Source: a virus
IMG/VR virus record: IMGVR_UViG_3300010883_000011
Span: 21,773-85,772 of that record
Strand: one strand, 5' to 3'
Length of the DNA: 64,000 bases
Shown: piece by piece, positions 1-64,000 of the stretch
Position numbering within the stretch: the stretch's first letter is position 1
Layout: each line of letters starts with the position of its first letter
Position numbers and translations under genes: made by a program
The notes under the pieces: generated by a model
What the model saw: only the letters and a program-made list of their open reading frames with translations
What the model was told of the DNA's origin: nothing
Database searches by the model: none

Positions 1-14
1 TAGGAGATGTTCTG

Positions 15-647
15 TTGAGGTCGGAGGGAGACTATTTGGGGCTCTCGGTCAGAATAGCTGATCGGCTCTCTACACTTCCTGGTGGCGGGTGGCACGAAAC
101 AGCCGAGATCACAACAAGCCAGGGTATTAGAGATCTTCTCAATCTCATCGCTGAAAGTAACGTGTTTAGCAGGCTCTCAGAAAATGATACAGTCGTCTTG
201 TGTGTTGGCGTCCACGACGCGAGAGGCAATATGCCCCAAGGTCCGTGGTTCAAAGCGTATGATCATCTCTTGGAGTCCACAATTCGTAGTGGGTGCGGCA
301 CCATCGTTGTATTGATTCCGCCAAACCAATCCAAACCACACGGCACTGCGGCATCGCGTAGATGGCTTCGGAGGGCCGCCGAGCATATCAAGACCAGCGC
401 AAACGGTGTCGTTGGTGTTCAGGTGGTAGATCCAAACACCAGCCAAGGATTTCTCCCCAACGTCTGGGTCAATGATTGTGAACTCACGTCGCAGGGATAT
501 GTTGATTTAGCAATCGAAGTTGTCGGTCATATTGCGGCTGACAACGTCAAAACGGACGTACCCGTGGTGGTTGCCTCTGTACCAGGACCCGCGCATGGTG
601 TTACCATTACCATGCCTGCTGACCGAAAAAGATGGAGGGGCGCATGA
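15..647 (+). CDS. SGNH/GDSL-hydrolase-like phage protein, possibly 5'-partial
   Basis: About 210 residues. The pattern resembles an SGNH hydrolase: a hydrophobic strand followed by GVHDARG around residues 63-72 (the block III position), and near the C-terminus CELTSQGYVDLA, which is like the block V segment of that fold. The block I GDS motif is not clear; GDY at residues 5-7 may be its remnant. The TTG at 15 has a GGAG 8 bases upstream, but the frame is also open to the window edge, so the true start may lie outside. The gene overlaps the next one by ATGA. It could act on host surface glycans or decorate the virion. The family call is weak, and the catalytic triad cannot be assigned with confidence. 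Confidence 0.5.
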   Translation: MRSEGDYLGLSVRIADRLSTLPGGGWHETAEITTSQGIRDLLNLIAESNVFSRLSENDTVVLCVGVHDARGNMPQGPWFKAYDHLLESTIRSGCGTIVVLIPPNQSKPHGTAASRRWLRRAAEHIKTSANGVVGVQVVDPNTSQGFLPNVWVNDCELTSQGYVDLAIEVVGHIAADNVKTDVPVVVASVPGPAHGVTITMPADRKRWRGA

Positions 648-1171
648 CCACAAGAATCGTAGTCACCGGGGGCGTTGACCGAACCTCACACCCCGGACAC
701 CCAGATCTGTTGAGGTGCGATGCTATCGTAGCTTTTGAATGTCTCGGTGAGGACACCAAGGGCTCGCACTACAACAACAACCCCATCTTCTATCCTGATG
801 ACGACCCAACCGTAGTGGTCGTAGCTGGTGTCTCGCTTGTCATGGGGCCAGATAAAAAGGAAACCGCAGACTTGGCTCTGGCGTCGCCGCATGGATCTCT
901 TGTTGTGGTTGTGACAGGCAAGAAAGCCATCAATGTGGCACGAGCACTCAAGGCGGAAAAGAAAAATCGGAATGTGGTTATCGAGGTGATTGGTGCCGAC
1001 GTTGTTTGCGAGGTGATGGGAAATGCGTCATCGGAAGTGCGTCGATACCCACTGTTTCACCAGGACGAGCCAATCGAAATCGCGGTTGAAGAACCAGAAG
1101 CCGAGCAACCGCCCGAACCGGAACCGCAACCTGCTGGCGACGAGCACCAAGAGGAGTCCCCTGAAGGATGA
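644..1171 (+). CDS. hypothetical phage protein with acidic Pro/Glu-rich tail
   Basis: 175 residues. The ATG at 644 overlaps the preceding stop as ATGA, so it is chosen over an upstream in-frame ATG at 632. The N-terminal two thirds look globular, with alternating beta and alpha segments. The last 30 residues are almost only Glu, Pro, Gln and Ala and are probably disordered. No family is recognised. It is co-translated with virion genes on both sides, so a structural or assembly role is the likeliest inference. Confidence 0.6.
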   Translation: MTTRIVVTGGVDRTSHPGHPDLLRCDAIVAFECLGEDTKGSHYNNNPIFYPDDDPTVVVVAGVSLVMGPDKKETADLALASPHGSLVVVVTGKKAINVARALKAEKKNRNVVIEVIGADVVCEVMGNASSEVRRYPLFHQDEPIEIAVEEPEAEQPPEPEPQPAGDEHQEESPEG

Positions 1172-1797
1172 ACTACGCGCTAGCTGGCAGGGCTTTCAAT
1201 GTCTACCGTCAAACAGCGTTTATCCTTGATTCTACCGCTGCAACGGCTTCTATCACCATCACACGCCAACCCAAGCGTGAGTGCGTTGTTCAGATCAAGA
1301 TCACAGGTGGTACGACCAACACGGGGACGGTTCTGCTCACTGGCACAGTGGGGGGCGCCACAGGCCAGACGGAGACGCTGACCTTTACTGGAGCCGGTAC
1401 CCAGCTTTCCACAAAGCGGTTTACAGCGATTAGCGCCGCCACTACCAGCGGGCTGGCAGACGAGGCAACGCCACCAACTATGACGATTGAGGCGGTTGGG
1501 ACCGGTGGTTCTCGTCAGAACGCAAGCTACTTATTTCGGTCTGGTGTCAAGGTAAGCATGAATCACGCTGGTACGCAGTGGGCCATTGGAGACATTCCTG
1601 GTTCCGCCGAGCGTGAGAAGGTTGGGTTCCTCATTCCATTCGACCCGTCTTGGACGACGCGAGAAGGAGATATTTTCATCGATGATTGGAACGCCGAACA
1701 GTATATGGTTGAGGGAGTATCGTTGATGCGCGGGCCAAAGTTTGGCTCACCCGTCTTTTATCAGGTTAGAGCAGTACGGAGAGATGGGTCAGTCTGA
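1168..1797 (+). CDS. putative virion structural protein, Thr/Gly/Ala-rich beta protein
   Basis: 209 residues. The ATG at 1168 overlaps the previous stop as ATGA. The sequence is rich in Thr, Gly, Ser and Val in beta-strand-like alternation (residues 25-110), typical of connector, baseplate or fibre-associated proteins. The C-terminal part (residues 140-209) has a compact segment containing WTTREGDIFIDDWNAEQYMVEG, and short basic residues end the protein. It sits among fibre genes. A head-completion or tail-associated role is possible, but no named family is supported. Confidence 0.6.
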   Translation: MNYALAGRAFNVYRQTAFILDSTAATASITITRQPKRECVVQIKITGGTTNTGTVLLTGTVGGATGQTETLTFTGAGTQLSTKRFTAISAATTSGLADEATPPTMTIEAVGTGGSRQNASYLFRSGVKVSMNHAGTQWAIGDIPGSAEREKVGFLIPFDPSWTTREGDIFIDDWNAEQYMVEGVSLMRGPKFGSPVFYQVRAVRRDGSV

Positions 1798-1820
1798 TAC
1801 ACTCTTTGTCGGAGGTTCAA

Positions 1821-2231
1821 ATGGGAAATCCACGCGCCGCAGGCGGCAGCAGACTTTACGTCAGGCACTATACTGGCTCGGGAACGAGCGTCGGCTCCTC
1901 GTATGCGGAGGTGGAAATCTCCGTACCAGACCGTGGCATGTTGAGGCGCATTCGCGCCGATGTGACTGCGGGAACCTCTATTAGTCAGGTATCGCTGGAA
2001 ATCCGCGAAACAACTGGAGCTACCGGAAACGGCGTTATCGCCCTCTATCCGCTTCAGAGTGAACCGCTTGACGATGATCTTTCTGTGGGTCCACTTTTTT
2101 ATCAACTGGCCGGTACCGGGAGTCTTCCCGATGAGACTACGTCTGGCACGTTGTTTGTCGCTGTCAAAGTCGACGACGCCACAGCAGACCATACTGTCGC
2201 TATCAGTCTCGACATTGAAGCGGTGGATTAG
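1821..2231 (+). CDS. small virion-associated beta protein, hypothetical
   Basis: 136 residues. The ATG at 1821 follows CGGAGG with a 6-base spacer and is preferred over an in-frame TTG at 1806. The body alternates hydrophobic and small polar residues, as expected of a beta-sandwich (VAVKVDDATADHTVAISLDIE near the C-terminus). It lies directly upstream of a long fibre-like gene, whose start is 8 bases after its stop. It may be a fibre partner or capsid or tail decoration protein. No family is recognised. Confidence 0.55.
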   Translation: MGNPRAAGGSRLYVRHYTGSGTSVGSSYAEVEISVPDRGMLRRIRADVTAGTSISQVSLEIRETTGATGNGVIALYPLQSEPLDDDLSVGPLFYQLAGTGSLPDETTSGTLFVAVKVDDATADHTVAISLDIEAVD

Positions 2232-2239
2232 GAGGCAAC

Positions 2240-4282
2240 ATGGCGACCAGAACAACCCCGCCGAGGGCTCTTGCATCGGCCCAATGGAAAGAGCCAGTCG
2301 CCACGCAAGGTGCGTTGCCATCTAGCGGAAACACTGCCGGAGATATCCGAGAGGTGCTTGATGATGGCGACGGCAAACCGGCCATCTACCAGTGGGGCGG
2401 ATCATCCTGGCTGAAGATTGCCGACCCTGACGCGGCGGGAGGCAGCGGCACCGTCACCAGTGTGACTCTCTCGTCGGACAGCGGCTCGACATCGGCTATC
2501 ACAGCCTCTGGAACGTTCACGGTTGCTGGTGGAACCAACGTGTCCACCTCCGCTACTGGTACAACGGTCACAGTTACATCGACAGATCAATACGAAGGCA
2601 CCGTCACGAGCGTAACCCCAGCCGCAGACAGTGGGTCTGGTACGGCGATCACTTCAACCGGCACGCTTACAGCTACTGGTGGAACAGGAATCACCACTTC
2701 GGTGAGTGGCACGACAGTTACCATTGATGCAGACAACAATGGGACAGTCACCAGCGTCACACCAGGGGCGGATTCTGGAAGCGGTACTGCCATCACTGGC
2801 AGTGGGACCATCACTGTCGCTGGCACCTCCAATGAGGTAGACACGTCCGTATCCGGCACCACCGTGACGGTGGGCCTACCCGACGACGTGACCGTGGGCA
2901 ACACGCTCACGGTAGACACGGATGTCACAGACACAACAACCCACACGACCGCCGCTTCCCATATTGACTTTGACGCGACGGGCATCATCGCAACAGGTCA
3001 AACCGGAAACAACATCGGCCTAAACCTGGACCTCAACTCCGACTCACCCACAATGGTTGGAACGGTGAACAACACCGGGTTGGATATCGACTTGGTGGGC
3101 GGGGCTTCTGGTACTCAAACGAACACCGGAATCGATGTCAATGTCTCCGGCGCTGCCACGAACTACTCTGCCATTTTCATGGGCGGAAACGTGGGCATTG
3201 GAACGACGGAACCAACATATGCCCTTGAGGTCGCTGGTAATGTCGGGTTCGACGAGTATCTGTACCACAACGACGATCCCGACACGTTCATCCGACTACA
3301 GGCAAATGCGCTTGATATCAACTGCGGCAATGTAAAGCTAATCAGCTACTACGAGACGGGCAACGATGCTGTCCACGTCAACCCACAAAACGGGGATGTC
3401 AACTTCCAGGTTGATGCGAGTGGAGGAGTAGAGGCAGACTATGCGTTTTTTGTTGATGCCGGGCTAAATAAGGTTTCAATCGGTACTGGCACTCCAAAGA
3501 CCAAGTTGACGGTTGCGGGGGCGATTACTCTTGTAGAGCAAGCCGCTGCCGATGCAAGCGTTGAGACCTACGGCCAAATCTGGGTGAACACGGCTACGCC
3601 AAACGAACTCTACTTCACGACAGATGCTGGGGATGATATCCCGATTACATCTGGTACGGCTGTTGCTTCGGTGACGAGCCTTGACTTGGCATCTGATAGT
3701 GGAAGCACCAGCGCAATCACTACCAGCGGCACGCTCACGATTGCAGGCACCGCCAACGAGATCGAAACGAGCGCCACCGGAACAACTGTGACTGTTGGTC
3801 TTCCGTCCAACGTGGTTATCGCTGGCGACCTCAAGGTGAGCGGGAACGACATTGAGGACTCTGGCGACAACAACATCATTGGGTCGGACGGAAGCGGAAA
3901 CATTGATATCGCGGCGTCGACTAAAACCACATCCATTTCTGGTCCGACGATTCATGGAGAGGGAATTCGTCAGGCATTCACAGAGATTAGTGTGCTTGGG
4001 GCGACTGCGTTAGACACGACCAACACCTGGATCAACGCTAACGCTGCCAGCAATGCCGTCAACCTCACCCTTCCAAGTGCGGCTGGGGTTGGTCCTGGGT
4101 TCTTGTTGTTTATCCATGACTTCAACGGAACCGGGGCTACGAATAACATTGTGATCTCTCGCGCTGGCTCCGACACGATTGGCGGGGCCGTCAGCAAGAC
4201 CATCTCAATGGCTAACGGGCATCTGGAAGTCATTTCCAATGGCGTAAATGCGTGGGGCGTTATCAGCGAGCTACTGTCTTGA
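2240..4282 (+). CDS. tail fibre or appendage protein with repeated GTVTSVT modules
   Basis: 680 residues; the ATG at 2240 follows GGAGG. Four related modules of about 45 residues begin with GTVTSVT or a close variant near residues 70, 120, 168 and 474. Each continues with an S/G-rich turn and ends in a TTVTV strand. Between the third and fourth modules is a unique segment containing AALEVAGN-like and GIGTTEPTYALEVAG text, common in phage and bacterial trimeric fibre stalks. The C-terminal 100 residues form a different Gly/Ala-rich domain, probably the tip. A fibre or receptor-binding role is inferred from composition and architecture. It is followed by a hairpin and a new ribosome site. Confidence 0.72.
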   Translation: MATRTTPPRALASAQWKEPVATQGALPSSGNTAGDIREVLDDGDGKPAIYQWGGSSWLKIADPDAAGGSGTVTSVTLSSDSGSTSAITASGTFTVAGGTNVSTSATGTTVTVTSTDQYEGTVTSVTPAADSGSGTAITSTGTLTATGGTGITTSVSGTTVTIDADNNGTVTSVTPGADSGSGTAITGSGTITVAGTSNEVDTSVSGTTVTVGLPDDVTVGNTLTVDTDVTDTTTHTTAASHIDFDATGIIATGQTGNNIGLNLDLNSDSPTMVGTVNNTGLDIDLVGGASGTQTNTGIDVNVSGAATNYSAIFMGGNVGIGTTEPTYALEVAGNVGFDEYLYHNDDPDTFIRLQANALDINCGNVKLISYYETGNDAVHVNPQNGDVNFQVDASGGVEADYAFFVDAGLNKVSIGTGTPKTKLTVAGAITLVEQAAADASVETYGQIWVNTATPNELYFTTDAGDDIPITSGTAVASVTSLDLASDSGSTSAITTSGTLTIAGTANEIETSATGTTVTVGLPSNVVIAGDLKVSGNDIEDSGDNNIIGSDGSGNIDIAASTKTTSISGPTIHGEGIRQAFTEISVLGATALDTTNTWINANAASNAVNLTLPSAAGVGPGFLLFIHDFNGTGATNNIVISRAGSDTIGGAVSKTISMANGHLEVISNGVNAWGVISELLS

Positions 4283-4293
4283 TAGAATAGCTA

Positions 4294-4317
4294 CCCGCAT
4301 ACAATGTGCGGGTTATT
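4294..4317 (+). terminator. possible weak intrinsic terminator after fibre gene
   Basis: CCCGCAT at 4294-4300 pairs with GTGCGGG at 4306-4312 across a 5-base loop and is followed by TTATTG. The stem is short and the T tract interrupted, so attenuation is as likely as full termination. Confidence 0.4.
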
Positions 4318-4349
4318 GAACCGGCAATATAGACGCCCAGGAGGTGCAA

Positions 4350-7300
4350 ATGCCAACCGAACCGATGCTGCCAGCCACCAATGAAATCACGCTCGACGAA
4401 GACAACCTTGTCTTGATCGTTGTTCCAACCGTCGCGGACCCAGATGTTCTGGTTCCAACTATTGTGAGCCTTGCGACTCGTCTGCCGTACTCCACACGGG
4501 TTGTGCTGGCTGTCAATTCGGATCGCCCCGAGCTTGCGAAGAAAGCAGTCGAACAGTGCCAGAATGTGAAGCTGCCTAACGGCGACCCAATGAACCTTGA
4601 TGTGTATTGGGATGATGGCCTTGTTGGATTCGGAAACGCGATCAACCACGGCATTATGCACGCCGCACAAACTGGTGGTCTGCCCCCGTACACCATCGTT
4701 TTCAACGATGACCTGCGTGTCACAGAGGGGTGGATGCAGGGGCTTATTGCGGCAGCGGAAGCCGACTACATTCACCTGTTGAGCGAGCCAGCCCAACCTA
4801 TACGGTCGACCATGAACATCGACACCGACGATGACGCGCTGGTTCACCCCCCACGGGACCGCAACCTCTATGGGAGGGTGGGCATGGTTGGTCCCGTGAC
4901 CGACTGTGCGGCTGGGGTGCAACAGGTCGTGCATGACCAGGGCTCGCGAAAGGCCATGATCTCATCTGTGGACGGCTACGAACAGTTTGCCGCCGGATGG
5001 AGAGCCGCCAACGAAGGGAAAATATTTTCGACTTCCTTCTTGTCTGGCTACTGCATGATGTTCACAAGGGACTGCCTTGTAGACTTGTTTCTCAAGGACG
5101 CCTCTGGAGAAAACTATACAGGCCCCTTCGATGGTGACCAGTACCCGGTAGCGGGATTTGAAGACAACGACATCTGCCTGCGTGCGGAGTTGTTGGGTTG
5201 GCGTCAGGCCGTGGCCTATGACACCTTCATCGGGCACCTTGGTCATCAGACCTTTGACCGGGCGTTCCCAGAAGAGTTGCGCGGAATGCGGAATCGATTG
5301 CAGTACCTTCGACGGTGGCGCGATTTCAACAACCACGAAGAACCCCTCAAGCTGGTCGGGATGTACCGAGCCCGCATCGGGAACGTCAACGATCTCCACG
5401 TTTTTCGACAGTCGGTATTGCGCCACTCATCTGTGTTGGATGGGTTCGCGGTGATGCTGACAAACAATCCTCTCGATATGCAAGACGGCAACGATTGGGA
5501 AATGTTGAAGCCGTCTTTGCGGCCCGAAGACCTTGAAATGCTGCAAGCGTGTAGCGAGGCTTCTCAACAAGAAGTCACGGCTGCTTTGCAGACATGGCTG
5601 ACCCGGCTTGTGGAACAGAACCCCGGCGGCTGTTGTGGAGACATTCAAGTCGACGCTTGGACCGGCTCATTCAATGAACGGGATGAACGAAACGCGGGTA
5701 TCGCCCTTGCGGAGTCCATGGACGCGGACTGGATTATCTCCATTGACACAGACGAGTTTTTGGAAGACCGCGTTACGCGCAGGTTGCTTGACAGGATCAT
5801 GCTCCATCCAGATCCTATGGTCGATAGCGTAGACGTTGGTTGGTTGAATCATTGGGACTCCACCCGCTCGGTACGCATTGACAGACCGTGGGGAGACGAC
5901 GGTACGCACACGGGCGGTATGCGTGGGCCCCGGCTGTGGCGGGTCTGCAAAGCTGCTCCCAAGCGCATCCAGGCTGGAAACTACCTCGGGCTCCACTGCG
6001 GCAACGCCCCGGAGTCAAACAACTTTTCTCGCGTGATTAGCGGAATTCGATTCCGGCACTTTGGGTACACAAGGGACATGGATCGGGCGACAAAATATGC
6101 CCGCTACATGCAAATCGATCCGACGCCGGATCTGAACATGGTCGGACCTAACGGCTACACGCACATTGTCGACGACGAAGGGATGCGTCTACGCCCATAC
6201 GTTTCATCGAACGGAATCGGTTTCTTCATGTTGTGCCACGCTGGGGAAGACATCGGGCAACTCATGAACTGGCTACACCAGACATACGCGCTCGTTGACC
6301 GTCAGATGCTCGTATGGACCGATGCGTGGAACGACGACGACAAGTCCTGGACCGAGATGTCAGGGGCAAAGATCGAGGCGATCACAGAATGGCCCGCCAC
6401 CGGACCAAGCCAGGAGCTTGCAGAGTTCTGCGCGTACTATGGCGTTCAGTGGGTTCATAAAGAGCTTGACGATAACTTGGCCGAGGCACGCAACGCTGGT
6501 ATCGATGCCATGCGTGAACACCACAAGGAAGGTGTTGGTTGGGCGTGGTTTATGGACCCAGACGAATGGGTAAATTGGGGGGAAGCTGCTTACGCTATCC
6601 GCTCGATGGCGGAGATCTCGGATTCTTGGGGTTGGATGTTGAAGTTCCGAAACATCCACAACGACGGCGAAGACTTCAGCTATTCCGAACGTGTTTCTCT
6701 TTGTCGGCTCGACAAGGAGGGACGGATGAGAATGAATGGCAGGGTGCATGAGGGCTTTGACAAGTCGCTCGCTGCTATCCAAGAAAGCGGAATACACCCA
6801 CGTCTTCGGTATGCTCCATTTGAGTCGATCCATCTTGGGCTCAACAAGACGCCGGAACAGATCCAGAAGAAGCTGCAATACTACACTGGCTTACTTTTGA
6901 AGCAGCTTGAAGAAGACCCGCTGTCTCCAGGTAGCTGGACCTCACTCGGGCTTCAGCTTGTCAATGAGGGACAAGTCGAAAAGGCTATCGAGTGCTACGA
7001 GCGTGGAATCTTGTGCGCTGGTAACTCCTATCTGCCATACAAAGAACTCGGCCTTGTCTATCTACGATTGGCACGCCAACTGTTTGAACAAGTGCGCGAC
7101 CTCACTATCGAGGAACACAAATTTCATCAGTACGCAGTGGAGATCGTCGAGTCCGTTTCGCGCTTTGCCCCGGAACAAGCCATCATTGGTATGCCGCATC
7201 CAGATGGAGAAACCAATTCGTTTGAGCTACCGCATTTTCCGTTTGAGATGATGGTGCAAAACGAGGTTCTTGAGGTAGAGGCACCGGTTGTTGAGGTAGA

Positions 7301-7391
7301 ATGCACAAATGGCAAAACCACTCATGCAGATAACGGCAACGTCCATGCGGGCAACGGTAATCGCGTTCAAGAACCTCAAATACAAGGCTAA
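4350..7391 (+). CDS. triple-domain glycosyltransferase family 2-like protein with C-terminal TPR
   Basis: 1013 residues; AGGAGG lies just upstream of the ATG at 4350. Three GT-A-like units can be read. Unit one (about 20-260) has VVPTVADPDVLVPT at its start and VFNDDL near residue 116. Unit two (about 363-560) has the acidic SIDTDEF near 464. Unit three (about 620-810) has HAGEDIGQLMNW and FMDPDEW near 735. Residues 860-920 read as one or two TPR repeats. Family 2 enzymes transfer sugars from nucleotide sugars using such acidic motifs. Its place inside the tail and fibre cluster suggests it glycosylates a virion protein, but hypermodified DNA is another possible acceptor. The gene overlaps the next by 83 bases. 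Confidence 0.8.
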   Translation: MPTEPMLPATNEITLDEDNLVLIVVPTVADPDVLVPTIVSLATRLPYSTRVVLAVNSDRPELAKKAVEQCQNVKLPNGDPMNLDVYWDDGLVGFGNAINHGIMHAAQTGGLPPYTIVFNDDLRVTEGWMQGLIAAAEADYIHLLSEPAQPIRSTMNIDTDDDALVHPPRDRNLYGRVGMVGPVTDCAAGVQQVVHDQGSRKAMISSVDGYEQFAAGWRAANEGKIFSTSFLSGYCMMFTRDCLVDLFLKDASGENYTGPFDGDQYPVAGFEDNDICLRAELLGWRQAVAYDTFIGHLGHQTFDRAFPEELRGMRNRLQYLRRWRDFNNHEEPLKLVGMYRARIGNVNDLHVFRQSVLRHSSVLDGFAVMLTNNPLDMQDGNDWEMLKPSLRPEDLEMLQACSEASQQEVTAALQTWLTRLVEQNPGGCCGDIQVDAWTGSFNERDERNAGIALAESMDADWIISIDTDEFLEDRVTRRLLDRIMLHPDPMVDSVDVGWLNHWDSTRSVRIDRPWGDDGTHTGGMRGPRLWRVCKAAPKRIQAGNYLGLHCGNAPESNNFSRVISGIRFRHFGYTRDMDRATKYARYMQIDPTPDLNMVGPNGYTHIVDDEGMRLRPYVSSNGIGFFMLCHAGEDIGQLMNWLHQTYALVDRQMLVWTDAWNDDDKSWTEMSGAKIEAITEWPATGPSQELAEFCAYYGVQWVHKELDDNLAEARNAGIDAMREHHKEGVGWAWFMDPDEWVNWGEAAYAIRSMAEISDSWGWMLKFRNIHNDGEDFSYSERVSLCRLDKEGRMRMNGRVHEGFDKSLAAIQESGIHPRLRYAPFESIHLGLNKTPEQIQKKLQYYTGLLLKQLEEDPLSPGSWTSLGLQLVNEGQVEKAIECYERGILCAGNSYLPYKELGLVYLRLARQLFEQVRDLTIEEHKFHQYAVEIVESVSRFAPEQAIIGMPHPDGETNSFELPHFPFEMMVQNEVLEVEAPVVEVECTNGKTTHADNGNVHAGNGNRVQEPQIQG

Positions 7392-7845
7392 GGACATGGA
7401 GGCTATGGCCATGACCCAAGCGGGAGTCATCTACAAGACGCAGGTTATGATCAATGCGTCTGTGAAAGGCCCGAGCCTTGATCGCCTGCAAAGGATGGGG
7501 TACCCGTACAGCAAGCGGCGTCACCCAGGCGGGATCGATACCTCAACGCTCGGCGGAAAATACATCCGGCAACGCTACCTTGTGCATAAACGGAGCGGGA
7601 AGTTTGCCCGCTCAATCAAAGGAAAGCTGGAGCTTCACAAGGGGAGACAGAGCTACCTTGTCTATGCCAACAAAGGCACCGCAAAGCACATCAAGTTTGT
7701 GATCGAAGGAACCCGGATCATGCACGGTCGCAACATTATCTGGATGACTGGAAAAGAGAAAATGGTACAGCGTCGAATGAAGAAAGCAATCGTGAAAACA
7801 TTTGGGGCACAGTTGCGAGCCCAAGCGATGATTAGGATCGGATAG
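7309..7845 (+). CDS. HK97 gp10-like tail completion/neck protein
   Basis: 178 residues, basic. The N-terminal part (helical ...VIAFKNLKYKAKDMEAMA...) followed by a Lys-rich segment with LVYANKGTAKHIKF fits the HK97 gp10-like family, which joins tail to head. Its position just before a tail-terminator-like gene agrees. The start is uncertain: ATG 7309 keeps the family-like N-terminus but overlaps the previous gene by 83 bases. ATG 7411, with GGAGG 8 bases upstream, would give a shorter protein starting after the overlap. Confidence 0.6.
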   Translation: MAKPLMQITATSMRATVIAFKNLKYKAKDMEAMAMTQAGVIYKTQVMINASVKGPSLDRLQRMGYPYSKRRHPGGIDTSTLGGKYIRQRYLVHKRSGKFARSIKGKLELHKGRQSYLVYANKGTAKHIKFVIEGTRIMHGRNIIWMTGKEKMVQRRMKKAIVKTFGAQLRAQAMIRIG

Positions 7846-7853
7846 GTATTTGA

Positions 7854-8279
7854 ATGGCTTTATCAGTAGCGAGTAGTACAGAAGATGTCATGCAAGTGCT
7901 TAGGCACGCGCTGGTCACAGATAGCACTATCGCTGCCGTGGTTGGCGACAACGTCTGGACCTCCCATGTCATGGATGCGGATGCTGCGTCAGTGCCGTTT
8001 CCCTGCATCGTAATGAGCGTGGAGGGTGGCAGCGGATTCTACAACGGGGTGCTGCAATTCGTCACCATCGATATCTACGCGTACTCCAAGATCAGCCAAG
8101 GCCAAGCAGCCTCTATCTATGACAAGATCTACAAGGTTCTCCAAGCAAATCGATTGGCTCTGGACAACGTAGACGCAAAGGGCGTGATCACCGAGAACGA
8201 GCGCCCAAGTGCCATGTATAACGACTCCCTCAAGGCTTGGGCTATGCGTGGTATTTGGGTAGCACTGACGGCGGGCTGA
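7854..8279 (+). CDS. tail terminator-like protein (DUF3168-type)
   Basis: 141 residues. The sequence fits the small alpha/beta tail-terminator or DUF3168 pattern. It has a helical start with VLRHALVTDSTIAAVVG, then FPCIVMSVEGGSGFYNG, then the strand LQFVTIDIYAY and the helix ASIYDKIYKVLQ. Such proteins cap the assembled tail tube and dock it to the neck. Its place between the gp10-like protein and the tail tube supports the call. Only a weak purine-rich ribosome site precedes ATG 7854. Confidence 0.65.
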   Translation: MALSVASSTEDVMQVLRHALVTDSTIAAVVGDNVWTSHVMDADAASVPFPCIVMSVEGGSGFYNGVLQFVTIDIYAYSKISQGQAASIYDKIYKVLQANRLALDNVDAKGVITENERPSAMYNDSLKAWAMRGIWVALTAG

Positions 8280-8284
8280 AGCGT

Positions 8285-8812
8285 ATGTCTACTTCCCACG
8301 CATGGGCTGTCATTCACAGCAGCAAAGACACCTCTTGGCGTACTCCTCGGGCACTTTTCGACGCACTGGATAACGAGTTTGGATTTCAACTCGACGCCGC
8401 AGCGGCGAGCGATAACCGCCTCTGCGCTTCCTATTTCGGACCAGACCACGTTCTCCCCGAACGTCGCGATGCTCTAGAATCGCCCTGGGACCGTGCTGTG
8501 GTCTATTGCAATCCACCTTATGGGCGTGGGGTTGGCAAGTGGGTTGAGCACGCCTGGAGGCAAAGCAGGGCTGGTGCAACGGTCGTTCTTCTGGTCATGT
8601 CCTGCACGGATACGGCTTGGTGGCACGACTTTGCTTGGAAGGCGGATGAAATCCGGTTAGTGCGTGGTAGGCTAAGGTTCACACGAAGCGATGGCACACC
8701 TGCTGCTGCTGCGCCAAAAGGCAGCGCAATCATCATCTTTAGATCTCATGTTCCAGGGGACGGATGGCCCGATGGTCCCCGCGTACGAAGCTGGCAAATG
8801 GAGGCCAAGTGA
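8285..8812 (+). CDS. phage Dam-type DNA N6-adenine methyltransferase
   Basis: 175 residues. It matches the phage N6-adenine methyltransferase family along its length. HSSKDTSWRTPRALFDALDNEF opens the domain, LDAAAASDNRLCASYF follows, and the catalytic NPPYG is near residues 78-82. IRLVRGRLRF and the end SAIIIFR close it. It methylates adenine in DNA from S-adenosylmethionine, probably to evade restriction. ATG 8285 begins 5 bases after the previous stop, with a poor ribosome site. It is unusual to find it inside the tail-assembly cluster, between the terminator and the tail tube. Confidence 0.9.
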   Translation: MSTSHAWAVIHSSKDTSWRTPRALFDALDNEFGFQLDAAAASDNRLCASYFGPDHVLPERRDALESPWDRAVVYCNPPYGRGVGKWVEHAWRQSRAGATVVLLVMSCTDTAWWHDFAWKADEIRLVRGRLRFTRSDGTPAAAAPKGSAIIIFRSHVPGDGWPDGPRVRSWQMEAK

Positions 8813-9015
8813 AAACTCAAGCGACACACCCCAGACAGCGTTCCACCGCAGACCCGGTAACCAATGTGCGTTGCATGGAGTGTTCCAAGGTTTGCGCCGT
8901 GGTTCCAACTGGTTATCGGATTGCAATGAGCAAGGATAAGGCGCTTAGTCGAATCGTGGGCGTATGCGAATGCGGTACGAAGTTTTCCTTTCCGACAACC
9001 GAAGAGAGTGAATAG
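8809..9015 (+). CDS. small zinc-ribbon protein
   Basis: 68 residues. GTG 8809 overlaps the methylase stop as GTGA, with TGGAGG upstream. Cysteines in CMECSKVC (about residues 21-28) and CECG (about 52-55) form a likely four-Cys zinc site around a 25-residue insert. Function unknown. Translational coupling with the methylase and the following zinc-ribbon protein suggests the three are expressed together. Confidence 0.65.
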   Translation: MKTQATHPRQRSTADPVTNVRCMECSKVCAVVPTGYRIAMSKDKALSRIVGVCECGTKFSFPTTEESE

Positions 9016-9413
9016 TGCCCGCGCCGAAGGGAGAAGAACGCATTGGGAAGCTGGAAAGGCATCTGGCGATGCAAGAGCATGAGCTACAGACGCTAGCCGC
9101 TCTTGTTTCAATCGCCATCAACAACAACAGCGAACCAGACGAGCAGGACGACAGTAAACGCGGCAACGTAAATCCAGACCATATCTGGTCTTGCAAGAAG
9201 TGTGGGTCGCGGTTGGGGTTCTACGATCCGAATGAAGATATGCTCCGCGTGAGGTACAAGGACTTCGTCGCGTACATTCGTTTGGGAGAGGGAGGCATGT
9301 TCAAAGTCTTATGCCGCTCATGCTCCGAAATGAATGAGGTAAATTGGATCAACGAGATTCCCAAGGAAGCAACCACAAACGGGACACCCGATCCAAATCT
9401 ACAGCGAAGGTAG
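9015..9413 (+). CDS. zinc-ribbon protein with N-terminal helix
   Basis: 132 residues. GTG 9015 overlaps the previous TAG by one base. Residues 1-45 form a charged helix, probably a coiled coil. Residues 56-115 carry CKKCG and CRSC as a split zinc ribbon around a beta-rich insert. The shape recalls small Com-like zinc regulators, but the similarity is limited to the metal ligands. Unknown function, expressed with the methylase. Confidence 0.6.
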   Translation: MPAPKGEERIGKLERHLAMQEHELQTLAALVSIAINNNSEPDEQDDSKRGNVNPDHIWSCKKCGSRLGFYDPNEDMLRVRYKDFVAYIRLGEGGMFKVLCRSCSEMNEVNWINEIPKEATTNGTPDPNLQRR

Positions 9414-9506
9414 ACTGGAGGGATGCACTGTGATAGGTTTTTGAAAGACGCCTTTTAGGTGCGACCCGCTCCATAAATCCAATGATCTCAAGCGAGGCGC
9501 AGCACT

Positions 9507-10061
9507 ATGCCACTTAATATTCCCTCCGGCTCTACTTCCAAAATCAGCTTCGGTCCTGGCGTTGTCAAGATGGGAAGTGCGGGCGCGACTCCCGGAATCG
9601 ATGTCGGCTACCTGTCTGAAGACGGTGTGTCCGTAGAAGTCACCAATGAGAAGAAGGATATTCTCCAGGGAAATCCAAAGCTCGTTGAATACACCTTCTC
9701 CCAGACCCAGGGAGCGACCCTTTCGTTCACGAGTATCGCATGGGACTTCACCAACTTCTGGTGGGCGCTCGGAGCAGGTGTCACCAGCATCAGCGGTACC
9801 AACCACAACATCTCCTATGGCGGTGATCCGCTTGTCAAGACGGTTGCGATTCATTTGCAGCACCAAATGGCTGTGAGTGGCAACACCATCAACGTCTATG
9901 TCTGGCAGGCTGTCAGCGACGGAGGGCTCACGTTCCCGTTTGGCTCGGACGAGCATTCGTTTGAAATGACGTTCAAGGCGCAGCGGGCTGCTACCGATTG
10001 GGCGAGTGCGTCGTTGGCATACAACAAGCAGCTTATTTATATCGAACGTGACATGAGCTAA
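9507..10061 (+). CDS. major tail tube protein
   Basis: 184 residues with no long helices and strong beta-strand alternation. It is the length of a siphovirus tail tube protein. The segments DVGYLSEDGVSVEVTNEKKDI and VKTVAIHLQHQMAVSGNTINVYVWQAV suit the tube fold, in which the early loop and a ring-facing strand are typical. Its position supports the call: tail terminator upstream, frameshifting chaperones and tape measure downstream. A 93-base gap before it contains no clear promoter. Confidence 0.72.
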   Translation: MPLNIPSGSTSKISFGPGVVKMGSAGATPGIDVGYLSEDGVSVEVTNEKKDILQGNPKLVEYTFSQTQGATLSFTSIAWDFTNFWWALGAGVTSISGTNHNISYGGDPLVKTVAIHLQHQMAVSGNTINVYVWQAVSDGGLTFPFGSDEHSFEMTFKAQRAATDWASASLAYNKQLIYIERDMS

Positions 10062-10074
10062 GCCGGGGGCGCGT

Positions 10075-10299
10075 GTGATATGCCCCTTCTGCGGGGCTCA
10101 CACTATCGTCACAGATTCCAGAACTCCACAGTGGCCCGGCAACGCAGCGACGCTTGTTGAAAGTGTATCTGAGGCTGCGGAAGAGTTAGCAGGCGAAAAC
10201 GCGCCAACACGGATTCGGAGACGAAAGTGTAGGTCTGGACACACATTCGTGACTGTCGAAGTTTCACTTCCGACTTTGATGGGATTGATACAAAAGTAA
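10075..10299 (+). CDS. NrdR-like zinc-ribbon mini-protein lacking the ATP-cone
   Basis: 74 residues, GTG start. ICPFCGAHTIVTDSRT followed by RIRRRKCRSGHTFVTVE matches the N-terminal zinc ribbon of NrdR, the ribonucleotide reductase repressor. The second metal pair is altered to C-x3-H, and the ATP-cone domain (about 100 residues) is absent. It may bind DNA or act as a decoy, but this is inference. It sits between the tail tube and the tail chaperone genes. Confidence 0.65.
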   Translation: MICPFCGAHTIVTDSRTPQWPGNAATLVESVSEAAEELAGENAPTRIRRRKCRSGHTFVTVEVSLPTLMGLIQK

Positions 10300-10387
10300 A
10301 CGCTTTCTACATAGACGGCGTTGCTGGCTTTTCCTGTTGCGTTACTGTGGTAGTGTCAAACCTGCCACCCGATGCCCAGGAGGTACC

Positions 10388-10972
10388 GTGGCCGATAAAG
10401 AAACGCCGCCCACCGATCCGTCTACACCAACCGCCGAAGAGGCGGTGCCCCAAACTGATTCGCCTAACCAGAATGGCGCACCTACTAACGGGGCAGGTGA
10501 GCCAGCCGCGACGGCGGATTTTCAAGCACTCATGGAGATGCTTGTACCTCCAATGTCTATCACCGTTGTAGATATCTTTGGAGAAACCTACGAGGTTCCT
10601 TCTGCGATTCCAGCGAGAGCGCAGATCAAGGTGATTCGGCGCTTGGAGTCCATCAAAAGTCTTCCGGTGGCGAGCCAAATCAATTTGGAGGGCGGGCTTA
10701 ATGGGCCGGCGATTGCGAAGTTGATTCTGACGTTGGCGCAAGACCCACGGGTAATGGCGGCGCTTGCGGAATCGTTTGAGTTGGCACACCCTGCGCCGTT
10801 TGCCGCTACGAAGAAACGCGCTGAGACAGAGGGTACCCCATTTGAAGATGCCGCTGACTTGTTTCCCATTGAGGAAATCGTAGGTGCGCTTGTCCCTTTA
10901 TTCGTGCGCCTCGCTCAGAAGGCGGGGGCGGCAGTCCGGGGTCTGGGCGAGGTGACGAATCAAATGGTCTAA
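10388..10972 (+). CDS. tail assembly chaperone (gpG-like)
   Basis: 194 residues. GTG 10388 lies 4 bases after AGGAGGT; upstream in-frame codons have no ribosome site. The first 50 residues are Pro/Thr-rich and disordered, followed by a helical domain. The position directly before the tape measure gene, together with an extension in the -1 frame that continues past its stop, identifies it as the G-type chaperone. That chaperone binds the tape measure and recruits tube subunits. Confidence 0.78.
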   Translation: MADKETPPTDPSTPTAEEAVPQTDSPNQNGAPTNGAGEPAATADFQALMEMLVPPMSITVVDIFGETYEVPSAIPARAQIKVIRRLESIKSLPVASQINLEGGLNGPAIAKLILTLAQDPRVMAALAESFELAHPAPFAATKKRAETEGTPFEDAADLFPIEEIVGALVPLFVRLAQKAGAAVRGLGEVTNQMV

Positions 10973-11301
10973 CGTGGGAGGAGGTATACCAGCTTGCTGG
11001 TGGACTGTTCTCGTCTGGCTGGACGATGGAAGACATGCTCGATCTGACAATCGATCAGATTCAGTTTGTCTCTCACTCAATAGTGTCTCACAAGGTGTGG
11101 CAACTGAACTTGGTGTTAGAGCCGATTTCTCAGGCTCTTGATTCTGGATTCAACAAGGGGAAGGTGAAAGGCAAAAAAAACCAGAGACGCCAGACGCCAA
11201 GCAAGGCGCAGTCAGAGAAAACCATGACTCCTGAACAACAAGATGCGCGTCTGTCGCTCCAGCTTCAAATGATGGGGATGCCAATACACGACCCCAAATA
11301 G
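10921..11301 (+). CDS. tail chaperone T-domain made by -1 frameshift (gpGT)
   Basis: The -1 frame is open from 10873 to 11301. After the upstream stop at 10970 it reads LTWEEVYQLAGGLFSSGW, a typical T-domain opening with no start codon of its own at that point. A run of five G at 10924-10928, over the codons GCG GGG GCG, is the best slip site; a glycine tRNA can re-pair there after -1 movement. The fused product would be about 304 residues. An independent start at ATG 11026 would omit the conserved opening, so frameshifting is favoured. The tail ends in a Lys-rich segment. Confidence 0.75.
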   Translation, partial: GGGGSPGSGRGDESNGLTWEEVYQLAGGLFSSGWTMEDMLDLTIDQIQFVSHSIVSHKVWQLNLVLEPISQALDSGFNKGKVKGKKNQRRQTPSKAQSEKTMTPEQQDARLSLQLQMMGMPIHDPK

Positions 11302-11363
11302 CGCAAATCGTTCGGGCTAAAGACCACCGCACGATATGATAGTTCTGCGCTATTGGGAAAGAC

Positions 11364-14300
11364 ATGCCAACTTCTGAAACTATTGCTCAACTTGCCGTCC
11401 GACTGGTCATGGAGGACCAGGACTTTCAGCGCAAGCTGACAGCAGCGCAGACCTCTACCACCAAGTTCAGCGGAGGCATCAAGAAGCTCGGCAACATGCT
11501 CGGCACCGTCTTGAAGCGGGCATTTGCAGCCGCAGCGGCATCGATGGCTGCATTTAGCGCCGCAACAATCGTTACCGGGGCGCGGTTTGAATACGAGATT
11601 CGAAAAGTTGCCGCGATCAGCAAAGATGGTTCTGACCGTATAGGGGATCTGACAGATAAGGCGCGAGAGCTTGGTTCCCAAACCTCGTTCTCGGCTACCC
11701 AAGCCGCCGAGGCCATGCTGAACTTCTCGCGTGCTGGTATGTCGACAGTCGACATCCTAAGCGCCACCCGCCCGGCCCTGTTGCTGGCCGAAGCTACTGC
11801 GTCCGATATGACGCTGGCAACGGAATCGATGGCTGCGGCTCTTAAGGTTTTCAACCTCACAGGGGATCAGGGTACCAGAGTAGCAGACGTATTTTCAGCC
11901 ACGCTACGCAACAGTCTGTTCAACCTACAGGGCCTCACGGACGGTATGAAGTATGCCGGTGTCGCGGGTTCTGCTTTCGGCATTAGCCTTGAGGAAACCG
12001 CTGCTGCACTGGCCACCTTTAGAAACCAGGGGCTTGAGGCGTCACAGGCCGGCGTGTATTTCCGGGCGATGCTGGCGAAGGCTGCCAACGTCACCCCGAA
12101 AGCTAGCGCGGCTTTGTCGGAGCTTGGCCTAACTGCACGCGACATCAACCCAGAGCTTCACGACTTTTCAACGATCATGCAGACTCTTGGGGACTCGGGA
12201 ATCTCAGCCTCACAGGGCATGAGGATCTTTGGGCAACGAGCCGGCGCGTCGGTCGCAAACATTGCACAACAGTTTCAGGCCGGGGCTACCGACTTTCACG
12301 ACATCACGGATTCAATCAGTGAGTCTGCCGGGGAGACGGAACGCATTTGGGAAGAGATGACCGATACGGTTCAGTATCAGTCCATCGTCGCAAAGTCGGC
12401 GTTCCAGGAGCTAATGCTCACGGTCTTTGACGTGTGGGGTGGTCAACTCAAAGAACTGTTCATGGCCCTCACGGATGTCATCAACTTCACGTCGATGTAT
12501 ATCCAAATGCAAACGACGCAGATGAAAAAGGACTTCGATGGTTCTCTTGGTTCTGTGATCGATATGCTGAAGAACAACAAGGAGGAAATCGCAGTAGGGT
12601 TCGTGAAGCTCTTGACCGTAATGGCGGATGTGTTCGCGTGGACAATCAAGATCATTCCGCATCTGGACAACATCTTCCGCATACTCTTTTCGATCTTTGT
12701 GGGGCTCAAGGTCACGGGCTTCGTGACCGCTATTTACACAGCCGTCATTCCCGCGCTGGCGGCTGCTGGGACGGCGGCTGCGTTCTGGGCAACGGCGGTG
12801 AACATAGCGACGTTCGGGGCGGCTGCGCTGGCTGGTGGAGTGATTGCCTTCGGTGTTGCCATGAGCGTGACAAGCGGCATGGTCAACGAGGCCGGTGGGG
12901 AGGTAGAAAGCCTGCGGTCGACCATGGCGGCTCTTGCCAGAGAAACAGAGAAACGGGAGTTCCATAACGAAGACGAATGGAACACGCTGATCTCAGACAC
13001 CAAGACGCACACCCAGGAGGTTCGCGCACAACTGATCGAGCAGGGAAATCTCAATCGGGCTCTGGATCGAGAGCTACAAATTCTTCTTCAACTGAATCCC
13101 GCAGAAGCGGAACGAATGCGACTCAATGGTCAGCTATTCGAATCCGAGGGACGACTCATCACTGTTCGTCAGGCGCTCATAAGTGGCGACGAAGCACAGT
13201 TGGCCGCGCTTGAAGCCAACAGGACAGCGATGGTTGAAAACATCGCCGGCCTGGAAGCCGAACGCCAGATGATGAACTACCGCCTCGCTGATATGCGGAG
13301 CATTCATGGAGCGCGTGTAGAAGAAGGCGATGTAACCGCGAACATGCTGCAACTGTTCAAGTTGGAGTACAACTCCGTTGAGGAGGTCAACGCGGCGCAT
13401 AAGGCCCTACGGGACTCCATCGTGGCCGAGGGTCAGGCGTATCTGAACCTTGAGCAACAGATCGAGGCTGTCAACCAAAGCATCGCCGAGCAACAAGCCG
13501 CGAGAAAGAAGCTGGCTGGCGAAAGGGCCTCTGCCGATGCTGCGCGTGCTTGGGCGAAACTGCAAAAAGATCGAATTTCAGCCGCCGAGAAAAGAGCCAA
13601 GATCGAAGCGGCACTTGAAGAGCGGGGCACGCTTGCCGGAGCCACTGCTCTTGAAACCTTCAAGCATCAGCTAAACGAAAGAACAGCAGCCATCACAACG
13701 CAGATTCAGGAAGAGATGAATCTGTACCATGGACGCCGTGGTAGCCAAGAGAAGCTGCTGGAGCTTGAGGTTGAGTTTTATCGCCTCGCTGATCTGGAAA
13801 GATCAACGAGTCGCCAAGAGATCCTGGCCGAAATGGACTCCCAGGAAGCGGAGTTCTCCCGGAACCGTAAGGGCGACATTCAGGACGAGAAAAATGCCAT
13901 TCTCACCCGCTATACAGAAGAACTGGACGCCATAGACGAATTGCACGCCAAGGCGCAGGCAACAATCGACGCGCAAAGCGACATGAACGTCGATCATTTT
14001 GCGGAATCAATGGCGTTGGCTAAAGAGACATCGGCACACCGCGAAGAAGCCGCCACCACCGTAGCCATACAGCTTTCCCGTCTCGACAGGGATCAACATG
14101 CTCTCGCGCAATCGGAAATCGCGGGGCTTACAGAGGGGAGACTCGATCAGACCAAGGCACTGGAACAGGAATATCGAGATTTCGTCTATTCGCTCCAGGT
14201 CAACGGCTATCAACTCTCACAGGAAGAACAGCAACGAATAGCCGACGAATTTCTAAAGCGACGACAGGCGCGAGAACTGCAAATCGCCGACAACGTCCGA

Positions 14301-16094
14301 GCCATCACAGGGGAGGAGTTGAGTTGGCGTGAGCAGGCGCAGCGCGAGTATTCAGACTGGGACAAAGAAAACTCGGACGCTACAGAGGAGCAGAAAGAAA
14401 CCGCCAGAAAGGCGTTGATGAAGAAGTTTCTTTCTGAAGAGCTACGAGAGCGTCTTGCGAAGCTGAAGAAGTACGCTGGTGCAGCTATCGCTGTTTTCAA
14501 GACGATAGCGAAAGCTGGGGCAGCGGTCTTCAAGGGCTTGGCGTCAGCGTCGCAGGCGGTATTCGGGCTCTTTCAGTCGATTTCTGGATTCTCGTTCAAC
14601 CTTGTTGGGATGATTGGCGACCTCACATCTGCGGCGCAAGAAGCCGGTGGCGCGTTCAACATCACCGAACAAGCGCAAACCATGGTCGATGACATGGTTG
14701 GCGGCGCGATCACCATGATGGAAATGTTTGTCGCTGGCGCTCCTATCTTGATCGCACGACTCGCAGAAAGCATTCCCGAGCTTATGCGAAAATTCGCTGC
14801 CGCCTTGCCACAAATCGTCCGGGCTCTTGCGAACGGTGTCCCAAACGTTCTTAGAGCAATCGCAAGCAACATCGGAATCGTGATCGACGCGCTCGCGTCC
14901 TCCATCCCGATCTTGATGCGTGGGGTGGGAGAGGCAATCCCCATTGTGGTCACTGCGATTGTCGAGGCTGTTCCGCAGATCATCTCGGCGATTCTTGAAG
15001 CGTTGCCTGCGGTGTTGTCCACCATTCAAGATGCCATTGGCCCGCTTATCGAAGCGATAGTGGGAGCGGTTGTTCAAATCGTCGCGGCGATTCCAGAAAT
15101 CATCACCATGCTCTTGGCGTCTCTACCAGCGATCATTGTAACGCTCATGGATGGGGTCACAGAGATCATACGTTCCGTCATCGAGGCGTTGCCGCTTATC
15201 ATCCTCGCTATTGTTGAGTCGTTTCCCTACATTATTCGGGCGTTGATGGAGGGGCTCGTCGGGCTTGTAGTCATGCTTGTGGAGATGATTCCGGTTCTCA
15301 TCGCCGAGATCATTAGCCTGATACCGGAGATTGTCCTTGCGCTCATCATGTCGATTAGCGAGATCATGACCGCTCTTGTTCTTGCGGTACCAGATCTCAT
15401 TATCGCGCTCGTACAAGCCATTCCTGTGATTATGGTGGCCCTGGTTGCGGCGATTCCAGAAATAGTCATGGCGCTCGTTTTCGGCATCGTCGGTTCCATC
15501 GGGCAAATTATCAGCGCGTTGGTGGTGGGCGTGATTGGCCGCATACCGGAGATCTTGGCAGAGGTCTGGCTGGGACTGATGGACCTTCTCTACAATGCCT
15601 GGGACAACATCATGGTCCGCATCAGGGAGTTTTTCGATAAGTATCTCGGATGGATCACAAATGTTTTCGGCGGAGGAGAAGACGGCGAAAAGGGAATGAT
15701 AGGTAAGGCGTGGGACGCGACCGTCGATGGCCTTAAATCCGCAGGCGAGAAAATGGCTGGCTGGTTTAGCTACAGCGGGATTGATTATGTCCCAGCCACC
15801 ATGCGTGTCACGGTCCATCCGGGTGAAGCTGTGGTACCAGCCGACCGCAACGCCAGAGGCGGGAAGTCGGGCCAGGGCGACCCCGCTACGCCGGGATATG
15901 GCCCCCCATCCGGCGGTGGGCAATCACAACCAATAGACATCGCAATCATGGCAGAGGGTAGGCTGTTAGATGCTGTCCAGGTAACCGCTATGCAGCGTGG
16001 ACATGCTCCCAAGATCACCCGCGAGCTTCGGCGTCAGAGCGGCGTGAAAGTGGGATTCAATCGCGGTAAGTTTCAATCTTGGAGTAAAGCCTAA
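11364..16094 (+). CDS. tail tape measure protein
   Basis: 1576 residues. The N-terminal domain (1-330) matches the TP901-type tape measure family, with QTSFSATQAAEAMLNFSRAGM and RNSLFNLQGLTDGMKYAG. Residues 330-460 are hydrophobic, and residues 500-1050 form long charged coiled coils. Residues 1119-1392 are built from short IPxIIxALVxA-like hydrophobic repeats. The C-terminus carries a small loop-rich domain. At the usual length of about 0.15 nm per residue, the tail would be near 235 nm (inference). It ends in TAATG overlap with the next gene. Confidence 0.93.
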   Translation: MPTSETIAQLAVRLVMEDQDFQRKLTAAQTSTTKFSGGIKKLGNMLGTVLKRAFAAAAASMAAFSAATIVTGARFEYEIRKVAAISKDGSDRIGDLTDKARELGSQTSFSATQAAEAMLNFSRAGMSTVDILSATRPALLLAEATASDMTLATESMAAALKVFNLTGDQGTRVADVFSATLRNSLFNLQGLTDGMKYAGVAGSAFGISLEETAAALATFRNQGLEASQAGVYFRAMLAKAANVTPKASAALSELGLTARDINPELHDFSTIMQTLGDSGISASQGMRIFGQRAGASVANIAQQFQAGATDFHDITDSISESAGETERIWEEMTDTVQYQSIVAKSAFQELMLTVFDVWGGQLKELFMALTDVINFTSMYIQMQTTQMKKDFDGSLGSVIDMLKNNKEEIAVGFVKLLTVMADVFAWTIKIIPHLDNIFRILFSIFVGLKVTGFVTAIYTAVIPALAAAGTAAAFWATAVNIATFGAAALAGGVIAFGVAMSVTSGMVNEAGGEVESLRSTMAALARETEKREFHNEDEWNTLISDTKTHTQEVRAQLIEQGNLNRALDRELQILLQLNPAEAERMRLNGQLFESEGRLITVRQALISGDEAQLAALEANRTAMVENIAGLEAERQMMNYRLADMRSIHGARVEEGDVTANMLQLFKLEYNSVEEVNAAHKALRDSIVAEGQAYLNLEQQIEAVNQSIAEQQAARKKLAGERASADAARAWAKLQKDRISAAEKRAKIEAALEERGTLAGATALETFKHQLNERTAAITTQIQEEMNLYHGRRGSQEKLLELEVEFYRLADLERSTSRQEILAEMDSQEAEFSRNRKGDIQDEKNAILTRYTEELDAIDELHAKAQATIDAQSDMNVDHFAESMALAKETSAHREEAATTVAIQLSRLDRDQHALAQSEIAGLTEGRLDQTKALEQEYRDFVYSLQVNGYQLSQEEQQRIADEFLKRRQARELQIADNVRAITGEELSWREQAQREYSDWDKENSDATEEQKETARKALMKKFLSEELRERLAKLKKYAGAAIAVFKTIAKAGAAVFKGLASASQAVFGLFQSISGFSFNLVGMIGDLTSAAQEAGGAFNITEQAQTMVDDMVGGAITMMEMFVAGAPILIARLAESIPELMRKFAAALPQIVRALANGVPNVLRAIASNIGIVIDALASSIPILMRGVGEAIPIVVTAIVEAVPQIISAILEALPAVLSTIQDAIGPLIEAIVGAVVQIVAAIPEIITMLLASLPAIIVTLMDGVTEIIRSVIEALPLIILAIVESFPYIIRALMEGLVGLVVMLVEMIPVLIAEIISLIPEIVLALIMSISEIMTALVLAVPDLIIALVQAIPVIMVALVAAIPEIVMALVFGIVGSIGQIISALVVGVIGRIPEILAEVWLGLMDLLYNAWDNIMVRIREFFDKYLGWITNVFGGGEDGEKGMIGKAWDATVDGLKSAGEKMAGWFSYSGIDYVPATMRVTVHPGEAVVPADRNARGGKSGQGDPATPGYGPPSGGGQSQPIDIAIMAEGRLLDAVQVTAMQRGHAPKITRELRRQSGVKVGFNRGKFQSWSKA

Positions 16095-19000
16095 TGCCAA
16101 CGACTCCAGGACCACAGCAGTTCTTCATTATGCCTGACCCCTATTTAGTGGGGAAAGACAATGTGACGGCTTTCACCAACGCGTCGGGTTCGTACCCGGC
16201 ACGGGCGGTGCCCGCGACGACGAATGAAGGATCTGGCTCCGCGTTCCTCACGGGCACCTACTCGACGCCAGCCGGTTTCAACATTCGTTGCATGGCGAGT
16301 GGGGGCGTCTATTCCGGTGGAACATGGGGATGGAAAGGCTCAAAGGAAACGCCGACGCAAACCTATGTCGCGGTCGATTACAACTCCTACCGCGCAGGCG
16401 AATCGGTTGATAGCTTTTTCTATAACTGGACGGGCTATTGGCGTGGCATGAATGACCTTCGGTATGGTCATGCGTACAACCCGCCAACCTTCACCACCGG
16501 AATCGTTCCATACACCGAAAAGTGGTACAGCCTGGACGGGTGCTACATCCCGCATCTTCGGCGCGAAATCTACTACATTACGCAATCGTCACTGACCATC
16601 ACTGCGGCTTATCGCGATGAACCGCATGTTCCTGGCAACGAGGAAAACTGGACAGTCAAGAACATCACCATCGCAGATACAGGGAACGATTTTTTCGTCG
16701 ATGAAACCTACCTGGGACGACCGGATTCCTTTTTCGCAGTTTGCGTATTGCGGGATGGAAAACTACGCATGGCGACGCGCCGTGGTTCAGACATCGACAT
16801 CTACGAAAGCACGGATGGTCTATCGTGGTCGAAGATCGCTGATGACATCGTAAACAGGTTCACGACGACACAGTGCCGTCAAGTAGAGCAGGTCTGTCTG
16901 GCTGCAAGCGGTGACTGGCTGCGTTTGTGCTGGGTAGACCACCACAAGGCGGCTTCTGCACCAACAAGCACCTACCCTGTAAGAACCCTAATCAGCGCAG
17001 ATCGTGGAGCATCTTGGGTAGAGGTAAACAACCCGGATGGGGCAGGGGAGATTTTCCCGTTTGAGATTGGTCGTGTCGCGAATCCATATTGCTATACGCT
17101 TGTTGCTGCTGACGACGACGCGGGTACCTTCATTCTGTACGCTGGACAAAGCACAAGCGCGTGTACCGTCTACACAGCGACTCGTGACGAGTCTTGGCTG
17201 GAGGCCCCGGAAATAGGTGGGTCGTCTGGTGTTCTGTTAGTGCATCCCTATTCTGTGGCCTACAACGCTGGCGGGGCGAGAGGGGCGGGCTGGATTTATT
17301 TCGTGCGTCATCAGCGCAACTTTGGGACGGATTGGGCCAGGAGTGACCAAACCGGGCAAGGTAGCTCTATAGCCCACGCTTGGGACAGCCCGTCCACGGT
17401 GGCCTTTTCTGGGTGGGACGATGGCGACACGCTTGAAGTCTGGTTGGTGGACCCGGCAAATATTCGTAGTGCCAAGGGTTGGAAGCGTCTGAAGCAAGAC
17501 AACAACCACAATGTCTGGGTGCCACGCGACAAGTGCAACATCACAGTTGTGAACTGTGGTTCCTACATGGGGATCTCCTGGTCAAACCTGGACAACTTCG
17601 CTTATACGCAGGACAACGAGGGTAACTATATCGCGTCGGGCGGGTATTTCCGTCTTGGTGGGTGGGATACGCGCCCCATCAAAGAAGCGTTCTCTCCCAA
17701 ATTCAGTCCGCCTGCTGTCGAGGAAGGTATCGCTCTAATGGGCGGTGCTGGGAACATTATTCCTCACCAACCAGGGCATGATCTTTACCGCATCAAGTGG
17801 TTCGCGTCGATGGGTATGCCATCGGCTGGTGGCGACAACTACCCGCTCCCAAATGCGCTCGGTACGATTTACCACGGATGGCCGTGGGAGGAAGTATTGA
17901 CAGCAGGCGCGGGCGGCTTCGCCTCGAATCCTGCCCATCTGTTGATCTACAGCGATACCGTCGTGGGTGGCGGTGACTATCAGTATTTCAAATATAACGG
18001 AGCCGAGTCCAACTCACGCGAATCGAATAGCTGGACTACTACCAGCACCATAAACGACGCCCCCGGTGGCTCCTGCATCGAATGGGTCTTCAACATGAAT
18101 GCGGGCGGTGATTGTACTCGTGACGAAGTTGCCCTAAAAGTGCGCGGGACACCCTGGGCGTGGGGTGGAAGCAACACACACGTCATGATTGAGGCGTACC
18201 ACGATTCGGGTTGCGTAGCGGTGTGGGACACCAGTGCCACTACAGAAGCCACAGCTACAGTCACAGTCGCGGACCCCCTAACTGCCGCTCCCGCAGACAA
18301 GATCACTATCGGCGGTATCGACTTGGTGGGTGTGGTCGGTCCAAGCCTGTTGGCCGACCAGTTTATGGTTGGTGCGAGTGCTGCCGCTTGTGCAACGAAT
18401 ATGGCGAGCGCCATCAATACCGCGACCAACAGTTTCACATCTATAGCGACCGCAACATCTGTTGGGAAAGTCCTGACCCTAACCGCAGTACCCACCGGCA
18501 CAAGCGGAAACTCAACAACCCTAACGGCTACCGTGGCGGTGGCTGGCGCTCTTGCTCCGTCTGGGGCTACATTTGCTGGCGGTCTTGATACTGCCATGCT
18601 CTTTGCCATCACGGGCGACATGGTGAACTACTGGTGGACGTTCCGGTTAGTGTTCAGGCCGATCCCAGGCACGAGCGGCACCACTGACGATACGCAGGTG
18701 TATTTCGCAGCACGCCGGAACGACCAGACATATTGGCGATCTAAGAAGACCGTTGTAACGCCCGCAACTGGTGTCAACCGAATCTCGCAGCACATCTCGT
18801 TCGGTCATCACGGTCTGGGGACGGGTGGAGCCGCCGGCCAGAACATGAGTCGCTGGAAGTCTGTTTCTGTCCTGGGGTTCAGCGATTGTGTGCAGACTGT
18901 TGGGACCACCGCTGCCCTATCGGCCCTGTGGACAACACCAGACAACACACGCGGCCAACTGATGGTTCAAGACCCGGTCTATATCGAGAGTGGGGCGAAC

Positions 19001-20062
19001 GCCCATTGGGTCGGGTTGGGGACATTTGAGAACGACCATTTTCTGGCAGAACCGGAGTACAACTTCCATCCAGGCAACGTGTTCCTTCAAAGCCCGCGTG
19101 TCCAGTGGCGTTCTACCTCTGACGGTTCAACCGCATTTGTGGGTTTCCAGGCAGCGTCCGGCAACACCTACCTTTCTTTTGACCACAACGCGTGCGCGGT
19201 ATTTGGGACTAACGTACCGGAAATCACGGTTCAGTACGACACCGACTCAACCTTTGCCTCACCACCAGCGACGTTCACGTTGGATGCGAAACTCTACGAT
19301 GGTCTACGGATCGCATCTTCTGGATATCAGAAGATCGTTCTGGACACCGGAAACGCCTCGCTACCCTCCGATGGTGAACTGGTTTCGGGTATGCCTCGCC
19401 GCACCAGAAACGCGCCAAGTACCACCTACATCAAAATTACAACCGGGTCCTACAGCGGAAAGGTGTACCGGATCATGCGACAAGTCGGTCAAACGACTCT
19501 TCACATCGATGATGTTGGAACCCCGTTTGCATCACTCGCGGGTCAAAGCTGCTTGATCTTCGGTGACCGGGCGTCTGTCGTTTATGGTAGCGGTGTTGAT
19601 TCATACCCGTACATGCGTCTGTCGATAACCGCGACAGAGACTGCGGAGGACTACTACAAAATCGGAACGGTAGTCGCGGGGATCTCGCTGCCCATTTCGG
19701 TTCCGATGGATTGGGCATTCCAAAACGCGCAGCAGCCAAACATCACCGAATACAGAACAAGAAGCGCGGTGAGGTGGGGGTTTGTAGAGGGGCCGCCTCA
19801 ACGCGTAATCAGTGGGCGCGTGATCGGCGATGTCCAACAATGGCGCGTAAAGTTCAGGCGCTTGCTACAACAAACAGCGGAGTATTCCAATCGATGTCTC
19901 GCGTTGTGTCTGGATGACCAGCAGCTAAACCATCAGGACTCATTGATTCTTGGCTATGTCTCAAGCGGCGGCGATCTGGACAATGCCGCATGGTACCTGG
20001 ACAGTGCTGGCACCTGGAGGTCCGCTGGGGATATCTCAATCCAGTTTGACGAGGATGTGTAA
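16094..20062 (+). CDS. large tail-tip or tail-associated virion protein with BNR-like propeller segment
   Basis: 1322 residues, start coupled to the tape measure stop as TAATG. Residues about 200-420 contain Ser/Asp-box-like turns, such as IYESTDGLSWSKI and ISADRGASWVEV, typical of BNR or sialidase-like beta-propellers. Residues 715-835 are a Thr/Ala-rich repeat module, probably an inserted adhesin domain. The C-terminal 150 residues are a separate domain containing RFVEGPPQRVISGR-like text common in tail-tip proteins. A distal-tail or host-binding role is inferred from the position after the tape measure. Confidence 0.7.
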   Translation: MPTTPGPQQFFIMPDPYLVGKDNVTAFTNASGSYPARAVPATTNEGSGSAFLTGTYSTPAGFNIRCMASGGVYSGGTWGWKGSKETPTQTYVAVDYNSYRAGESVDSFFYNWTGYWRGMNDLRYGHAYNPPTFTTGIVPYTEKWYSLDGCYIPHLRREIYYITQSSLTITAAYRDEPHVPGNEENWTVKNITIADTGNDFFVDETYLGRPDSFFAVCVLRDGKLRMATRRGSDIDIYESTDGLSWSKIADDIVNRFTTTQCRQVEQVCLAASGDWLRLCWVDHHKAASAPTSTYPVRTLISADRGASWVEVNNPDGAGEIFPFEIGRVANPYCYTLVAADDDAGTFILYAGQSTSACTVYTATRDESWLEAPEIGGSSGVLLVHPYSVAYNAGGARGAGWIYFVRHQRNFGTDWARSDQTGQGSSIAHAWDSPSTVAFSGWDDGDTLEVWLVDPANIRSAKGWKRLKQDNNHNVWVPRDKCNITVVNCGSYMGISWSNLDNFAYTQDNEGNYIASGGYFRLGGWDTRPIKEAFSPKFSPPAVEEGIALMGGAGNIIPHQPGHDLYRIKWFASMGMPSAGGDNYPLPNALGTIYHGWPWEEVLTAGAGGFASNPAHLLIYSDTVVGGGDYQYFKYNGAESNSRESNSWTTTSTINDAPGGSCIEWVFNMNAGGDCTRDEVALKVRGTPWAWGGSNTHVMIEAYHDSGCVAVWDTSATTEATATVTVADPLTAAPADKITIGGIDLVGVVGPSLLADQFMVGASAAACATNMASAINTATNSFTSIATATSVGKVLTLTAVPTGTSGNSTTLTATVAVAGALAPSGATFAGGLDTAMLFAITGDMVNYWWTFRLVFRPIPGTSGTTDDTQVYFAARRNDQTYWRSKKTVVTPATGVNRISQHISFGHHGLGTGGAAGQNMSRWKSVSVLGFSDCVQTVGTTAALSALWTTPDNTRGQLMVQDPVYIESGANAHWVGLGTFENDHFLAEPEYNFHPGNVFLQSPRVQWRSTSDGSTAFVGFQAASGNTYLSFDHNACAVFGTNVPEITVQYDTDSTFASPPATFTLDAKLYDGLRIASSGYQKIVLDTGNASLPSDGELVSGMPRRTRNAPSTTYIKITTGSYSGKVYRIMRQVGQTTLHIDDVGTPFASLAGQSCLIFGDRASVVYGSGVDSYPYMRLSITATETAEDYYKIGTVVAGISLPISVPMDWAFQNAQQPNITEYRTRSAVRWGFVEGPPQRVISGRVIGDVQQWRVKFRRLLQQTAEYSNRCLALCLDDQQLNHQDSLILGYVSSGGDLDNAAWYLDSAGTWRSAGDISIQFDEDV

Positions 20063-21840
20063 TGGCGACAACTCCCGCGAATAGGCGAGGGGCTATCGTC
20101 GAACAATGGAGGGAGCGTTGGTATGGACCGCATGGTCGCTTCAATAGCGACTGGACGCTGATCCTCAACGAAGACCCGGTTCTAGACACTGTTTCTATGT
20201 GTATTGATCTGGTGTTCGGGCCAAACATACGTCTACGCGTCTCGACTAAGCCGCTCACCCTCAAGGACGTTCTTCGGACAGGTGATCCGAAACGTGGCTA
20301 TCTCCCGTTATTGATGGAGGAGCCATCTATCACGATGGACTACTCTATCGGAAGTGGCGCGGCATCCTTGCGTTCATTTAGTATCAGCGTGAGCGAGCAG
20401 CTTCTCGATCCGTGGGACATCATTCGAAAGGGAGGGATGCTCGCTGGTTGGGCAGAGGTATTCCTGGCTCAAGACGGAATGAACTTTGAAGATCGATTCG
20501 TCATAATGCGTGGAGACATGGCGGGGGGAATCACGTTCGGTGGGGTAGACGAAATGCTGGAAGTCGAGATCGTAGATCCATCACTCACCATCGACTACAG
20601 CATCACGCCCTATGTCTGTTATCGTAAAAATGAAACCTCTACATCAATGCCAGACGCCAACTTCGGTGACCTTCCAGACGAGGCTGTTGGGCAACGCTTT
20701 CCGTTGATCATAAATGGCTATCCCTTCACGGAGTGTCTGCGTCTTGATAGGTCGGACTATCCGATGTTCATGGCCTGCCTTGGAACCAAATTTGCCAGCA
20801 CGACGCTCTATATAGACGGGGTTGTCAGTGGAAGTTTGTCGCTTTCGGCATCAACATCACTGGATGGCATCGTGTTTCTTTCTGTGCAGTCTTCTGCGGC
20901 CATGCCGCTTGACGACACACAAACCGTTCACGCGAGCCTTGTTGCTACCGACGACCCAAAAGACGCCATTGACTGTATTCGCTACTTAGTGGAGACATGG
21001 AGCCTTATGGGCCCCGCTGGAACCAATGACGAATTGTTCGAATTGGCGAAGGCGAAATTCCCAGCCACCGGGTACCCATTCATTCTCATAAATGGTTCCA
21101 GCACAAATAATGGCGCGAAGGCGCTTGAGTACATTGAGTCTACGTTGTGTGGCGAATTTCCGATGATAAGCATGACTTATTTTGGGGGAGGCTACGGTCC
21201 CATCGTGACGGACAGACGTAGCAAGTTGATTCGCGGGCGATTTGTCGTTGGGCAGTATCCATTCGTTGACCGCAATACCGCGTTTCAAGAAACCTCTAAG
21301 AGTGAACTCTACAACCGTTTCGTTATCAAGTATAAATACAACGCGATGGACGATACCTGGGGTGGGGCTATCGTGCGCGACCCGTCAAACAGCAGCTTCT
21401 GTTTGTTGTCAGAGGCTATGACAGGGCCACGCGACTACGCAACAATGGAATGCATCACTGTTCATGATGACAGCACGGCTGGCTACATAGCGGATTGGCT
21501 CGTGACACACTTCGCGGTTCCGAGCTACTACGTCGAATATGATTGCTACGGTGGGGCGCTCATGGCTTTACGCCTTGGCGACAACATCAAGATCCTTGAG
21601 CCAGACATTCACGAAACCGATTATCTGGATGCGACTGTCGAGAAGATAGAATACTCCTCCGGTAAATGCGTCGTTGGAATCAGGCTGTGGGTTCTCTACC
21701 CGGATCTTGGAGGAGCCTCGACTACTGGTCTAACCATTGGTGGAAAAGAAGAAGAAGACGAAGAGGGGGTAGGGGGTGAGGAAAAGAAAGCGCAAGAAGT
21801 CGATGAATACATCACCGGAGACTGGTTCACGGGGTGGTAA
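20062..21840 (+). CDS. putative tail hub/baseplate protein
   Basis: 592 residues, TAATG-coupled to the preceding gene. The protein is beta-rich, and the second half resembles gp27-like hub proteins of tailed phages, with LRLGDNIKILEPDIH and VGIRLWVLYPD. A Glu/Lys-rich linker (about 555-580) precedes the terminal WFTGW. Its position, two genes after the tape measure, fits a central tail hub. The fold is inferred only from order and general pattern. Confidence 0.55.
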   Translation: MATTPANRRGAIVEQWRERWYGPHGRFNSDWTLILNEDPVLDTVSMCIDLVFGPNIRLRVSTKPLTLKDVLRTGDPKRGYLPLLMEEPSITMDYSIGSGAASLRSFSISVSEQLLDPWDIIRKGGMLAGWAEVFLAQDGMNFEDRFVIMRGDMAGGITFGGVDEMLEVEIVDPSLTIDYSITPYVCYRKNETSTSMPDANFGDLPDEAVGQRFPLIINGYPFTECLRLDRSDYPMFMACLGTKFASTTLYIDGVVSGSLSLSASTSLDGIVFLSVQSSAAMPLDDTQTVHASLVATDDPKDAIDCIRYLVETWSLMGPAGTNDELFELAKAKFPATGYPFILINGSSTNNGAKALEYIESTLCGEFPMISMTYFGGGYGPIVTDRRSKLIRGRFVVGQYPFVDRNTAFQETSKSELYNRFVIKYKYNAMDDTWGGAIVRDPSNSSFCLLSEAMTGPRDYATMECITVHDDSTAGYIADWLVTHFAVPSYYVEYDCYGGALMALRLGDNIKILEPDIHETDYLDATVEKIEYSSGKCVVGIRLWVLYPDLGGASTTGLTIGGKEEEDEEGVGGEEKKAQEVDEYITGDWFTGW

Positions 21841-22175
21841 TGACTGAACGGAAAAAAACTCTTCTTCTGATAGCCGCGATTATTTTGGTCGTCGTAGCGG
21901 TCATGGCGGCGGTTTTCGGGTTCGGGTGGCAGTCTGGGGCGGCAATCGGGGCTGCGGCTGGCGCTCGCCTTGTCGCTGGAAACGTCAAAGCAGCCAACGA
22001 GGTTGAAAATGCGCTGAAAGAAACATCCGATGCACTAAAGGCAATAGCGGCTACAACAACAGAGGCGGATGAGAGCATTCGTTTGTTGCACGCAGAGATT
22101 GACGAAATGAGTCCAGAAGAAAAAATCGCACTTGCCAGCAAGGTACTAAACCGTGTCGAGCAGGACGCGACATGA
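21840..22175 (+). CDS. small single-pass membrane protein with coiled-coil tail
   Basis: 111 residues. ATG 21840 overlaps the hub stop (TAATG). Residues 7-32 are a transmembrane segment, then a Gly/Ala-rich stretch and a charged helix (NEVENALKETSDALKAIA and on). This topology is that of an inner-membrane spanin or of phage small membrane proteins. A role in lysis or virion-membrane contact is possible, but no family is named. Confidence 0.6.
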   Translation: MTERKKTLLLIAAIILVVVAVMAAVFGFGWQSGAAIGAAAGARLVAGNVKAANEVENALKETSDALKAIAATTTEADESIRLLHAEIDEMSPEEKIALASKVLNRVEQDAT

Positions 22176-22285
22176 AGTGCGTGATTCAACGAATCTGCTT
22201 TGAGTGCGACCACTGTTACATCGGAACGATTTATTGTCCGAAGTGCTTCAAGGCTTCTGGTGAACCGTTACCGGTGACCTCTTGA
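22172..22285 (+). CDS. 37-residue zinc-ribbon micro-protein
   Basis: ATG 22172 overlaps the previous stop as ATGA. Its own TGA overlaps the next TTG start as TTGA, a double coupling that supports real translation. The peptide has CFECDHC and CPKC, giving five closely spaced cysteines plus one nearer the start: a compact metal-binding knuckle with almost nothing else. Function unknown. Confidence 0.6.
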   Translation: MKCVIQRICFECDHCYIGTIYCPKCFKASGEPLPVTS

Positions 22286-22686
22286 TTCTGTTGATCGTTG
22301 TTGGGTCTGTTCTGGCCCAGGATGTTCCGGTGTTCGTGGATACCGGCGACAGTGTGACTGCTACCGTACCGTCATATCTATTGCCATCTCCGATGTTCGA
22401 TCTGTGTTTGAAGAACACCGTAGCCGCGAACGATATTCTGCGTCCCGCTTTAGATGGATGCGAATCTACTTGCACGACCGCACTAACAGAGGCTCAAGAA
22501 GCCCTGGAGACTTGTCACGCAACCCTGGAAATTGACCGAGACGAGATTCTTGACATGAGCACTCATGTTCTGGGTCTGCAACGATCCGTTGCAACTCTAA
22601 AGCGTCAACGCAATACAGCGTGGGCAGTGGCTGGTGGTATCGTCGCAGGGGTTGGCGTCACTACATACGTTGTCTCCGTGCGATGA
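22282..22686 (+). CDS. secreted or membrane protein with signal peptide, Cys pairs and C-terminal TM
   Basis: 134 residues. TTG 22282 is coupled to the upstream micro-gene. Residues 1-13 (ILLIVVGSVLAQ) look like a short signal peptide with cleavage after VLA. The middle region has four Cys in a helical segment (CLKN..., CESTC, CHATL) that could form disulfides. Residues 108-130 form a transmembrane segment. The topology suggests an envelope-spanning protein. Unknown family; a spanin-like or virion membrane role is inference. Confidence 0.55.
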   Translation: MILLIVVGSVLAQDVPVFVDTGDSVTATVPSYLLPSPMFDLCLKNTVAANDILRPALDGCESTCTTALTEAQEALETCHATLEIDRDEILDMSTHVLGLQRSVATLKRQRNTAWAVAGGIVAGVGVTTYVVSVR

Positions 22687-22689
22687 TTT

Positions 22690-23175
22690 ATGGCAAAGCA
22701 TCTTTTTCCACTTAGCTCTCTCTTCCATGCGCTACATAGCGCCGTTATCGAGGCCACAAAAACGGCGAGGGAAACCGGCCTTGCGGCGTTGAAAGAAGAC
22801 TACTTCGCTCAAGTCCACAACGAGGCTGGTGAGCCCACAGGAGTCTGGAAGGCCAAGACCATGACCATGACTCTTCCCACCCAGGAGAAGGGCAACGTCG
22901 AGCAACAACAGTATGACGTGCCACTGTTTGCAATGGTCAAACACCAATCAGTTGCGCTCGACACGCTCAAACTCGAATTCGACGTAGAGTTGCATGGCCT
23001 ATCACCGACCGATGACGACGCCGAGTCAGTGTCAAGCTATATGGTCGCGTGTACCCCGACGGGGGCGTTCAGTAGAAAGACTGTCGCAAAAGTCGAAGTT
23101 ACATTCAAAGGTGAAGACCCGTGTGAGGGGATTATGCGAATCAATGATAAGATCCTCAAAACCTTTCCAGTTTAG
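22690..23175 (+). CDS. DUF2589-like protein A
   Basis: 161 residues. It has the helical N-terminus typical of DUF2589 (LFHALHSAVIEATKTARETGL). A beta domain follows, in which VPLFAMVKHQSVALDTLKLEFDVEL matches the family's VPLLxLVxxPxLxIxExEVxFxV core. The function of the family is unknown; members are often found in pairs. A second member follows 10 bases downstream. Only a weak ribosome site precedes ATG 22690. Confidence 0.65.
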   Translation: MAKHLFPLSSLFHALHSAVIEATKTARETGLAALKEDYFAQVHNEAGEPTGVWKAKTMTMTLPTQEKGNVEQQQYDVPLFAMVKHQSVALDTLKLEFDVELHGLSPTDDDAESVSSYMVACTPTGAFSRKTVAKVEVTFKGEDPCEGIMRINDKILKTFPV

Positions 23176-23184
23176 GAGTACAAC

Positions 23185-23793
23185 ATGGCTGATGGTCTTG
23201 TGAGTATGAGTAGCCAGTTTTCCGGTCTTCCCATGAAGGACTTGATCGGAGGCCCGCTACAGGCGGCGTGTGATGCACAGACATTGCTGGCAAACGCCAG
23301 TGCGAACTTCATCAAAGAGATCGGGCTTGAGGCGGGAGCGGACGGCTCGTACTCGGCGCGTACAGTAGACTTTGGTTTCACCCGCCCCAAGCAGTTGCCA
23401 GACGGAACCGTTGGTCAGGAAAAGGTAGACCTTGAGGTACCGCTGCTGGCTATCATCAATACACCCTCTCTTTCCGTGAAAGAAGCCGAAGTCAACTTCA
23501 CCATGAGTGTGTCTTCAAGCACAAGTGATGAGAGCACCACAGACAAAGAAGCTGATTTCGACGCTACCGCAAAGTTGAACTATGGGATCTTCTCGATGAA
23601 GGTTCATATTCACGGGCATGTAGCTTCTCATAGTGCCCATACACGCAAGTCCGACAACAGCGCGAAGTACGATGTTCGGGTTGTTGCGCGAGACGATGGA
23701 CCCCCCGAAGGTTTGATGAAGGTTCTCGACATGCTGAACGGTGCTATCGCCCCTACTGCTGTGTCAGCCGATCCCCCGCCACCCACCAAGTAG
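23185..23793 (+). CDS. DUF2589-like protein B
   Basis: 202 residues; AGGAG lies upstream of ATG 23185. The N-terminus (LPMKDLIGGPLQAACDAQTLLANAS) and the core VPLLAIINTPSLSVKEAEVNFTMSV match DUF2589 more clearly than the upstream paralogue. A His/Ser-rich beta segment and a Pro-rich tail end the protein. Together with the upstream copy it may form a hetero-oligomer, which is inference. Function unknown. Confidence 0.7.
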   Translation: MADGLVSMSSQFSGLPMKDLIGGPLQAACDAQTLLANASANFIKEIGLEAGADGSYSARTVDFGFTRPKQLPDGTVGQEKVDLEVPLLAIINTPSLSVKEAEVNFTMSVSSSTSDESTTDKEADFDATAKLNYGIFSMKVHIHGHVASHSAHTRKSDNSAKYDVRVVARDDGPPEGLMKVLDMLNGAIAPTAVSADPPPPTK

Positions 23794-23796
23794 AAC

Positions 23797-24093
23797 ATGG
23801 ACCCTGTCTCTTTATTGCCATCACTGATTGGTTCAGAAAACAAGAACCCGCATTTAGCAGAGCTTATCTCGGTCGCGAACACGCAGCAGGTTGACGCCAT
23901 TCGTGCCGTGATTCGGGAAGCGTATGACCAGGGGCGGAAGGATTCCGACCGGTATGCTGCGTCCTTTGTGGGACTGGTTCTGAACGTCATGCTCGGTGCC
24001 GAGACGCCGGACGAGGAGGACACTGAACGCGTGTCTCTACGCAGACAGGGTATTCGTCAGGTGGTTCGTTTATTCCGACCAGAGATTCGTTGA
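23797..24093 (+). CDS. hypothetical helical protein co-transcribed with DUF2589 pair
   Basis: 98 residues, starting 3 bases after the previous stop. Largely helical, with an amphipathic segment (DAIRAVIREAYDQGRK) and a hydrophobic one (AASFVGLVLNVMLG). The gene ends exactly where the convergent leftward gene ends, leaving no room for a terminator. It probably belongs to the DUF2589 unit. No family recognised. Confidence 0.55.
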   Translation: MDPVSLLPSLIGSENKNPHLAELISVANTQQVDAIRAVIREAYDQGRKDSDRYAASFVGLVLNVMLGAETPDEEDTERVSLRRQGIRQVVRLFRPEIR

Positions 24094-24705
24094 CTACTTG
24101 ATGATTTTACGCAAAACAGCGATATCGTAGCCACCACTCTCAACGGCTCCGGTCTTGTGGTCAATGAGTTTCCAACTACGCAGAATCCAAATACGGTTCC
24201 GGTTGTCGAGATAAGTTTTCACCTCCATGAGAGGTGTGCCGTCGTGGCACTTGATTTCGAAGATCTCTTGAAAGTTCAAGCCGAAATCGACCTGTTTTAG
24301 TTCAAGTCTTTTGATCAATGCACAGGCACCATCCATTGAGACAGGGGCATAGACAGAGCCGTAAATATCTTGTTCAAGGTTCAATGGGGTCAGAAGGGAG
24401 GATGGAGATGTACCATGAAACTCATAGCCCTTTTTGAGTTTGGACTTTGCTCGCTTGATTCCTACGTCGGCCTCAACATATTGCATGGTCTGCTTGGCCC
24501 CAAGCGCACCGAATGAGACATACGACTGCCCTGCTGGCAGGTATACGAAGCTCCATCTTTTACGCGAATGCCCGCCATCGACTGTCGGATTCGCGCCAAC
24601 ATAAATGAGCGTGACATACCACCCATTCTGGGGTCGCTGCTCATAAAGACGAAGGGCACTTTCCATTGAAGACATGGATGCCCCTGGTAGGGTCTGTTTT
24701 GCCAT
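24094..24705 (-). CDS. WGR-domain-like hypothetical protein
   Basis: 203 residues, leftward. Residues 20-95 resemble a WGR domain: a YVTLIYVG strand, then RKRWSFVYL and SYVSFGALGAKQ in place of the usual WGR-x-G turn, and the closing helix KRAKSKLKKGYEF that is characteristic. WGR domains bind nucleic acid and often occur in DNA-repair or modification proteins. The C-terminal half is a beta-rich unknown domain. A GTGGCTATAAC promoter-like element lies upstream. The similarity is partial. Confidence 0.5.
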   Translation of the reverse strand: MAKQTLPGASMSSMESALRLYEQRPQNGWYVTLIYVGANPTVDGGHSRKRWSFVYLPAGQSYVSFGALGAKQTMQYVEADVGIKRAKSKLKKGYEFHGTSPSSLLTPLNLEQDIYGSVYAPVSMDGACALIKRLELKQVDFGLNFQEIFEIKCHDGTPLMEVKTYLDNRNRIWILRSWKLIDHKTGAVESGGYDIAVLRKIIK

Positions 24706-24724
24706 CGATCTGCCCGTGTGGTGT

Positions 24725-24763
24725 AGTTTGTTATAGCCACACGACCAAAAGGCATTCCGTTCT
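24725..24763 (-). promoter_or_regulatory. GTGGCTATAAC promoter element for the WGR-like gene
   Basis: On the minus strand, GTGGCTATAAC occupies 24740-24730, about 25 bases before the start of the WGR-like gene. The same 11-mer, or near copies, occurs before four other transcription units in this window. No clear -35 box is seen, so an activator or a non-standard sigma factor is possible. Confidence 0.45.
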
Positions 24764-26179
24764 CTAAGGGGTGCTGGACCCTATCAGGCTAACCCTATAC
24801 GGCTCTCCCCAATCAAGCAGCCGCCAACCGGGTCGCCTACCAAATCTGCCCCCTGCAAACGCGGATTGATCGACGATTCCGCCAGTACACCCCATTTCCC
24901 CAAGGTAGTCGAGCGATCCCTTTCCAAGATCGTTCAACCACTTGCGGGTACGCCAAGAGCGGAAGAACGGTTCTGGGTCTTTGGGGTTAGCCAATTCGTA
25001 CCAAATCTGGATTCCATTGGGACTTGTTCTCACGGACGCAAACTTGCCAGACAGCTTGTTGTCTCGCTCCGCTACAGCAGCTACCCACGAAATGAACTTC
25101 CTTTTGCCGTACATAATCGGCGTGCGGTCTAAGTTGTCCAAATCCATGAGAACCCACCTTTGCCGGGTGGCCTTGAAACGAGACGGGACAAACACTTCTC
25201 GCTGCCCACGCTGAAAAGATCTCCACGAAGACGCCCTCATCTCACTTACAGAAACAAGACGGTCAGGAAGGAAGGTTGTTGGTGTGTTGTCATGCCACCC
25301 TGTCGCATAGTAAGCGGAAGCAGAGTAAGCACGGCGCTCCGCGGCCTCGCCACATCGGTCGGCCCACTTGAGCGTTTCCAGGAGTCCCCCTTTGGCGTAG
25401 TCCCCCACCAAACCAGCCGGGGACAACCTTCCCAACACGACCCGACCGGGTGAACCCACCTTCCCCAAAGCCCCCTGATTATGTATTCCATCAATAGGTG
25501 AGTACGAATTCACGGGCTGGAGGTTTTCTGCGGCACTTTTGGCCGCTCTTGAGAGTCGTGCTTCCCAGGATACCCCATCGTGTGAAAGACGAATGAAGGC
25601 AGAAAGTCGCTTGGCTCCTACATGACAAGCCATGCAGACGCCGTAGCCGGTGCGTGGATCATCCTGGTTGATATTGATCAACATGCTCGGAGTGTTGTCT
25701 TCGTGCCAGGGGCAGTGCGCCACCAATCGGTTGCGTCCCCGGACAACCCGAAGAGGGGTCCAGTCAACTTCGCTGATATCTGGTGACGGTGGATACCAGA
25801 GCCCGTTTACGATCATCCACTCCGCAAACTCTTGTAGCTGCTGATGGACGCCCTCCTCAAAGAGAAGGTGTTGTCCCCATTTGCCACCTTTTCGAATCTG
25901 GCGTGGCATGAAGCCCAGCCGTTCGATCTTGTTCCGGTGTATGGGGTGCCAGGGAAGCCGAGACGAGGTGATATGCCATGCCGAATTGGCGCTTCCGTAG
26001 CTGACCTCTGCAAGTCGTTGGAGGTATCCAATCGACAACTCAACGTAGACTTGTCCATCGTGGAGTTGGTGCGGATGGGTAGCAAGACGCCAAAGTAGGG
26101 CGCGACACGCAATAGATACGGCAGGTCTGGATGATGTTTCTGCTATGATTGACAGAGCAGAATCTGCCACTTTCGCCAC
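24764..26179 (-). CDS. primase-like protein with CHC2-type zinc finger
   Basis: 471 residues, GTG start with AGGAG seven bases upstream. Residues 1-130 are a helical N-terminal domain. Residues 155-190 hold a CHC2-like finger: HCPWHEDNTPSM then GVCMACHVG. Residues 340-410 contain WVLMDLDNLD and SVRTSPNGIQIWYEL, which resemble the acidic core and the SxxGxH-like strand of archaeo-eukaryotic primases, though the second motif is degenerate. It could prime DNA synthesis. It is encoded opposite to the main replication genes and is distinct from the rightward primase-helicase. The catalytic assignment is tentative. Confidence 0.6.
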   Translation of the reverse strand: MAKVADSALSIIAETSSRPAVSIACRALLWRLATHPHQLHDGQVYVELSIGYLQRLAEVSYGSANSAWHITSSRLPWHPIHRNKIERLGFMPRQIRKGGKWGQHLLFEEGVHQQLQEFAEWMIVNGLWYPPSPDISEVDWTPLRVVRGRNRLVAHCPWHEDNTPSMLININQDDPRTGYGVCMACHVGAKRLSAFIRLSHDGVSWEARLSRAAKSAAENLQPVNSYSPIDGIHNQGALGKVGSPGRVVLGRLSPAGLVGDYAKGGLLETLKWADRCGEAAERRAYSASAYYATGWHDNTPTTFLPDRLVSVSEMRASSWRSFQRGQREVFVPSRFKATRQRWVLMDLDNLDRTPIMYGKRKFISWVAAVAERDNKLSGKFASVRTSPNGIQIWYELANPKDPEPFFRSWRTRKWLNDLGKGSLDYLGEMGCTGGIVDQSAFAGGRFGRRPGWRLLDWGEPYRVSLIGSSTP

Positions 26180-26284
26180 TGATGCGCTCCTGTTGGTGTG
26201 ATGGGGGTTTACGTCATCGTCCAGTTATAGGACGTTCTGGCGTGAATCGCCAAGACACAAAGTTAGTCGAAGAGAGTACCCTAA
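26180..26284. promoter_or_regulatory. divergent promoter region
   Basis: This 105-base gap separates the leftward primase-like gene from a rightward fibre gene. Read leftward it contains GTCCTATAAC (26233-26224), close to the GTGGCTATAAC element seen elsewhere. A rightward box is not obvious. Confidence 0.4.
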
Positions 26285-27154
26285 ATGCCCCTGACACAAA
26301 ACCGACCCGACTATACCGCAGCCCGGCTCAACAATATCTACGAGACTATCCGAGACGGGTTTGCGCGGTTGCTGCCACGCGAATTGTCGGGGGCCGGGAC
26401 ACACAGCAACGGAACGGCCAAGCAGCGCACATACAAGGCGATCTCCGATCTGACGATGGACGAGGCGGAAGCCTCAGCGGTCGCGGCACCAATGGATGTA
26501 GTCAGGTTCTTCAAGGAGCAAATGAACGCGAGATGCGTTGCATACATTGAAACAGAAACCACCAAAACAGACACCTTCACGATCTATGCGGGAAGGCAGG
26601 CCGTCAAAGCCGATGTGGCAGCGCCACAGATTTTCCGTGGTAAAAAGAAGGGGTCCTATGCCTGGACAGAGAGCGCAAAACGGGTCGTTGTCGCTCCGCA
26701 AAGGTTGGTTTCTCTCGTGGTGTCCGTGGCAGGAACGACCGTGGGGGTTGATGACGTGTGGTCAACGACCGCCGGGAACAACTCAAACAACCTTTCGATA
26801 GGAAAGGTAGAGACATTCACTTCGTTCATCTACCAGCCGCTCACACGGACGGGACAGGTTGAATACTTTACCGACTTCACGCCCGCCAACGAAATCGTAC
26901 AAACCAACCAACCATACAACGTCCTATACACGCAGGCGAAGCTCACGGTAGCGGATCTGTCCAGTCAGTGCGACGGCGCTATTCAGACATTCACCACCGG
27001 CAAATACATTTCCGGCACGCTTCGGGTTTATTGGAACGGGCAGAGGCAGACCACAGGAGAACAAGTGACCGAGGTGACTACGACTACATTCAGCACAACA
27101 TTTGTACCCGCGTCGGATGACGTGTTGTTGGTTGACTACCGCCCTGACTCGTAA
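26285..27154 (+). CDS. putative tail fibre/appendage protein
   Basis: 289 residues. The N-terminal 90 residues look helical (an attachment domain). The rest is Thr/Val-rich beta. The C-terminal 60 residues follow a pattern also seen at the end of the next gene: a strand pair around a VYWNGQRQ or SRNGQVV turn, then DVLLVDYRP or DVLRILYFA. This shared end suggests a common trimerisation or tip domain. The pair probably forms part of the host-binding apparatus. Confidence 0.6.
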   Translation: MPLTQNRPDYTAARLNNIYETIRDGFARLLPRELSGAGTHSNGTAKQRTYKAISDLTMDEAEASAVAAPMDVVRFFKEQMNARCVAYIETETTKTDTFTIYAGRQAVKADVAAPQIFRGKKKGSYAWTESAKRVVVAPQRLVSLVVSVAGTTVGVDDVWSTTAGNNSNNLSIGKVETFTSFIYQPLTRTGQVEYFTDFTPANEIVQTNQPYNVLYTQAKLTVADLSSQCDGAIQTFTTGKYISGTLRVYWNGQRQTTGEQVTEVTTTTFSTTFVPASDDVLLVDYRPDS

Positions 27155-27305
27155 GTTCTGGTGTTTCGGTTCCATATATTGTTCGTTCGGTAGGGTCGCG
27201 TAGGAGCCTGTTACAGTGAGAGCGTACTTGTAGCCATGGTGACATCCAAAGATGGGTGGGGGCCTGGGTGTACGCTGCCATTCACACTAAATCAAGGAAT
27301 CCCCC

Positions 27306-28865
27306 ATGGCTCTCCAGTTTGTAACCGACCAGATCAAAGACAATGCAGTCACCGCCGGGAAGATGGCGAACAGCACCATCACCTCGGCCCAGGTAGACCT
27401 GACGGCGGGCTTCGCTTTCTCTGGCGCACTGACTTCGTCTGCTGTGCCTTCGACTGCGAACGATGTAGCCAACAAGACCTACGTTGATAATATCGCGGCG
27501 GGCCTGCACTGGAAGGACTCCTGTGCTTCCGCCACCACCGCCAACTTCGCAGCAACCTACCACAACGGAAACGGCACGCTGACCGCGAGCAGCAACGGTG
27601 CATTCACCACCGATGGTCAGGCAGGCGTTCTCGACCAGCGGGTTCTGGTCAAGAACCAGAGCGCAGCCGCCGAGAACGGAATCTACACCGTCACCACCGT
27701 CGGAACCGGTGAAGCACCTGCTGTGCTCACCCGCGCCGGCGACATGAACGCAGCCGCCGAGTTCCCTGGTGCAGCCTGCTTCGTGCGAGCCGGAACGACC
27801 CTGGCCGACTCTGGCTGGACATGCACTATCGACGCAGATCCTACGCTTGGAACAACCGCTATCACCTTCGTGCAGTTCACGGGTGGTGGTCAGTTGACTG
27901 GTGGCGACGGAATCAGCATCGTTGGCAACGCGGTCGCTATCGACCTTGTGGACAGCGGCTCGGGCCTCTCCTTTGACACCGGCGAACTCCAGATCGCTTC
28001 GACTGGCGTGACGAACTCCATGCTCGCGGGCAGCATTGCCAACGCCAAGCTCTCCAACAGCGCCGTCACGGTCACTGCTGGCACGGCCCTGACGGGCGGT
28101 GGCTCGGTGTCCCTGGGTGGCAGCGTCACCCTCAATGTCGGCGGGATTGTCAACGCCCAGCTTTCTGGCTCTGCGGGCATCGTGAACGCCAATCTGGCCA
28201 ACAGCGCGGGCACTGTCCCTGCTGGCGACGGCTTGAGCGGTGGTGGCTCGGTGGCCCTGGGGGCGGCTGTGTCCCTGGCTGTCGGAGTCGACGATAGCTC
28301 GATTGAGACGAACCTCGACGTTCTGCGAGTCAAGGCAAGTGGTGTCACCAACACCATGCTCGCGGGCAGTATCGCGGACAGCAATCTGTTGACCATCGCC
28401 ACCAGCAACAAGGTCAGCGGCTCGGCGGTACAGTTGGCCTCGTCCAACAGCACCATCGAGAACTCGACCGGGCTTCAGGTGAAACTGGTCGCAAGCAAGG
28501 GCCTTGAAGCCGTTGCTGGCGGCCTTCAAATCAAGCTCGACGGCGCCTCGCTGGCGCTGGGTGCAGCCGGTATCAAGATTCCAGACGCTGGGGTGACCCC
28601 TGCCATGCTGGGCTTCCAGCCCCGCAAGGAAGGATTCACTGGCAACGGATCGGCCACCGCCTTCACTCTTGGCTTCCGCATCTTGAGCAGCGATTGGCTT
28701 GACAGCGGCACCGTTTCACGGAACGGGCAGGTGGTTGACCAAGTCGGCGACTCCCCCACAGGGAACACCGAGTACACCGTCACCGACAACGGAAGCGCCA
28801 CCACCCTGACCTTCGGGGCTGCGCCCCTGACCGGCGACGTTCTCCGCATTCTGTATTTCGCGTAA
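27306..28865 (+). CDS. tail fibre protein
   Basis: 519 residues. The N-terminus ALQFVTDQIKDNAVTAGKM is typical of phage fibre stalks, with later copies of the same idea (SGVTNSMLAGSIANAKL, SGVTNTMLAGSIADSNL). Gly/Ser/Ala-rich repeats with LTGGGSVSLGG and LSGGGSVALGA occupy residues 290-370. Residues 70-200 hold a separate module with VLVKNQSAAAENGIYTV, common in fibre proteins. Codon choice is noticeably G+C-richer than in neighbours. A strong hairpin follows the stop. Confidence 0.78.
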   Translation: MALQFVTDQIKDNAVTAGKMANSTITSAQVDLTAGFAFSGALTSSAVPSTANDVANKTYVDNIAAGLHWKDSCASATTANFAATYHNGNGTLTASSNGAFTTDGQAGVLDQRVLVKNQSAAAENGIYTVTTVGTGEAPAVLTRAGDMNAAAEFPGAACFVRAGTTLADSGWTCTIDADPTLGTTAITFVQFTGGGQLTGGDGISIVGNAVAIDLVDSGSGLSFDTGELQIASTGVTNSMLAGSIANAKLSNSAVTVTAGTALTGGGSVSLGGSVTLNVGGIVNAQLSGSAGIVNANLANSAGTVPAGDGLSGGGSVALGAAVSLAVGVDDSSIETNLDVLRVKASGVTNTMLAGSIADSNLLTIATSNKVSGSAVQLASSNSTIENSTGLQVKLVASKGLEAVAGGLQIKLDGASLALGAAGIKIPDAGVTPAMLGFQPRKEGFTGNGSATAFTLGFRILSSDWLDSGTVSRNGQVVDQVGDSPTGNTEYTVTDNGSATTLTFGAAPLTGDVLRILYFA

Positions 28866-29273
28866 GTCGTGGCGTTTCTTGTCCGATGGAACACAGGAAC
28901 ATCAGAGGCGACGGTACGGTGCATCGACATCGTACCGTCGCCTCTCCTGGGAGGGTGCCTCCGGCTAACTGGAGTCGCGGGTGTTTCCGATCCAGATCAC
29001 CCGGATATTCAGGTCCAGACAATGGACATTCGGAAAGACCACATCACATACATCGTGCAGGGGGAAAGTGATGGAACCACTGTCGGTGATAGCGAGCTAC
29101 CCGGCCTTGGTTCTGTCGATGCTGGTGATGGCGTGAATAATGAGAACGGTACGCAACAGAGCGGGGTAGACCATGAATGGGGGCGAACCGGAAGCCGCGA
29201 ACACCGATAAAGCTTAAGAATCGGACCGAAGAAGACCCTATCGTAGAAAGACCATCGAGAGTTTGTTAGACTC
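28866..29273 (+). other. gene-poor spacer with hairpin and doubtful micro-genes
   Basis: About 400 bases between two fibre-type genes. A GTG-initiated frame (28869-29210, 113 codons) runs through the hairpin and has no family signature. A 21-codon frame at ATG 29070, with GGGGGAAAG upstream, encodes a hydrophobic peptide (LSVIASYPALVLSMLVMA), and a 14-codon frame follows it. None can be confirmed. I see no RNA gene here. Confidence 0.3.
28904..28945. terminator. 15-bp perfect inverted repeat after fibre gene
   Basis: AGAGGCGACGGTACG at 28904-28918 pairs perfectly with 28931-28945 across a 12-base loop. There is no T run, so it may be a factor-dependent terminator, an RNA-stabilising 3' structure or a protein site. 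It separates the fibre gene from the next promoter. Confidence 0.5.
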
Positions 29274-29302
29274 TTGACATGGTCGTGTTTGGAGTAAATA
29301 CA
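29274..29302 (+). promoter_or_regulatory. sigma70-like promoter for the lectin-domain gene
   Basis: TTGACA at 29274-29279 is followed after 17 bases by AATACA at 29297-29302. The expected start site is about 10 bases before ATG 29316. Confidence 0.5.
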
Positions 29303-29315
29303 CAGGGGATTCATT

Positions 29316-30758
29316 ATGGCGAAGGCTGATTGGACACAGCAGATCTGGTACAGCTTTCCCGACCCTACCGGAATGCTGGACAGCATTGTTGTCGGGCAAC
29401 GCACGGTAGCGGGGAAGGTCTGCAAGATGATCTCTCCGACCAGCGGCTTTTGGTCTGACAGTCTGAAGTATGAGATCGGTAGCGATCCGCAGGCCCTTTG
29501 GAGCCAGACAGACTACCTCGTCACCTACCAATACGCCTGGAAGGGCGGGGCAATGACTGTTCCGCGTATGCAGGTTGCGGATGAAATCTACATTTGGTCG
29601 CGCACCTCTGGGGCAACCTACATTGGGACCAACTACCTGTTCACGGGTGGCTATCGCGCCAAAATGGTGGCTGGAGCAGACAACGCGGCCACGCTGACCC
29701 TGGAACGGATTGTGGGTGGTGCGGCCACTTCTCTTGGAACTACAACGATCACCAGCGGAGCAAACGCAACGTGGTTCAAGCCAGGAACCAGACATACCTA
29801 TACGCTCTCAGCTTCTGGTGGCGCTTCCAATGTCGCGCTTGTTGTCCAGATCGATGGAGTCGAATGGCTCAACATCAACGACACACACGAAGCCGCAATC
29901 ACGACAGGAGCCCCCGCTATGGGCATCAAGTCGGGTGGCGTGAGTGGCGGCGGTGCTGTCTTTGTAGACAACTTTGAGGTGCGAAAACTCACAGTGGAGG
30001 CGGGGCCAGAGGCTTGGCTACCAACACTTGTCACCGGGCTTTCGTTTTGGACGAAAGCGACAGACGGCTACACCAAGACCGGGTCAAATGCAGTTTCAGA
30101 ATGGGCGGACCAGTCGGGGAACAGCAACAACGCAGGACAAGCAAATCTCACGCTTGCCCCGACCTGGACCGGAAACGCGATCAACTCCATGCCTGTTATG
30201 GATTTCGACGGCGTAGACAACACAATGGCAGCAGCGGACGCCGCAACGCTCGACCTAACCGCGATGTCGGTACTTGGCGTTGTCAAGGCCGATACATTCG
30301 GCGGTGCGTCTGGAGAGAACTTCACTTCCGACTTCGTTTCCAAGGGCACTAATTTTGCGGTAGGCATTATCAACTCAGCCTCTACCGGCTCTGGACAAAT
30401 GATCTTCACCGCTGGCGGTGAAAACGAAGAAAGCTCCTCAGATGTCTTCGCCACGGGCAGCGATACCATCATCTGTTGCATAGCCAAGGTTGGCGAGGCC
30501 AACGGAGCGTTTTTCATCAACGGTACGACATCTGGCACTGTCACCCAGACAGTGGGGGGGGTAAATAGTACCGCTATGTCGCTCGGTACGGACGGAGCCC
30601 GGTTCTACAATGGAGAAATCGCAGAGCTTCTCGTCTACAGCACCAAGCTGTCCGATGCAGACAGAGCGAAAGTCGAAGGCTACCTCGCGTGGCGCTACGG
30701 GTTGGTGGCAAACTTGCCCGCCCTCCATCCATACAAGACGGCTCCACCCACCCCCTAA
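29316..30758 (+). CDS. putative receptor-binding protein with lectin-like (LamG/ConA-type) domain
   Basis: 480 residues. Residues 1-225 form one beta-rich domain. Residues 235-465 read as a concanavalin-A-like jelly roll: FWTKATDGYTKTGSNAVSEWADQSGNSNNA, then PVMDFDGVDNTM, and the end EIAELLVYSTKLSDADRAKVEGYLAWRYGL. That end is a hallmark of LamG-type modules in secreted and phage adhesins. It probably binds host carbohydrate. It has its own promoter-like sequence. Confidence 0.72.
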   Translation: MAKADWTQQIWYSFPDPTGMLDSIVVGQRTVAGKVCKMISPTSGFWSDSLKYEIGSDPQALWSQTDYLVTYQYAWKGGAMTVPRMQVADEIYIWSRTSGATYIGTNYLFTGGYRAKMVAGADNAATLTLERIVGGAATSLGTTTITSGANATWFKPGTRHTYTLSASGGASNVALVVQIDGVEWLNINDTHEAAITTGAPAMGIKSGGVSGGGAVFVDNFEVRKLTVEAGPEAWLPTLVTGLSFWTKATDGYTKTGSNAVSEWADQSGNSNNAGQANLTLAPTWTGNAINSMPVMDFDGVDNTMAAADAATLDLTAMSVLGVVKADTFGGASGENFTSDFVSKGTNFAVGIINSASTGSGQMIFTAGGENEESSSDVFATGSDTIICCIAKVGEANGAFFINGTTSGTVTQTVGGVNSTAMSLGTDGARFYNGEIAELLVYSTKLSDADRAKVEGYLAWRYGLVANLPALHPYKTAPPTP

Positions 30759-30794
30759 GCGATTCAACGATGGGGATGGCTATTCGTCCCGGTT

Positions 30795-30814
30795 GTGGCT
30801 ATAACTATAGTGTC
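30795..30814 (+). promoter_or_regulatory. GTGGCTATAAC promoter element before helicase operon
   Basis: GTGGCTATAAC at 30795-30805 lies 117 bases upstream of the helicase start. An ATG at 30815 opens a 37-codon frame ending in overlap with the helicase ATG; it would be nearly leaderless and could be a leader peptide, but support is thin. Confidence 0.45.
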
Positions 30815-30921
30815 ATGGCCTATTCCCGGCAGGGAGTAGAAACTGTGACGCCCTGTTGGTGTTGGGCCCTCGGTGACGGTGTTGTTGCCGGGGGTCCACT
30901 TTCTATGGGGGTAGATAGGGC

Positions 30922-32523
30922 ATGTTGATTCTCATTCGATCTGGCTTGCAGATACCCAAAGAGCATCTGACTCCAGAGATAGACCGCGCACTGCGTACCC
31001 GTTTGTGCAAACCCAACCCGGCTTATGAGTCGAGTCAGCGATATGGCCGGTACACAGGGAACATGGAGCGGCTGCTTTGCTTCTACGAAGAACAGCCCGA
31101 TCATCTTAGGATTCCCAGGGGCGCATTAGGGCTGGTAAGAGAAACGCTTGCCAGATTTGGTATCGTGCCAGACTTCGATTCTGGTGTTCATACAAACACG
31201 ATGCGCTCCGTACCCATCGAGGACTTTGACGTGGAGTTACGCCCGTATCAACGGGACTGTGTTGAGGCCATGCACAGCCGGGTTCAGGGTGTCGTTCAAA
31301 TGCCATGTGGTTCTGGTAAAACAACTACTGGTGCGGTTGCTCTTTTATCTACTGGAGAACCTGGGTTGGTTCTCGTACATACAGAAGACATCCAGCAACA
31401 ATGGGTCCAGGCAATCACCGAGCTTACGGCAGGGGATCGGCCCCGCATAATCCAAGGCAAAGGAAGCAACCTGAAGCCCCTGCGACCGGGGGAAATTGCG
31501 GTCGCTATGGTGCAGACCCTTGCAGGGGCTCGTCAAGTGAGGCAACTCATGCAAAGCGTAGGTGCATTGATCACAGACGAAGCCCACCATGTACCAGCGA
31601 ATCAATGGAGGCCCATTGTAGATCTCTGTCCTGCTCGGTACAGGTGGGGACTGACAGCGACACCAGACCGCGCCGATGGTCTTGGCTTTATGCTCCACTT
31701 CTTGATGGGTCCTACGATTTTCAAGATCGGGACAAACGAGCTTATCCGTCAGGGCTACTTGTTCAGGCCGCACATTATTCCGGTGGCGTCGGGATGGGAG
31801 CCTGGGGACGACCTATACCCAGCTAACGTGCCCTGTTATAGCTGCGGTGCCAGAGTCCAAGTTGTACCCGCTCGACACACAAGAGAGGGAACGACCTGTC
31901 CGAAGTGCAACAACTACCTTTCATCGCAATCGGACACTGAACGCGGAAGGCTCAACTATAGCAAAGCGGTCACGGTTTCGTCGAAAGACAAAGATCGAAT
32001 GGCGCTAATCTCCGATCTCACGGAAGCTGCTGTTGCTGATGGTCGCACGGTCCTGGTGTTGGTACCCAGGAAGCAGGCCGTTTGGAGCCTCGTAAAACGC
32101 CTGGAGTCGCGTGGAATCATCGCTATAGGGATAACGTCACAAGACGGAAAGGAACTACGCAGCAACAAACTGCGTGACGCAAGAGCGGGTCGGGTGGAGG
32201 CTGTGGTGGCGACACAGCTTGCAGACGAGGGGCTGGACCTGCCAAGGCTCGACTGCGCCATCAACACGAGCGCGGGAAGAAGCAAGGGACGGGCGCGGCA
32301 GAGAGTTGGTCGTACCCTGCGGCCTGTAGGCAAGACACCTATTGTCTTTGAACTGGTAGATGGTGGGGAGTTTCAAAGTCAATGGGACAGCCGAAAGCGT
32401 GCCTACATACAGGAATATGGGCCATGCGTACACGGTAGCGAGCCACTTGGATTGACGGAGGCCCTGGACGCTCTACGAGCCGTCAACGCCAAAAGCCAAA
32501 AACTGTCCGGGGTAGGTTTTTAG
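30922..32523 (+). CDS. SF2 DEAH-box DNA helicase with zinc-ribbon insert
   Basis: 533 residues. LRPYQRDCV (Q-like motif) precedes Walker A MPCGSGKTT near residue 130. Motif II is DEAHH near 218, and motif III is LTATPDR. An insert at about 305-335 with CYSCG and CPKC forms a zinc ribbon. The second RecA domain has VLVLVPRKQAV, VATQLADEGLDLP and QRVGRTLRP. It resembles XPB/UvsW-type helicases used by phages for recombination and replication restart. It opens a rightward replication and recombination block and follows a GTGGCTATAAC element. Confidence 0.9.
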   Translation: MLILIRSGLQIPKEHLTPEIDRALRTRLCKPNPAYESSQRYGRYTGNMERLLCFYEEQPDHLRIPRGALGLVRETLARFGIVPDFDSGVHTNTMRSVPIEDFDVELRPYQRDCVEAMHSRVQGVVQMPCGSGKTTTGAVALLSTGEPGLVLVHTEDIQQQWVQAITELTAGDRPRIIQGKGSNLKPLRPGEIAVAMVQTLAGARQVRQLMQSVGALITDEAHHVPANQWRPIVDLCPARYRWGLTATPDRADGLGFMLHFLMGPTIFKIGTNELIRQGYLFRPHIIPVASGWEPGDDLYPANVPCYSCGARVQVVPARHTREGTTCPKCNNYLSSQSDTERGRLNYSKAVTVSSKDKDRMALISDLTEAAVADGRTVLVLVPRKQAVWSLVKRLESRGIIAIGITSQDGKELRSNKLRDARAGRVEAVVATQLADEGLDLPRLDCAINTSAGRSKGRARQRVGRTLRPVGKTPIVFELVDGGEFQSQWDSRKRAYIQEYGPCVHGSEPLGLTEALDALRAVNAKSQKLSGVGF

Positions 32524-32544
32524 GTCGGTTCAGATACTTGATCT

Positions 32545-32583
32545 GGGGCTATAACGAAACACACCGACAGCACCGGACAGGAA
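32545..32583 (+). promoter_or_regulatory. GGGGCTATAAC promoter element before nuclease gene
   Basis: GGGGCTATAAC at 32545-32555 sits 29 bases upstream of ATG 32584. It differs from the element before the helicase by one base. An ACAGGA ribosome site follows. Confidence 0.45.
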
Positions 32584-33858
32584 ATGAAACTGGTTCTACC
32601 CCGCTATGAAGATACCCCCGTTCTCGGTCTACCAGACCGAGCATGGCCCATCACCAACAGTGAACGGATGGGGGCTGCTTGTCCTCGCAAGTACCTGTTC
32701 AGCTATATCGAAGGGCTGCGTGCCAAGGTAGACGCTACCCCCCTGCGGTGGGGTACCGCATGGCATCTCGTCATGGAAACGATCTATGGCTACTGGAAAG
32801 AACGAGACGAGCCATGTCCGATGTCTCGTGTCGAGCGCGTTCTGTACGACATAGACCAGGAGTGGACGATGAATGTCGGCCAGGGCTTGTTGGACGCAGA
32901 GGACACCAAGAAGGATCTTCAGCGGCTGCGTCGGTGTGTCCAGGGTTGGATTCATGTATATGGTCTTGACCCGCTGGAAAACTTTGAAGTCATCGCCGTG
33001 GAGCTTGCGGTATCGCGGCCCGTTCTCAATCCGTCTAGCGGCAAGCCCTACTGTCCCTCTATGTGGGTGGTTGAGCAAAACGGCGTCTATCGGCCAGCCC
33101 GCACCACGGAAAGGTGGACCGCCCAGACAGGTGACACCACAGTCAAGCGTGTCCAGTGGCCTATGTACCAAGTCGGCAGGCTCGACTTTGTCTTACGGCA
33201 CCGCCACACCGGGACCATCTGGGGCGGCGACCACAAGACCAGCAGTCGACCAGAATCCTATCTCCAGGGGTTGTCCGTTGACCCGCAGATGCCTGGATAT
33301 ATGTGGATGCTGGAAGGGTGCGTGCGGCGTGGTCTGTTGGAGGGCGTTGATCCACAGTCTCGCATCGGTGGGTTCTTTTATGAGGTCGCGTATAGTGGGA
33401 TGCAACACGATCCAGATCTATTGAAATCTGGCAAACTCTCTACCGCGAGAAAGAGGAAGACACCTTCTTGGCGTTTTGAGATGACGGCAAAAGCCCTTGG
33501 ACTCCCGCTCGCGGAATACGATGAACACCTCCGGTACCTCATGGACTCTATTGATCCGGGGTTCTATCTGCGAGAATGGATGACGGTAGGACCGGAACAG
33601 CGGCACCGTTATTCAAAAGAAATCTTTGCAGAGGCAAAGAGGCTTTCAGGTTTGCGTCGCCTCGCGGCACAGTCCAAATCCGAAGAGACATACGAGACTC
33701 ACCCGAGAGTGCCTGTATGTAGACTGCCTGGAGGGTCGTGTATTTATCGCGGTCCTTGTTTCGAAGACGGGGTCAACGCCCGCGCAAATTTCAATCTGGC
33801 CCCATCTATCACCTGGAACATCAACAAGTCCACCACAGGAGACTCCAATGGACAATAG
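32584..33858 (+). CDS. PD-(D/E)XK nuclease, RecB/Cas4-like
   Basis: 424 residues. ITNSERMGAACPRKYLFSYIEGL opens a RecB-type domain, with RWGTAWHLVMETIY next. The catalytic core is VGRLDFVLRHRHTG then GGDHKTSS near residues 200-222. QMPGYMWML follows, as in the family's Q-x3-Y motif. Late cysteines (C379, C387 and C393 or near) with the early Cys may hold an iron-sulfur cluster as in Cas4/AddB, which is inference. It probably processes DNA ends with the adjacent Sak4-like recombinase. Confidence 0.85.
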   Translation: MKLVLPRYEDTPVLGLPDRAWPITNSERMGAACPRKYLFSYIEGLRAKVDATPLRWGTAWHLVMETIYGYWKERDEPCPMSRVERVLYDIDQEWTMNVGQGLLDAEDTKKDLQRLRRCVQGWIHVYGLDPLENFEVIAVELAVSRPVLNPSSGKPYCPSMWVVEQNGVYRPARTTERWTAQTGDTTVKRVQWPMYQVGRLDFVLRHRHTGTIWGGDHKTSSRPESYLQGLSVDPQMPGYMWMLEGCVRRGLLEGVDPQSRIGGFFYEVAYSGMQHDPDLLKSGKLSTARKRKTPSWRFEMTAKALGLPLAEYDEHLRYLMDSIDPGFYLREWMTVGPEQRHRYSKEIFAEAKRLSGLRRLAAQSKSEETYETHPRVPVCRLPGGSCIYRGPCFEDGVNARANFNLAPSITWNINKSTTGDSNGQ

Positions 33859-34642
33859 CCCACAAGAACCCGCGCCTAACGGCGCACAGAAGAAAGAACA
33901 GAAGAAACCCCTTTTTCAAACCGCTGGCGAGATCGCCCTTGAGTTTCCCTTCAAGGTGATGCTCTTTGGGGATTCTGGTGCTGGGAAGACCTGGGCTGCT
34001 GCGACTGCACCGAAGCCTTGTTTCCTCTTGACCGAACGGAACGGTCTTCATTCCATTCGTGCTTGCAATCCAGATGCGCTTGTTCGCTACTGTGAATCTG
34101 CAAACGATATCCGTGAGGTGCTGATGATGGCACAGAATGGTGAGTTGCAGAGTCATGGCGTGGAAACGCTTGTGGTGGATTCGTTGACGGAGGTTCAACG
34201 GATCTTCCAAGACGAGATCCTGAAAAAGAAGCGTGGGTCTGGTGGGGAGGACGCCATGCAGCTTCAAGACTGGATGACCCTGACCGAAACAATGAGACGC
34301 TTCATTCGGTGCATTCGTGACCTTGACATCCACGTTGTTGCTACTGCGCTCGTTGAGTTCAAGCATGACGAGGCCAACGGGGTATCGAGGGTTTGTCCCG
34401 CATTTCAGGGGCAGAAGCTCCACAACGAAGTGGCACAGTTTTTCAATGTCGTTGGCTTCATCTTCCGCCGGGAGGCAAAGGATGATGATGGGAATGTGTC
34501 CATCGAGCGGGCCGTGATGCTGGAAGGTCCGAGCCGCTATGTTGTGAAGCCCTGTGCGCCCCTTCTTGGAATTCGTGAGCCGGATCTTGGCAAGTGGTTT
34601 GCCGATGTCCAAAACTTCAACACCAACCAACCGGAGAACTAA
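33848..34642 (+). CDS. Sak4-like RecA-fold ATPase (single-strand annealing/recombination)
   Basis: 264 residues. ATG 33848 lies 5 bases after AGGAG and overlaps the nuclease gene by 11 bases. Walker A is FGDSGAGKTWAA near residues 41-52. Walker B is TLVVDSLTEVQ near 105-115, followed by a long helix and VVATALVEFK. Such AAA_24/Sak4 proteins promote single-strand annealing with a partner SSB. The next gene supplies an SSB-like protein, which supports the role. Confidence 0.85.
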   Translation: MDNSPQEPAPNGAQKKEQKKPLFQTAGEIALEFPFKVMLFGDSGAGKTWAAATAPKPCFLLTERNGLHSIRACNPDALVRYCESANDIREVLMMAQNGELQSHGVETLVVDSLTEVQRIFQDEILKKKRGSGGEDAMQLQDWMTLTETMRRFIRCIRDLDIHVVATALVEFKHDEANGVSRVCPAFQGQKLHNEVAQFFNVVGFIFRREAKDDDGNVSIERAVMLEGPSRYVVKPCAPLLGIREPDLGKWFADVQNFNTNQPEN

Positions 34643-34644
34643 TC

Positions 34645-35253
34645 GTGGCACTCATTGATCCGAACGCCCTCGCGGGCGAGAACAGCACCAAGTCAGAGGT
34701 ACGCAAATGCGGCTCTGGTCGAAAAACACTGGTACCCGTTGGGTACGAACACCGCACAGCCGGTGAGAAACCTGTAGTGGACATCAGGTATGTCTGCGTC
34801 GAAGACCACGAAGGCAACGGGGACGAGGGAGCAGAGGTGACCGACACCTTCTGGCTCAACTCTCCGTCGTTGTGGGTGATCGCCAGTTGGGCGCTTGCTA
34901 TGGGTCAGGTCGAACCATTCGATCCAGAAGTCGGTGAAGACTTGACGAAGGTACTGATGCGTGGCGCTGTCACCGCACAGGTCGGCGTCACCGAGAGGAA
35001 CGGGTACACCGGCCATGAGATCAAGGCCAAGGCGTACACCAAGGCAAGCATCGAGACGGACCCCGCGACACAACAGCCCAACTACACCTCTGCTCAACGC
35101 GATATGATCGCAGCAGCCGAGAAGAGGTGGACTGGCTACCTCCGCTGGCGCTCACAGAACCCAAGAGGCGGAAACGCCCCTACGGGCTCTACGCAGCAAG
35201 GAAGCACCAGTGGAGCAAGTGCCCAGACAGACTACTCGGACATCCCGTTCTAG
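34645..35253 (+). CDS. SSB-like/DUF669-like single-strand DNA-binding protein
   Basis: 202 residues, GTG start with GGAG 8 bases upstream. The core is an OB-like beta domain (residues 20-140). A Gly/Ser/Thr/Gln-rich linker leads to the terminal DYSDIPF. That end closely copies the acidic DDDIPF tip by which bacterial SSB recruits repair and replication proteins. It probably partners the adjacent Sak4-like ATPase and shares host SSB partners. The fold is inferred from context, but the tip is directly visible. Confidence 0.7.
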   Translation: MALIDPNALAGENSTKSEVRKCGSGRKTLVPVGYEHRTAGEKPVVDIRYVCVEDHEGNGDEGAEVTDTFWLNSPSLWVIASWALAMGQVEPFDPEVGEDLTKVLMRGAVTAQVGVTERNGYTGHEIKAKAYTKASIETDPATQQPNYTSAQRDMIAAAEKRWTGYLRWRSQNPRGGNAPTGSTQQGSTSGASAQTDYSDIPF

Positions 35254-35842
35254 CGGCTATGCCATTGGGGTCGACCCTGGGAAAGAGGGTGCGGCGGTAG
35301 TGTTGCTCGGCAGGTCGGCTGTCGCAGCCGCATGTTGGAAACAAGTGAAACGCCAACGCAAGTCGGTGTTTGAGTTCAAGCTGGCAACACCTGAACAGCT
35401 TGTTTCCGTCGAGTACCTACCCCGCGCTTCGGCTGTTGGACAGTCGCTTTGCCAGTTCCTTCGTGCCTTTAGTATTGGAGAATCCTTACTTGCTTGTGAA
35501 GACATCTTTTTCAGTAAGAATGTCCGTAGCGCCGTATCGCTGGCGCGAACAGCAGGCGAAGTAGTTGGGGTTCTTGAGAACCATCTGGACACCAAGTCCG
35601 AATGGGTCATGGCCGGGGAGTGGCGGTACGACATTCTCGGCCTCGCCAGAAACACCAAGAGGGAGATAGCCAAGGCGGCTTCTCTCAAACTATTGCCTGC
35701 GAGGGTCAAGTTGCTCGATCAGATTTTGGATCGGGTCGGGAAACTTGACCACGTTACCGACGCGGCTGGCGTAGCCGCTTGGGTGCAGGCACAGGAAACC
35801 AGCAGGAACAATGAACATGTCTACAATTCGCGTGTCTTCTGA
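35210..35842 (+). CDS. RuvC-like Holliday-junction resolvase
   Basis: 210 residues. The RNase H-fold signature is clear: AIGVDPGKEGAAVVLL near residues 18-33, an acidic strand LLACED near 93-98, SAVSLARTAGEVVGVL, and the terminal pair HVTDAAGVAAW near 181-192. GTG 35210 has AAGGA upstream and overlaps the SSB-like gene by 44 bases; GTG 35219 is an alternative. It should cut branched DNA during recombination or before packaging. Confidence 0.85.
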   Translation: MEQVPRQTTRTSRSSGYAIGVDPGKEGAAVVLLGRSAVAAACWKQVKRQRKSVFEFKLATPEQLVSVEYLPRASAVGQSLCQFLRAFSIGESLLACEDIFFSKNVRSAVSLARTAGEVVGVLENHLDTKSEWVMAGEWRYDILGLARNTKREIAKAASLKLLPARVKLLDQILDRVGKLDHVTDAAGVAAWVQAQETSRNNEHVYNSRVF

Positions 35843-36200
35843 GGACATAGAAAAGGTCTTTGAGAAATGGCGTAGCCACCAGAAACGCCCCCACCTCTGT
35901 CGCCTCACAGAAGATCGGAAAGATCTAATTCGAAAACGAATGCGCCTCGGCTATTCAGTCGATGACTTCTTGGCGTTGATTGAGTACGCGTACCGGTCCA
36001 ACGATCCCGGTCCCCGGTGGTGGCGCGGCGAGAACCCCAACACCAGAACGTATTTAGGCGTTGACAACCTCTTTAGAAAAGAGCCGCTTGCAAGCCGGAT
36101 TGAAGCCGCCCTGAACTGGCAAGAGGATGGGTCGCACACCGTAGAGGAACAGGACGACAACTTCGGTCCGTTTCGCCTTATAAGTGGCGGGAAGCCGTGA
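35811..36200 (+). CDS. putative helicase-loader/replication accessory protein
   Basis: 129 residues, overlapping the resolvase gene by 32 bases. The core CRLTEDRKDLIRKRMRLGYSVDDFLALIEYAYRSND followed by YLGVDNLFRKEPLASRIEAAL resembles the small helical domain found in phage O-like and DnaT-like replication proteins. Coupling to the primase-helicase by GTGA overlap suggests it loads that enzyme. The family assignment is moderate. Confidence 0.6.
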   Translation: MNMSTIRVSSEDIEKVFEKWRSHQKRPHLCRLTEDRKDLIRKRMRLGYSVDDFLALIEYAYRSNDPGPRWWRGENPNTRTYLGVDNLFRKEPLASRIEAALNWQEDGSHTVEEQDDNFGPFRLISGGKP

Positions 36201-38119
36201 GTGGCGGGACTTGGCTGGAACAAGTCAAGCGAACCGCCGTTTCCGACGCTGGGCGCGCTTTGGGTCTACACCCTGGCAGGATGGGTAGCCTCGGCCCTTG
36301 TCCCGCCTGTAAAGCCCCCAAGAGGGGTTCGTCGGACCCACGCGGGCCAATCGGGGTGGGAGGATCTGGGCAGGCGTGGGAGTGCTTCCGTTGTCACGCG
36401 AAGGGAGACGTGGTTGATCTTGTTTCCCATATTCAGGCCGGTTGTCGTTTCCGAGAGGCTTCACCGGAAGCGAGACAGTCTGTACGGGACTTGTGCTTCC
36501 GTATGAAGTGGTGCGACGACAAGCCGGTCCCGGTTCAGTCTATCGCAAGAATCACAGGACGAGGTACACCAGACGCCAGCGTCGTTTCCCATGCGTCGGA
36601 GTCTGCGCCCGAGACTGGTTCCTTTGCGTGGCGAGACAACCTCCACGGACAGGCCGTGCATACGCTTCACAACACCCAAGAGGGGGAGCAGGTTTGCAAG
36701 TACCTACGGGAACGCGGTTTTGAACAGTGGATTCTCGATGACTATGGCCTTGGCGCACTTGTCATAGACTCGCAGACGTGGCTTGTGATTCCTTTGCGTG
36801 ACGCCAAGGGAACCGTGGTCAATCTACGATTTCGTTCTATTCCTCCCGCGAAGAAAACATACAGAGTATGCCCAGGACGACCACTCCCTCTCTTTGGTGG
36901 GGACTGCCTCTCGGCAGATACCAGCGCAGAAGTCTTGATAGCTGAAGGGGAGTTGGACGTTCTCGCTCTCTACCAGTACGGTTATCAAACAAACTGTGTA
37001 AGTGGAACCGCAGGGGCGTCGGCAAACTGGAAAGAGTCCTGGCTGGATTTACTGGAGCCATATTCATCGTTTGTCTTGTGCTACGACGACGACGAAGCAG
37101 GAGAGGCTGGGGCGAAGAAGCTCTCTACGAAGCTCGGAGACTACCGATGCAGTCGAGCCAAGTTCCCTCACAACGATGCAAATGATTGTTTGATGTTGGG
37201 TGTAAAGACCCAGAGCATCGTTGACTCTATTGCAAACGCAGCCCCCATGATCGGGGTGTCGTTGCTACGCGTTCACCAATTTACCGAGGATTTGGAAAAG
37301 CTCATCACTAATCCAGACGACTTGGTTGGTAGACCTACTGGCTCGCTCAAGCTGGACAAGCTGCTTGGCGGTGTTCGGCCCGGTCTGTGGGTGTTCACCG
37401 GGGAGACAGGGCACGGAAAGACCACCTTCGCCACTTGGCTTATACGAGAACAAGCCCTGCTCGGCGTGCCTGTCATGCTTACGTCCTTTGAACAGCGACC
37501 TATCGGTACGGTCCAGAAGCTACTTCGAAGCCAAATGGGAGGAGACTTCCTAAAACATACAGTGGAGGAACGTCGAGAGGCGTTAGCCGAGTTGGGGCGA
37601 TTGCCGATCTTCATCATGGATCATTATGGCGAAGCGTCCGCGGAGAAAATCGTAGACACCCTTCGCTACGCCAGAAGAAGACACGGGGTACAGGTGGCGC
37701 TCATTGATCATCTTGGATTCTTGACCAGGGGATCCGGTGACAGGGAGCGGCAGGCTATCGAAGAAGTGGTCAGGACATTGGCCCTAAACGCGGTTCAAGA
37801 CGGCATTACTATAATCTTGATCTGCCACCCGAATCGTACCTTCTCCGCACAGCAACGGCGTGTCCTGATATCAGATCTCAAAGGCGCATCTGCCATCGAG
37901 CAGGACTCCCACGTTGGGTTGGTTATCGAGCGGCAGGCAATAGTCTCCACAAGGGGGTTTCCGGCAGCGAAGATTTACGTCGACAAGGTGAGATCAGAAT
38001 TCGGGTCGCCCGGCGGACATATTCTGCTTCCATTCGATCCGTTGGCGTGCGTCTATTCGGACACCTGGGAGGACACCCCAAGCGGAATGAGTGGCCTAAA
38101 GCCTGTTTCTCCATGTTGA
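36197..38119 (+). CDS. bifunctional primase-helicase (T7 gp4-like, DnaG/DnaB type)
   Basis: 640 residues, GTG start overlapping the previous stop as GTGA. The zinc finger is CPACKAPKRG and CFRCHAKGDVVDLV at residues 34-75. The TOPRIM core is VLIAEGELDVLALYQYG near 246-262, then VLCYDDDEAGEAG near 293-305. The RecA-type helicase has Walker A GETGHGKTTFA near 401-411, MLTSFEQRP, and Walker B VALIDHLGF near 500. IILICHPNR and LKGASAIEQDSH follow. It unwinds the fork and primes lagging-strand synthesis. No DNA polymerase is seen in the window. Confidence 0.93.
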   Translation: MSGGTWLEQVKRTAVSDAGRALGLHPGRMGSLGPCPACKAPKRGSSDPRGPIGVGGSGQAWECFRCHAKGDVVDLVSHIQAGCRFREASPEARQSVRDLCFRMKWCDDKPVPVQSIARITGRGTPDASVVSHASESAPETGSFAWRDNLHGQAVHTLHNTQEGEQVCKYLRERGFEQWILDDYGLGALVIDSQTWLVIPLRDAKGTVVNLRFRSIPPAKKTYRVCPGRPLPLFGGDCLSADTSAEVLIAEGELDVLALYQYGYQTNCVSGTAGASANWKESWLDLLEPYSSFVLCYDDDEAGEAGAKKLSTKLGDYRCSRAKFPHNDANDCLMLGVKTQSIVDSIANAAPMIGVSLLRVHQFTEDLEKLITNPDDLVGRPTGSLKLDKLLGGVRPGLWVFTGETGHGKTTFATWLIREQALLGVPVMLTSFEQRPIGTVQKLLRSQMGGDFLKHTVEERREALAELGRLPIFIMDHYGEASAEKIVDTLRYARRRHGVQVALIDHLGFLTRGSGDRERQAIEEVVRTLALNAVQDGITIILICHPNRTFSAQQRRVLISDLKGASAIEQDSHVGLVIERQAIVSTRGFPAAKIYVDKVRSEFGSPGGHILLPFDPLACVYSDTWEDTPSGMSGLKPVSPC

Positions 38120-38171
38120 TCGCGTTACGGTTGGCCGCCAGATTGCTAAAACGAAACGAGGATTTCACCCC

Positions 38172-39071
38172 ATGATTATCGATCTCACAGAGCGCACGAC
38201 CGAAGGGCAGGGCATGTTGTCGCGGATTGCTGTCAGAAGAGACGGGACCAGCGAGGACGACTTGCTCTTTGACGCCGACATTGGATTCGAAATTCAATCG
38301 AGCGACGACGCGAAGATCATTAGTAAACTCATCCCAGGCGCCAGCGAGTTGTACGAACAGGTAGAGGCGGGTGACGAGCGTAAGACAACTATTCGTGCAT
38401 CCCTGGCCGACCGGAGCGTCCACGTTGAGCTTTGTGATCTGAATGGTGAGGTGTTGGCGGCTGGACCGACAGAGATTCGGTCGGTTGTCTACAAGGCTGA
38501 TCCGGTCGCAGTTTATATGACCGTGAGGTTCCGGTTCTTTGGTATCTCGGAGGACAAGTCTGGTCAGATTGTCAACGCTCTCGGTCGCCGTGTCGCTGTG
38601 CTCGCGGAGCATCTACAGCAGGTTTTCGACTATGCCAACCCAGGAGATACTCCCATAGCTGAAAGAAGCCCAGACATGAACGATGTGGTGACTTTTCAGA
38701 ATGGAGAGGACCACGAATTCGGCATGGTCGTTGGGGAGGGGAACGGGCAGATCGAGGTATCCAATTTTACAAGCGTCAAGACCATTGATGACTCTACTGT
38801 CGTGTCCCGAATCTCTGTGACCGGGGAGGCGGGTGTGCCGCTGGCAACGACACTGATGAACTACCACATGGAATGCAGGACAATGGATGTCATCCCTAAC
38901 TGGCAGTGGTTGTTGCTTGCGCTTGGGGAAACCTATGCGACCGCAGAAGAAACAGAGGCTCCGTTGGTCATCGATGGCGCCGTGATTGCACTTGCTGTGT
39001 CGCGGGCAAGGTCAGTGCTGACCCCAGACTTCTCGGACAAGGATCGCTCCGGTGAAGCACAGAGTCATTAG
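38172..39071 (+). CDS. hypothetical phage protein
   Basis: 299 residues. The GAGGA ribosome site is about 9 bases before ATG 38172. Residues 1-120 are beta-rich, and 120-150 are helical (IVNALGRRVAVLAEHLQQVF). The remainder alternates strands and acidic loops. No motif is recognised. It follows the primase-helicase after a 52-base gap and precedes the deazaguanine cluster, so it could belong to either. Confidence 0.55.
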   Translation: MIIDLTERTTEGQGMLSRIAVRRDGTSEDDLLFDADIGFEIQSSDDAKIISKLIPGASELYEQVEAGDERKTTIRASLADRSVHVELCDLNGEVLAAGPTEIRSVVYKADPVAVYMTVRFRFFGISEDKSGQIVNALGRRVAVLAEHLQQVFDYANPGDTPIAERSPDMNDVVTFQNGEDHEFGMVVGEGNGQIEVSNFTSVKTIDDSTVVSRISVTGEAGVPLATTLMNYHMECRTMDVIPNWQWLLLALGETYATAEETEAPLVIDGAVIALAVSRARSVLTPDFSDKDRSGEAQSH

Positions 39072-39330
39072 AGATATGGACTACTTTGACCCAGACGCAA
39101 GCCCGGCAAGGATGGTTACTATCAAGCAGGGCACTGTGATTGAACAGGTGCCGTTGAGTAGCCTGACTCACGCCGAAATGGGCGCCTATGAACGAGAGGG
39201 AAGGGCTCATGCTGGCAATGCCCGCCCCGTAGCGTTTCGATGGGATGGTCATGTTCGGATAGCTTCAACGATTGTTGATCTTGAACCGGTTTCTCGTTCG
39301 TCCATATCCGCTGGAGTGGTTAGACATTAG
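39052..39330 (+). CDS. hypothetical small protein
   Basis: 92 residues. GTG 39052 with AAGGA eight bases upstream overlaps the previous gene by 20 bases. The N-terminus is basic; the rest is a compact alpha/beta sequence with no cysteine. Unknown function. Confidence 0.5.
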   Translation: MKHRVIRDMDYFDPDASPARMVTIKQGTVIEQVPLSSLTHAEMGAYEREGRAHAGNARPVAFRWDGHVRIASTIVDLEPVSRSSISAGVVRH

Positions 39331-39360
39331 CACCGCGAAACGAGTCCCAGGAGGACCTAA

Positions 39361-39615
39361 GTGGCGAATTGTAGACTGTATAAACTTGACGCAAGAGATC
39401 TGGATCGCGCAGTAGACGATCCAGCGTTGACCGCTATTCTTAGGCAGGGCTGGTCAGTAGTTGCTCCAGTTGCCTTAGAGGACAAAGGAGTGGTGTCGGT
39501 CGCGCTGATCTTGGCACCACCGCCCCCATTGGATTGGAAGAGAGGGCTTCTGCTCGGACTCTCTGTAGCTATAGGCTCGTTGGTTGGTGGATTCCTTCAT
39601 GGGGTTCTCTTGTGA
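39361..39615 (+). CDS. small C-terminal membrane-anchored protein
   Basis: 84 residues, GTG start after AGGAGG. Residues 1-55 are soluble alpha/beta. Residues 61-84 ([24 protein letters not shown]) are a Gly-rich transmembrane segment that ends the protein. Its stop overlaps the QueE start as GTGA, so it is translated with the preQ0 operon. A role in that pathway is not obvious. Confidence 0.55.
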   Translation: MANCRLYKLDARDLDRAVDDPALTAILRQGWSVVAPVALEDKGVVSVALILAPPPPLDWKRGLLLGLSVAIGSLVGGFLHGVLL

Positions 39616-40283
39616 TTATCAAAGAGATCTTTCCCACGCTCCAGGGGGAGGGTAGCAAGGCTGGTCGGCCTGCTGTCTTCATTCGGTTGGCTGGCTGCAA
39701 TCTGTGGTCTGGAAAGGAAGCGGGGCGTTCTACAGGGAAAGGCACTTGTGCGTTGTGGTGTGACACAGACTTCGTCGGCGGAACCAAATACAACACTCAA
39801 GAACTTTGGGAAACGGTGAATAATCTGATGCAGGGATGGGCCGCCCCATTCGTTGTCATCACGGGCGGGGAGCCAGGGCTACAGCTTCAAAAACCCGAAA
39901 ACCGCGAAACCGTTACCTTCCTTCTTGAACGTGATGTTGCCGTCGCTGTGGAAACCAATGGCACGATATCATGTGTCGCTTTCGATCTCTTGATGGACTT
40001 TCCTAACGGACACCTCACTGTCAGCCCAAAGATGTTGGGCAACGATATCGAAAGCCTCCACCATATCGTTCAGCGTCGCGGTACAGATCTCAAAGTGGTC
40101 GTTCCGAGTGAAGCGGCCCTGCATCTTTCTGAAATGGATACCTGGGACTTTGAACACAAGTACATCCAACCGCTGGACATAGGGGACACCGGAAGCGAGG
40201 CTTTGCCATCGTGCATGGGTGTCGCACAGGGTCTTGGGTGGTCTGTGTCGGTACAAACACACAAACTGATAGGTCTACCATGA
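39612..40283 (+). CDS. queE: 7-carboxy-7-deazaguanine synthase (QueE)
   Basis: 223 residues, GTG 39612 coupled to the upstream stop. It opens [28 protein letters not shown], the QueE signature. [15 protein letters not shown] and LTVSPK follow. QueE is a radical-SAM enzyme that contracts carboxy-tetrahydropterin to CDG. The cluster cysteines are unusually spaced: C-x16-C-x3-C, with the last in CDTDF, instead of C-x3-C-x2-C or the known C-x14-C-x2-C variant. It overlaps folE by ATGA. Confidence 0.9.
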
Positions 40284-40864
40284 ACGAGAAACCTTCAAGA
40301 GAAGCAGCAGAAGAAGCAGTCAGAACCCTCCTGCGGTACGCAGGCGACAACCCAGACAGGGAGGGGCTGGCCGGGACACCGGGCCGGGTGGTACGCGGCT
40401 ATGACGAATGGTTCGGCGGGTACCGCCAAGACCCTGTGTCGCTGATGTCTACCACCTTCGAAGAAATCGAAGGGTATGACGAGATCGTCGCTCTACGAGA
40501 CATTCGGCTGGAGTCCCATTGTGAACACCACATGGTTCCGATCATTGGCAAGGTTCATGTTGCGTACCTACCGACCAATCGGGTCGTTGGCATTTCCAAG
40601 CTGGCGCGGGTGGTAGAGGCGTATGGAAAACGTCTTCAGATACAAGAGGTCTTGACAACCCAAATCGCCGACGCAATCGAGGAAGCTCTTGAGCCACGGG
40701 GGGTGGCGGTCGTCATTGAAGCATCGCACATGTGCATGTCCACTCGGGGCGTCAGAAAGCACGGCGTGTCAATGTGGACTTCGGCTATGCGTGGCGTGTT
40801 CAGAGATAAACCAGAAGCCCGCCAGGAGGTTCTTTCTCTTCTTGGCGTCAGCCGATTGCGCTAA
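40280..40864 (+). CDS. folE: GTP cyclohydrolase I (FolE)
   Basis: 194 residues; ATG 40280 overlaps the queE stop. [21 protein letters not shown], the zinc-site [29 protein letters not shown] and [12 protein letters not shown] are all classic for the family. It converts GTP to dihydroneopterin triphosphate, the first step toward preQ0. Length and residues look fully functional. Confidence 0.95.
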
Positions 40865-40888
40865 CCCCTACGCCACACTGGAGAACTT

Positions 40889-41632
40889 ATGGCACTTAGT
40901 ATGGGACATATAGACAACCAACACGAATCAGATCCTCGCTCCAAGCGAGCGATTGTTCTGCTGTCGGGTGGGCAGGACTCCACCACCTGTCTGTATTGGG
41001 CGCTGGATCGGTTTGAAACGGTACATGCACTCTCAATCAACTACGGACAGAAACACCACATCGAAAACGATGCCGCGAAGAAGATCGCTGAGATGGCAAA
41101 CGTGTCGTTGGAGATTCTGGATCTGCCCCGCCTTCTGGTTGGTACCAGCCCGCTTGTGAGTGATAATGAGCTTGGCAAATACGACAACGCAGAGGAGCTA
41201 CCGGGGGGGATTGAGCCAACCTTTGTCCCAGGACGCAACGCCCTGTTCCTCGTCATTGCCGCCAACCGCGCCATGGCAAAGGGCGCACGGCATATCGTGA
41301 CGGGCGTGTGCGAAGAAGACTATGGGGGCTATCCGGACTGCCGACAGGTCTTCATCACTTCAATGCAGAAGTCTATCGGGCTCGCCATGACTTCCAATGA
41401 AGCAGAGCTTGAGATCCATACACCGCTCATGTCCCTCAACAAGAAAGCCACCGTCTTTATGGCGCAGCGGTTCGACGGCTGCATGGACGCCATAGCGTGG
41501 TCGCATACCTGCTATGAGGGGTCGTGCCCGCCGTGTGGTGAGTGCCATGCGTGCATTCTACGCTCAAGAGGGTTTGAGCAGGCCGGGGTAGCAGATCCGC
41601 TTGTCGAACGATGCGAGGCCACAAATGTCTGA
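40889..41632 (+). CDS. queC: 7-cyano-7-deazaguanine synthase (QueC)
   Basis: 247 residues; GGAG precedes ATG 40889. The PP-loop is VLLSGGQDSTTCLYWA. INYGQKHHIE, FVPGRNALFL, GVCEEDYGGYPDCR and the zinc cluster CYEGSCPPCGECHAC complete the family pattern. It turns CDG into preQ0 with ATP and ammonia. A 44-residue membrane micro-protein overlaps its end. Confidence 0.95.
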   Translation: MALSMGHIDNQHESDPRSKRAIVLLSGGQDSTTCLYWALDRFETVHALSINYGQKHHIENDAAKKIAEMANVSLEILDLPRLLVGTSPLVSDNELGKYDNAEELPGGIEPTFVPGRNALFLVIAANRAMAKGARHIVTGVCEEDYGGYPDCRQVFITSMQKSIGLAMTSNEAELEIHTPLMSLNKKATVFMAQRFDGCMDAIAWSHTCYEGSCPPCGECHACILRSRGFEQAGVADPLVERCEATNV

Positions 41633-41759
41633 AAAGATGAACGTCAATGAAGCGATGAGTGGTTGCCTAATGCTCTGCGCCAGCGCCAGCATCATGTTGC
41701 TGGGGATTGGAGGATTCGTTTTCCTTCTGTCCAAGTCTGGTTGTATTGGTGCCGGGTAG
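41625..41759 (+). CDS. 44-residue membrane micro-protein between queC and dpdA
   Basis: ATG 41625 overlaps the queC end by 8 bases, and the stop at 41757-41759 abuts the next GTG. The peptide is helical, with one transmembrane segment (LCASASIMLLGIGGFVFLL) and three cysteines. It has no known relative that I can name. Its tight packing inside the operon argues that it is translated. Confidence 0.5.
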   Translation: MSEKMNVNEAMSGCLMLCASASIMLLGIGGFVFLLSKSGCIGAG

Positions 41760-42698
41760 GTGGGGCTATACGCGCCAGCCAGGGATCGTGAGTTTGGTGT
41801 CTTGATGTCATTTCACTATTTCCAAAAGGACGATATCTCGCGCATGGTAAATGGTTGGCCGTGGCGACCTAAGATCTTCACGGACTCGGGCGGCTTCTCT
41901 GCCCATACGCAGGGGTGCGACGTAGACCTGCACGACTACGCCCGCTGGATACGCAAACACCAAGGCGTCATAGACCATTATGCGAATCTGGATGTGGTGT
42001 ATGACTGGAGAAAGACTCTCCAGAACCAGCTTCGAATGGAACGGCTTGGCTTGAGGCCGATGCCCGTGCTTCACTTCCGGTCGCCTGTAGAGGAGATCGA
42101 GAGGTACAAGAGGCGTGGCTATGACTCCATGTGCTTGGGGGGGCTTGTTCCCTACAACCTCTACATTAGCCGGGCCTTGGCCTCGCTTGCTGGCTCAAGA
42201 GATCCGGCAAGTCTTCCCAGGGCGGAGGGCAAGGAAGTCATAGACTGGTTGGACCGCTGCCACGAAGTCGCCAACGAAGTCGGGATGGGGCTGCATGGAT
42301 TCGGTATCACTATATGGAGATCGCTTCTTCGTTGGCACTGGCAAAGTGTAGACAGTAGCTCTTGGAACTCCGCGTCTAAGTACGGCAGTCTCCGAATCTT
42401 TGATGGGGAGAGGGGGTCGTGGACAAAGACTGTCAAGAGACTTGAGCTAAAAGGGATGATGAAAATCGCTCCCCTTTTGCGTAAATACAATCTGTCCGTT
42501 TCTCAACTGGCTAATGATCTGGAGTTCACGCCAACAACAATGGTGAGGGCTACAGCAAAGTCGTGGTTGGTCGCGCAGCGGACGTTACAAACTCGACGGG
42601 AAAAGGCTACAACGATTTATCTCGCCGGGTCCAACGAAACTGAACTGACCAACATAGTCAACGGTCTATGCTACATGGGACACAAAAATGGAAATTGA
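41760..42698 (+). CDS. dpdA: DpdA-like DNA-guanine transglycosylase, copy 1
   Basis: 312 residues, GTG start directly after the previous stop. The TGT-type motif TDSGGFSAH has its Asp at 42. NLDVVYDW follows near 76-83, CLGGLVPYN near 125-133, and QSVDSSSW supplies the second conserved Asp segment. Family members exchange guanine in DNA (or tRNA) for a 7-deazaguanine. It lies inside the preQ0 operon, so preQ0 or a relative is the likely donor. GTG 41760 keeps the GVLMSFHYF opening shared with the paralogue at 61356; ATG 41805 would cut into it. Confidence 0.85.
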   Translation: MGLYAPARDREFGVLMSFHYFQKDDISRMVNGWPWRPKIFTDSGGFSAHTQGCDVDLHDYARWIRKHQGVIDHYANLDVVYDWRKTLQNQLRMERLGLRPMPVLHFRSPVEEIERYKRRGYDSMCLGGLVPYNLYISRALASLAGSRDPASLPRAEGKEVIDWLDRCHEVANEVGMGLHGFGITIWRSLLRWHWQSVDSSSWNSASKYGSLRIFDGERGSWTKTVKRLELKGMMKIAPLLRKYNLSVSQLANDLEFTPTTMVRATAKSWLVAQRTLQTRREKATTIYLAGSNETELTNIVNGLCYMGHKNGN

Positions 42699-43452
42699 AA
42701 ATCAAAAAATCGCCAACCTGTCTGGCTTCGAAGACAACCCCCGCACCATCACGGCGTCTGGTGTTCGAAAGTTGAAAGCAAGCATCACCCGGTTCGGGCT
42801 TTTCAAGCCGCTCCTTGTATGGGAAAACGATGCTGGCAGGCTGGTGGTGATCGGTGGAAACCAGCGACTTCGTGTCATGAGAGAAATGGTTTCTGATCAA
42901 CAGCTTCCAGACGACGTTATCCCCTGTGTTCGGTTTGACGGTTCGGAGGCCGAGGCCCGCACGGTTGCCTTGCGTGACAACAACGCAGACGGGGATTGGG
43001 CCTGGGAAGACCTTGGAAAGTATATCGCTGACCTGGACAAACTATCTGCCGACGCCGATCTCAACATCGGGCTCACCGGGTTTGATGACACCGTTATTCA
43101 AGATCTGCGTGATCTTGCCGGCGCGGTTGATTCCGATCTCACTCGATTCTCTACTGCTGAAAACGAAGAAGACGAAGACGATCTCTTTGATGATGGCGAC
43201 GACGCGGAAGAGGCAGACGCCGAAGACCCAAACACGAGACGGCAGATCGCTCGTTTCACCGTGGGCAGTATCCGGGGGGTGATCGGGGTTGAGCACTACC
43301 GGCGCTTCTTGCGTTGTTGGCAACAACACTCCGACATCACGAAGTCCACCGACATTCAAACCATCCTCGATAGCATTCTCACCGCTCTTGATGTCGAAGA
43401 GGGGGGAGAGGCTCCCGCAGACGAGTTGGCATCCAATGGGGCTACTGAATGA
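42688..43452 (+). CDS. ParB/sulfiredoxin-like protein, possible DpdB analogue
   Basis: 254 residues, overlapping dpdA by 11 bases. NPRTITASGVRKLKASITRFGLFKPLLVWE then VVIGGNQRLRVM is the ParB/Srx N-terminal domain, with GGNQR as the nucleotide-binding box. Residues 150-185 form a long Asp/Glu tract. The C-terminus is helical. In bacterial deazaguanine clusters a ParB-like ATPase (DpdB) works with DpdA, so coupling to dpdA here is suggestive. It could instead be a nuclease or partition-type regulator. Confidence 0.7.
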   Translation: MEIENQKIANLSGFEDNPRTITASGVRKLKASITRFGLFKPLLVWENDAGRLVVIGGNQRLRVMREMVSDQQLPDDVIPCVRFDGSEAEARTVALRDNNADGDWAWEDLGKYIADLDKLSADADLNIGLTGFDDTVIQDLRDLAGAVDSDLTRFSTAENEEDEDDLFDDGDDAEEADAEDPNTRRQIARFTVGSIRGVIGVEHYRRFLRCWQQHSDITKSTDIQTILDSILTALDVEEGGEAPADELASNGATE

Positions 43453-43865
43453 GACGATGCACCCGCAAGCTGGAGTTTGACGCCGCGCATCGTGTCATGC
43501 GACACGAGAGCAAGTGCAAACACCTTCACGGGCACCGCTACGTTGTAGAGTTGACAGTCTCGGCTCCTGGTCTGGATGACCTTGGCAGGGTGATTGACTT
43601 CGGTTGCATCAAGGAAGTTGTGGGTGCGTGGATAGATGAGCATTGGGACCACGGCACGCTCCTCAACTATGAGGACAGAGATCTTGTTGATCTGTGCAAG
43701 AAGAATGAGTGGCGATGGCACGGCTTCGACGGGAACCCCACAGCGGAGAACATCTCAGCGGTGTTGTTCTACAAGGCAGCCGAGCTTCTCCATAGGTTTG
43801 AGGTCGAGGTCCAGCATGTGCGTGTCTATGAAACTCCAAACTGCTGGTCAGACTTCGATGGGTAA
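43449..43865 (+). CDS. queD: 6-carboxy-tetrahydropterin synthase (QueD)
   Basis: 138 residues; ATG 43449 overlaps the previous stop as ATGA. KLEFDAAHRV, the catalytic Cys in ESKCKHLHGHRYVVEL, VIDFGCIKEVV, DHGTLLN, NPTAENISAVLF and VRVYETPNCWSDF match QueD throughout. It makes carboxy-tetrahydropterin from dihydroneopterin triphosphate, the second step of the pathway. With FolE, QueE and QueC the route from GTP to preQ0 is complete. Confidence 0.95.
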   Translation: MRRCTRKLEFDAAHRVMRHESKCKHLHGHRYVVELTVSAPGLDDLGRVIDFGCIKEVVGAWIDEHWDHGTLLNYEDRDLVDLCKKNEWRWHGFDGNPTAENISAVLFYKAAELLHRFEVEVQHVRVYETPNCWSDFDG

Positions 43866-44067
43866 AGCAGCACAGAATCGACCTAAGAACCGCGAAGTAG
43901 GAGTGGGAGACTTGTTAGCCTGGGAGCAGGGTAAGATGACCGACCAGGAAGAGGTGGCGCTGTTTCAGCGTCTGGTAGAATCGGGGTGGGCTTGGAAGCT
44001 GAAAGGAAAATACGCTCGCAGAGCGTCGGAGTTGATAGCTGATGGAACCGTCAAAAAACCCGATTGA
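43858..44067 (+). CDS. small conserved phage protein (GDLLAWEQGxM type)
   Basis: 69 residues, ATG 43858 overlapping queD by 8 bases. VGDLLAWEQGKMTDQEEVALFQRLVESGWAWKLKGKYARRASELIADG resembles a small helical family common in phages of varied hosts, of unknown function. Basic N-terminus. Starts and stops are coupled on both sides. Confidence 0.65.
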   Translation: MGKAAQNRPKNREVGVGDLLAWEQGKMTDQEEVALFQRLVESGWAWKLKGKYARRASELIADGTVKKPD

Positions 44068-44419
44068 GTACCTATTCGTATCGTTGACAGCAGGTGGAGA
44101 GGGGCTAATCCTCGCTGCCTCTGGTGTTCTGTCTTCGTGCTTCGAAAGCGATAGCGGAGTGTCTGCCTCGTTGTCGTTGGAGGAATGGTCGGACCTCAAG
44201 CACACCATCCCATCAGACCCCACCGATAGAATGGGGCTGTGGGTAGTAGAGGTAGATGTAGAGGAGGGGGCGTGGATCGGAAAGCGTTTTGACTTCACTG
44301 TCAAACAGTGGCGTGCCCCTGTCGTTCACGAAATGGTAGCGGTCCTGAATGGTGAACACCCATGGCCGTTTGGAAACATTCCAATCATGAACTGGTCGCC
44401 GCAACCATTTGAGGCGTAA
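44042..44419 (+). CDS. hypothetical phage protein
   Basis: 125 residues, overlapping the previous gene by 26 bases. Mixed alpha/beta, with WVVEVDVEEG and a Trp/Pro-rich C-terminal end. No family is recognised. It lies between the deazaguanine operon and the lysis genes. Confidence 0.5.
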   Translation: MEPSKNPIEYLFVSLTAGGEGLILAASGVLSSCFESDSGVSASLSLEEWSDLKHTIPSDPTDRMGLWVVEVDVEEGAWIGKRFDFTVKQWRAPVVHEMVAVLNGEHPWPFGNIPIMNWSPQPFEA

Positions 44420-44445
44420 TGTACTGAACGCCTTGGAGGTGATTC

Positions 44446-45288
44446 GTGAAGACAATAAGAAGCGGAAGTAGGGGATCTACCGTCAAGCTGCTGCAAGAGC
44501 GGCTGAACACAAATGGATTCGATGCTGGCACACCAGACGGGATCTTTGGAAAGAACACCAAAGAAGCCGTCATTCAATACCAGCAAGCGCACAATCTGGA
44601 CGCAGACGGAATCGCTGGAGCGAGGACGTGGGCAAGCCTTATGGCGGGGGAGGAGGCACAGTCGCCTTCCGATGCCCTGGAGGAGGAACGCAAAGACCTG
44701 GAGGAGATGGCATCGGTGGACGCCGATTTTCTCGGGAGGACTGCGGTGTTCCAAGCTATTCAGTGGCTCGGCGCGAAAGAGATTCCAAATGGGTCAAACG
44801 CTGGACCCGAGATAGCTGGGCTGGTGGGTGGCTACAACGCATATTGGGGACTTGCAGATGGTGTGAACCGTCCGTGGTGTGCGATGGCGGTTTCTTCGTG
44901 GGTCGGAATGGCACTACATCTGGGTACGTCATCTGCTGAAATGAAGTGGGCAGATCATCCGTTCGAAGCCTTCTATGGAGGTGTGAGTCAGGTGATGAAG
45001 TGGGGAGAGAAAAACGGTGTTTATACCCGTTCCTCGGTGGATTCAGGCTTACGCGCTGTGAAGTGCGGTGAGGTGTTCATCATGGCGCGGGGGGAGTCTG
45101 GGTCCGATGCGTCCACCTCGCCAAAGGCGGGTCACACTGGTCTTGTTATCGCTGACAATGGCGACGGCACAGTCACGACGATAGAGGGGAACACCAGTAA
45201 TAAAGTAAAGTCGCTCAAGCGGTCAAAGCAGAACCTTATGGGCTTTGTGGATTGGACTGCTACTCTTAAGGAGAAGAACAATGCTTGA
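44446..45288 (+). CDS. endolysin: peptidoglycan-binding domain plus CHAP-like amidase/peptidase
   Basis: 280 residues, GTG start 5 bases after GGAGGTGA. Residues 1-70 are a PGBD1-type binding domain (GSTVKLLQERLNTNGFDAGTPDGIFGKNTKEAVIQYQ). Residues 95-275 form a cysteine peptidase/amidase domain. RPWCAMAVSSWVG supplies the Cys, and AGHTGLVIADNGDGTVTTIEGN supplies the His and the acidic strand. It cleaves the host wall at lysis. A holin overlaps its end. Confidence 0.88.
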   Translation: MKTIRSGSRGSTVKLLQERLNTNGFDAGTPDGIFGKNTKEAVIQYQQAHNLDADGIAGARTWASLMAGEEAQSPSDALEEERKDLEEMASVDADFLGRTAVFQAIQWLGAKEIPNGSNAGPEIAGLVGGYNAYWGLADGVNRPWCAMAVSSWVGMALHLGTSSAEMKWADHPFEAFYGGVSQVMKWGEKNGVYTRSSVDSGLRAVKCGEVFIMARGESGSDASTSPKAGHTGLVIADNGDGTVTTIEGNTSNKVKSLKRSKQNLMGFVDWTATLKEKNNA

Positions 45289-45502
45289 TAAACTTAAGTC
45301 CCGTAAATTCTGGTTTGCCTTCCTTGGCGCACTGCTTCCAATCATCGCACAGTATATGTCCGAAGATATCAACATGGATGCGGCGCTCCAACTGTCGGTT
45401 GCCGTTGTCGTGGCCTACATCTTTGGTCAGGGCTACGTCGATGGCAAGACCTCGGAGGGGGACCACTTTATCGCAGCCTCAGAGGATGACGGTGATGCGT
45501 AG
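45281..45502 (+). CDS. holin
   Basis: 73 residues; ATG 45281 with AAGGAG upstream, overlapping the endolysin by 8 bases. A charged N-terminus (LDKLKSRK) is followed by two hydrophobic segments (residues 9-23 and 32-50) and an acidic tail. Size, topology and position after an endolysin are those of a class II holin. Confidence 0.75.
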   Translation: MLDKLKSRKFWFAFLGALLPIIAQYMSEDINMDAALQLSVAVVVAYIFGQGYVDGKTSEGDHFIAASEDDGDA

Positions 45503-45743
45503 TCCAACAATCGTTTCATTTTGCGCTATCGTTGCAGTCGCTATCGGGCTGACGGCGACTGCTTGTGGTGGAGAGTCGGAAGACCCCGTACCTACTTCTG
45601 ATGAGGCTACCGAGAAAGCTGATGCGAAAGAAGAGCCAGAAGCCGACGACGGCAAGTCCGAGGAAGAAGGCGGGGACGAATCCGCAAAAGAAAGCGGCAA
45701 AGACGACGCAAAAGCAGCGACGAAGCCAACAGCGGACGAGTGA
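45495..45743 (+). CDS. small acidic lipoprotein in lysis cassette
   Basis: 82 residues, overlapping the holin gene. Residues 1-24 form a lipoprotein signal ending LTATAC, with Cys 24 the expected lipidation site. The mature part is almost entirely Glu, Asp, Lys, Ala and Ser. Position suggests an outer-membrane spanin partner, but the very acidic composition is unusual for one. A surface-exclusion lipoprotein is an alternative. A strong terminator follows. Confidence 0.6.
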   Translation: MRSPTIVSFCAIVAVAIGLTATACGGESEDPVPTSDEATEKADAKEEPEADDGKSEEEGGDESAKESGKDDAKAATKPTADE

Positions 45744-45770
45744 CGCTGAAGCTACAGCCGGTAGTTGCAT

Positions 45771-45813
45771 GGGGGGCCGCGTCCTCGACACGCGGTCCCC
45801 CACTTCCGTTTTG
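45771..45813 (+). terminator. intrinsic terminator after lysis genes
   Basis: A 12-base stem (45771-45782 with 45790-45801, one G-T pair) with a 7-base loop is followed a few bases later by TTTT. It closes the long rightward unit that carries the preQ0 and lysis genes. Confidence 0.7.
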
Positions 45814-45868
45814 ACGGCAGAAGAAATACGATACCGCAATCCGCCTGTCTGTTGATTGATTTGTGGTC

Positions 45869-45892
45869 GTGGCTGCTATAACAATTCGGAGG
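45869..45892 (+). promoter_or_regulatory. GTGGCTGCTATAAC promoter element
   Basis: GTGGCTGCTATAAC at 45869-45882 is the GTGGCTATAAC element with three extra bases. It lies between the terminator and the sulfotransferase-like gene, 16 bases before GTG 45898, with GGAGG between. Confidence 0.5.
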
Positions 45893-45897
45893 TAGAC

Positions 45898-46560
45898 GTG
45901 GCTTCAAAGTTCCTGGTCACCGGGACCGGGAGGTCCGGTACATCGCTGGTGATGCAGTTACTGACCGCTTGCGGTGCGGATACGGGGTACGCGGGTCCGT
46001 TCAAGACTTGGTACATGCCGAACATGGGAGGCATGGATCGGGATCTGCATACAAAGATGACGCCCGAAGAAGTCGCAGAGCTTCCGTCTGTCGTCAAAGA
46101 CCCACGCGCTTGTAGACGTTTACCGCACCTATTGGCGAACGGGATCTATAAACCAGACCACGTCATTGTCTGCGTCAGAGACATCCGTGAAGCCACCTTG
46201 TCCTTCATGAGCGCCAACAACATCTGGTACCCGGATGACCCGGATGACCCGGACAGCTTTCGTATGGGGAGCGTGGAGGGTGTGGGGCTGCAAAATCCTT
46301 ATACGCACATATCCGACTGGCTGCGTCAGGTTCTTGGGTCTTTGTTGGAAACGCTTGTGGTACATGACATCCCGTTCACAACCGTTGCCTTCCCTCGTTT
46401 CGTTTCCGAACCCGACTACCTGGAGAGGAGACTGTATGAGAGCGGTGTCTTCGATGCCGATGATGGCCTGTCCTACTTCTGCCCTGTCCAGACATTCCGT
46501 AAGACCTTCTCCGTCTACGCGAACACCGACAACGTAAATCTGTGGACAGATGAAAAATGA
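45898..46560 (+). CDS. sulfotransferase-like P-loop protein
   Basis: 220 residues, GTG start 6 bases after GGAGG. FLVTGTGRSGTSLVMQLL is the sulfotransferase 5'-phosphosulfate loop (a modified P-loop). VVKDPRACRRLPHLL and VIVCVRDIREATLSFM match the 3'-phosphate-binding strand and its Arg-x7-Ser type helix. Such enzymes add sulfate from PAPS to a hydroxyl or amine. The substrate is unknown; small molecule, glycan or virion component are possible. It is coupled by ATGA to a DNA methyltransferase. Confidence 0.7.
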   Translation: MASKFLVTGTGRSGTSLVMQLLTACGADTGYAGPFKTWYMPNMGGMDRDLHTKMTPEEVAELPSVVKDPRACRRLPHLLANGIYKPDHVIVCVRDIREATLSFMSANNIWYPDDPDDPDSFRMGSVEGVGLQNPYTHISDWLRQVLGSLLETLVVHDIPFTTVAFPRFVSEPDYLERRLYESGVFDADDGLSYFCPVQTFRKTFSVYANTDNVNLWTDEK

Positions 46561-48110
46561 GTAAGCGTTGGATGCTAAGACACGGCGACTGTGTAGCGGT
46601 GATGAAGCGACTGCCAGCAAATACAGTTGACGCCATCGTCTGTGACCCCCCCTATGGCCTCGCCTTCATGGGAAAGGAATTTGATTCTCTCGGGGACAGC
46701 AAGGCACAGCAGGCTTGGCACCTACGCTGGGCACGGGAGGCATTCCGAGTATTGAAACCAGGAGGAATGCTTCTGGCCTACGGTGGCACGCGCACCTACC
46801 ACCGCCTTGCCTGCGCCATTGAGGACGCTGGCTTTGAGATCCGGGACAGCATCTCCGTGCATGGATGGTCGTTTAGCCATCTGGACTGGACCTATGGTGA
46901 GGGGTTTCCCAAATCATTATCTGTTAGCAAGTCCATTGATAAACGTCTTGGGAAGAAGCGTCGTGTTGTCGGGAGCAAGCGTCTCGCTGGCAATGCGGCC
47001 ATGCCCATCTCCGATAAGGGCGGCACCTATGGGGTTGGAGTAGGCACGGCTCCAGCCAAGGACGTTCCAATCACGGTAGCCGGCTCCAAGGAAGCTGCTG
47101 CCTGGGAGGGGTGGGGCTCGCAGTTGAAACCAAGTCATGAGCCGATTTGTATGGCTCGCAAGCCGCTTGAGGGAAGCGTGGTTGACACCGTACTCAAGCA
47201 CGGCACCGGCGCGATCAACATCGATGCCTGCCGGGTACCGCACACTGGCGATGTGGACATGGACGCCGTCCAACGCCAGCAGACAGATGCCGCCATCGAC
47301 TTTGGTGGAGCAAGCGCGGGGGATGTTCTCCCTATGTATAAGCCTGGGGGTAGGTGGCCTGCGAACACGCTCATGATTCATCATCCGAATTGTACCGTGG
47401 TCGGGCTACAGCATTTCAGAACAGGCGCACCACAAGAAACCTTCGGCCCTGGCAACGCCAACGAGGTCTTTGGAGAGTTTGCAGAGGGGTTCAATCAGGC
47501 GTCACGGTACGGCGACGACAATGGCCTTGAGGCGTCCCCTGTGTGGGACTGCGTGGATGGATGCCCAATTCGGTCCATGGACGAGCAGACTGGCGTTTTG
47601 AACGGTCGTGGCAACACTAAGCCGAGCAGTGGCGGCGGCGGGATGTATGGTCACGGCAAGATCGATGTTGATTGGGGCGCGAGTGAATCGGGTGGAGCTT
47701 CCAGGTTCTTCAATCAGTTTCAGTATGAACCCGGTGAGGTTCCGTTTCTTTACCATTCGAAAGCCAGCAGAAAGGAGAGGGAGGATGGCTGCAAGGGCGT
47801 GAATCCATTGTCCGGGTCCGGGGTTGGTGGTTCAGAAGCCAGTGGCAAGGTTCACAACAACCATCCAACCGTGAAGCCGATTGGCCTGATGAAGTGGTGC
47901 GTGGACCTTTGCGTAGGGGGGAGGAGGGGAGCGTTCATCGTTGATCCGTTTGCCGGGAGCGGGACAACCGGAATCGCAGCCCTACGATCCGGGGTCCGGG
48001 TTCTCCTGATAGAAAAGGATGCCCATTATTGCGACATCATCCGACGCCGAATGGAACACGAAGAAGATCAGCAGCTACAAAAGAAAAAGAAAAGAGGACT
48101 TGACTCGTAA
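46557..48110 (+). CDS. DNA methyltransferase (N4/N6, DPPY type)
   Basis: 517 residues. Motif IV is DAIVCDPPYGLAFMGKEF near residues 25-42. FRVLKPGGMLLAYGGTRT is next. Motif I lies near the C-terminus: FIVDPFAGSGTTGIAALRSGVRVLLIEKD, preceded by HNNHPTVKPIGLMKWCV. This beta-class order matches N4-cytosine or N6-adenine methylases. The middle 250 residues, rich in Gly and His, probably recognise DNA. No restriction partner is present, so it is an orphan. Its stop codon lies inside a downstream promoter-operator. Confidence 0.9.
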   Translation: MSKRWMLRHGDCVAVMKRLPANTVDAIVCDPPYGLAFMGKEFDSLGDSKAQQAWHLRWAREAFRVLKPGGMLLAYGGTRTYHRLACAIEDAGFEIRDSISVHGWSFSHLDWTYGEGFPKSLSVSKSIDKRLGKKRRVVGSKRLAGNAAMPISDKGGTYGVGVGTAPAKDVPITVAGSKEAAAWEGWGSQLKPSHEPICMARKPLEGSVVDTVLKHGTGAINIDACRVPHTGDVDMDAVQRQQTDAAIDFGGASAGDVLPMYKPGGRWPANTLMIHHPNCTVVGLQHFRTGAPQETFGPGNANEVFGEFAEGFNQASRYGDDNGLEASPVWDCVDGCPIRSMDEQTGVLNGRGNTKPSSGGGGMYGHGKIDVDWGASESGGASRFFNQFQYEPGEVPFLYHSKASRKEREDGCKGVNPLSGSGVGGSEASGKVHNNHPTVKPIGLMKWCVDLCVGGRRGAFIVDPFAGSGTTGIAALRSGVRVLLIEKDAHYCDIIRRRMEHEEDQQLQKKKKRGLDS

Positions 48111-48128
48111 CCCTCCATAGGTTACTAT
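48100..48128 (+). promoter_or_regulatory. promoter-operator P1 (TAAC-N9-GTTA)
   Basis: TTGACT at 48100-48105, 17-base spacer, TACTAT at 48123-48128. The dyad TAAC (48108-48111) N9 GTTA (48121-48124) spans the spacer and the -10 box. The methylase stop TAA is the first half of the dyad. A CACCAACAGGGGAA leader precedes ATG 48170. Confidence 0.8.
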
Positions 48129-48169
48129 GTATATAGAAAACAGACCTCCACACCAACAGGGGAAATGCA

Positions 48170-48586
48170 ATGTCGCAAACAAGGAAACGATTGACACCGC
48201 GAGAGATTGTGGCGATTTCGAAGGCGCTGGATACCAAGCAAGTTTCAGCAGCCAGGGGTAAGCTCGACGAGAACCGCACTTACCAAGGCTCGGTTACTGT
48301 CACCGTCGACTACTCGCTTGCCGTGGGGGAGGGGTATACCCAGGAGAGGTTGGCGAAGGGTGTTGACCCGTGGGCCATCATCCACGTTCTACAAGAGAAG
48401 CTGAAAGAGGTTCAGCCGAACCACAGCACCCGCCGAACCATCAACAACGCACAACGGGTAGCTGCTAAAGCCCCGAAAGATGTCAAGCAGACTCGGAACG
48501 ACTTTCAGTCTGCCATGACCAGGGAAAACCTGACCGTCAACGTCAGCGCCCCGGCAAGCTGTAGCGCGGAGTTGACCAAGGTATGA
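48170..48586 (+). CDS. hypothetical protein, first gene behind operator P1
   Basis: 138 residues. Basic and helical at the N-terminus (RKRLTPREIVAISKALDTKQ), with a beta segment (SVTVTVDYSLAVGEG) and a Lys/Arg-rich C-terminal half. It may bind nucleic acid. It is the earliest member of the TAAC-N9-GTTA regulon in map order and is coupled by ATGA to the next gene. Confidence 0.6.
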   Translation: MSQTRKRLTPREIVAISKALDTKQVSAARGKLDENRTYQGSVTVTVDYSLAVGEGYTQERLAKGVDPWAIIHVLQEKLKEVQPNHSTRRTINNAQRVAAKAPKDVKQTRNDFQSAMTRENLTVNVSAPASCSAELTKV

Positions 48587-48801
48587 AACCCGAACACGCT
48601 CATCAGATTGTCCAGTGGCTATCAGAGAATAGAATCCACGCGTATGTCTACCATGACTACAGTGGACGCGGCATGTATGGACGCACCACGGCTGGGGTGG
48701 TGACCCACAACGTCACCGACGTTTTCGAAGCGAAGGGAGCGTTGAAGATTCACGACGACTTCGCACGCGACAGCATGGGGCTTGACGCCATTGTCTACTG
48801 A
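48583..48801 (+). CDS. hypothetical small protein
   Basis: 72 residues, ATGA-coupled. His- and Tyr-rich (AYVYHDYSGRGMYGR), with an alpha/beta pattern. No family known. Probably expressed from P1. Confidence 0.5.
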   Translation: MKPEHAHQIVQWLSENRIHAYVYHDYSGRGMYGRTTAGVVTHNVTDVFEAKGALKIHDDFARDSMGLDAIVY

Positions 48802-48823
48802 ACAAAACACCGGCGGGTTGTCT

Positions 48824-49018
48824 ATGAAGCACAACCGCGTCTTCGTGAAGCTCGCGCTCAATCGGTGGGCCTTGCCGAACGGCATCAGCGAAGCCGCCGT
48901 CAAGGAATACATGGACGAGTTTGAGCACCAGGACGGCTATGAATGCTGGATAGGGTACTTCGACGATATGAACGGTATCATCGAAGACTTCAAGCTCTAC
49001 ATTGAGCATTCCGACTAA
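48824..49018 (+). CDS. hypothetical small acidic protein
   Basis: 64 residues from ATG 48824 (a TTG at 48782 would add 14). Helical, acidic, with two Trp and the end DFKLYIEHSD. Third gene of the P1 unit. A G-tract follows the stop directly. No family known. Confidence 0.45.
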   Translation: MKHNRVFVKLALNRWALPNGISEAAVKEYMDEFEHQDGYECWIGYFDDMNGIIEDFKLYIEHSD

Positions 49019-49116
49019 GGGGGGAGAGGGGGGTGCAAGATATGGTGCGCCTGCCTACTCGACATGGCACCTGATTCCGCTATTATCAAGGTGACGTGTC
49101 TGCGCGGGAGAGCATT

Positions 49117-49422
49117 ATGTCGTTCGAATTTACGGCTGCCCACCTCGGCAAACTTGCCTCTTGGGGTCTTCCTATGGTCTTTGTCGCGGGTGGTCTTTAC
49201 ATCACTCTTGAGGCACTCGCCCATGACGTTGACAAGATCTCGGCACGCCAGGAAACGCATTTAGATCTGGAGGGGCACCCGGTATCACAGGTGCGAATCG
49301 AAGACTTGTCGACTCAACAGACAGACCTGATGCTTGAACAACGAGGAATGCGGGAAGATCTCGCAGAGCAGGCGGTGAACATTGCTGCCATTTGTCAAGC
49401 AACGGGAGCAAGCTGCCGTTGA
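49117..49422 (+). CDS. single-pass membrane protein with coiled coil
   Basis: 101 residues; ATG 49117 follows GGGAGAG. Residues 13-30 form the membrane segment (ASWGLPMVFVAGGLYITL). Residues 50-90 form a coiled coil (STQQTDLMLEQRGMREDLAEQ), and two Cys lie near the end. First of four consecutive genes with this architecture. Role unknown; spanin-like or signalling functions are possible. Confidence 0.5.
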   Translation: MSFEFTAAHLGKLASWGLPMVFVAGGLYITLEALAHDVDKISARQETHLDLEGHPVSQVRIEDLSTQQTDLMLEQRGMREDLAEQAVNIAAICQATGASCR

Positions 49423-49442
49423 GCAGGGAGGGGGGGGGATCT

Positions 49443-49796
49443 ATGGGCGATGGGTACATAGATCAACTGTTAGACTTGGGTGCGCTCGGGCTCTTTGCTA
49501 CGTTTCTGATTTGGCAGTTTATCAAGATGCAAGACCGTCTTGATAAGTTAGTCCAAGACTTCCAAGAGCAGATCCGTGAGATCGACTCGACGTATGAACG
49601 CCGCGTAGAGACTATGCGTGAGCGATACGACATTGTCATTCAGAAGTACGACGGTGAGAGGCGGCTGCTGTCTGAACGTCTTGGGCATTCGGTAGAAGAT
49701 AGCCATGATAAATTGGATCGAGCGTTAGCTAAACTGGACGAAGGCTTACGCGAGATGCGTGCCCACTATAGACGGGGGGAGGGGGTAGACAAATGA
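49443..49796 (+). CDS. single-pass membrane protein with long coiled coil
   Basis: 117 residues; a G-tract ribosome site directly precedes ATG 49443. Residues 11-26 span the membrane (LGALGLFATFLIWQFI). The rest is a charged coiled coil of about 85 residues. ATGA-coupled to the next gene. Resembles inner-membrane spanins in layout only. Confidence 0.5.
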   Translation: MGDGYIDQLLDLGALGLFATFLIWQFIKMQDRLDKLVQDFQEQIREIDSTYERRVETMRERYDIVIQKYDGERRLLSERLGHSVEDSHDKLDRALAKLDEGLREMRAHYRRGEGVDK

Positions 49797-50041
49797 AAAC
49801 GGATCCGAAGACTATATTGATCGGTGCGTTTCTGTTGGCTGCAACCGGGGCGGGGGGGTCCATGATCGGACTCACAGTGGAGCCACAGGAAACCACTGAA
49901 ATGCGTGTTAGCAACGCTATGCTTGAAACACGGAACGAGTCTCTACAAGAACAGGTTGACAGGTTGGAGGCTCGCGTAGATGTCCTGGACGGAATCGTGA
50001 AGGAATGCCAGTCAATCATCATGGCGAACCAGTCGCCGTAG
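49793..50041 (+). CDS. membrane-anchored coiled-coil protein
   Basis: 82 residues. A Gly/Ala-rich membrane segment (residues 8-27) and a coiled coil (LETRNESLQEQVDRLEARVDVLDGIV). Coupled to its neighbours; probably forms a complex with them, by inference from shared architecture. Confidence 0.5.
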   Translation: MKTDPKTILIGAFLLAATGAGGSMIGLTVEPQETTEMRVSNAMLETRNESLQEQVDRLEARVDVLDGIVKECQSIIMANQSP

Positions 50042-50049
50042 GAGAAACA

Positions 50050-50319
50050 ATGAAACGATTTACGGTTGCGTGTTTGCTTATTTGCGCGTTTGCGTATGGC
50101 CACATCGGGGGGGAGGGGGTAGCGGAGGCACAAGAGCCGTCCCTCCGAGAGCAGCTACAGGCGTGCCAGGATGAACTGCGTACCGCGAGGTCTGCGATTG
50201 AACGCATCGAGAACCCGGACGTGTTGATTCAAGCGGAGCGTATTCAGAACCTGGAACAGATGATTCAGGACGCTTATGCGACGCCGCCCGAGACACCCCC
50301 ACCCTCTTCTGACGATTAG
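50050..50319 (+). CDS. secreted coiled-coil protein
   Basis: 89 residues; AGGAG lies upstream of ATG 50050. A signal peptide (RFTVACLLICAFAYG, cleavage likely after AEA near residue 28) and a short coiled coil with one Cys. The Cys and periplasmic placement would suit an outer partner of the preceding membrane proteins. Confidence 0.5.
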   Translation: MKRFTVACLLICAFAYGHIGGEGVAEAQEPSLREQLQACQDELRTARSAIERIENPDVLIQAERIQNLEQMIQDAYATPPETPPPSSDD

Positions 50320-50438
50320 AAACAGCGGCTACAAAAGGCATACCCAGGGGGGAGGGGTATGCAGATGGTCGTCCACCTCGCCGTCCGCTATAACGGTGGT
50401 GAGGGCTCCTCAATCGTTGTGCCCCCGGAGGGCTACCC

Positions 50439-50918
50439 GTGTCCGATACCCCCACCCCCCTTCCGCACTCTGGAAACGCATCCCAAAAAAACGAAGGGGG
50501 GGGGAGGGGGGGGCACGCCCTGGACGCCACCCTCACGTCCTCCCGTGTGTGTGGTTCGTGTACGGCATGTTGCACGGTGCTGAAAGTCGACGAGATTGCC
50601 AAGGAAGAATACCAGCCGTGCGTTCACCTCAAGGCCGATTGTACCGGTTGCTCGATCTATGGTACGCGGTACGAGATATGCCGTGTGTATAAGTGCGCTT
50701 GGTTGCTCGGTGCCTGGGAAGAATCCGACCGACCGGACAAGCGAGGCGTTCTCACGCAAGAGCAGGTCGTGAACGGTGAGTGGACTGGTGCCATCGAATT
50801 CGTAGAAGTTGTCCACGGCAAGCTGGCGTCACCAGCGGTTCGAGCCATGATCGATGCGGTGAGCGGGAGCGGCTACAAGGCTATTCTAAAGGCTCGACGC
50901 TTCGTCAGCCGGGACTGA
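50439..50918 (+). CDS. Cys-rich YkgJ-like metal-cluster protein
   Basis: 159 residues, GTG start after GGAGGG. CGSCTACC near residues 38-45, then C61, CTGC (68-71) and two more Cys form the YkgJ/Fe-S-like pattern. The remainder is helical. Function of the family is unknown. Two homopolymers (seven A, then nine and eight G) lie in residues 17-27, so the N-terminus may be mis-framed or variable. A frame starting at ATG 50359 would join it by a frameshift there. Confidence 0.55.
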   Translation: MSDTPTPLPHSGNASQKNEGGGRGGHALDATLTSSRVCGSCTACCTVLKVDEIAKEEYQPCVHLKADCTGCSIYGTRYEICRVYKCAWLLGAWEESDRPDKRGVLTQEQVVNGEWTGAIEFVEVVHGKLASPAVRAMIDAVSGSGYKAILKARRFVSRD

Positions 50919-51507
50919 CACCGGATTCCAGGCCGCAGGGGCTTGTGGCGGCACCCAGGGGGTTTGCATCGGGTGTTCTTGGGAATCATGCCACGCCTTT
51001 CGCCGGGGGAATCCAAATCTCGTTCGTCCCGGAAACGCTTGTGCCGGGGTGCCTCGGGGCGGTTTCCGAATCTCGTTCGTGCGCGATCCGAATCTCGTTC
51101 GGAAAACGCTCGATTGAATTTCCTTGCGATGAAGACCACTTTTGATTCCCAGGGAAATGCGCCAGAAGTGAGAGCGAGCGAGCGTCGCGCATTCTTTGAG
51201 CGGTTGCGTCGTCTTCTTGAGCCAGCGCGTTTTCTTCGTTTGCGAAGCGCACTCTGGCCGAAACGCTCGATTGAATTTTGCTGGGTTCACTACCGGTTTT
51301 GCCCCGGGGGGGAAATGCGTTTCACTACCGGGTTTTTTCCTCTCGAATCGTTCGAGCGCAGCGGTCGCCGTGTCAAGAGCGCGTATCAGAAAGTTGCACA
51401 TCGCTCGCACCTCTCGACGCTTTCGAAGGGGCGTCTCGCCGTGTCAAGGGCGCACAAAACGCTCGAAAGCGGATGAGGGTGGATGGCGACCCGTCAAGAC
51501 CCGCGAG

Positions 51508-51872
51508 CGACTCCCATTTTCCGAGCGCATTGGCAAGGACTTTTCTGCGCCGCGCTTGCTTTTTTACAATCCGTCCACCTCGCCGAATCAGCAGCTACGA
51601 GCCGCGAGGCGACTCCCATTTCCGACGCGCATTGGCAAGGACTATTCTGCGCGAATCGAATCTTTTACATCTGGTAAAAAACCCAAGGCATCCCTCCCTA
51701 CGGGTATTATAACACGCTCAGTGTTAGAAAGGCAAGCGGCGCTCAAAAAGAAAAGCGATTTATTTTGCCGTCCACCTCGCAGAATCAGCAGCTACGAGAG
51801 CCGCGGCGACTCCCATTTTCCATGCGCGTTGGCAAGGATTTTTCTGCGCGATTCGATCTTTTTACATCTGGC
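51508..51872 (+). repeat. three-copy direct repeat of about 70 bases
   Basis: Units begin at 51508, 51610 and 51807. They share CGACTCCCATTTTCC, GCGC-TTGGCAAGGA, TTTCTGCGCGA and ACATCTGG in order. Two copies are followed by GTCCACCTCGC and AATCAGCAGCTACGAG. Confidence 0.65.
51706..51735 (-). promoter_or_regulatory. leftward promoter-operator R1
   Basis: Minus-strand TTGCCT (51735-51730), 18-base spacer, TATAAT (51711-51706). The dyad TAAC 51710-51713, N9, GTTA 51723-51726 is intact. No gene follows leftward. Confidence 0.6.
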
Positions 51873-51894
51873 CGAAATCGCAAAGCGTCACCAG

Positions 51895-51924
51895 ACGATA
51901 ACATGCCTCCGGTTAGAAAGTCAA
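51895..51924 (-). promoter_or_regulatory. leftward promoter-operator R2
   Basis: Minus-strand TTGACT (51924-51919), 18-base spacer, TATCGT. Dyad TAAC 51899-51902, GTTA 51912-51915. The expected transcript starts in GGTGACGC, as in R3-R5. Confidence 0.6.
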
Positions 51925-52091
51925 TCGCTGATTGAAAATAAAAGCGATTTCTTTTCCCGTCCACCTCGCAGAATCCGGTTAGCAGCTCCCTTCGGGTCGA
52001 CGCGAATCAGCAGCTCCGAAATCGCGCCAAGCGACCAGAATCGCAGGACAAAGGGGGACGCAGAAAAAAGATCTTTTCTTTTCGAAAAGGG

Positions 52092-52119
52092 TAGACACTA
52101 ACCCTGTCTGTGTTATTAT
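52092..52119 (+). promoter_or_regulatory. promoter-operator P2
   Basis: TAGACA 52092-52097, 16-base spacer, TATTAT 52114-52119. Dyad TAAC 52099-52102, GTTA 52112-52115. The start site is expected at or next to ATG 52126. Confidence 0.75.
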
Positions 52120-52125
52120 GTATAC

Positions 52126-52509
52126 ATGGAAGCAAGGAACACCAACCGAATCGAAGCCGCAAACACCGCAACCGCAGTGCTTTGCTACCGCCCCGAAAAC
52201 AAGAACTTTGACGCGGACAACATTATCTCCGTGGCAATCGAAGTCAGTTCTGATTGGAGCCTCTCCGAAATCCTCGCCACTGCAATCGCAAACGTCGCAG
52301 TCCCGAAGGGCTCGGCTCGCAGCGGTGTCTTCCAGGTTCAGACCGTCGAAGGCATTTTCGCACATGTCAACGAGCGAAAGATTGACCTCTCGTCCGACCG
52401 CAAGGCAGCGAAGGTTCTGTTTGCATCTTGGGCCGCCATGGCCGCTTTCGAAAACGCCAACCCCCTCTCCGAAGTCGACGCTTTCGATGCAGTCGCAAAG
52501 GCTCTCTAA
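52126..52509 (+). CDS. hypothetical cassette protein, possibly leaderless
   Basis: 127 residues. The ATG lies only 7 bases after the -10 box of P2, so the mRNA would start at the codon itself with no ribosome site, unlike every other cassette. Alpha/beta sequence with SVAIEVSSDWSLSEILATAIANVAVP and a helical C-terminus. No family known. Codon use strongly favours C-ending codons, as across the array. Confidence 0.55.
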   Translation: MEARNTNRIEAANTATAVLCYRPENKNFDADNIISVAIEVSSDWSLSEILATAIANVAVPKGSARSGVFQVQTVEGIFAHVNERKIDLSSDRKAAKVLFASWAAMAAFENANPLSEVDAFDAVAKAL

Positions 52510-52510
52510 A

Positions 52511-52690
52511 ATGGCCGACCGAATCCATCCCGCAGTCATCGAGCAAGCCCGACGCGACCGCGAGGCCGACCGCTTCGAACGCAGTCAAATCCCGCTGCAC
52601 CGCCCGCCGCCACCGCCGCCCGCTTTTGACCCGAAGCCGCAGTCCGAAAATCGGCAGCGCGGATCGGTCATCGTTGACCTTTCAATCTAA
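52511..52690 (+). CDS. hypothetical small proline-rich protein
   Basis: 59 residues, starting one base after the previous stop. A basic helix (residues 8-25), then a polyproline stretch of six Pro, then a short hydrophobic strand at the end. Unknown function. Confidence 0.5.
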   Translation: MADRIHPAVIEQARRDREADRFERSQIPLHRPPPPPPAFDPKPQSENRQRGSVIVDLSI

Positions 52691-52710
52691 CCCCAACACC
52701 AAGGCATCCC

Positions 52711-52866
52711 ATGCACCCCAACACGCACAACCGCTCTTCCAGAATCGAAGATCTGCTGCTCGACGAAGTCAACTCCCCGCTCTACCTCGGCTTCTTCAGC
52801 GCACTCACAATCGCGTATCTCGGCGGCTGGGGCTCGGTGCTGTTGCAGGTCATCGCGCTCGCGTAA
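52711..52866 (+). CDS. 51-residue single-pass membrane protein
   Basis: ATG 52711 has the cassette leader ACACCAAGGC. Residues 20-51 are hydrophobic (LGFFSALTIAYLGGWGSVLL), behind a charged N-terminus. It ends CGCGTAAGCG, like two other micro-genes of the array. Confidence 0.55.
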   Translation: MHPNTHNRSSRIEDLLLDEVNSPLYLGFFSALTIAYLGGWGSVLLQVIALA

Positions 52867-52950
52867 GCGAAAATCCAAGATTTACTCCAAGCCCCTGGGC
52901 ATGGGCTTCAACCAAACTGCCCGCCCCACCAACACCAAAAGGTGACTCCC

Positions 52951-53157
52951 ATGGTTTTGATTCGAAATCAAGTAGAATTTGCGATGCACGCAAAAGTCCA
53001 CGTTGAAGCATTCAACGCGGGTCGCACCGACGCCACGCGCTTTGTCGAAGCCGTCGCTGGTGACTGCGCCGCGCTTGTCGCGTTTCAGAATTTGTCCGAG
53101 CCTGACAAGCTCGCGCTGAATACGCTTTTCGGCGGTCCGCCGATTCTGCTGAAGTAG
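52951..53157 (+). CDS. hypothetical cassette protein
   Basis: 68 residues from ATG 52951, 8 bases after AAGG. Helical, with FVEAVAGDCAALVAFQNL and the end GGPPILLK. No family known. Confidence 0.5.
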   Translation: MVLIRNQVEFAMHAKVHVEAFNAGRTDATRFVEAVAGDCAALVAFQNLSEPDKLALNTLFGGPPILLK

Positions 53158-53318
53158 AGTCGCGCATCGCTCGACCGCCACCGCACCCCGCGCAAGCGGG
53201 GCTGCTCGCGTTTTTGCGGGTCGCGTTTGGCGGCGTCCACCTCGCAGCAGCCCGGCAAAATCCGTCCACCTCGCCACGCCATCCGAGCGGGACCATGGCG
53301 GGCGCAAGGCGTCACCAG

Positions 53319-53348
53319 ATGATAACACGCCCGCTGTTAGAAAGTCAA
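53319..53348 (-). promoter_or_regulatory. leftward promoter-operator R3
   Basis: Minus-strand TTGACT (53348-53343), 18-base spacer, TATCAT. Dyad TAAC 53323-53326, GTTA 53336-53339. Transcript would begin GGTGACGCCTTGCG and soon reach two GCGAGGTGGAC copies. Confidence 0.6.
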
Positions 53349-53409
53349 TCCCCCAAAAAGATAAAAAGCGATTTCTTTTGCGACCGGCTTTGGAGCAAGG
53401 CGTCACCCT

Positions 53410-53439
53410 ACGATAACACGCCCGCCGTTAGAAAGTCAA
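53410..53439 (-). promoter_or_regulatory. leftward promoter-operator R4
   Basis: Minus-strand TTGACT, 18-base spacer, TATCGT. Dyad TAAC 53414-53417, GTTA 53427-53430. It lies 91 bases right of R3 and repeats its surroundings, including the A/T-rich block. Confidence 0.6.
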
Positions 53440-53536
53440 TCCCGGATTGAAAAGAAAAGAGATTTCTTTTTCGCTTGACACGCGACGCGCCGCCCCGAAT
53501 CAGCAGCTACAAATCGGCCCGTCCACCTCGCCGCCC

Positions 53537-53553
53537 TAACATAGAACGCGTTA
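53537..53553. promoter_or_regulatory. isolated operator dyad O7
   Basis: TAAC 53537-53540, N9, GTTA 53550-53553. No -10 box on either strand, although a TTGACC lies on the minus strand at the right distance for a -35. Likely a degenerate or accessory repressor site. Confidence 0.5.
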
Positions 53554-53627
53554 GCGGTCAAGGATTATTCTGCTCTTTAGCAGCTCCAGGGCTGAAAAAG
53601 AAAAATGCATTATTCGCAAAATAAGTG

Positions 53628-53655
53628 GAGACTCTAACCTTCGTTGGGTTATAAT
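53628..53655 (+). promoter_or_regulatory. promoter-operator P3
   Basis: GAGACT 53628-53633, 16-base spacer, TATAAT 53650-53655. Dyad TAACC...GGTTA (53635-53651) is extended by one pair. An A-rich upstream block with TTCGCAAAATAAGT precedes. Confidence 0.8.
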
Positions 53656-53716
53656 GTATGTACTGAAGGGGGAGACAGAAACCCTCCAAAGTACCAACCC
53701 CAACAAGGACAATCAA

Positions 53717-54112
53717 ATGTATTCCGAAATGAACCGCAGCGACCTCCGCACCGCCCTCGCAGCCGCAGGCATCGAAGGCGTCAACCGCAACAGCAAGGCC
53801 GCCATGGCCGATGCACTGACCGCCCACGACGCTGCCACCGCGAAGCCGGCTCGCTCGCCTCGCATGACCCGCGCTGACATGGCGCAGGTGCTGAAGGGCT
53901 TTATCGGCCGCAAAAAGTCCGTTGTCGTGGAAATCGCCGAAGTCGCCGCTGCTGGCATCTGTCGCTCCGGTACCCTCTACCACGAATATTGGAGTTCCTC
54001 CGACAACACCGGATTCAAGGCCGCTGCGCTGATTGGCTGTACCGCGACCCGCGTTGTCAAGAATCCCGCCACTGGCGAAGCGGGGGTTTGCCTCGTTCTG
54101 ACCCGCTCGTAG
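53717..54112 (+). CDS. hypothetical cassette protein with SAP/HeH-like N-terminus
   Basis: 131 residues; CAACAAGGAC precedes ATG 53717. Residues 4-40 (MNRSDLRTALAAAGIEGVNRNSKAAMADALTAH) resemble a SAP/HeH helix-extended-helix, a small DNA-binding motif. RMTRADMAQVLKGFIGRKK may be a second helical unit. The C-terminus is beta-rich. A DNA-binding role is an inference; it is not clearly the array's repressor. Confidence 0.55.
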   Translation: MYSEMNRSDLRTALAAAGIEGVNRNSKAAMADALTAHDAATAKPARSPRMTRADMAQVLKGFIGRKKSVVVEIAEVAAAGICRSGTLYHEYWSSSDNTGFKAAALIGCTATRVVKNPATGEAGVCLVLTRS

Positions 54113-54236
54113 CGAATCGGGTTCCGGGCGGTCCCGTCAAAACCGCCCCGCTTCCAAGTAGCATCGCATCGGGCGGTGCTACCCGGAAGCGGCCAAATCG
54201 GTCGCTTTACCCCAACACTCCAACAAGGCAAAAATC

Positions 54237-54305
54237 ATGTTCGCGCTTATCCTGGTCCCCTACGTTTCTTTGGCAATCTTTGCGGCATCGCTCGCCACCG
54301 CGTAA
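54237..54305 (+). CDS. 22-residue hydrophobic micro-protein
   Basis: ATG 54237 follows the CCAACAAGGC leader and ends GCGTAAGCG. The whole peptide (FALILVPYVSLAIFAASLATA) is one membrane helix. Leader and ending match the other array genes, which supports translation. Confidence 0.45.
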   Translation: MFALILVPYVSLAIFAASLATA

Positions 54306-54475
54306 GCGGCAATCCCAAATCCCGCGCCTCGGCTTCGTCCGGGGCGCGGCTCGTTTTGCCTTCGCACTTCGGGTCCGTCCACCTCGCACGCCGACCCGCG
54401 ACCCGTCCACCTCGCAGGCCGAATCAGCAGCTACAAATCGGCCCGGAAAAAGATTGCGCTTTCGCAAAATAAGTG

Positions 54476-54503
54476 GAGACTCTAACGCAGTCTGTGTTAC
54501 TAT
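54476..54503 (+). promoter_or_regulatory. promoter-operator P4
   Basis: GAGACT, 16-base spacer, TACTAT 54498-54503. Dyad TAAC 54483-54486, GTTA 54496-54499. Preceded by AATCAGCAGCTAC and an A-rich block. Confidence 0.8.
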
Positions 54504-54528
54504 GTAGATACCAACAAGGGAGTTCAAC

Positions 54529-54777
54529 ATGGCAAACGCACTCAACATCGCACAGGTCTTTCAGGCCGCGTTCGGCGACGACAACACCGCACCCGGTTTC
54601 TTCTACCGCGTCGGCGACGCAGCGGGTCTGTCGAGCCGCCAAATGATGTCTTTCGGTCGCTGGTCCGTCGACACCGAATGCGGCGCGGCTTGCGAAATCG
54701 CAATCCACGAAGCCGTCGCCGATGGCCGCAACGCCTTCGACGCCATGACCGCAATCGCCACGCTGGTTCTCGGATAA
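54529..54777 (+). CDS. hypothetical cassette protein
   Basis: 82 residues, leader CAACAAGGGAG. Helical, acidic (VFQAAFGDDNTAPGFFYRVGDAAGL ... CEIAIHEAVADGRNAFDAM). No family known. Followed by a second gene in the same cassette. Confidence 0.55.
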   Translation: MANALNIAQVFQAAFGDDNTAPGFFYRVGDAAGLSSRQMMSFGRWSVDTECGAACEIAIHEAVADGRNAFDAMTAIATLVLG

Positions 54778-54803
54778 TCTAAACCAACAACAAGGGGCAA
54801 ACC

Positions 54804-55004
54804 ATGTCAAACACGCACCATTTGATTCTGACCTATACCGATCCAGATACGGGCGTCGAAGTCCGGCTTGGCTTTGATGATGGCGACCCGCGCCGGGTCC
54901 ACTGCATTAACAGCGACCGCACCGAAGCCTTTTCAGCGTCGCTTGACGAGGCACTCGATTCGCTGCTGGCTCGATGGCCGGACCTGAAATACGCAATCGA
55001 TTGA
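54804..55004 (+). CDS. hypothetical cassette protein
   Basis: 66 residues, leader CAACAAGGGG. Strand-rich first half (HHLILTYTDPDTGVEVRLGFDDG) and helical, acidic end (LDEALDSLLARWPDL). No family known. Confidence 0.55.
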   Translation: MSNTHHLILTYTDPDTGVEVRLGFDDGDPRRVHCINSDRTEAFSASLDEALDSLLARWPDLKYAID

Positions 55005-55168
55005 GTCGCACTTCAGGGCTGCTCGACCCGCTCGCGCTTCGGCTCGGGCGGCTTCGGGCGTTTTTGCCTCGCGCATCGAGCCCGTCCACCTCGCACGGCC
55101 CCGCCAAAATCCGTCCACCTCGCGTTTGCGATTGCGGCCGATCTGGTTTTTTCGCAAGGCGTCACCTT

Positions 55169-55198
55169 ATCATAACATGCCTCCGGTTAGATAGCTCC
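55169..55198 (-). promoter_or_regulatory. leftward promoter-operator R5
   Basis: Dyad TAAC 55173-55176, GTTA 55186-55189; minus-strand -10 TATGAT. The -35 (about 55193-55198) is poor. Transcript would begin GGTGACGCCTTGCG and pass two GCGAGGTGGAC copies. Confidence 0.5.
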
Positions 55199-55263
55199 GC
55201 CTGAATCAAAAGAATCAGCAGCTACCTCGTGCGAAAAAGATCGCACTTTTCGCAAAATAAGTA

Positions 55264-55291
55264 GAGATTCTAACGCACACGGTGTTATAAT
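55264..55291 (+). promoter_or_regulatory. promoter-operator P5
   Basis: GAGATT, 16-base spacer, TATAAT 55286-55291. Dyad TAAC 55271-55274, GTTA 55284-55287. Confidence 0.8.
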
Positions 55292-55317
55292 GTATGTATA
55301 CCAACAAGGAGAACCAG

Positions 55318-55506
55318 ATGACCAACCGCAACATCGAAATCCCGACCGACGTTCAGAACGACAACACCGTGCAGGATGCAGCGTGGCGACTGCGCCAAGC
55401 CATCGACTCCCACGGCGAAGGTCACCCGATTGTGGTCAAGCGCGAAGCCCAGCTACAAAGCTGGATTGACCATTCCAGGGCCGCTACAATCTTTCGAAAT
55501 AGTTAG
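55318..55506 (+). CDS. hypothetical cassette protein
   Basis: 62 residues; CAACAAGGAG precedes ATG 55318. Helical, with DAAWRLRQAIDSHGEGHPIVVKREAQLQSWIDHSR. Its last codons lie inside the upstream block of P6, so coding and control overlap. No family known. Confidence 0.55.
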   Translation: MTNRNIEIPTDVQNDNTVQDAAWRLRQAIDSHGEGHPIVVKREAQLQSWIDHSRAATIFRNS

Positions 55507-55533
55507 AGACTCTAACGCAGACTGTGTTACTAT
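55506..55533 (+). promoter_or_regulatory. promoter-operator P6
   Basis: GAGACT 55506-55511, 16-base spacer, TACTAT 55528-55533. Dyad TAAC 55513-55516, GTTA 55526-55529. The preceding gene's stop ends where the -35 begins. Confidence 0.8.
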
Positions 55534-55558
55534 GTAGATACCAACAAGGGAGAGCGCA

Positions 55559-55876
55559 ATGACCACTCACTTTCACTCTTACGAAGCCAACGAGCGGCAC
55601 GAAGCCGCCATGCTGATCTGTGCCCCGACGGGGCAAAACAACGCTGCCCGCGCATTGGTCGGTCGAGCCATCCGCAAGGCGCTCGGTGTCAAGCGTTGGA
55701 ACGAAGGCATCCACTTCGTCGACTACCTGCCTGCCGGGTACGGCTACCCCGACGCCGACGCGCGATTCATGGTCAACGTCACCGACGCCGAAATGACGCG
55801 ACTCATGACCACGCTGACCGCGATGGCCGAAGCCGAGGGCTGGGACCGCCCGCCATGCGACGCATATCACGACTGA
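55559..55876 (+). CDS. hypothetical cassette protein
   Basis: 105 residues, leader CAACAAGGGAG. Mixed alpha/beta: a His-rich N-terminus (THFHSYEANERHEAAM), GRAIRKALGVKRWNEGIHFVDYLP, then a helix and acidic C-terminus. No family known. Confidence 0.55.
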   Translation: MTTHFHSYEANERHEAAMLICAPTGQNNAARALVGRAIRKALGVKRWNEGIHFVDYLPAGYGYPDADARFMVNVTDAEMTRLMTTLTAMAEAEGWDRPPCDAYHD

Positions 55877-55957
55877 TTCTGGTCGGTCCACCTCGCAGGG
55901 CGCGTTGGCAGCGCCTGCGAGGCGCAAAATAAAAATGCACTTTTCTCAAAATAAAGG

Positions 55958-55985
55958 GAGACTCTAACGCACATGCGGTTATAAT
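55958..55985 (+). promoter_or_regulatory. promoter-operator P7
   Basis: GAGACT, 16-base spacer, TATAAT 55980-55985. Dyad TAAC 55965-55968, GTTA 55978-55981. Confidence 0.8.
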
Positions 55986-56011
55986 GTATGTACCAACAAG
56001 GAGAACACAAC

Positions 56012-56257
56012 ATGGCAAACCGCAACCCCAACCGCCTCTTCCTCATCGTTCACCCCGAAGTCGACCCGCAGGCTCCAGGCAGCGAGGGTATGTCAGCAGC
56101 GTTCGAACGCAACAGCGACGGCGAAATCCTCCGCACCCGCAACATTGAAACCGCCCGCAAGTGGCGCGACCGCCGCAACGAAGGCGTGGACCTCGGCGAG
56201 CCCCTTTTCTTCATCCTCGCAATCACCGCCGATGGCAGTCAGCAGCGAGCCGCGTAA
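56012..56257 (+). CDS. hypothetical cassette protein
   Basis: 81 residues; CAACAAGGAG precedes ATG 56012. RLFLIVHPEVDPQAPGSEGM, then a charged helix (IETARKWRDRRNEGVDLGE) and a terminal strand LFFILAITADG. It ends GCGTAAGCG. No family known. Confidence 0.55.
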   Translation: MANRNPNRLFLIVHPEVDPQAPGSEGMSAAFERNSDGEILRTRNIETARKWRDRRNEGVDLGEPLFFILAITADGSQQRAA

Positions 56258-56328
56258 GCGACGCACCGGCCCCGTCCACCTCGGGCGGGGTCACCCCAAC
56301 ACCAACCCCAACAGCAAAAGGCAACACC

Positions 56329-56604
56329 ATGCGAATCACATCGACCGGACCCCGAATCGTCCGCACCCCGTTTCAGCGGGCCAATATGCCCTACCTTCTG
56401 GTCATCGATTCCGAAGGCTTTGTGCGATATCGCATTGACAAAGCCGCAAACGGCCTCGCCGCCAAAGCCCCGTTCCGAATCTACCGCACCGATGCTTCGG
56501 GTAGGTACCACGGGCGGGCACTCACTCTCGTTGGATACGCAAAGGGCATTGCCGATGCTCGGCGACAGGCAGAGGCACTTCCGCTGGATAGCCTCGGCCG
56601 ATAG
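56329..56604 (+). CDS. hypothetical cassette protein
   Basis: 91 residues, ATG 56329 after AAAAGGC. Alpha/beta: YLLVIDSEGFVRYRID, PFRIYRTDASGRYHGRALTLVGYAKG, then a helix with ADARRQAEAL. Basic. Second gene of its cassette. No family known. Confidence 0.55.
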   Translation: MRITSTGPRIVRTPFQRANMPYLLVIDSEGFVRYRIDKAANGLAAKAPFRIYRTDASGRYHGRALTLVGYAKGIADARRQAEALPLDSLGR

Positions 56605-56748
56605 CGACGCACCCAAGCTGCTGACCCCGCTCGATTCAATCGGGCGGGGCTTCGGTGGTTTTGTCCACCTCGCGGACCCGGCGCAGAATCCGTCCACCTC
56701 GCAGAACCGCGTGCGAGCCGCTGCTCGTTTTTCGAGAACCGTCACCCT

Positions 56749-56778
56749 ATCATAACATGCCCCGTGTTAGAAATCTCC
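56749..56778 (-). promoter_or_regulatory. leftward promoter-operator R6
   Basis: Dyad TAAC 56753-56756, GTTA 56766-56769; minus-strand -10 TATGAT. The -35 is weak. Two GCGAGGTGGAC copies lie leftward within 90 bases. Confidence 0.5.
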
Positions 56779-56878
56779 ACCGAAAGCACGAAAAGTTTTG
56801 GCGTCCACCTCGCCCCAGATGGCGCGTTTCAGCAGCTACAGGCCGCAAAAGAAAAATGCACTTTTCGCCAAATAAGTA

Positions 56879-56906
56879 GAGACTATAACCGACCCTGGGT
56901 TATAAT
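56879..56906 (+). promoter_or_regulatory. promoter-operator P8
   Basis: GAGACT, 16-base spacer, TATAAT 56901-56906. Dyad TAACC...GGTTA (56886-56902). Confidence 0.8.
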
Positions 56907-56936
56907 ACATGTATACCAACCAACAAGGGAGTTCAC

Positions 56937-57377
56937 ATGGCAAAGGCAAACGAAAACAACCGGGGCAATAACAGGAACGGAAGCAACTGGATCCGCAAGG
57001 ACCTGCGCTTGGCCATCTACCTGCGGGACAACATGACCTGCGTGTTCTGTAAGACCCACGCCGACAACACGACGCTGACGCTTGACCACGTCGTGTCCCG
57101 CTCCGAGGGCGGGTCCAATGGGACCCCGAATCTGGTGACCGCGTGTCGCTCGTGCAACAGCAGCCGCCAAGACATGCCCATTGCCGACTTCGCAGCCCGC
57201 TTCGACGGCGCAGCCCAACGGGTCGCCACCGCAATCAGCACGACGCGGATCGAAATGGTTGACTACCGCAACACCGCGAAGGGCATGTACGCCGACCCCG
57301 CAGAGAAGGCCAAGATCGACGCGATGCGAGCACGGGCTTCCTGTTCCTGGAAGTCCGAGCACGCGTGGCGCAAGTAG
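56937..57377 (+). CDS. HNH endonuclease
   Basis: 146 residues; CAACAAGGGAG precedes ATG 56937. LRLAIYLRDNMTCVFCKTHADN, then LTLDHVVSRSEGGSNGTPNLVTACRSCNSSRQ is a textbook HNH domain, with CxxC pairs for the structural zinc and DHV, N and the final CNSSR for catalysis. Its place among promoter-driven small genes rather than beside terL suggests a homing-type or host-DNA-attacking nuclease, not the packaging HNH. This is inference. Confidence 0.85.
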   Translation: MAKANENNRGNNRNGSNWIRKDLRLAIYLRDNMTCVFCKTHADNTTLTLDHVVSRSEGGSNGTPNLVTACRSCNSSRQDMPIADFAARFDGAAQRVATAISTTRIEMVDYRNTAKGMYADPAEKAKIDAMRARASCSWKSEHAWRK

Positions 57378-57450
57378 CAGCGGCCTCGCGGCTCGGTCCA
57401 CCTCGCGGGCCGAGCCGCAAAATCAATCTACACTTTTCGCCAAATAAGTA

Positions 57451-57478
57451 GAGACTATAACCTGCCCTGGGTTATAAT
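57451..57478 (+). promoter_or_regulatory. promoter-operator P9
   Basis: GAGACT, 16-base spacer, TATAAT 57473-57478. Dyad TAACC...GGTTA (57458-57474). Nearly identical to P8 over 45 bases. Confidence 0.8.
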
Positions 57479-57512
57479 ACATACAACACCAACCCCCAAC
57501 AAGGCGAACAAC

Positions 57513-57620
57513 ATGACCCCCTTCATCGCAATGACTTGGTACCTCGCAACTTGGACCATTGGCGCACTCAGCGGCGTCGCAATCTACGGTGCAGCCACCT
57601 CTCGCAGCGCACGTCGCTAA
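57513..57620 (+). CDS. 35-residue membrane micro-protein
   Basis: Leader CCAACAAGGCG before ATG 57513. One membrane segment (WYLATWTIGALSGVAIYGAA) with a basic tail SRSARR. First gene behind P9. Confidence 0.5.
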   Translation: MTPFIAMTWYLATWTIGALSGVAIYGAATSRSARR

Positions 57621-57631
57621 AGGCAATCCCC

Positions 57632-58060
57632 ATGGCAAAACGAATCCCCATCCCTTGCTCGTCGTGCGACCGCCAATGTCTCGGTCGACGCACGACCCGT
57701 GGCACCCCGCGAATCCTTCGCCTGTCCGAAGTCAGCCGTTCGGCCATCTCGTCCGAGCCTGTCTGCCTCAACTGCTCGTGGCAACACCAAGCCGCGATCC
57801 TCCGCTGCGATACCGTCGCCGACTTGGAAGCCCTCAAGGCCGACCCGTCCATAGCTGCTCGTTTTCTGATCGACTCCCTTCAGGGGGACGCCGACAGGCT
57901 TCGCCAAATCGAAGGCCGGCTTGCTGCCGAGGTCTATGCGAGCAGGCACGAGCACGCCAGGGCAGTGGCACAGGCGAGCGACGAGCCACTGCTGCCACAA
58001 ATCCCCGTGCCATGCGAGCATTGCCTCTATGTCGAATGCGCCTGCAACGTCGCCGATTGA
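57632..58060 (+). CDS. Cys-rich zinc-finger-like cassette protein
   Basis: 142 residues from ATG 57632. N-terminal CSSCDRQC and CLNC, and C-terminal CEHCLYVECAC, give two cysteine clusters flanking a helical middle (DLEALKADPSIAARFLIDSLQGDADRLRQIEGRL). Likely metal-binding; no family named. Last gene of the array, followed by a terminator hairpin. Confidence 0.55.
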   Translation: MAKRIPIPCSSCDRQCLGRRTTRGTPRILRLSEVSRSAISSEPVCLNCSWQHQAAILRCDTVADLEALKADPSIAARFLIDSLQGDADRLRQIEGRLAAEVYASRHEHARAVAQASDEPLLPQIPVPCEHCLYVECACNVAD

Positions 58061-58068
58061 CTCGCGTG

Positions 58069-58715
58069 CTCAATAGTTGAACACGGCCCCGCGACTCTCT
58101 ATCAGGGTAGCGGGGCCGCTCTTCGTTTGACCCACGCATCGGTCCACCTCGCCCACGCAGATTGACCACGCACCACGGACCAAACAATTTCGGGCGTTTA
58201 GCGGAGACATGGGGGCTGAATAGTGGTAGGGGGACAGTCCCGAGGTCCGATGGACCGCCCCAGAAAACAGCGAACCCGCGCACGAGCAAGGGCGTCGCTG
58301 CTGGTAGTGAGTGGGTCTGCGCGTGTTCAATAGTTGAACAGGCCGCGCATGGGGCATGGGGCACGCGAAAACTTTTGGCGCACTTCGTTTGTGCCTCGCG
58401 CTTGGCCCGTTGCGTCGCTGTCCACCTCGCCATGGCTTGGGCGTCGACTGTCCACCTCGCTGCGAAGGTTCGAAGCGTCCACCTCGTTTGGTCCACCTCG
58501 CAGATTTCTGGCGTCGAGCGACGCTCAATACGCGGTCGAGCCGGGGCGCATGGGGCGTCGCACTTCGTTGCGCTGCTGCATGGGCGGTGCGTCGCATTGA
58601 ATGGGCATGGGGGCGCGGGCAGTCCCCAAAAGGAAACGCGGTGCATGGGGTGCGAGCGTGTTGCTCGATTTGTAGCTGCTGATTGATTGTCGTCGAGCCT
58701 GCTCAATAGTTGAAC
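58069..58715. repeat. three copies of a GTTCAATAGTTGAAC palindrome
   Basis: The full 15-base palindrome is at 58325-58339; copies lacking the first pair (CTCAATAGTTGAAC) are at 58069-58082 and 58702-58715. Flanks GCGTG or GCCTG and ACACG are partly shared. They are spaced 256 and 377 bases and could be protein-binding sites. Confidence 0.65.
58084..58128 (+). terminator. terminator-like hairpin at the end of the cassette array
   Basis: CGGCCCCGC (58084-58092) pairs with 58110-58118 across 17 bases, followed by CTCTTCGTTT. It directly follows the last cassette gene. Confidence 0.55.
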
Positions 58716-59278
58716 ACGCACCAGCATGGCCCATGGGTCTTGGCGTCGCGCTTCGCTGTGCCCTGGGCTGGCTGGGCCGCTGTCCACCTCGCAGCCTTGT
58801 CCACCTCGCCGCTTCGCTCGCCGCTGCGCGACGCACACCGCTCGCTCGTGCGCTCTTGACACGTCGCCTTTCACGCCACAAAGTCCAGTCAAGATTTTCG
58901 GACAGTGCGTCGTTCATTTATGCCCAACGCTCTTCAGCGCAAAAGTGTATCGCTTTCTTGCACACGCAATTTTGCCGTGCTTCGTGCGACGCACCGACGC
59001 AATTTGTCACAACGCTTTGCAACCGCGCTCCTTTTGACCCAACTTTGTGCGCCGCTTTCTAAGTGCCTGCTATCACTCACCTTTTTCGGCGCTCTCTTCG
59101 CAAGTGCGTCGCACCCCCACCGCACCAAGTTTTCGCGCTCTTCGTTTATTACCTGTAGGAGTCCTCTCGCGCAGTGCCTCACCAAAATACCGACTTGGAT
59201 TTTTTGTAAAAAACGCGGGGGTGCGCGAGTATCTGCGTGGGGTGTGAGTGGGTTATGATGCTGGAGGAGGAAAACCCT
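58129..59278. other. gene-free region upstream of terminase genes
   Basis: About 1.15 kb with no convincing gene. It holds seven exact GTCCACCTCGC copies plus one with a mismatch, two of the three palindromes, many GCATGGGG words, and to the right a C/T-rich stretch ending in a T6-GT-A6 hairpin near 59200. Frames open here match nothing. The position before terL makes a packaging or replication origin plausible. Confidence 0.5.
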
Positions 59279-59644
59279 ATGCCAGACCGAGAAGTTCAGG
59301 AAGAAGTCGACGATAGGCTGAACATGCGCGTAAACAACAACCCCTTGCAGGCAGCGGGTCGTGATGAGTTGATGCGTGAGGCTGAATTCGGTGGTCCTGC
59401 GTCGAGCCGGGACTCCAGGTTCTACTTCGACCGCAAGGAGTTGGAGCAGTTGCTTGAGATTTGCAAGTCTTCGGTGTCTGGTCGGGTGATTATCCACCAT
59501 GCCGGTGTGAAGGTGCGTCTCTACCGTTCCGGCTCGGGCCACATGTACGAGGCGTGGCACCTGATTGGTTCGAAGGCGGTGCCGGAGGCGAAAGAGAACC
59601 CCACGATAAGCCTTCCTGACCTACTCAACGTCAAGGTGCCGTAG
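59279..59644 (+). CDS. hypothetical protein preceding TerL (possible small terminase)
   Basis: 121 residues; GGAGGAGG lies 8 bases before ATG 59279. Acidic N-terminus, then DSRFYFDRKELEQLLEICKSSVSGRVIIHHAGVKVRLYRSGSG, a mixed alpha/beta domain. It has the position and size of a small terminase but no visible helix-turn-helix, so the call rests on order only. Confidence 0.45.
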   Translation: MPDREVQEEVDDRLNMRVNNNPLQAAGRDELMREAEFGGPASSRDSRFYFDRKELEQLLEICKSSVSGRVIIHHAGVKVRLYRSGSGHMYEAWHLIGSKAVPEAKENPTISLPDLLNVKVP

Positions 59645-59645
59645 C

Positions 59646-61352
59646 GTGCCTGGAGGTTCTGAGAACTACCACTACCTGATGGCACAGGTATCGCACGACT
59701 ATCCCCTGCTGGGGTTGGCCTTACAGCGTCATGTGAACACGCGTGGTCTTCCCTTGTCCTTTGAACACATGCCGTACCTCATTGAGTTGTATACGGACTT
59801 CCCCAAGATCGATGGAGCCGACATCTGCAAGGCTGTGCAGACTGGTCTATCGGAACTGATGATTCAGTTGATTCTGGAGCGAGCCGGTTGGCAGGGTCGC
59901 GTGACCGCGTATGTGCTCCCTACCTTCACGATCCGAGACAGGTTCGTACAGAACCGCATCAACCCCCTACTGAACATCGTGCCTGACTACCGTATGAGAG
60001 CGGGACTGACAGCGGGTCGTCAGGGAAGTACCGGTAACCTGAAGCTGAAGAGATTTGGTAATGGTGCGATGATGTTCTTGGGTTCCAACACTGTGGGTGA
60101 CTTTGTAGAGTTCTCTGCTGATGTTTTGATTATTGATGAGTTTGACCAGTGCGACCCGCAGAATCTCGCCAAGGCACGAGACAGGTTGCGTGCTTCGCCG
60201 TACCCTCAACTCTTTCGGTTGGGGAACCCTACCCTCCCCCGTGTGGGTGTCTCGCGGTTGTTTGACCTGTCTGACAGCCGTAGGTGGTTCCATCGTTGTA
60301 GCAAGTGCAAGGAACGTCAGCCCATCGACTGGTTTGAGAGTGTTGTGGAGCGTGACGATGATGGTGCGTGGGTGCCCCGCGATAAGGCGAGGCTAAACCC
60401 TGCGTCGGGGGACATCAGGCCAATGTGTCGGCGATGCAAGGAACCCTTCGAAAGAACCGCCAAGGACGCGGTGTGGGTAGCTGAACACCCGGACAGGGAA
60501 CGCCGTGGCTACCTGATTAGCCGCTTGGACGTATTGTCTGAATCCTATCGCCATCTTTTCGCGGAATGGAAAAACGCACAGGGAACGTCGGAGTTGCTGT
60601 CTGCTTTCTACTGTTCCGTGTTGGGCAAGCCCTTTGAGTTCTCCGGGGCACGCTTGAACGTCGAGCATCTACAGGACGTGGCTACTGGTGAGGTGGTGGA
60701 CTACGCAGGGGGCGAGGAGTACCGCAACCACATTGTCACGATGGGAGTTGACGTAGGGGCGCTACTACACGTCCACATAAGCGTTGTAGAGGAGATGGAG
60801 AACACGACACCGATTCAGACACTGGACGGGGAGCTTCCCCCTGAACCGAAGACCATGCGCCATTGTGTATTCACTGGCACGGTGAGGACTTTCGGGGAGG
60901 TGGCCGACATGATGCGCCGGTACCATGTTGACGTGTGCGTGATCGACTCTATGCCCGAGACTCGTAAGGCCCAAGAGCTACGCGATGAGTTTTACGGTGG
61001 TGACTCCCAGGTGTGGCTCTGTAGGTTCCATCCGACCGCGAGAGTGGCCCGCCAGGAGTACGGCTTGAAGATGAACTACCGCGACAACACGGTCATCGTG
61101 GATCGCACGCAAGTCTTCGACGCCACCTTTGACGACATCAGGCAACGTCGACGAAAGTTTCCCGAAGACGTGTTCACCGTGTTGGGATGGTCAGAACAGA
61201 TGCGGTCATCTGTGCGGGTGTTGGATGAACAGAAGCAACGGATCGTTTGGAGCGAGGGTGGGTCTGCTGATCACTTCAGGCTGTCGGACATCTACGACCG
61301 GATCGCCCACGACATCACGCAGAAGGGTGGTTCCTACTATGCAGGGCAGTGA
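59646..61352 (+). CDS. terL: terminase large subunit (GpA-like)
   Basis: 568 residues, GTG start. The ATPase part has CKAVQTGLSELMIQLIL (adenine/Walker A region, deviant), VLIIDEFDQCD as Walker B near 160, and FRLGNPTLPRVG. A zinc pair, CSKC near 218 and CRRC near 261, is typical of GpA-like proteins. The nuclease part begins HIVTMGVDVG with VCVIDSMPETRKAQEL and ends DHFRLSDIYDRIAHD. It cuts and packages the genome. DpdA copy 2 follows 3 bases later. Confidence 0.85.
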   Translation: MPGGSENYHYLMAQVSHDYPLLGLALQRHVNTRGLPLSFEHMPYLIELYTDFPKIDGADICKAVQTGLSELMIQLILERAGWQGRVTAYVLPTFTIRDRFVQNRINPLLNIVPDYRMRAGLTAGRQGSTGNLKLKRFGNGAMMFLGSNTVGDFVEFSADVLIIDEFDQCDPQNLAKARDRLRASPYPQLFRLGNPTLPRVGVSRLFDLSDSRRWFHRCSKCKERQPIDWFESVVERDDDGAWVPRDKARLNPASGDIRPMCRRCKEPFERTAKDAVWVAEHPDRERRGYLISRLDVLSESYRHLFAEWKNAQGTSELLSAFYCSVLGKPFEFSGARLNVEHLQDVATGEVVDYAGGEEYRNHIVTMGVDVGALLHVHISVVEEMENTTPIQTLDGELPPEPKTMRHCVFTGTVRTFGEVADMMRRYHVDVCVIDSMPETRKAQELRDEFYGGDSQVWLCRFHPTARVARQEYGLKMNYRDNTVIVDRTQVFDATFDDIRQRRRKFPEDVFTVLGWSEQMRSSVRVLDEQKQRIVWSEGGSADHFRLSDIYDRIAHDITQKGGSYYAGQ

Positions 61353-61355
61353 GTC

Positions 61356-62273
61356 ATGAAAGAGAAGCTTGGCGTACTGACCTGTTTCCACTTCTACAAG
61401 AACACCACACTCAAAGAGGTGTTGCACGACACCATGCCCGGTCTGCCCATCTTGATTGATAGCGGTGGCTTTTCAGCGTTTTCGCAGGGCGCTGTGATCG
61501 ATCTCGATGAGTATGGGCGGTGGTCCCGTCGTAACCGCACTCCAGACACAAACTGTATCAGCCTTGATGTAATAGGCAGCGCGGGAAAATCATCGATCAA
61601 CATTTCGCGCCTGAAACCCTATGGTGACTACATGCCATGCGTTCACGTTGGCTCATCGCCCGATTGGATTGATCGTTACCATGATCGGGGCTTTCGCTAC
61701 ATGTGCCTGGGCGGGATGGTTCCTTTCCTCAAGGGTGGTCAGACCAAATCGAAAGAGGCGACAGGCCGGTTGATGAAATTCATCCATGCGTGCCACGACC
61801 GGGCAGACGCGTTGGGTGTCGACCTGCACGGCCTGGGTTGCACTACCTGGGACATCGTGCGGAAGTTTCCCTGGAGGTCGGTGGATTCATCCTTCCAGAA
61901 CATGGGTGTGCGTTTTGGTTACCCGGTTCGCGTCTATGACCACGCTACGCGGAAGTGGCACTACATTGGACTCCGTGACCCGAAGTCTGTCCTGCCCGCT
62001 ATGGGCCTCATTCGTGAGTACGGGTACAACCCATTCCCCTTGCTGCACGACTCGCCACACACCAACGAGACGGTGCTTGGGTTGTCCGTGGCATCGGTCG
62101 AGCGGTGGCAGAAAGATCAACGACGAGCCCCCTTCGTATATTTTGCCGATGGAAACAAAGACCATGTTCGCGCCATCGCTCGGATGATCTACACCGAGAA
62201 ACCAGCGACTATGGACTGGCGCTATGACGACTGGTACGGGAACAACGACCAACAGCCCACTGGTGCGGTGTAG
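61356..62273 (+). CDS. DpdA-like DNA-guanine transglycosylase, copy 2
   Basis: 305 residues. LGVLTCFHFY, LIDSGGFSAFSQG with its Asp at 35, ISLDVIGS, YMCLGGMVPF and RSVDSSFQNMGVRFG align with copy 1 at 41760, but the rest has diverged widely. TGT-type residues are retained. It lies next to terL, 18 kb from the preQ0 genes, and no second substrate pathway is visible. It may modify a different sequence context or, less likely, tRNA. Confidence 0.8.
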   Translation: MKEKLGVLTCFHFYKNTTLKEVLHDTMPGLPILIDSGGFSAFSQGAVIDLDEYGRWSRRNRTPDTNCISLDVIGSAGKSSINISRLKPYGDYMPCVHVGSSPDWIDRYHDRGFRYMCLGGMVPFLKGGQTKSKEATGRLMKFIHACHDRADALGVDLHGLGCTTWDIVRKFPWRSVDSSFQNMGVRFGYPVRVYDHATRKWHYIGLRDPKSVLPAMGLIREYGYNPFPLLHDSPHTNETVLGLSVASVERWQKDQRRAPFVYFADGNKDHVRAIARMIYTEKPATMDWRYDDWYGNNDQQPTGAV

Positions 62274-62362
62274 GTTGGCTTCTACGGGTCGGTCTGTGGT
62301 CGGGACGTGTCTCGGGGTAGGTCTGGACCCGGAAACGATTGTGGGGCCGATACGGAGGTCAA

Positions 62363-62947
62363 ATGCTACGCGGTGAAATCCTGAATCGAATAGCCAAGGT
62401 CATCGACGCGAAAGACTACCTGGAGATCGGGGTACAGCTTGGATGGACGTTCTCCGTCGTCGAGGTCGAGAACATGGTTGGCGTCGATCCCAACGAGTCA
62501 ACGCCAGCGACGGTTCACACGACCAGCGACGCGTACTTCGACGACCTGCCTGACGATGTCCGGTTTGACCTGATCTTCGTCGATGGCCTCCATCGCGCCC
62601 ACCAAGTAGTCAAGGACGTACACAACGCGATGCGACACCTCAACCCCGGTGGGGTGATTGTCTGCCATGACTGCTCCCCTCCAACCGAGGAATCAGCCAC
62701 CATCGTTCCGACTGGCACCACTTGGTGCGGCGACGTGTGGGAAGGCTGGTTGGAGTTGCGTCGACAACTGGACGCGGAGATGTACGTCGTGGACACAGAC
62801 CTTGGCTGTGGGGTCATCTTGCCAGACAGGAAAGGTAAGAAGCTCAACAGGCCACTCCCGAAGGGCTGGGACGACTTTGCGAAGAATCGGTCCACCTTGC
62901 TAAACCTCATCACCGTGGAACAGTTCGTGGAGCGATGGTCGTTATGA
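62363..62947 (+). CDS. class I SAM-dependent methyltransferase
   Basis: 194 residues; GGAGGT lies upstream of ATG 62363. DYLEIGVQLGWTFSVVEVENMVGVDPNES holds the SAM-binding GxG loop. FDLIFVDGLHRAHQVVKDVHNAMRHLNPGGVIVCHDCSPP is the motif IV-VI stretch of Methyltransf_24-type enzymes. These usually methylate small molecules or glycans. Proximity to DpdA copy 2 raises the possibility of a base-tailoring step, which is speculation. Confidence 0.75.
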   Translation: MLRGEILNRIAKVIDAKDYLEIGVQLGWTFSVVEVENMVGVDPNESTPATVHTTSDAYFDDLPDDVRFDLIFVDGLHRAHQVVKDVHNAMRHLNPGGVIVCHDCSPPTEESATIVPTGTTWCGDVWEGWLELRRQLDAEMYVVDTDLGCGVILPDRKGKKLNRPLPKGWDDFAKNRSTLLNLITVEQFVERWSL

Positions 62948-62949
62948 GG

Positions 62950-62983
62950 TCCAAAATTTCTTAAGATCGATCCCTCCCGATCT
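62950..62983 (-). terminator. possible terminator overlapping the FmdB stop
   Basis: On the minus strand AAGATCG pairs with CGATCTT across 8 bases in the last codons, and AAGAAATTTT follows. It would also meet transcripts from the convergent methyltransferase gene. Confidence 0.4.
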
Positions 62984-63212
62984 TGGGCTTGATCTTGTCA
63001 ATCATATCGAGTGCATCATCCATAGACTTGCCGCCCCCGTACCCGTCCAACGCCCAACCAGAACCCTTGAGGATAAAGGCGGTGCGAGACACCAGACGCC
63101 TGCTTTCTTGGGACTCACACTTCGGACACGCTGGCGCTGGGTCATCGAACGACCGCTGTAGCTCGTCGAATGTGGTTAGGCACTCGGGGCATTGGTAGTC
63201 AAACAGGGGCAC
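62961..63212 (-). CDS. FmdB-family zinc-ribbon protein
   Basis: 83 residues, leftward. GTG 63212 gives the family start VPLFDYQCPECLTTFDELQ and has GGAGG 8 bases upstream; an upstream start would add an atypical leader. CPKCESQESRRLVS supplies the second Cys pair, followed by KGSGWALDGYGG. FmdB-type ribbons are common small regulators of unclear role. It is alone on its strand. Confidence 0.8.
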   Translation of the reverse strand: MPLFDYQCPECLTTFDELQRSFDDPAPACPKCESQESRRLVSRTAFILKGSGWALDGYGGGKSMDDALDMIDKIKPKIGRDRS

Positions 63213-63365
63213 AACGAAAGCCTCCAAACACAAATGATTATGTATTGTATCAAGGCCCCGAATATGGGGCACTTACAGATTGGGGTGGTTACCGCCCAAT
63301 CACGGAAAACGCGCGATTTTGAACGGTAGGTGCTTGGTCGGCATCTGGTTTCTTCTCGTACTGCC
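63213..63365 (-). promoter_or_regulatory. upstream region of the FmdB-like gene
   Basis: Read leftward it has TTGATACAATACATAAT about 30 bases before the ribosome site, giving TACAAT or CATAAT as candidate -10 boxes. No operator dyad is seen. Confidence 0.35.
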
Positions 63366-64000
63366 CGACCAGTTTGTCATCGGGCTCTTTGGAGGCGGCG
63401 TGGTGCGTGGTGTGGTGCGTGGGGTGGTGCGTGGGTCGTATTGGTGGGTCGTGCTGGCACGGGAGGACTCGGCTTGGAGTGGTAGGTCGGAAAGGCGGGG
63501 GGCGGAGTGGATTGTCGTGGTGGTCTGGTTGGGGCTGGTCGGTGAGGGCTCGGCTTGTCGCTGTGGTGTGGTTGTGATGGATACGGCAAGGTCCGGCAGG
63601 TCGTGATGGTAGGGCGGGGCTGGGTCTGTCGTGTGGGCATGGGAAGGCGCGTGGGAGAAGCGGATCGGCGGGTCGTGAGGGTTGGGGCTGGCGTGAAGCG
63701 TGCTGGTGAGTCGTGACGGCGGGAACGGGCTTGGTGTGAGTGGGCCTGTCGTAGTGGTGTGGTGGGTGCCGTGGTGGCGCGTAGCACAGGTTCGGAGCGG
63801 CAGGAGCGGGTAGGTCGAATCGGAGCGGGCGGTGGTGGTGTGGTAGGTGGTGGCCGGTCGTAGTGGAGAGGCAGGAACGGGCGTGGTCTGTCGTGTTGGC
63901 ATGGCAGGGGGGGAGGGGGCTGGGGGGGGGCCGGCATGTCGTAGTGGTTCGGCTATGTCCGGCCCGGCCTGTAGCTAGCCTGTGGTGCGGCAAGGCCACA
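63366..64000. other. extreme G+T-rich low-complexity tract
   Basis: About 630 bases with very little C and A on the plus strand. GTGGTGCGTGG repeats in tandem with a 12-base period at 63400, 63412 and 63424. A loose GTCGTrnTGG word recurs about eleven times. G7-9 runs appear near 63904-63930. All three minus-strand frames are open, which follows from composition, so the Pro/His/Thr-rich 236-codon frame there is not taken as a gene. Confidence 0.6.

Follow-up and report, generated by a model that had tools for sequence, protein, structure and literature searches.

Nearly all recognisable early promoters of an uncultured bacteriophage carry one symmetric 17-letter site, a putative repressor operator

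The analysis reveals that nearly all recognisable early promoters of an uncultured bacteriophage, whose early timing we infer, carry the same 17-letter symmetric site, TAAC-N9-GTTA. The site is probably the operator of a phage-encoded dimeric repressor of the Cro/XRE type, most likely a 108-residue protein, which would close the early promoters by feedback. The window analysed is a stretch of 64,000 nucleotides, bases 21773–85772 of the 85,772-base IMG/VR record IMGVR_UViG_3300010883_000011. The left arm, composed of the record bases before the window, was also examined; it had not been visible to the sequence-only reading that described the dyads. Positions refer to the window unless given as record positions.

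The window contains 16 exact copies of TAAC-N9-GTTA, spanning 48108–57474, as the sequence-only reading had counted, whereas dinucleotide-shuffled sequences lead one to expect 0.29 ± 0.62 and never gave more than 4. The whole record contains 20 copies and none of the reversed pattern. In a scan of gaps of 0–20 bases, the 9-base gap yields 20 matches and all other gaps together one. When all four-letter dyads with gaps of 0–15 are compared, TAAC-N9 stands far ahead of the rest in enrichment in the window and ranks first in the left arm too. The excess over expectation and the strict preference for gap 9 rule out a chance origin. In both half-sites, T at position 5 and A at position 6 are avoided, each being found in 1 of 40. 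The N9 segment shows no further palindromy, with 26 complementary pairs against 26.1 expected. Fifteen of the 16 window sites are intergenic with respect to predicted genes, and the site at 48108 shares the last 3 bases of one gene. The text TAAC-N9-GTTA was not found in the literature searched, which comprised few subscription papers and thus gives weak evidence of novelty.

The sites are held in a fixed register with sigma-70-type promoters. At all but one of the 16 window sites, a −10-like box (TATAAT, TACTAT, TATTAT, TATCAT, TATCGT, or TATGAT) begins with the last two letters of the dyad, TA. The spacers measure 16–18 bp wherever −35/−10 pairs are recognisable. The site is symmetric and overlaps promoter elements. 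Inspection of the promoters confirms the earlier division into nine rightward, six leftward, and one isolated site.

Each of the nine rightward promoters, on the plus strand, is followed by a predicted ORF that starts 11–66 bases past the dyad, and most have a TRGAGA-like −35 box at 18 bp. The dyad at 48108–48124 (TAACCCTCCATAGGTTA) lies in TTGACT-17-TACTAT (48100–48128) and precedes ORF 48170. The dyad at 52099–52115 lies in TAGACA-16-TATTAT (52092–52119); the mRNA from this promoter would be nearly leaderless, because the ORF starts at 52126. Two promoters have a TGGAGA box, TGGAGA-18-TATAAT (53626–53655, dyad 53635–53651) preceding ORF 53717 and TGGAGA-18-TACTAT (dyad 54483–54499) preceding ORF 54529. 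TAGAGA-18-TATAAT is found at 55262–55291 (dyad 55271–55287), 56877–56906 (dyad 56886–56902), and 57449–57478 (dyad 57458–57474), where it precedes ORF 55318, the HNH endonuclease-like ORF 56937, and ORF 57513 of 35 residues, respectively. The remaining two are TAGAGA-18-TACTAT (dyad 55513–55529), which precedes ORF 55559, and GGGAGA-18-TATAAT (dyad 55965–55981), which precedes ORF 56012. The rightward cassettes have long flanks in common.

The six leftward promoters, on the minus strand, face DNA without convincing genes, and no Rfam RNA families were found in 48–64 kb. Four have clear −35 boxes: TTGCCT-18-TATAAT (51735–51706, dyad 51710–51726), TTGACT-18-TATCGT (51924–51895, dyad 51899–51915), TTGACT-18-TATCAT (53348–53319, dyad 53323–53339), and TTGACT-18-TATCGT (53439–53410, dyad 53414–53430), the last being a tandem 91-bp duplicate of the 53323 unit. 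The other two, with dyads at 55173–55189 and 56753–56769, combine poor −35 boxes with a TATGAT −10 box. The isolated dyad at 53537–53553 may be a decayed leftward promoter, since it has a good leftward −35 box (TTGACC, at 17 bp) yet no −10 box, that position reading TAGGGC.

Four exact dyads lie beyond the window, at record 1868, 9120, 10518, and 12730. The dyad at record 9120 is part of TTGACA-17-TACAAT, which precedes a vWA-domain gene, and that at record 10518 is part of TTGACC-17-TACTAT, which precedes a MoxR-type AAA ATPase gene. Both promoters match the quality of any in the window. In addition, a promoter with a one-mismatch dyad is present at record 6854. The dyads at record 1868, inside a gene, and record 12730, between divergent genes, are without a promoter. 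In total, 17 of the 20 exact dyads are located at promoters (15 in the window and two in the left arm), and they are to be classed as operators within promoters rather than as stoperators. Many of them are descendants of duplicated cassettes rather than 16 independent inventions. However, nine diverged representatives with unrelated flanks, one of them the one-mismatch site, have little more in common than the dyad and part of the −10 box, and the conservation of the dyad is thus not mere copying.

The earlier remark that the window holds no obvious repressor gene holds true for the window, and was made because the best candidate lies outside it; the record as a whole does contain a candidate. 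A search of the whole record for HTH_3 gives a single match, at record 3190–3264 on the minus strand. It falls within an ORF of 108 residues (record 3076–3399, same strand), which lies some 18.4 kb to the left of the window. The protein has weak yet consistent profile matches to YdaS, HTH_3, P22_Cro, and phage transcriptional repressors, with scores below curated cut-offs. An AlphaFold2 model built from four sequences, the single-sequence fold being poor, contains helices at residues 26–40, 46–53, 57–65, and 74–83 and a hairpin at 86–91/94–99. Its confidence is about 82–91 by block in the HTH part and 71.9 overall. Foldseek with this model returns HipB, C.Kpn2I, ClgR, and P2 C among others, with weak E-values. 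The gene adjoins a gene with sigma-70 region 2 in a leftward block; the leftward genes of the left arm extend from roughly record 12.6 kb down to 0.36 kb. At least 3.5 kb separate the HTH gene from the nearest dyad promoter upstream in the block. Searches of bacterial genomes turned up no homologue of either the HTH or the sigma-like protein, and the HTH protein has no convincing match among GenBank phages. Another HTH-like protein of 242 residues (HTH_23, record 19875–20603), encoded among virion genes, is unlikely to be the regulator, because it has homologues in G004 and G005, two related phages without clear dyad promoters.

Relatives were gathered by terminase, and those used (G005, G008, G010, and G011) are 51–62% identical; queries of viral_contigs with the MoxR and portal proteins returned none. 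HTH homologues are found in G010 (60% identity), G005 (48%), and G011 (37%). The gene for the HTH homologue directly neighbours that for the sigma homologue in G010, and in G005 some 0.7 kb separate the two. The HTH homologue of G011 is directly preceded by TTGACA-ACTAACCAAAGCAAGGT-TATAAT, the best-scoring promoter of that record, which contains an exact dyad in register. In G011, the dyad stands in the promoter that directly serves the gene of the candidate regulator; in the present phage, that gene is reached only from the dyad promoters at least 3.5 kb upstream. In G010, the MoxR homologue, like its counterpart here, has a dyad promoter, TTGCAG-TTCTAACCAAATTTGTGG-TATAAT, which keeps seven of the eight dyad letters at an unchanged register; this form occurs at a second site as well. 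At one given promoter, a chance match of all six free letters has a probability of about 3e-4, and of five or more about 6e-3. G008, a fragment that yielded no HTH homologue, contains one exact-dyad promoter, one strong promoter with seven of the eight letters in register, and a further promoter with TAGC-N9-GTTA just upstream of the −10 box. It also contains three promoters with TAAC-N7-GYTA, against 0.01 expected. No clear dyad promoters were seen in G005 or G004, in G005 despite the 48% HTH homologue, and both contain strong promoter-like sites without the dyad. Operator drift can be traced across related uncultured phages through the forms TAAC-N9-GTTA, TAAC-N9-GGTA, and TAAC-N7-GYTA. Assignment of the 108-residue protein as the repressor is favored by its being the only HTH_3 match in the record and by the exact dyad before the G011 homologue. 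The sub-threshold profile scores, the weak fold matches, the G005 homologue without clear dyads, and the distance of at least 3.5 kb speak against it.

The genome is probably near complete, since the record ends overlap, albeit imperfectly, over 102 bp with 87% identity; IMG/VR classifies the record as linear despite this overlap. Phage genes identified include those for terminase, portal, SU10-like capsid, primase/helicase, DnaB, Sak4, DNA methyltransferases, and endolysin. A deazaguanine-type set of GTP cyclohydrolase, QueC, QueD, QueE, and queuine-transferase suggests, by its gene content, deazaguanine DNA modification. No tyrosine integrase was found in the whole record, and no serine recombinase, S24/CI-type repressor, or ParA is among the family matches listed for it, which do include a ParB-like match. 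Integrase or partition genes accompanied by a CI-type repressor that carries an oligomerisation domain at its C terminus, the combination indicative of temperate immunity, were not found. The temperate-phage frame of the sequence-only reading is accordingly not retained: the sole HTH_3 match is a single-domain Cro-like protein.

In the proposed mechanism, the operator occupies the spacer and the first two −10 bases of sigma-70-type promoters in both genome arms, and each bound dimer would keep RNA polymerase off one promoter, in the manner of lambda CI and Cro at OR1 and OL1. The early promoters would fire, the repressor would be made and accumulate, and it would then shut all early units together, including the promoters feeding its own gene block. 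The sigma-like protein of the phage may take charge of transcription at later stages. Since the HTH gene is part of the leftward block and downstream of dyad promoters, delayed negative feedback is the simplest reading. A Cro-like early shut-off fits better than prophage silencing because neither an integrase nor a CI-type repressor was found. Of the dimeric repressor that had been proposed to silence all units together, the part that survives is a symmetric operator shared by many units and, judged from its sequence, suited to a dimeric DNA-binding protein; the silencing of a prophage does not. A fuller picture can be offered tentatively, though it is somewhat less likely than not: a strictly lytic phage whose early-to-late switch is made by the adjacent sigma-like factor and the 108-residue Cro-like repressor, about 18 early promoters being closed via single embedded operators and the six leftward promoters seemingly yielding untranslated RNAs.

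Other explanations of the dyad were weighed against a phage-encoded repressor acting by feedback. The phage could be temperate, or a recent virulent derivative, with the dyads serving as immunity operators that silence lytic promoters in the lysogen and the 108-residue protein or an undetected one as repressor. Genome-wide operator sets are known in temperate phages, and the ParB-like match is compatible with such a lifestyle. Lytic derivatives also have a precedent in mycobacteriophage D29, regarded as a lytic phage that arose by deletion from a temperate parent (PMC5712189). However, the absence of a tyrosine integrase from the record, of an S24/CI-type repressor from the matches listed, and of HTH or sigma-like homologues from the bacterial genomes searched, in a genome that is probably near complete, leaves this explanation a small chance. 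A host regulator exploited by the phage, for example to couple early expression to the host state, would be in keeping with promoters of the host sigma-70 type. We consider it unlikely in view of the exact site at the promoter of the HTH gene of G011 and of the dyad variants, which shift among related phages as a co-evolving phage regulator would predict.

The sequence alone is compatible with activation in place of repression. MerR promoters have spacers of 19–20 bp. An activator, for instance a MerR-family-like protein on the spacer, or a site aiding a phage factor that opens early or middle promoters, would account for the central position of the dyad in the spacer, like that of MerR sites, and for the poor −35 boxes of several promoters. 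Yet the spacers here, where the boxes are recognisable, are 16–18 bp and do not have the MerR-type length, the best promoters (record 9120 and G011) come close to consensus and require no such aid, and the candidate protein is Cro-like, all of which renders activation very improbable. The idea that promoter preference and duplicated cassettes produced the dyad as a mere by-product, without a dedicated protein, draws on the common flanks of the rightward cassettes, the 91-bp tandem duplicate among the leftward ones, and the single occurrence of the promoter pattern holding the dyad in many other viral contigs. The IMG/VR scan with the strict promoter-plus-dyad pattern gave at least 120 matches, mostly single sites in AT-rich contigs, and is uninformative. 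The by-product idea is scarcely credible given that representative sites, which differ in flanks and in orientation, have hardly more in common than the dyad letters and a portion of the −10 box, that TAAC lies in the spacer, outside both hexamers, and that G005 and G004 have strong promoter-like sites without the dyad.

With a phage-encoded Cro-like repressor as the preferred reading, one tiny protein could switch off the whole early programme at once. Large operator regulons are best known in temperate phages. Here the phage looks lytic, and its operators, single and about 18 in number, seem to be served by one very small Cro-like protein; this would be a clean case of global early-gene shut-off, and the dyad promoters with the candidate repressor offer a ready set of repressor–operator parts.

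The closest likeness is to phage lambda, in which OR1 in PR and OL1 in PL are likewise 17-bp symmetric sites between the −35 and −10 boxes that overlap the start of the −10 box. The lambda sites are read by dimeric HTH repressors of the Cro/CI type, and such a protein is the candidate here. The two systems differ in several respects. Relative to the −10 box, the dyad is displaced 2 bp upstream compared with OR1 and OL1, as checked on the lambda record, and its half-site is TAAC instead of TATC/TACC. Lambda operators come in triplets at two promoters, whereas here one operator is found at each of about 18. Unlike lambda, this record has no CI, integrase, or lysogeny genes that could be found. 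Phage P1 likewise has many dispersed promoter operators under one repressor, C1, but the P1 operators are asymmetric, and C1, a larger protein, is the immunity repressor of a temperate phage whose prophage is a plasmid. In cluster A mycobacteriophages such as L5, many sites for one repressor are also spread across the genome; these are asymmetric 13-mers, monomer-bound and direction-dependent, and many are found outside promoters (PMC9283540). The likeness to stoperators suggested earlier fails on this comparison, as the present sites are symmetric 17-mers, 17 of 20 at promoters. By analogy, the mode of action would resemble that of lambda Cro/CI at single operators, and the genome-wide regulon recalls those of L5 and P1.

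The MoxR AAA ATPase and the vWA-domain protein are encoded on the minus strand of the left arm (L001:7583-10460, the same phage record in record coordinates) and are the first genes behind its dyad promoters. MoxR homologues are also carried by two related uncultured phage records, G005 and G010. In G005, a relative of 76.3 kb (IMGVR_UViG_3300006923_000018), TTAA pairs at spacings 3 and 10 are strongly enriched (26 versus 2.4 expected each), which suggests a TTAA array with a 7-bp period.

Both ends of the phage record are G-rich and repetitive (window 63300-64000 and record 1-350). The record start and end overlap by 102 bp with 87% identity, suggesting a genome that joins end to end.

On the minus strand at window 51.1-56.8 kb, a common GGTGACGCCTTGC-like start and at least two GCGAGGTGGAC motifs or a variant come after four of the six dyad promoters that point left. 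No convincing ORFs were found behind these four promoters, and the stretch behind the leftward dyad promoters in this region had no match in Rfam. Judging from these sequence features, the four promoters may possibly drive untranslated RNAs.

CAGCAGCTAC is present in seven plus-strand copies across window 48069-56839, mostly near GTCCACCTCGC and 5' of rightward promoters. GTCCACCTCGC is a directional intergenic repeat. Its 23 window copies (45111-58808, concentrated at 51.5-58.8 kb) all lie on the plus strand; nearly all are intergenic, and they are frequently paired downstream of terminators. The opposite orientation is represented by a single 10-mer at record 12785, and GTCCACCTCGC was not found in the eight related records searched. 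The repeat resembles the asymmetric, oriented repeat described in phages T1 and Stevie (PMC4319613).
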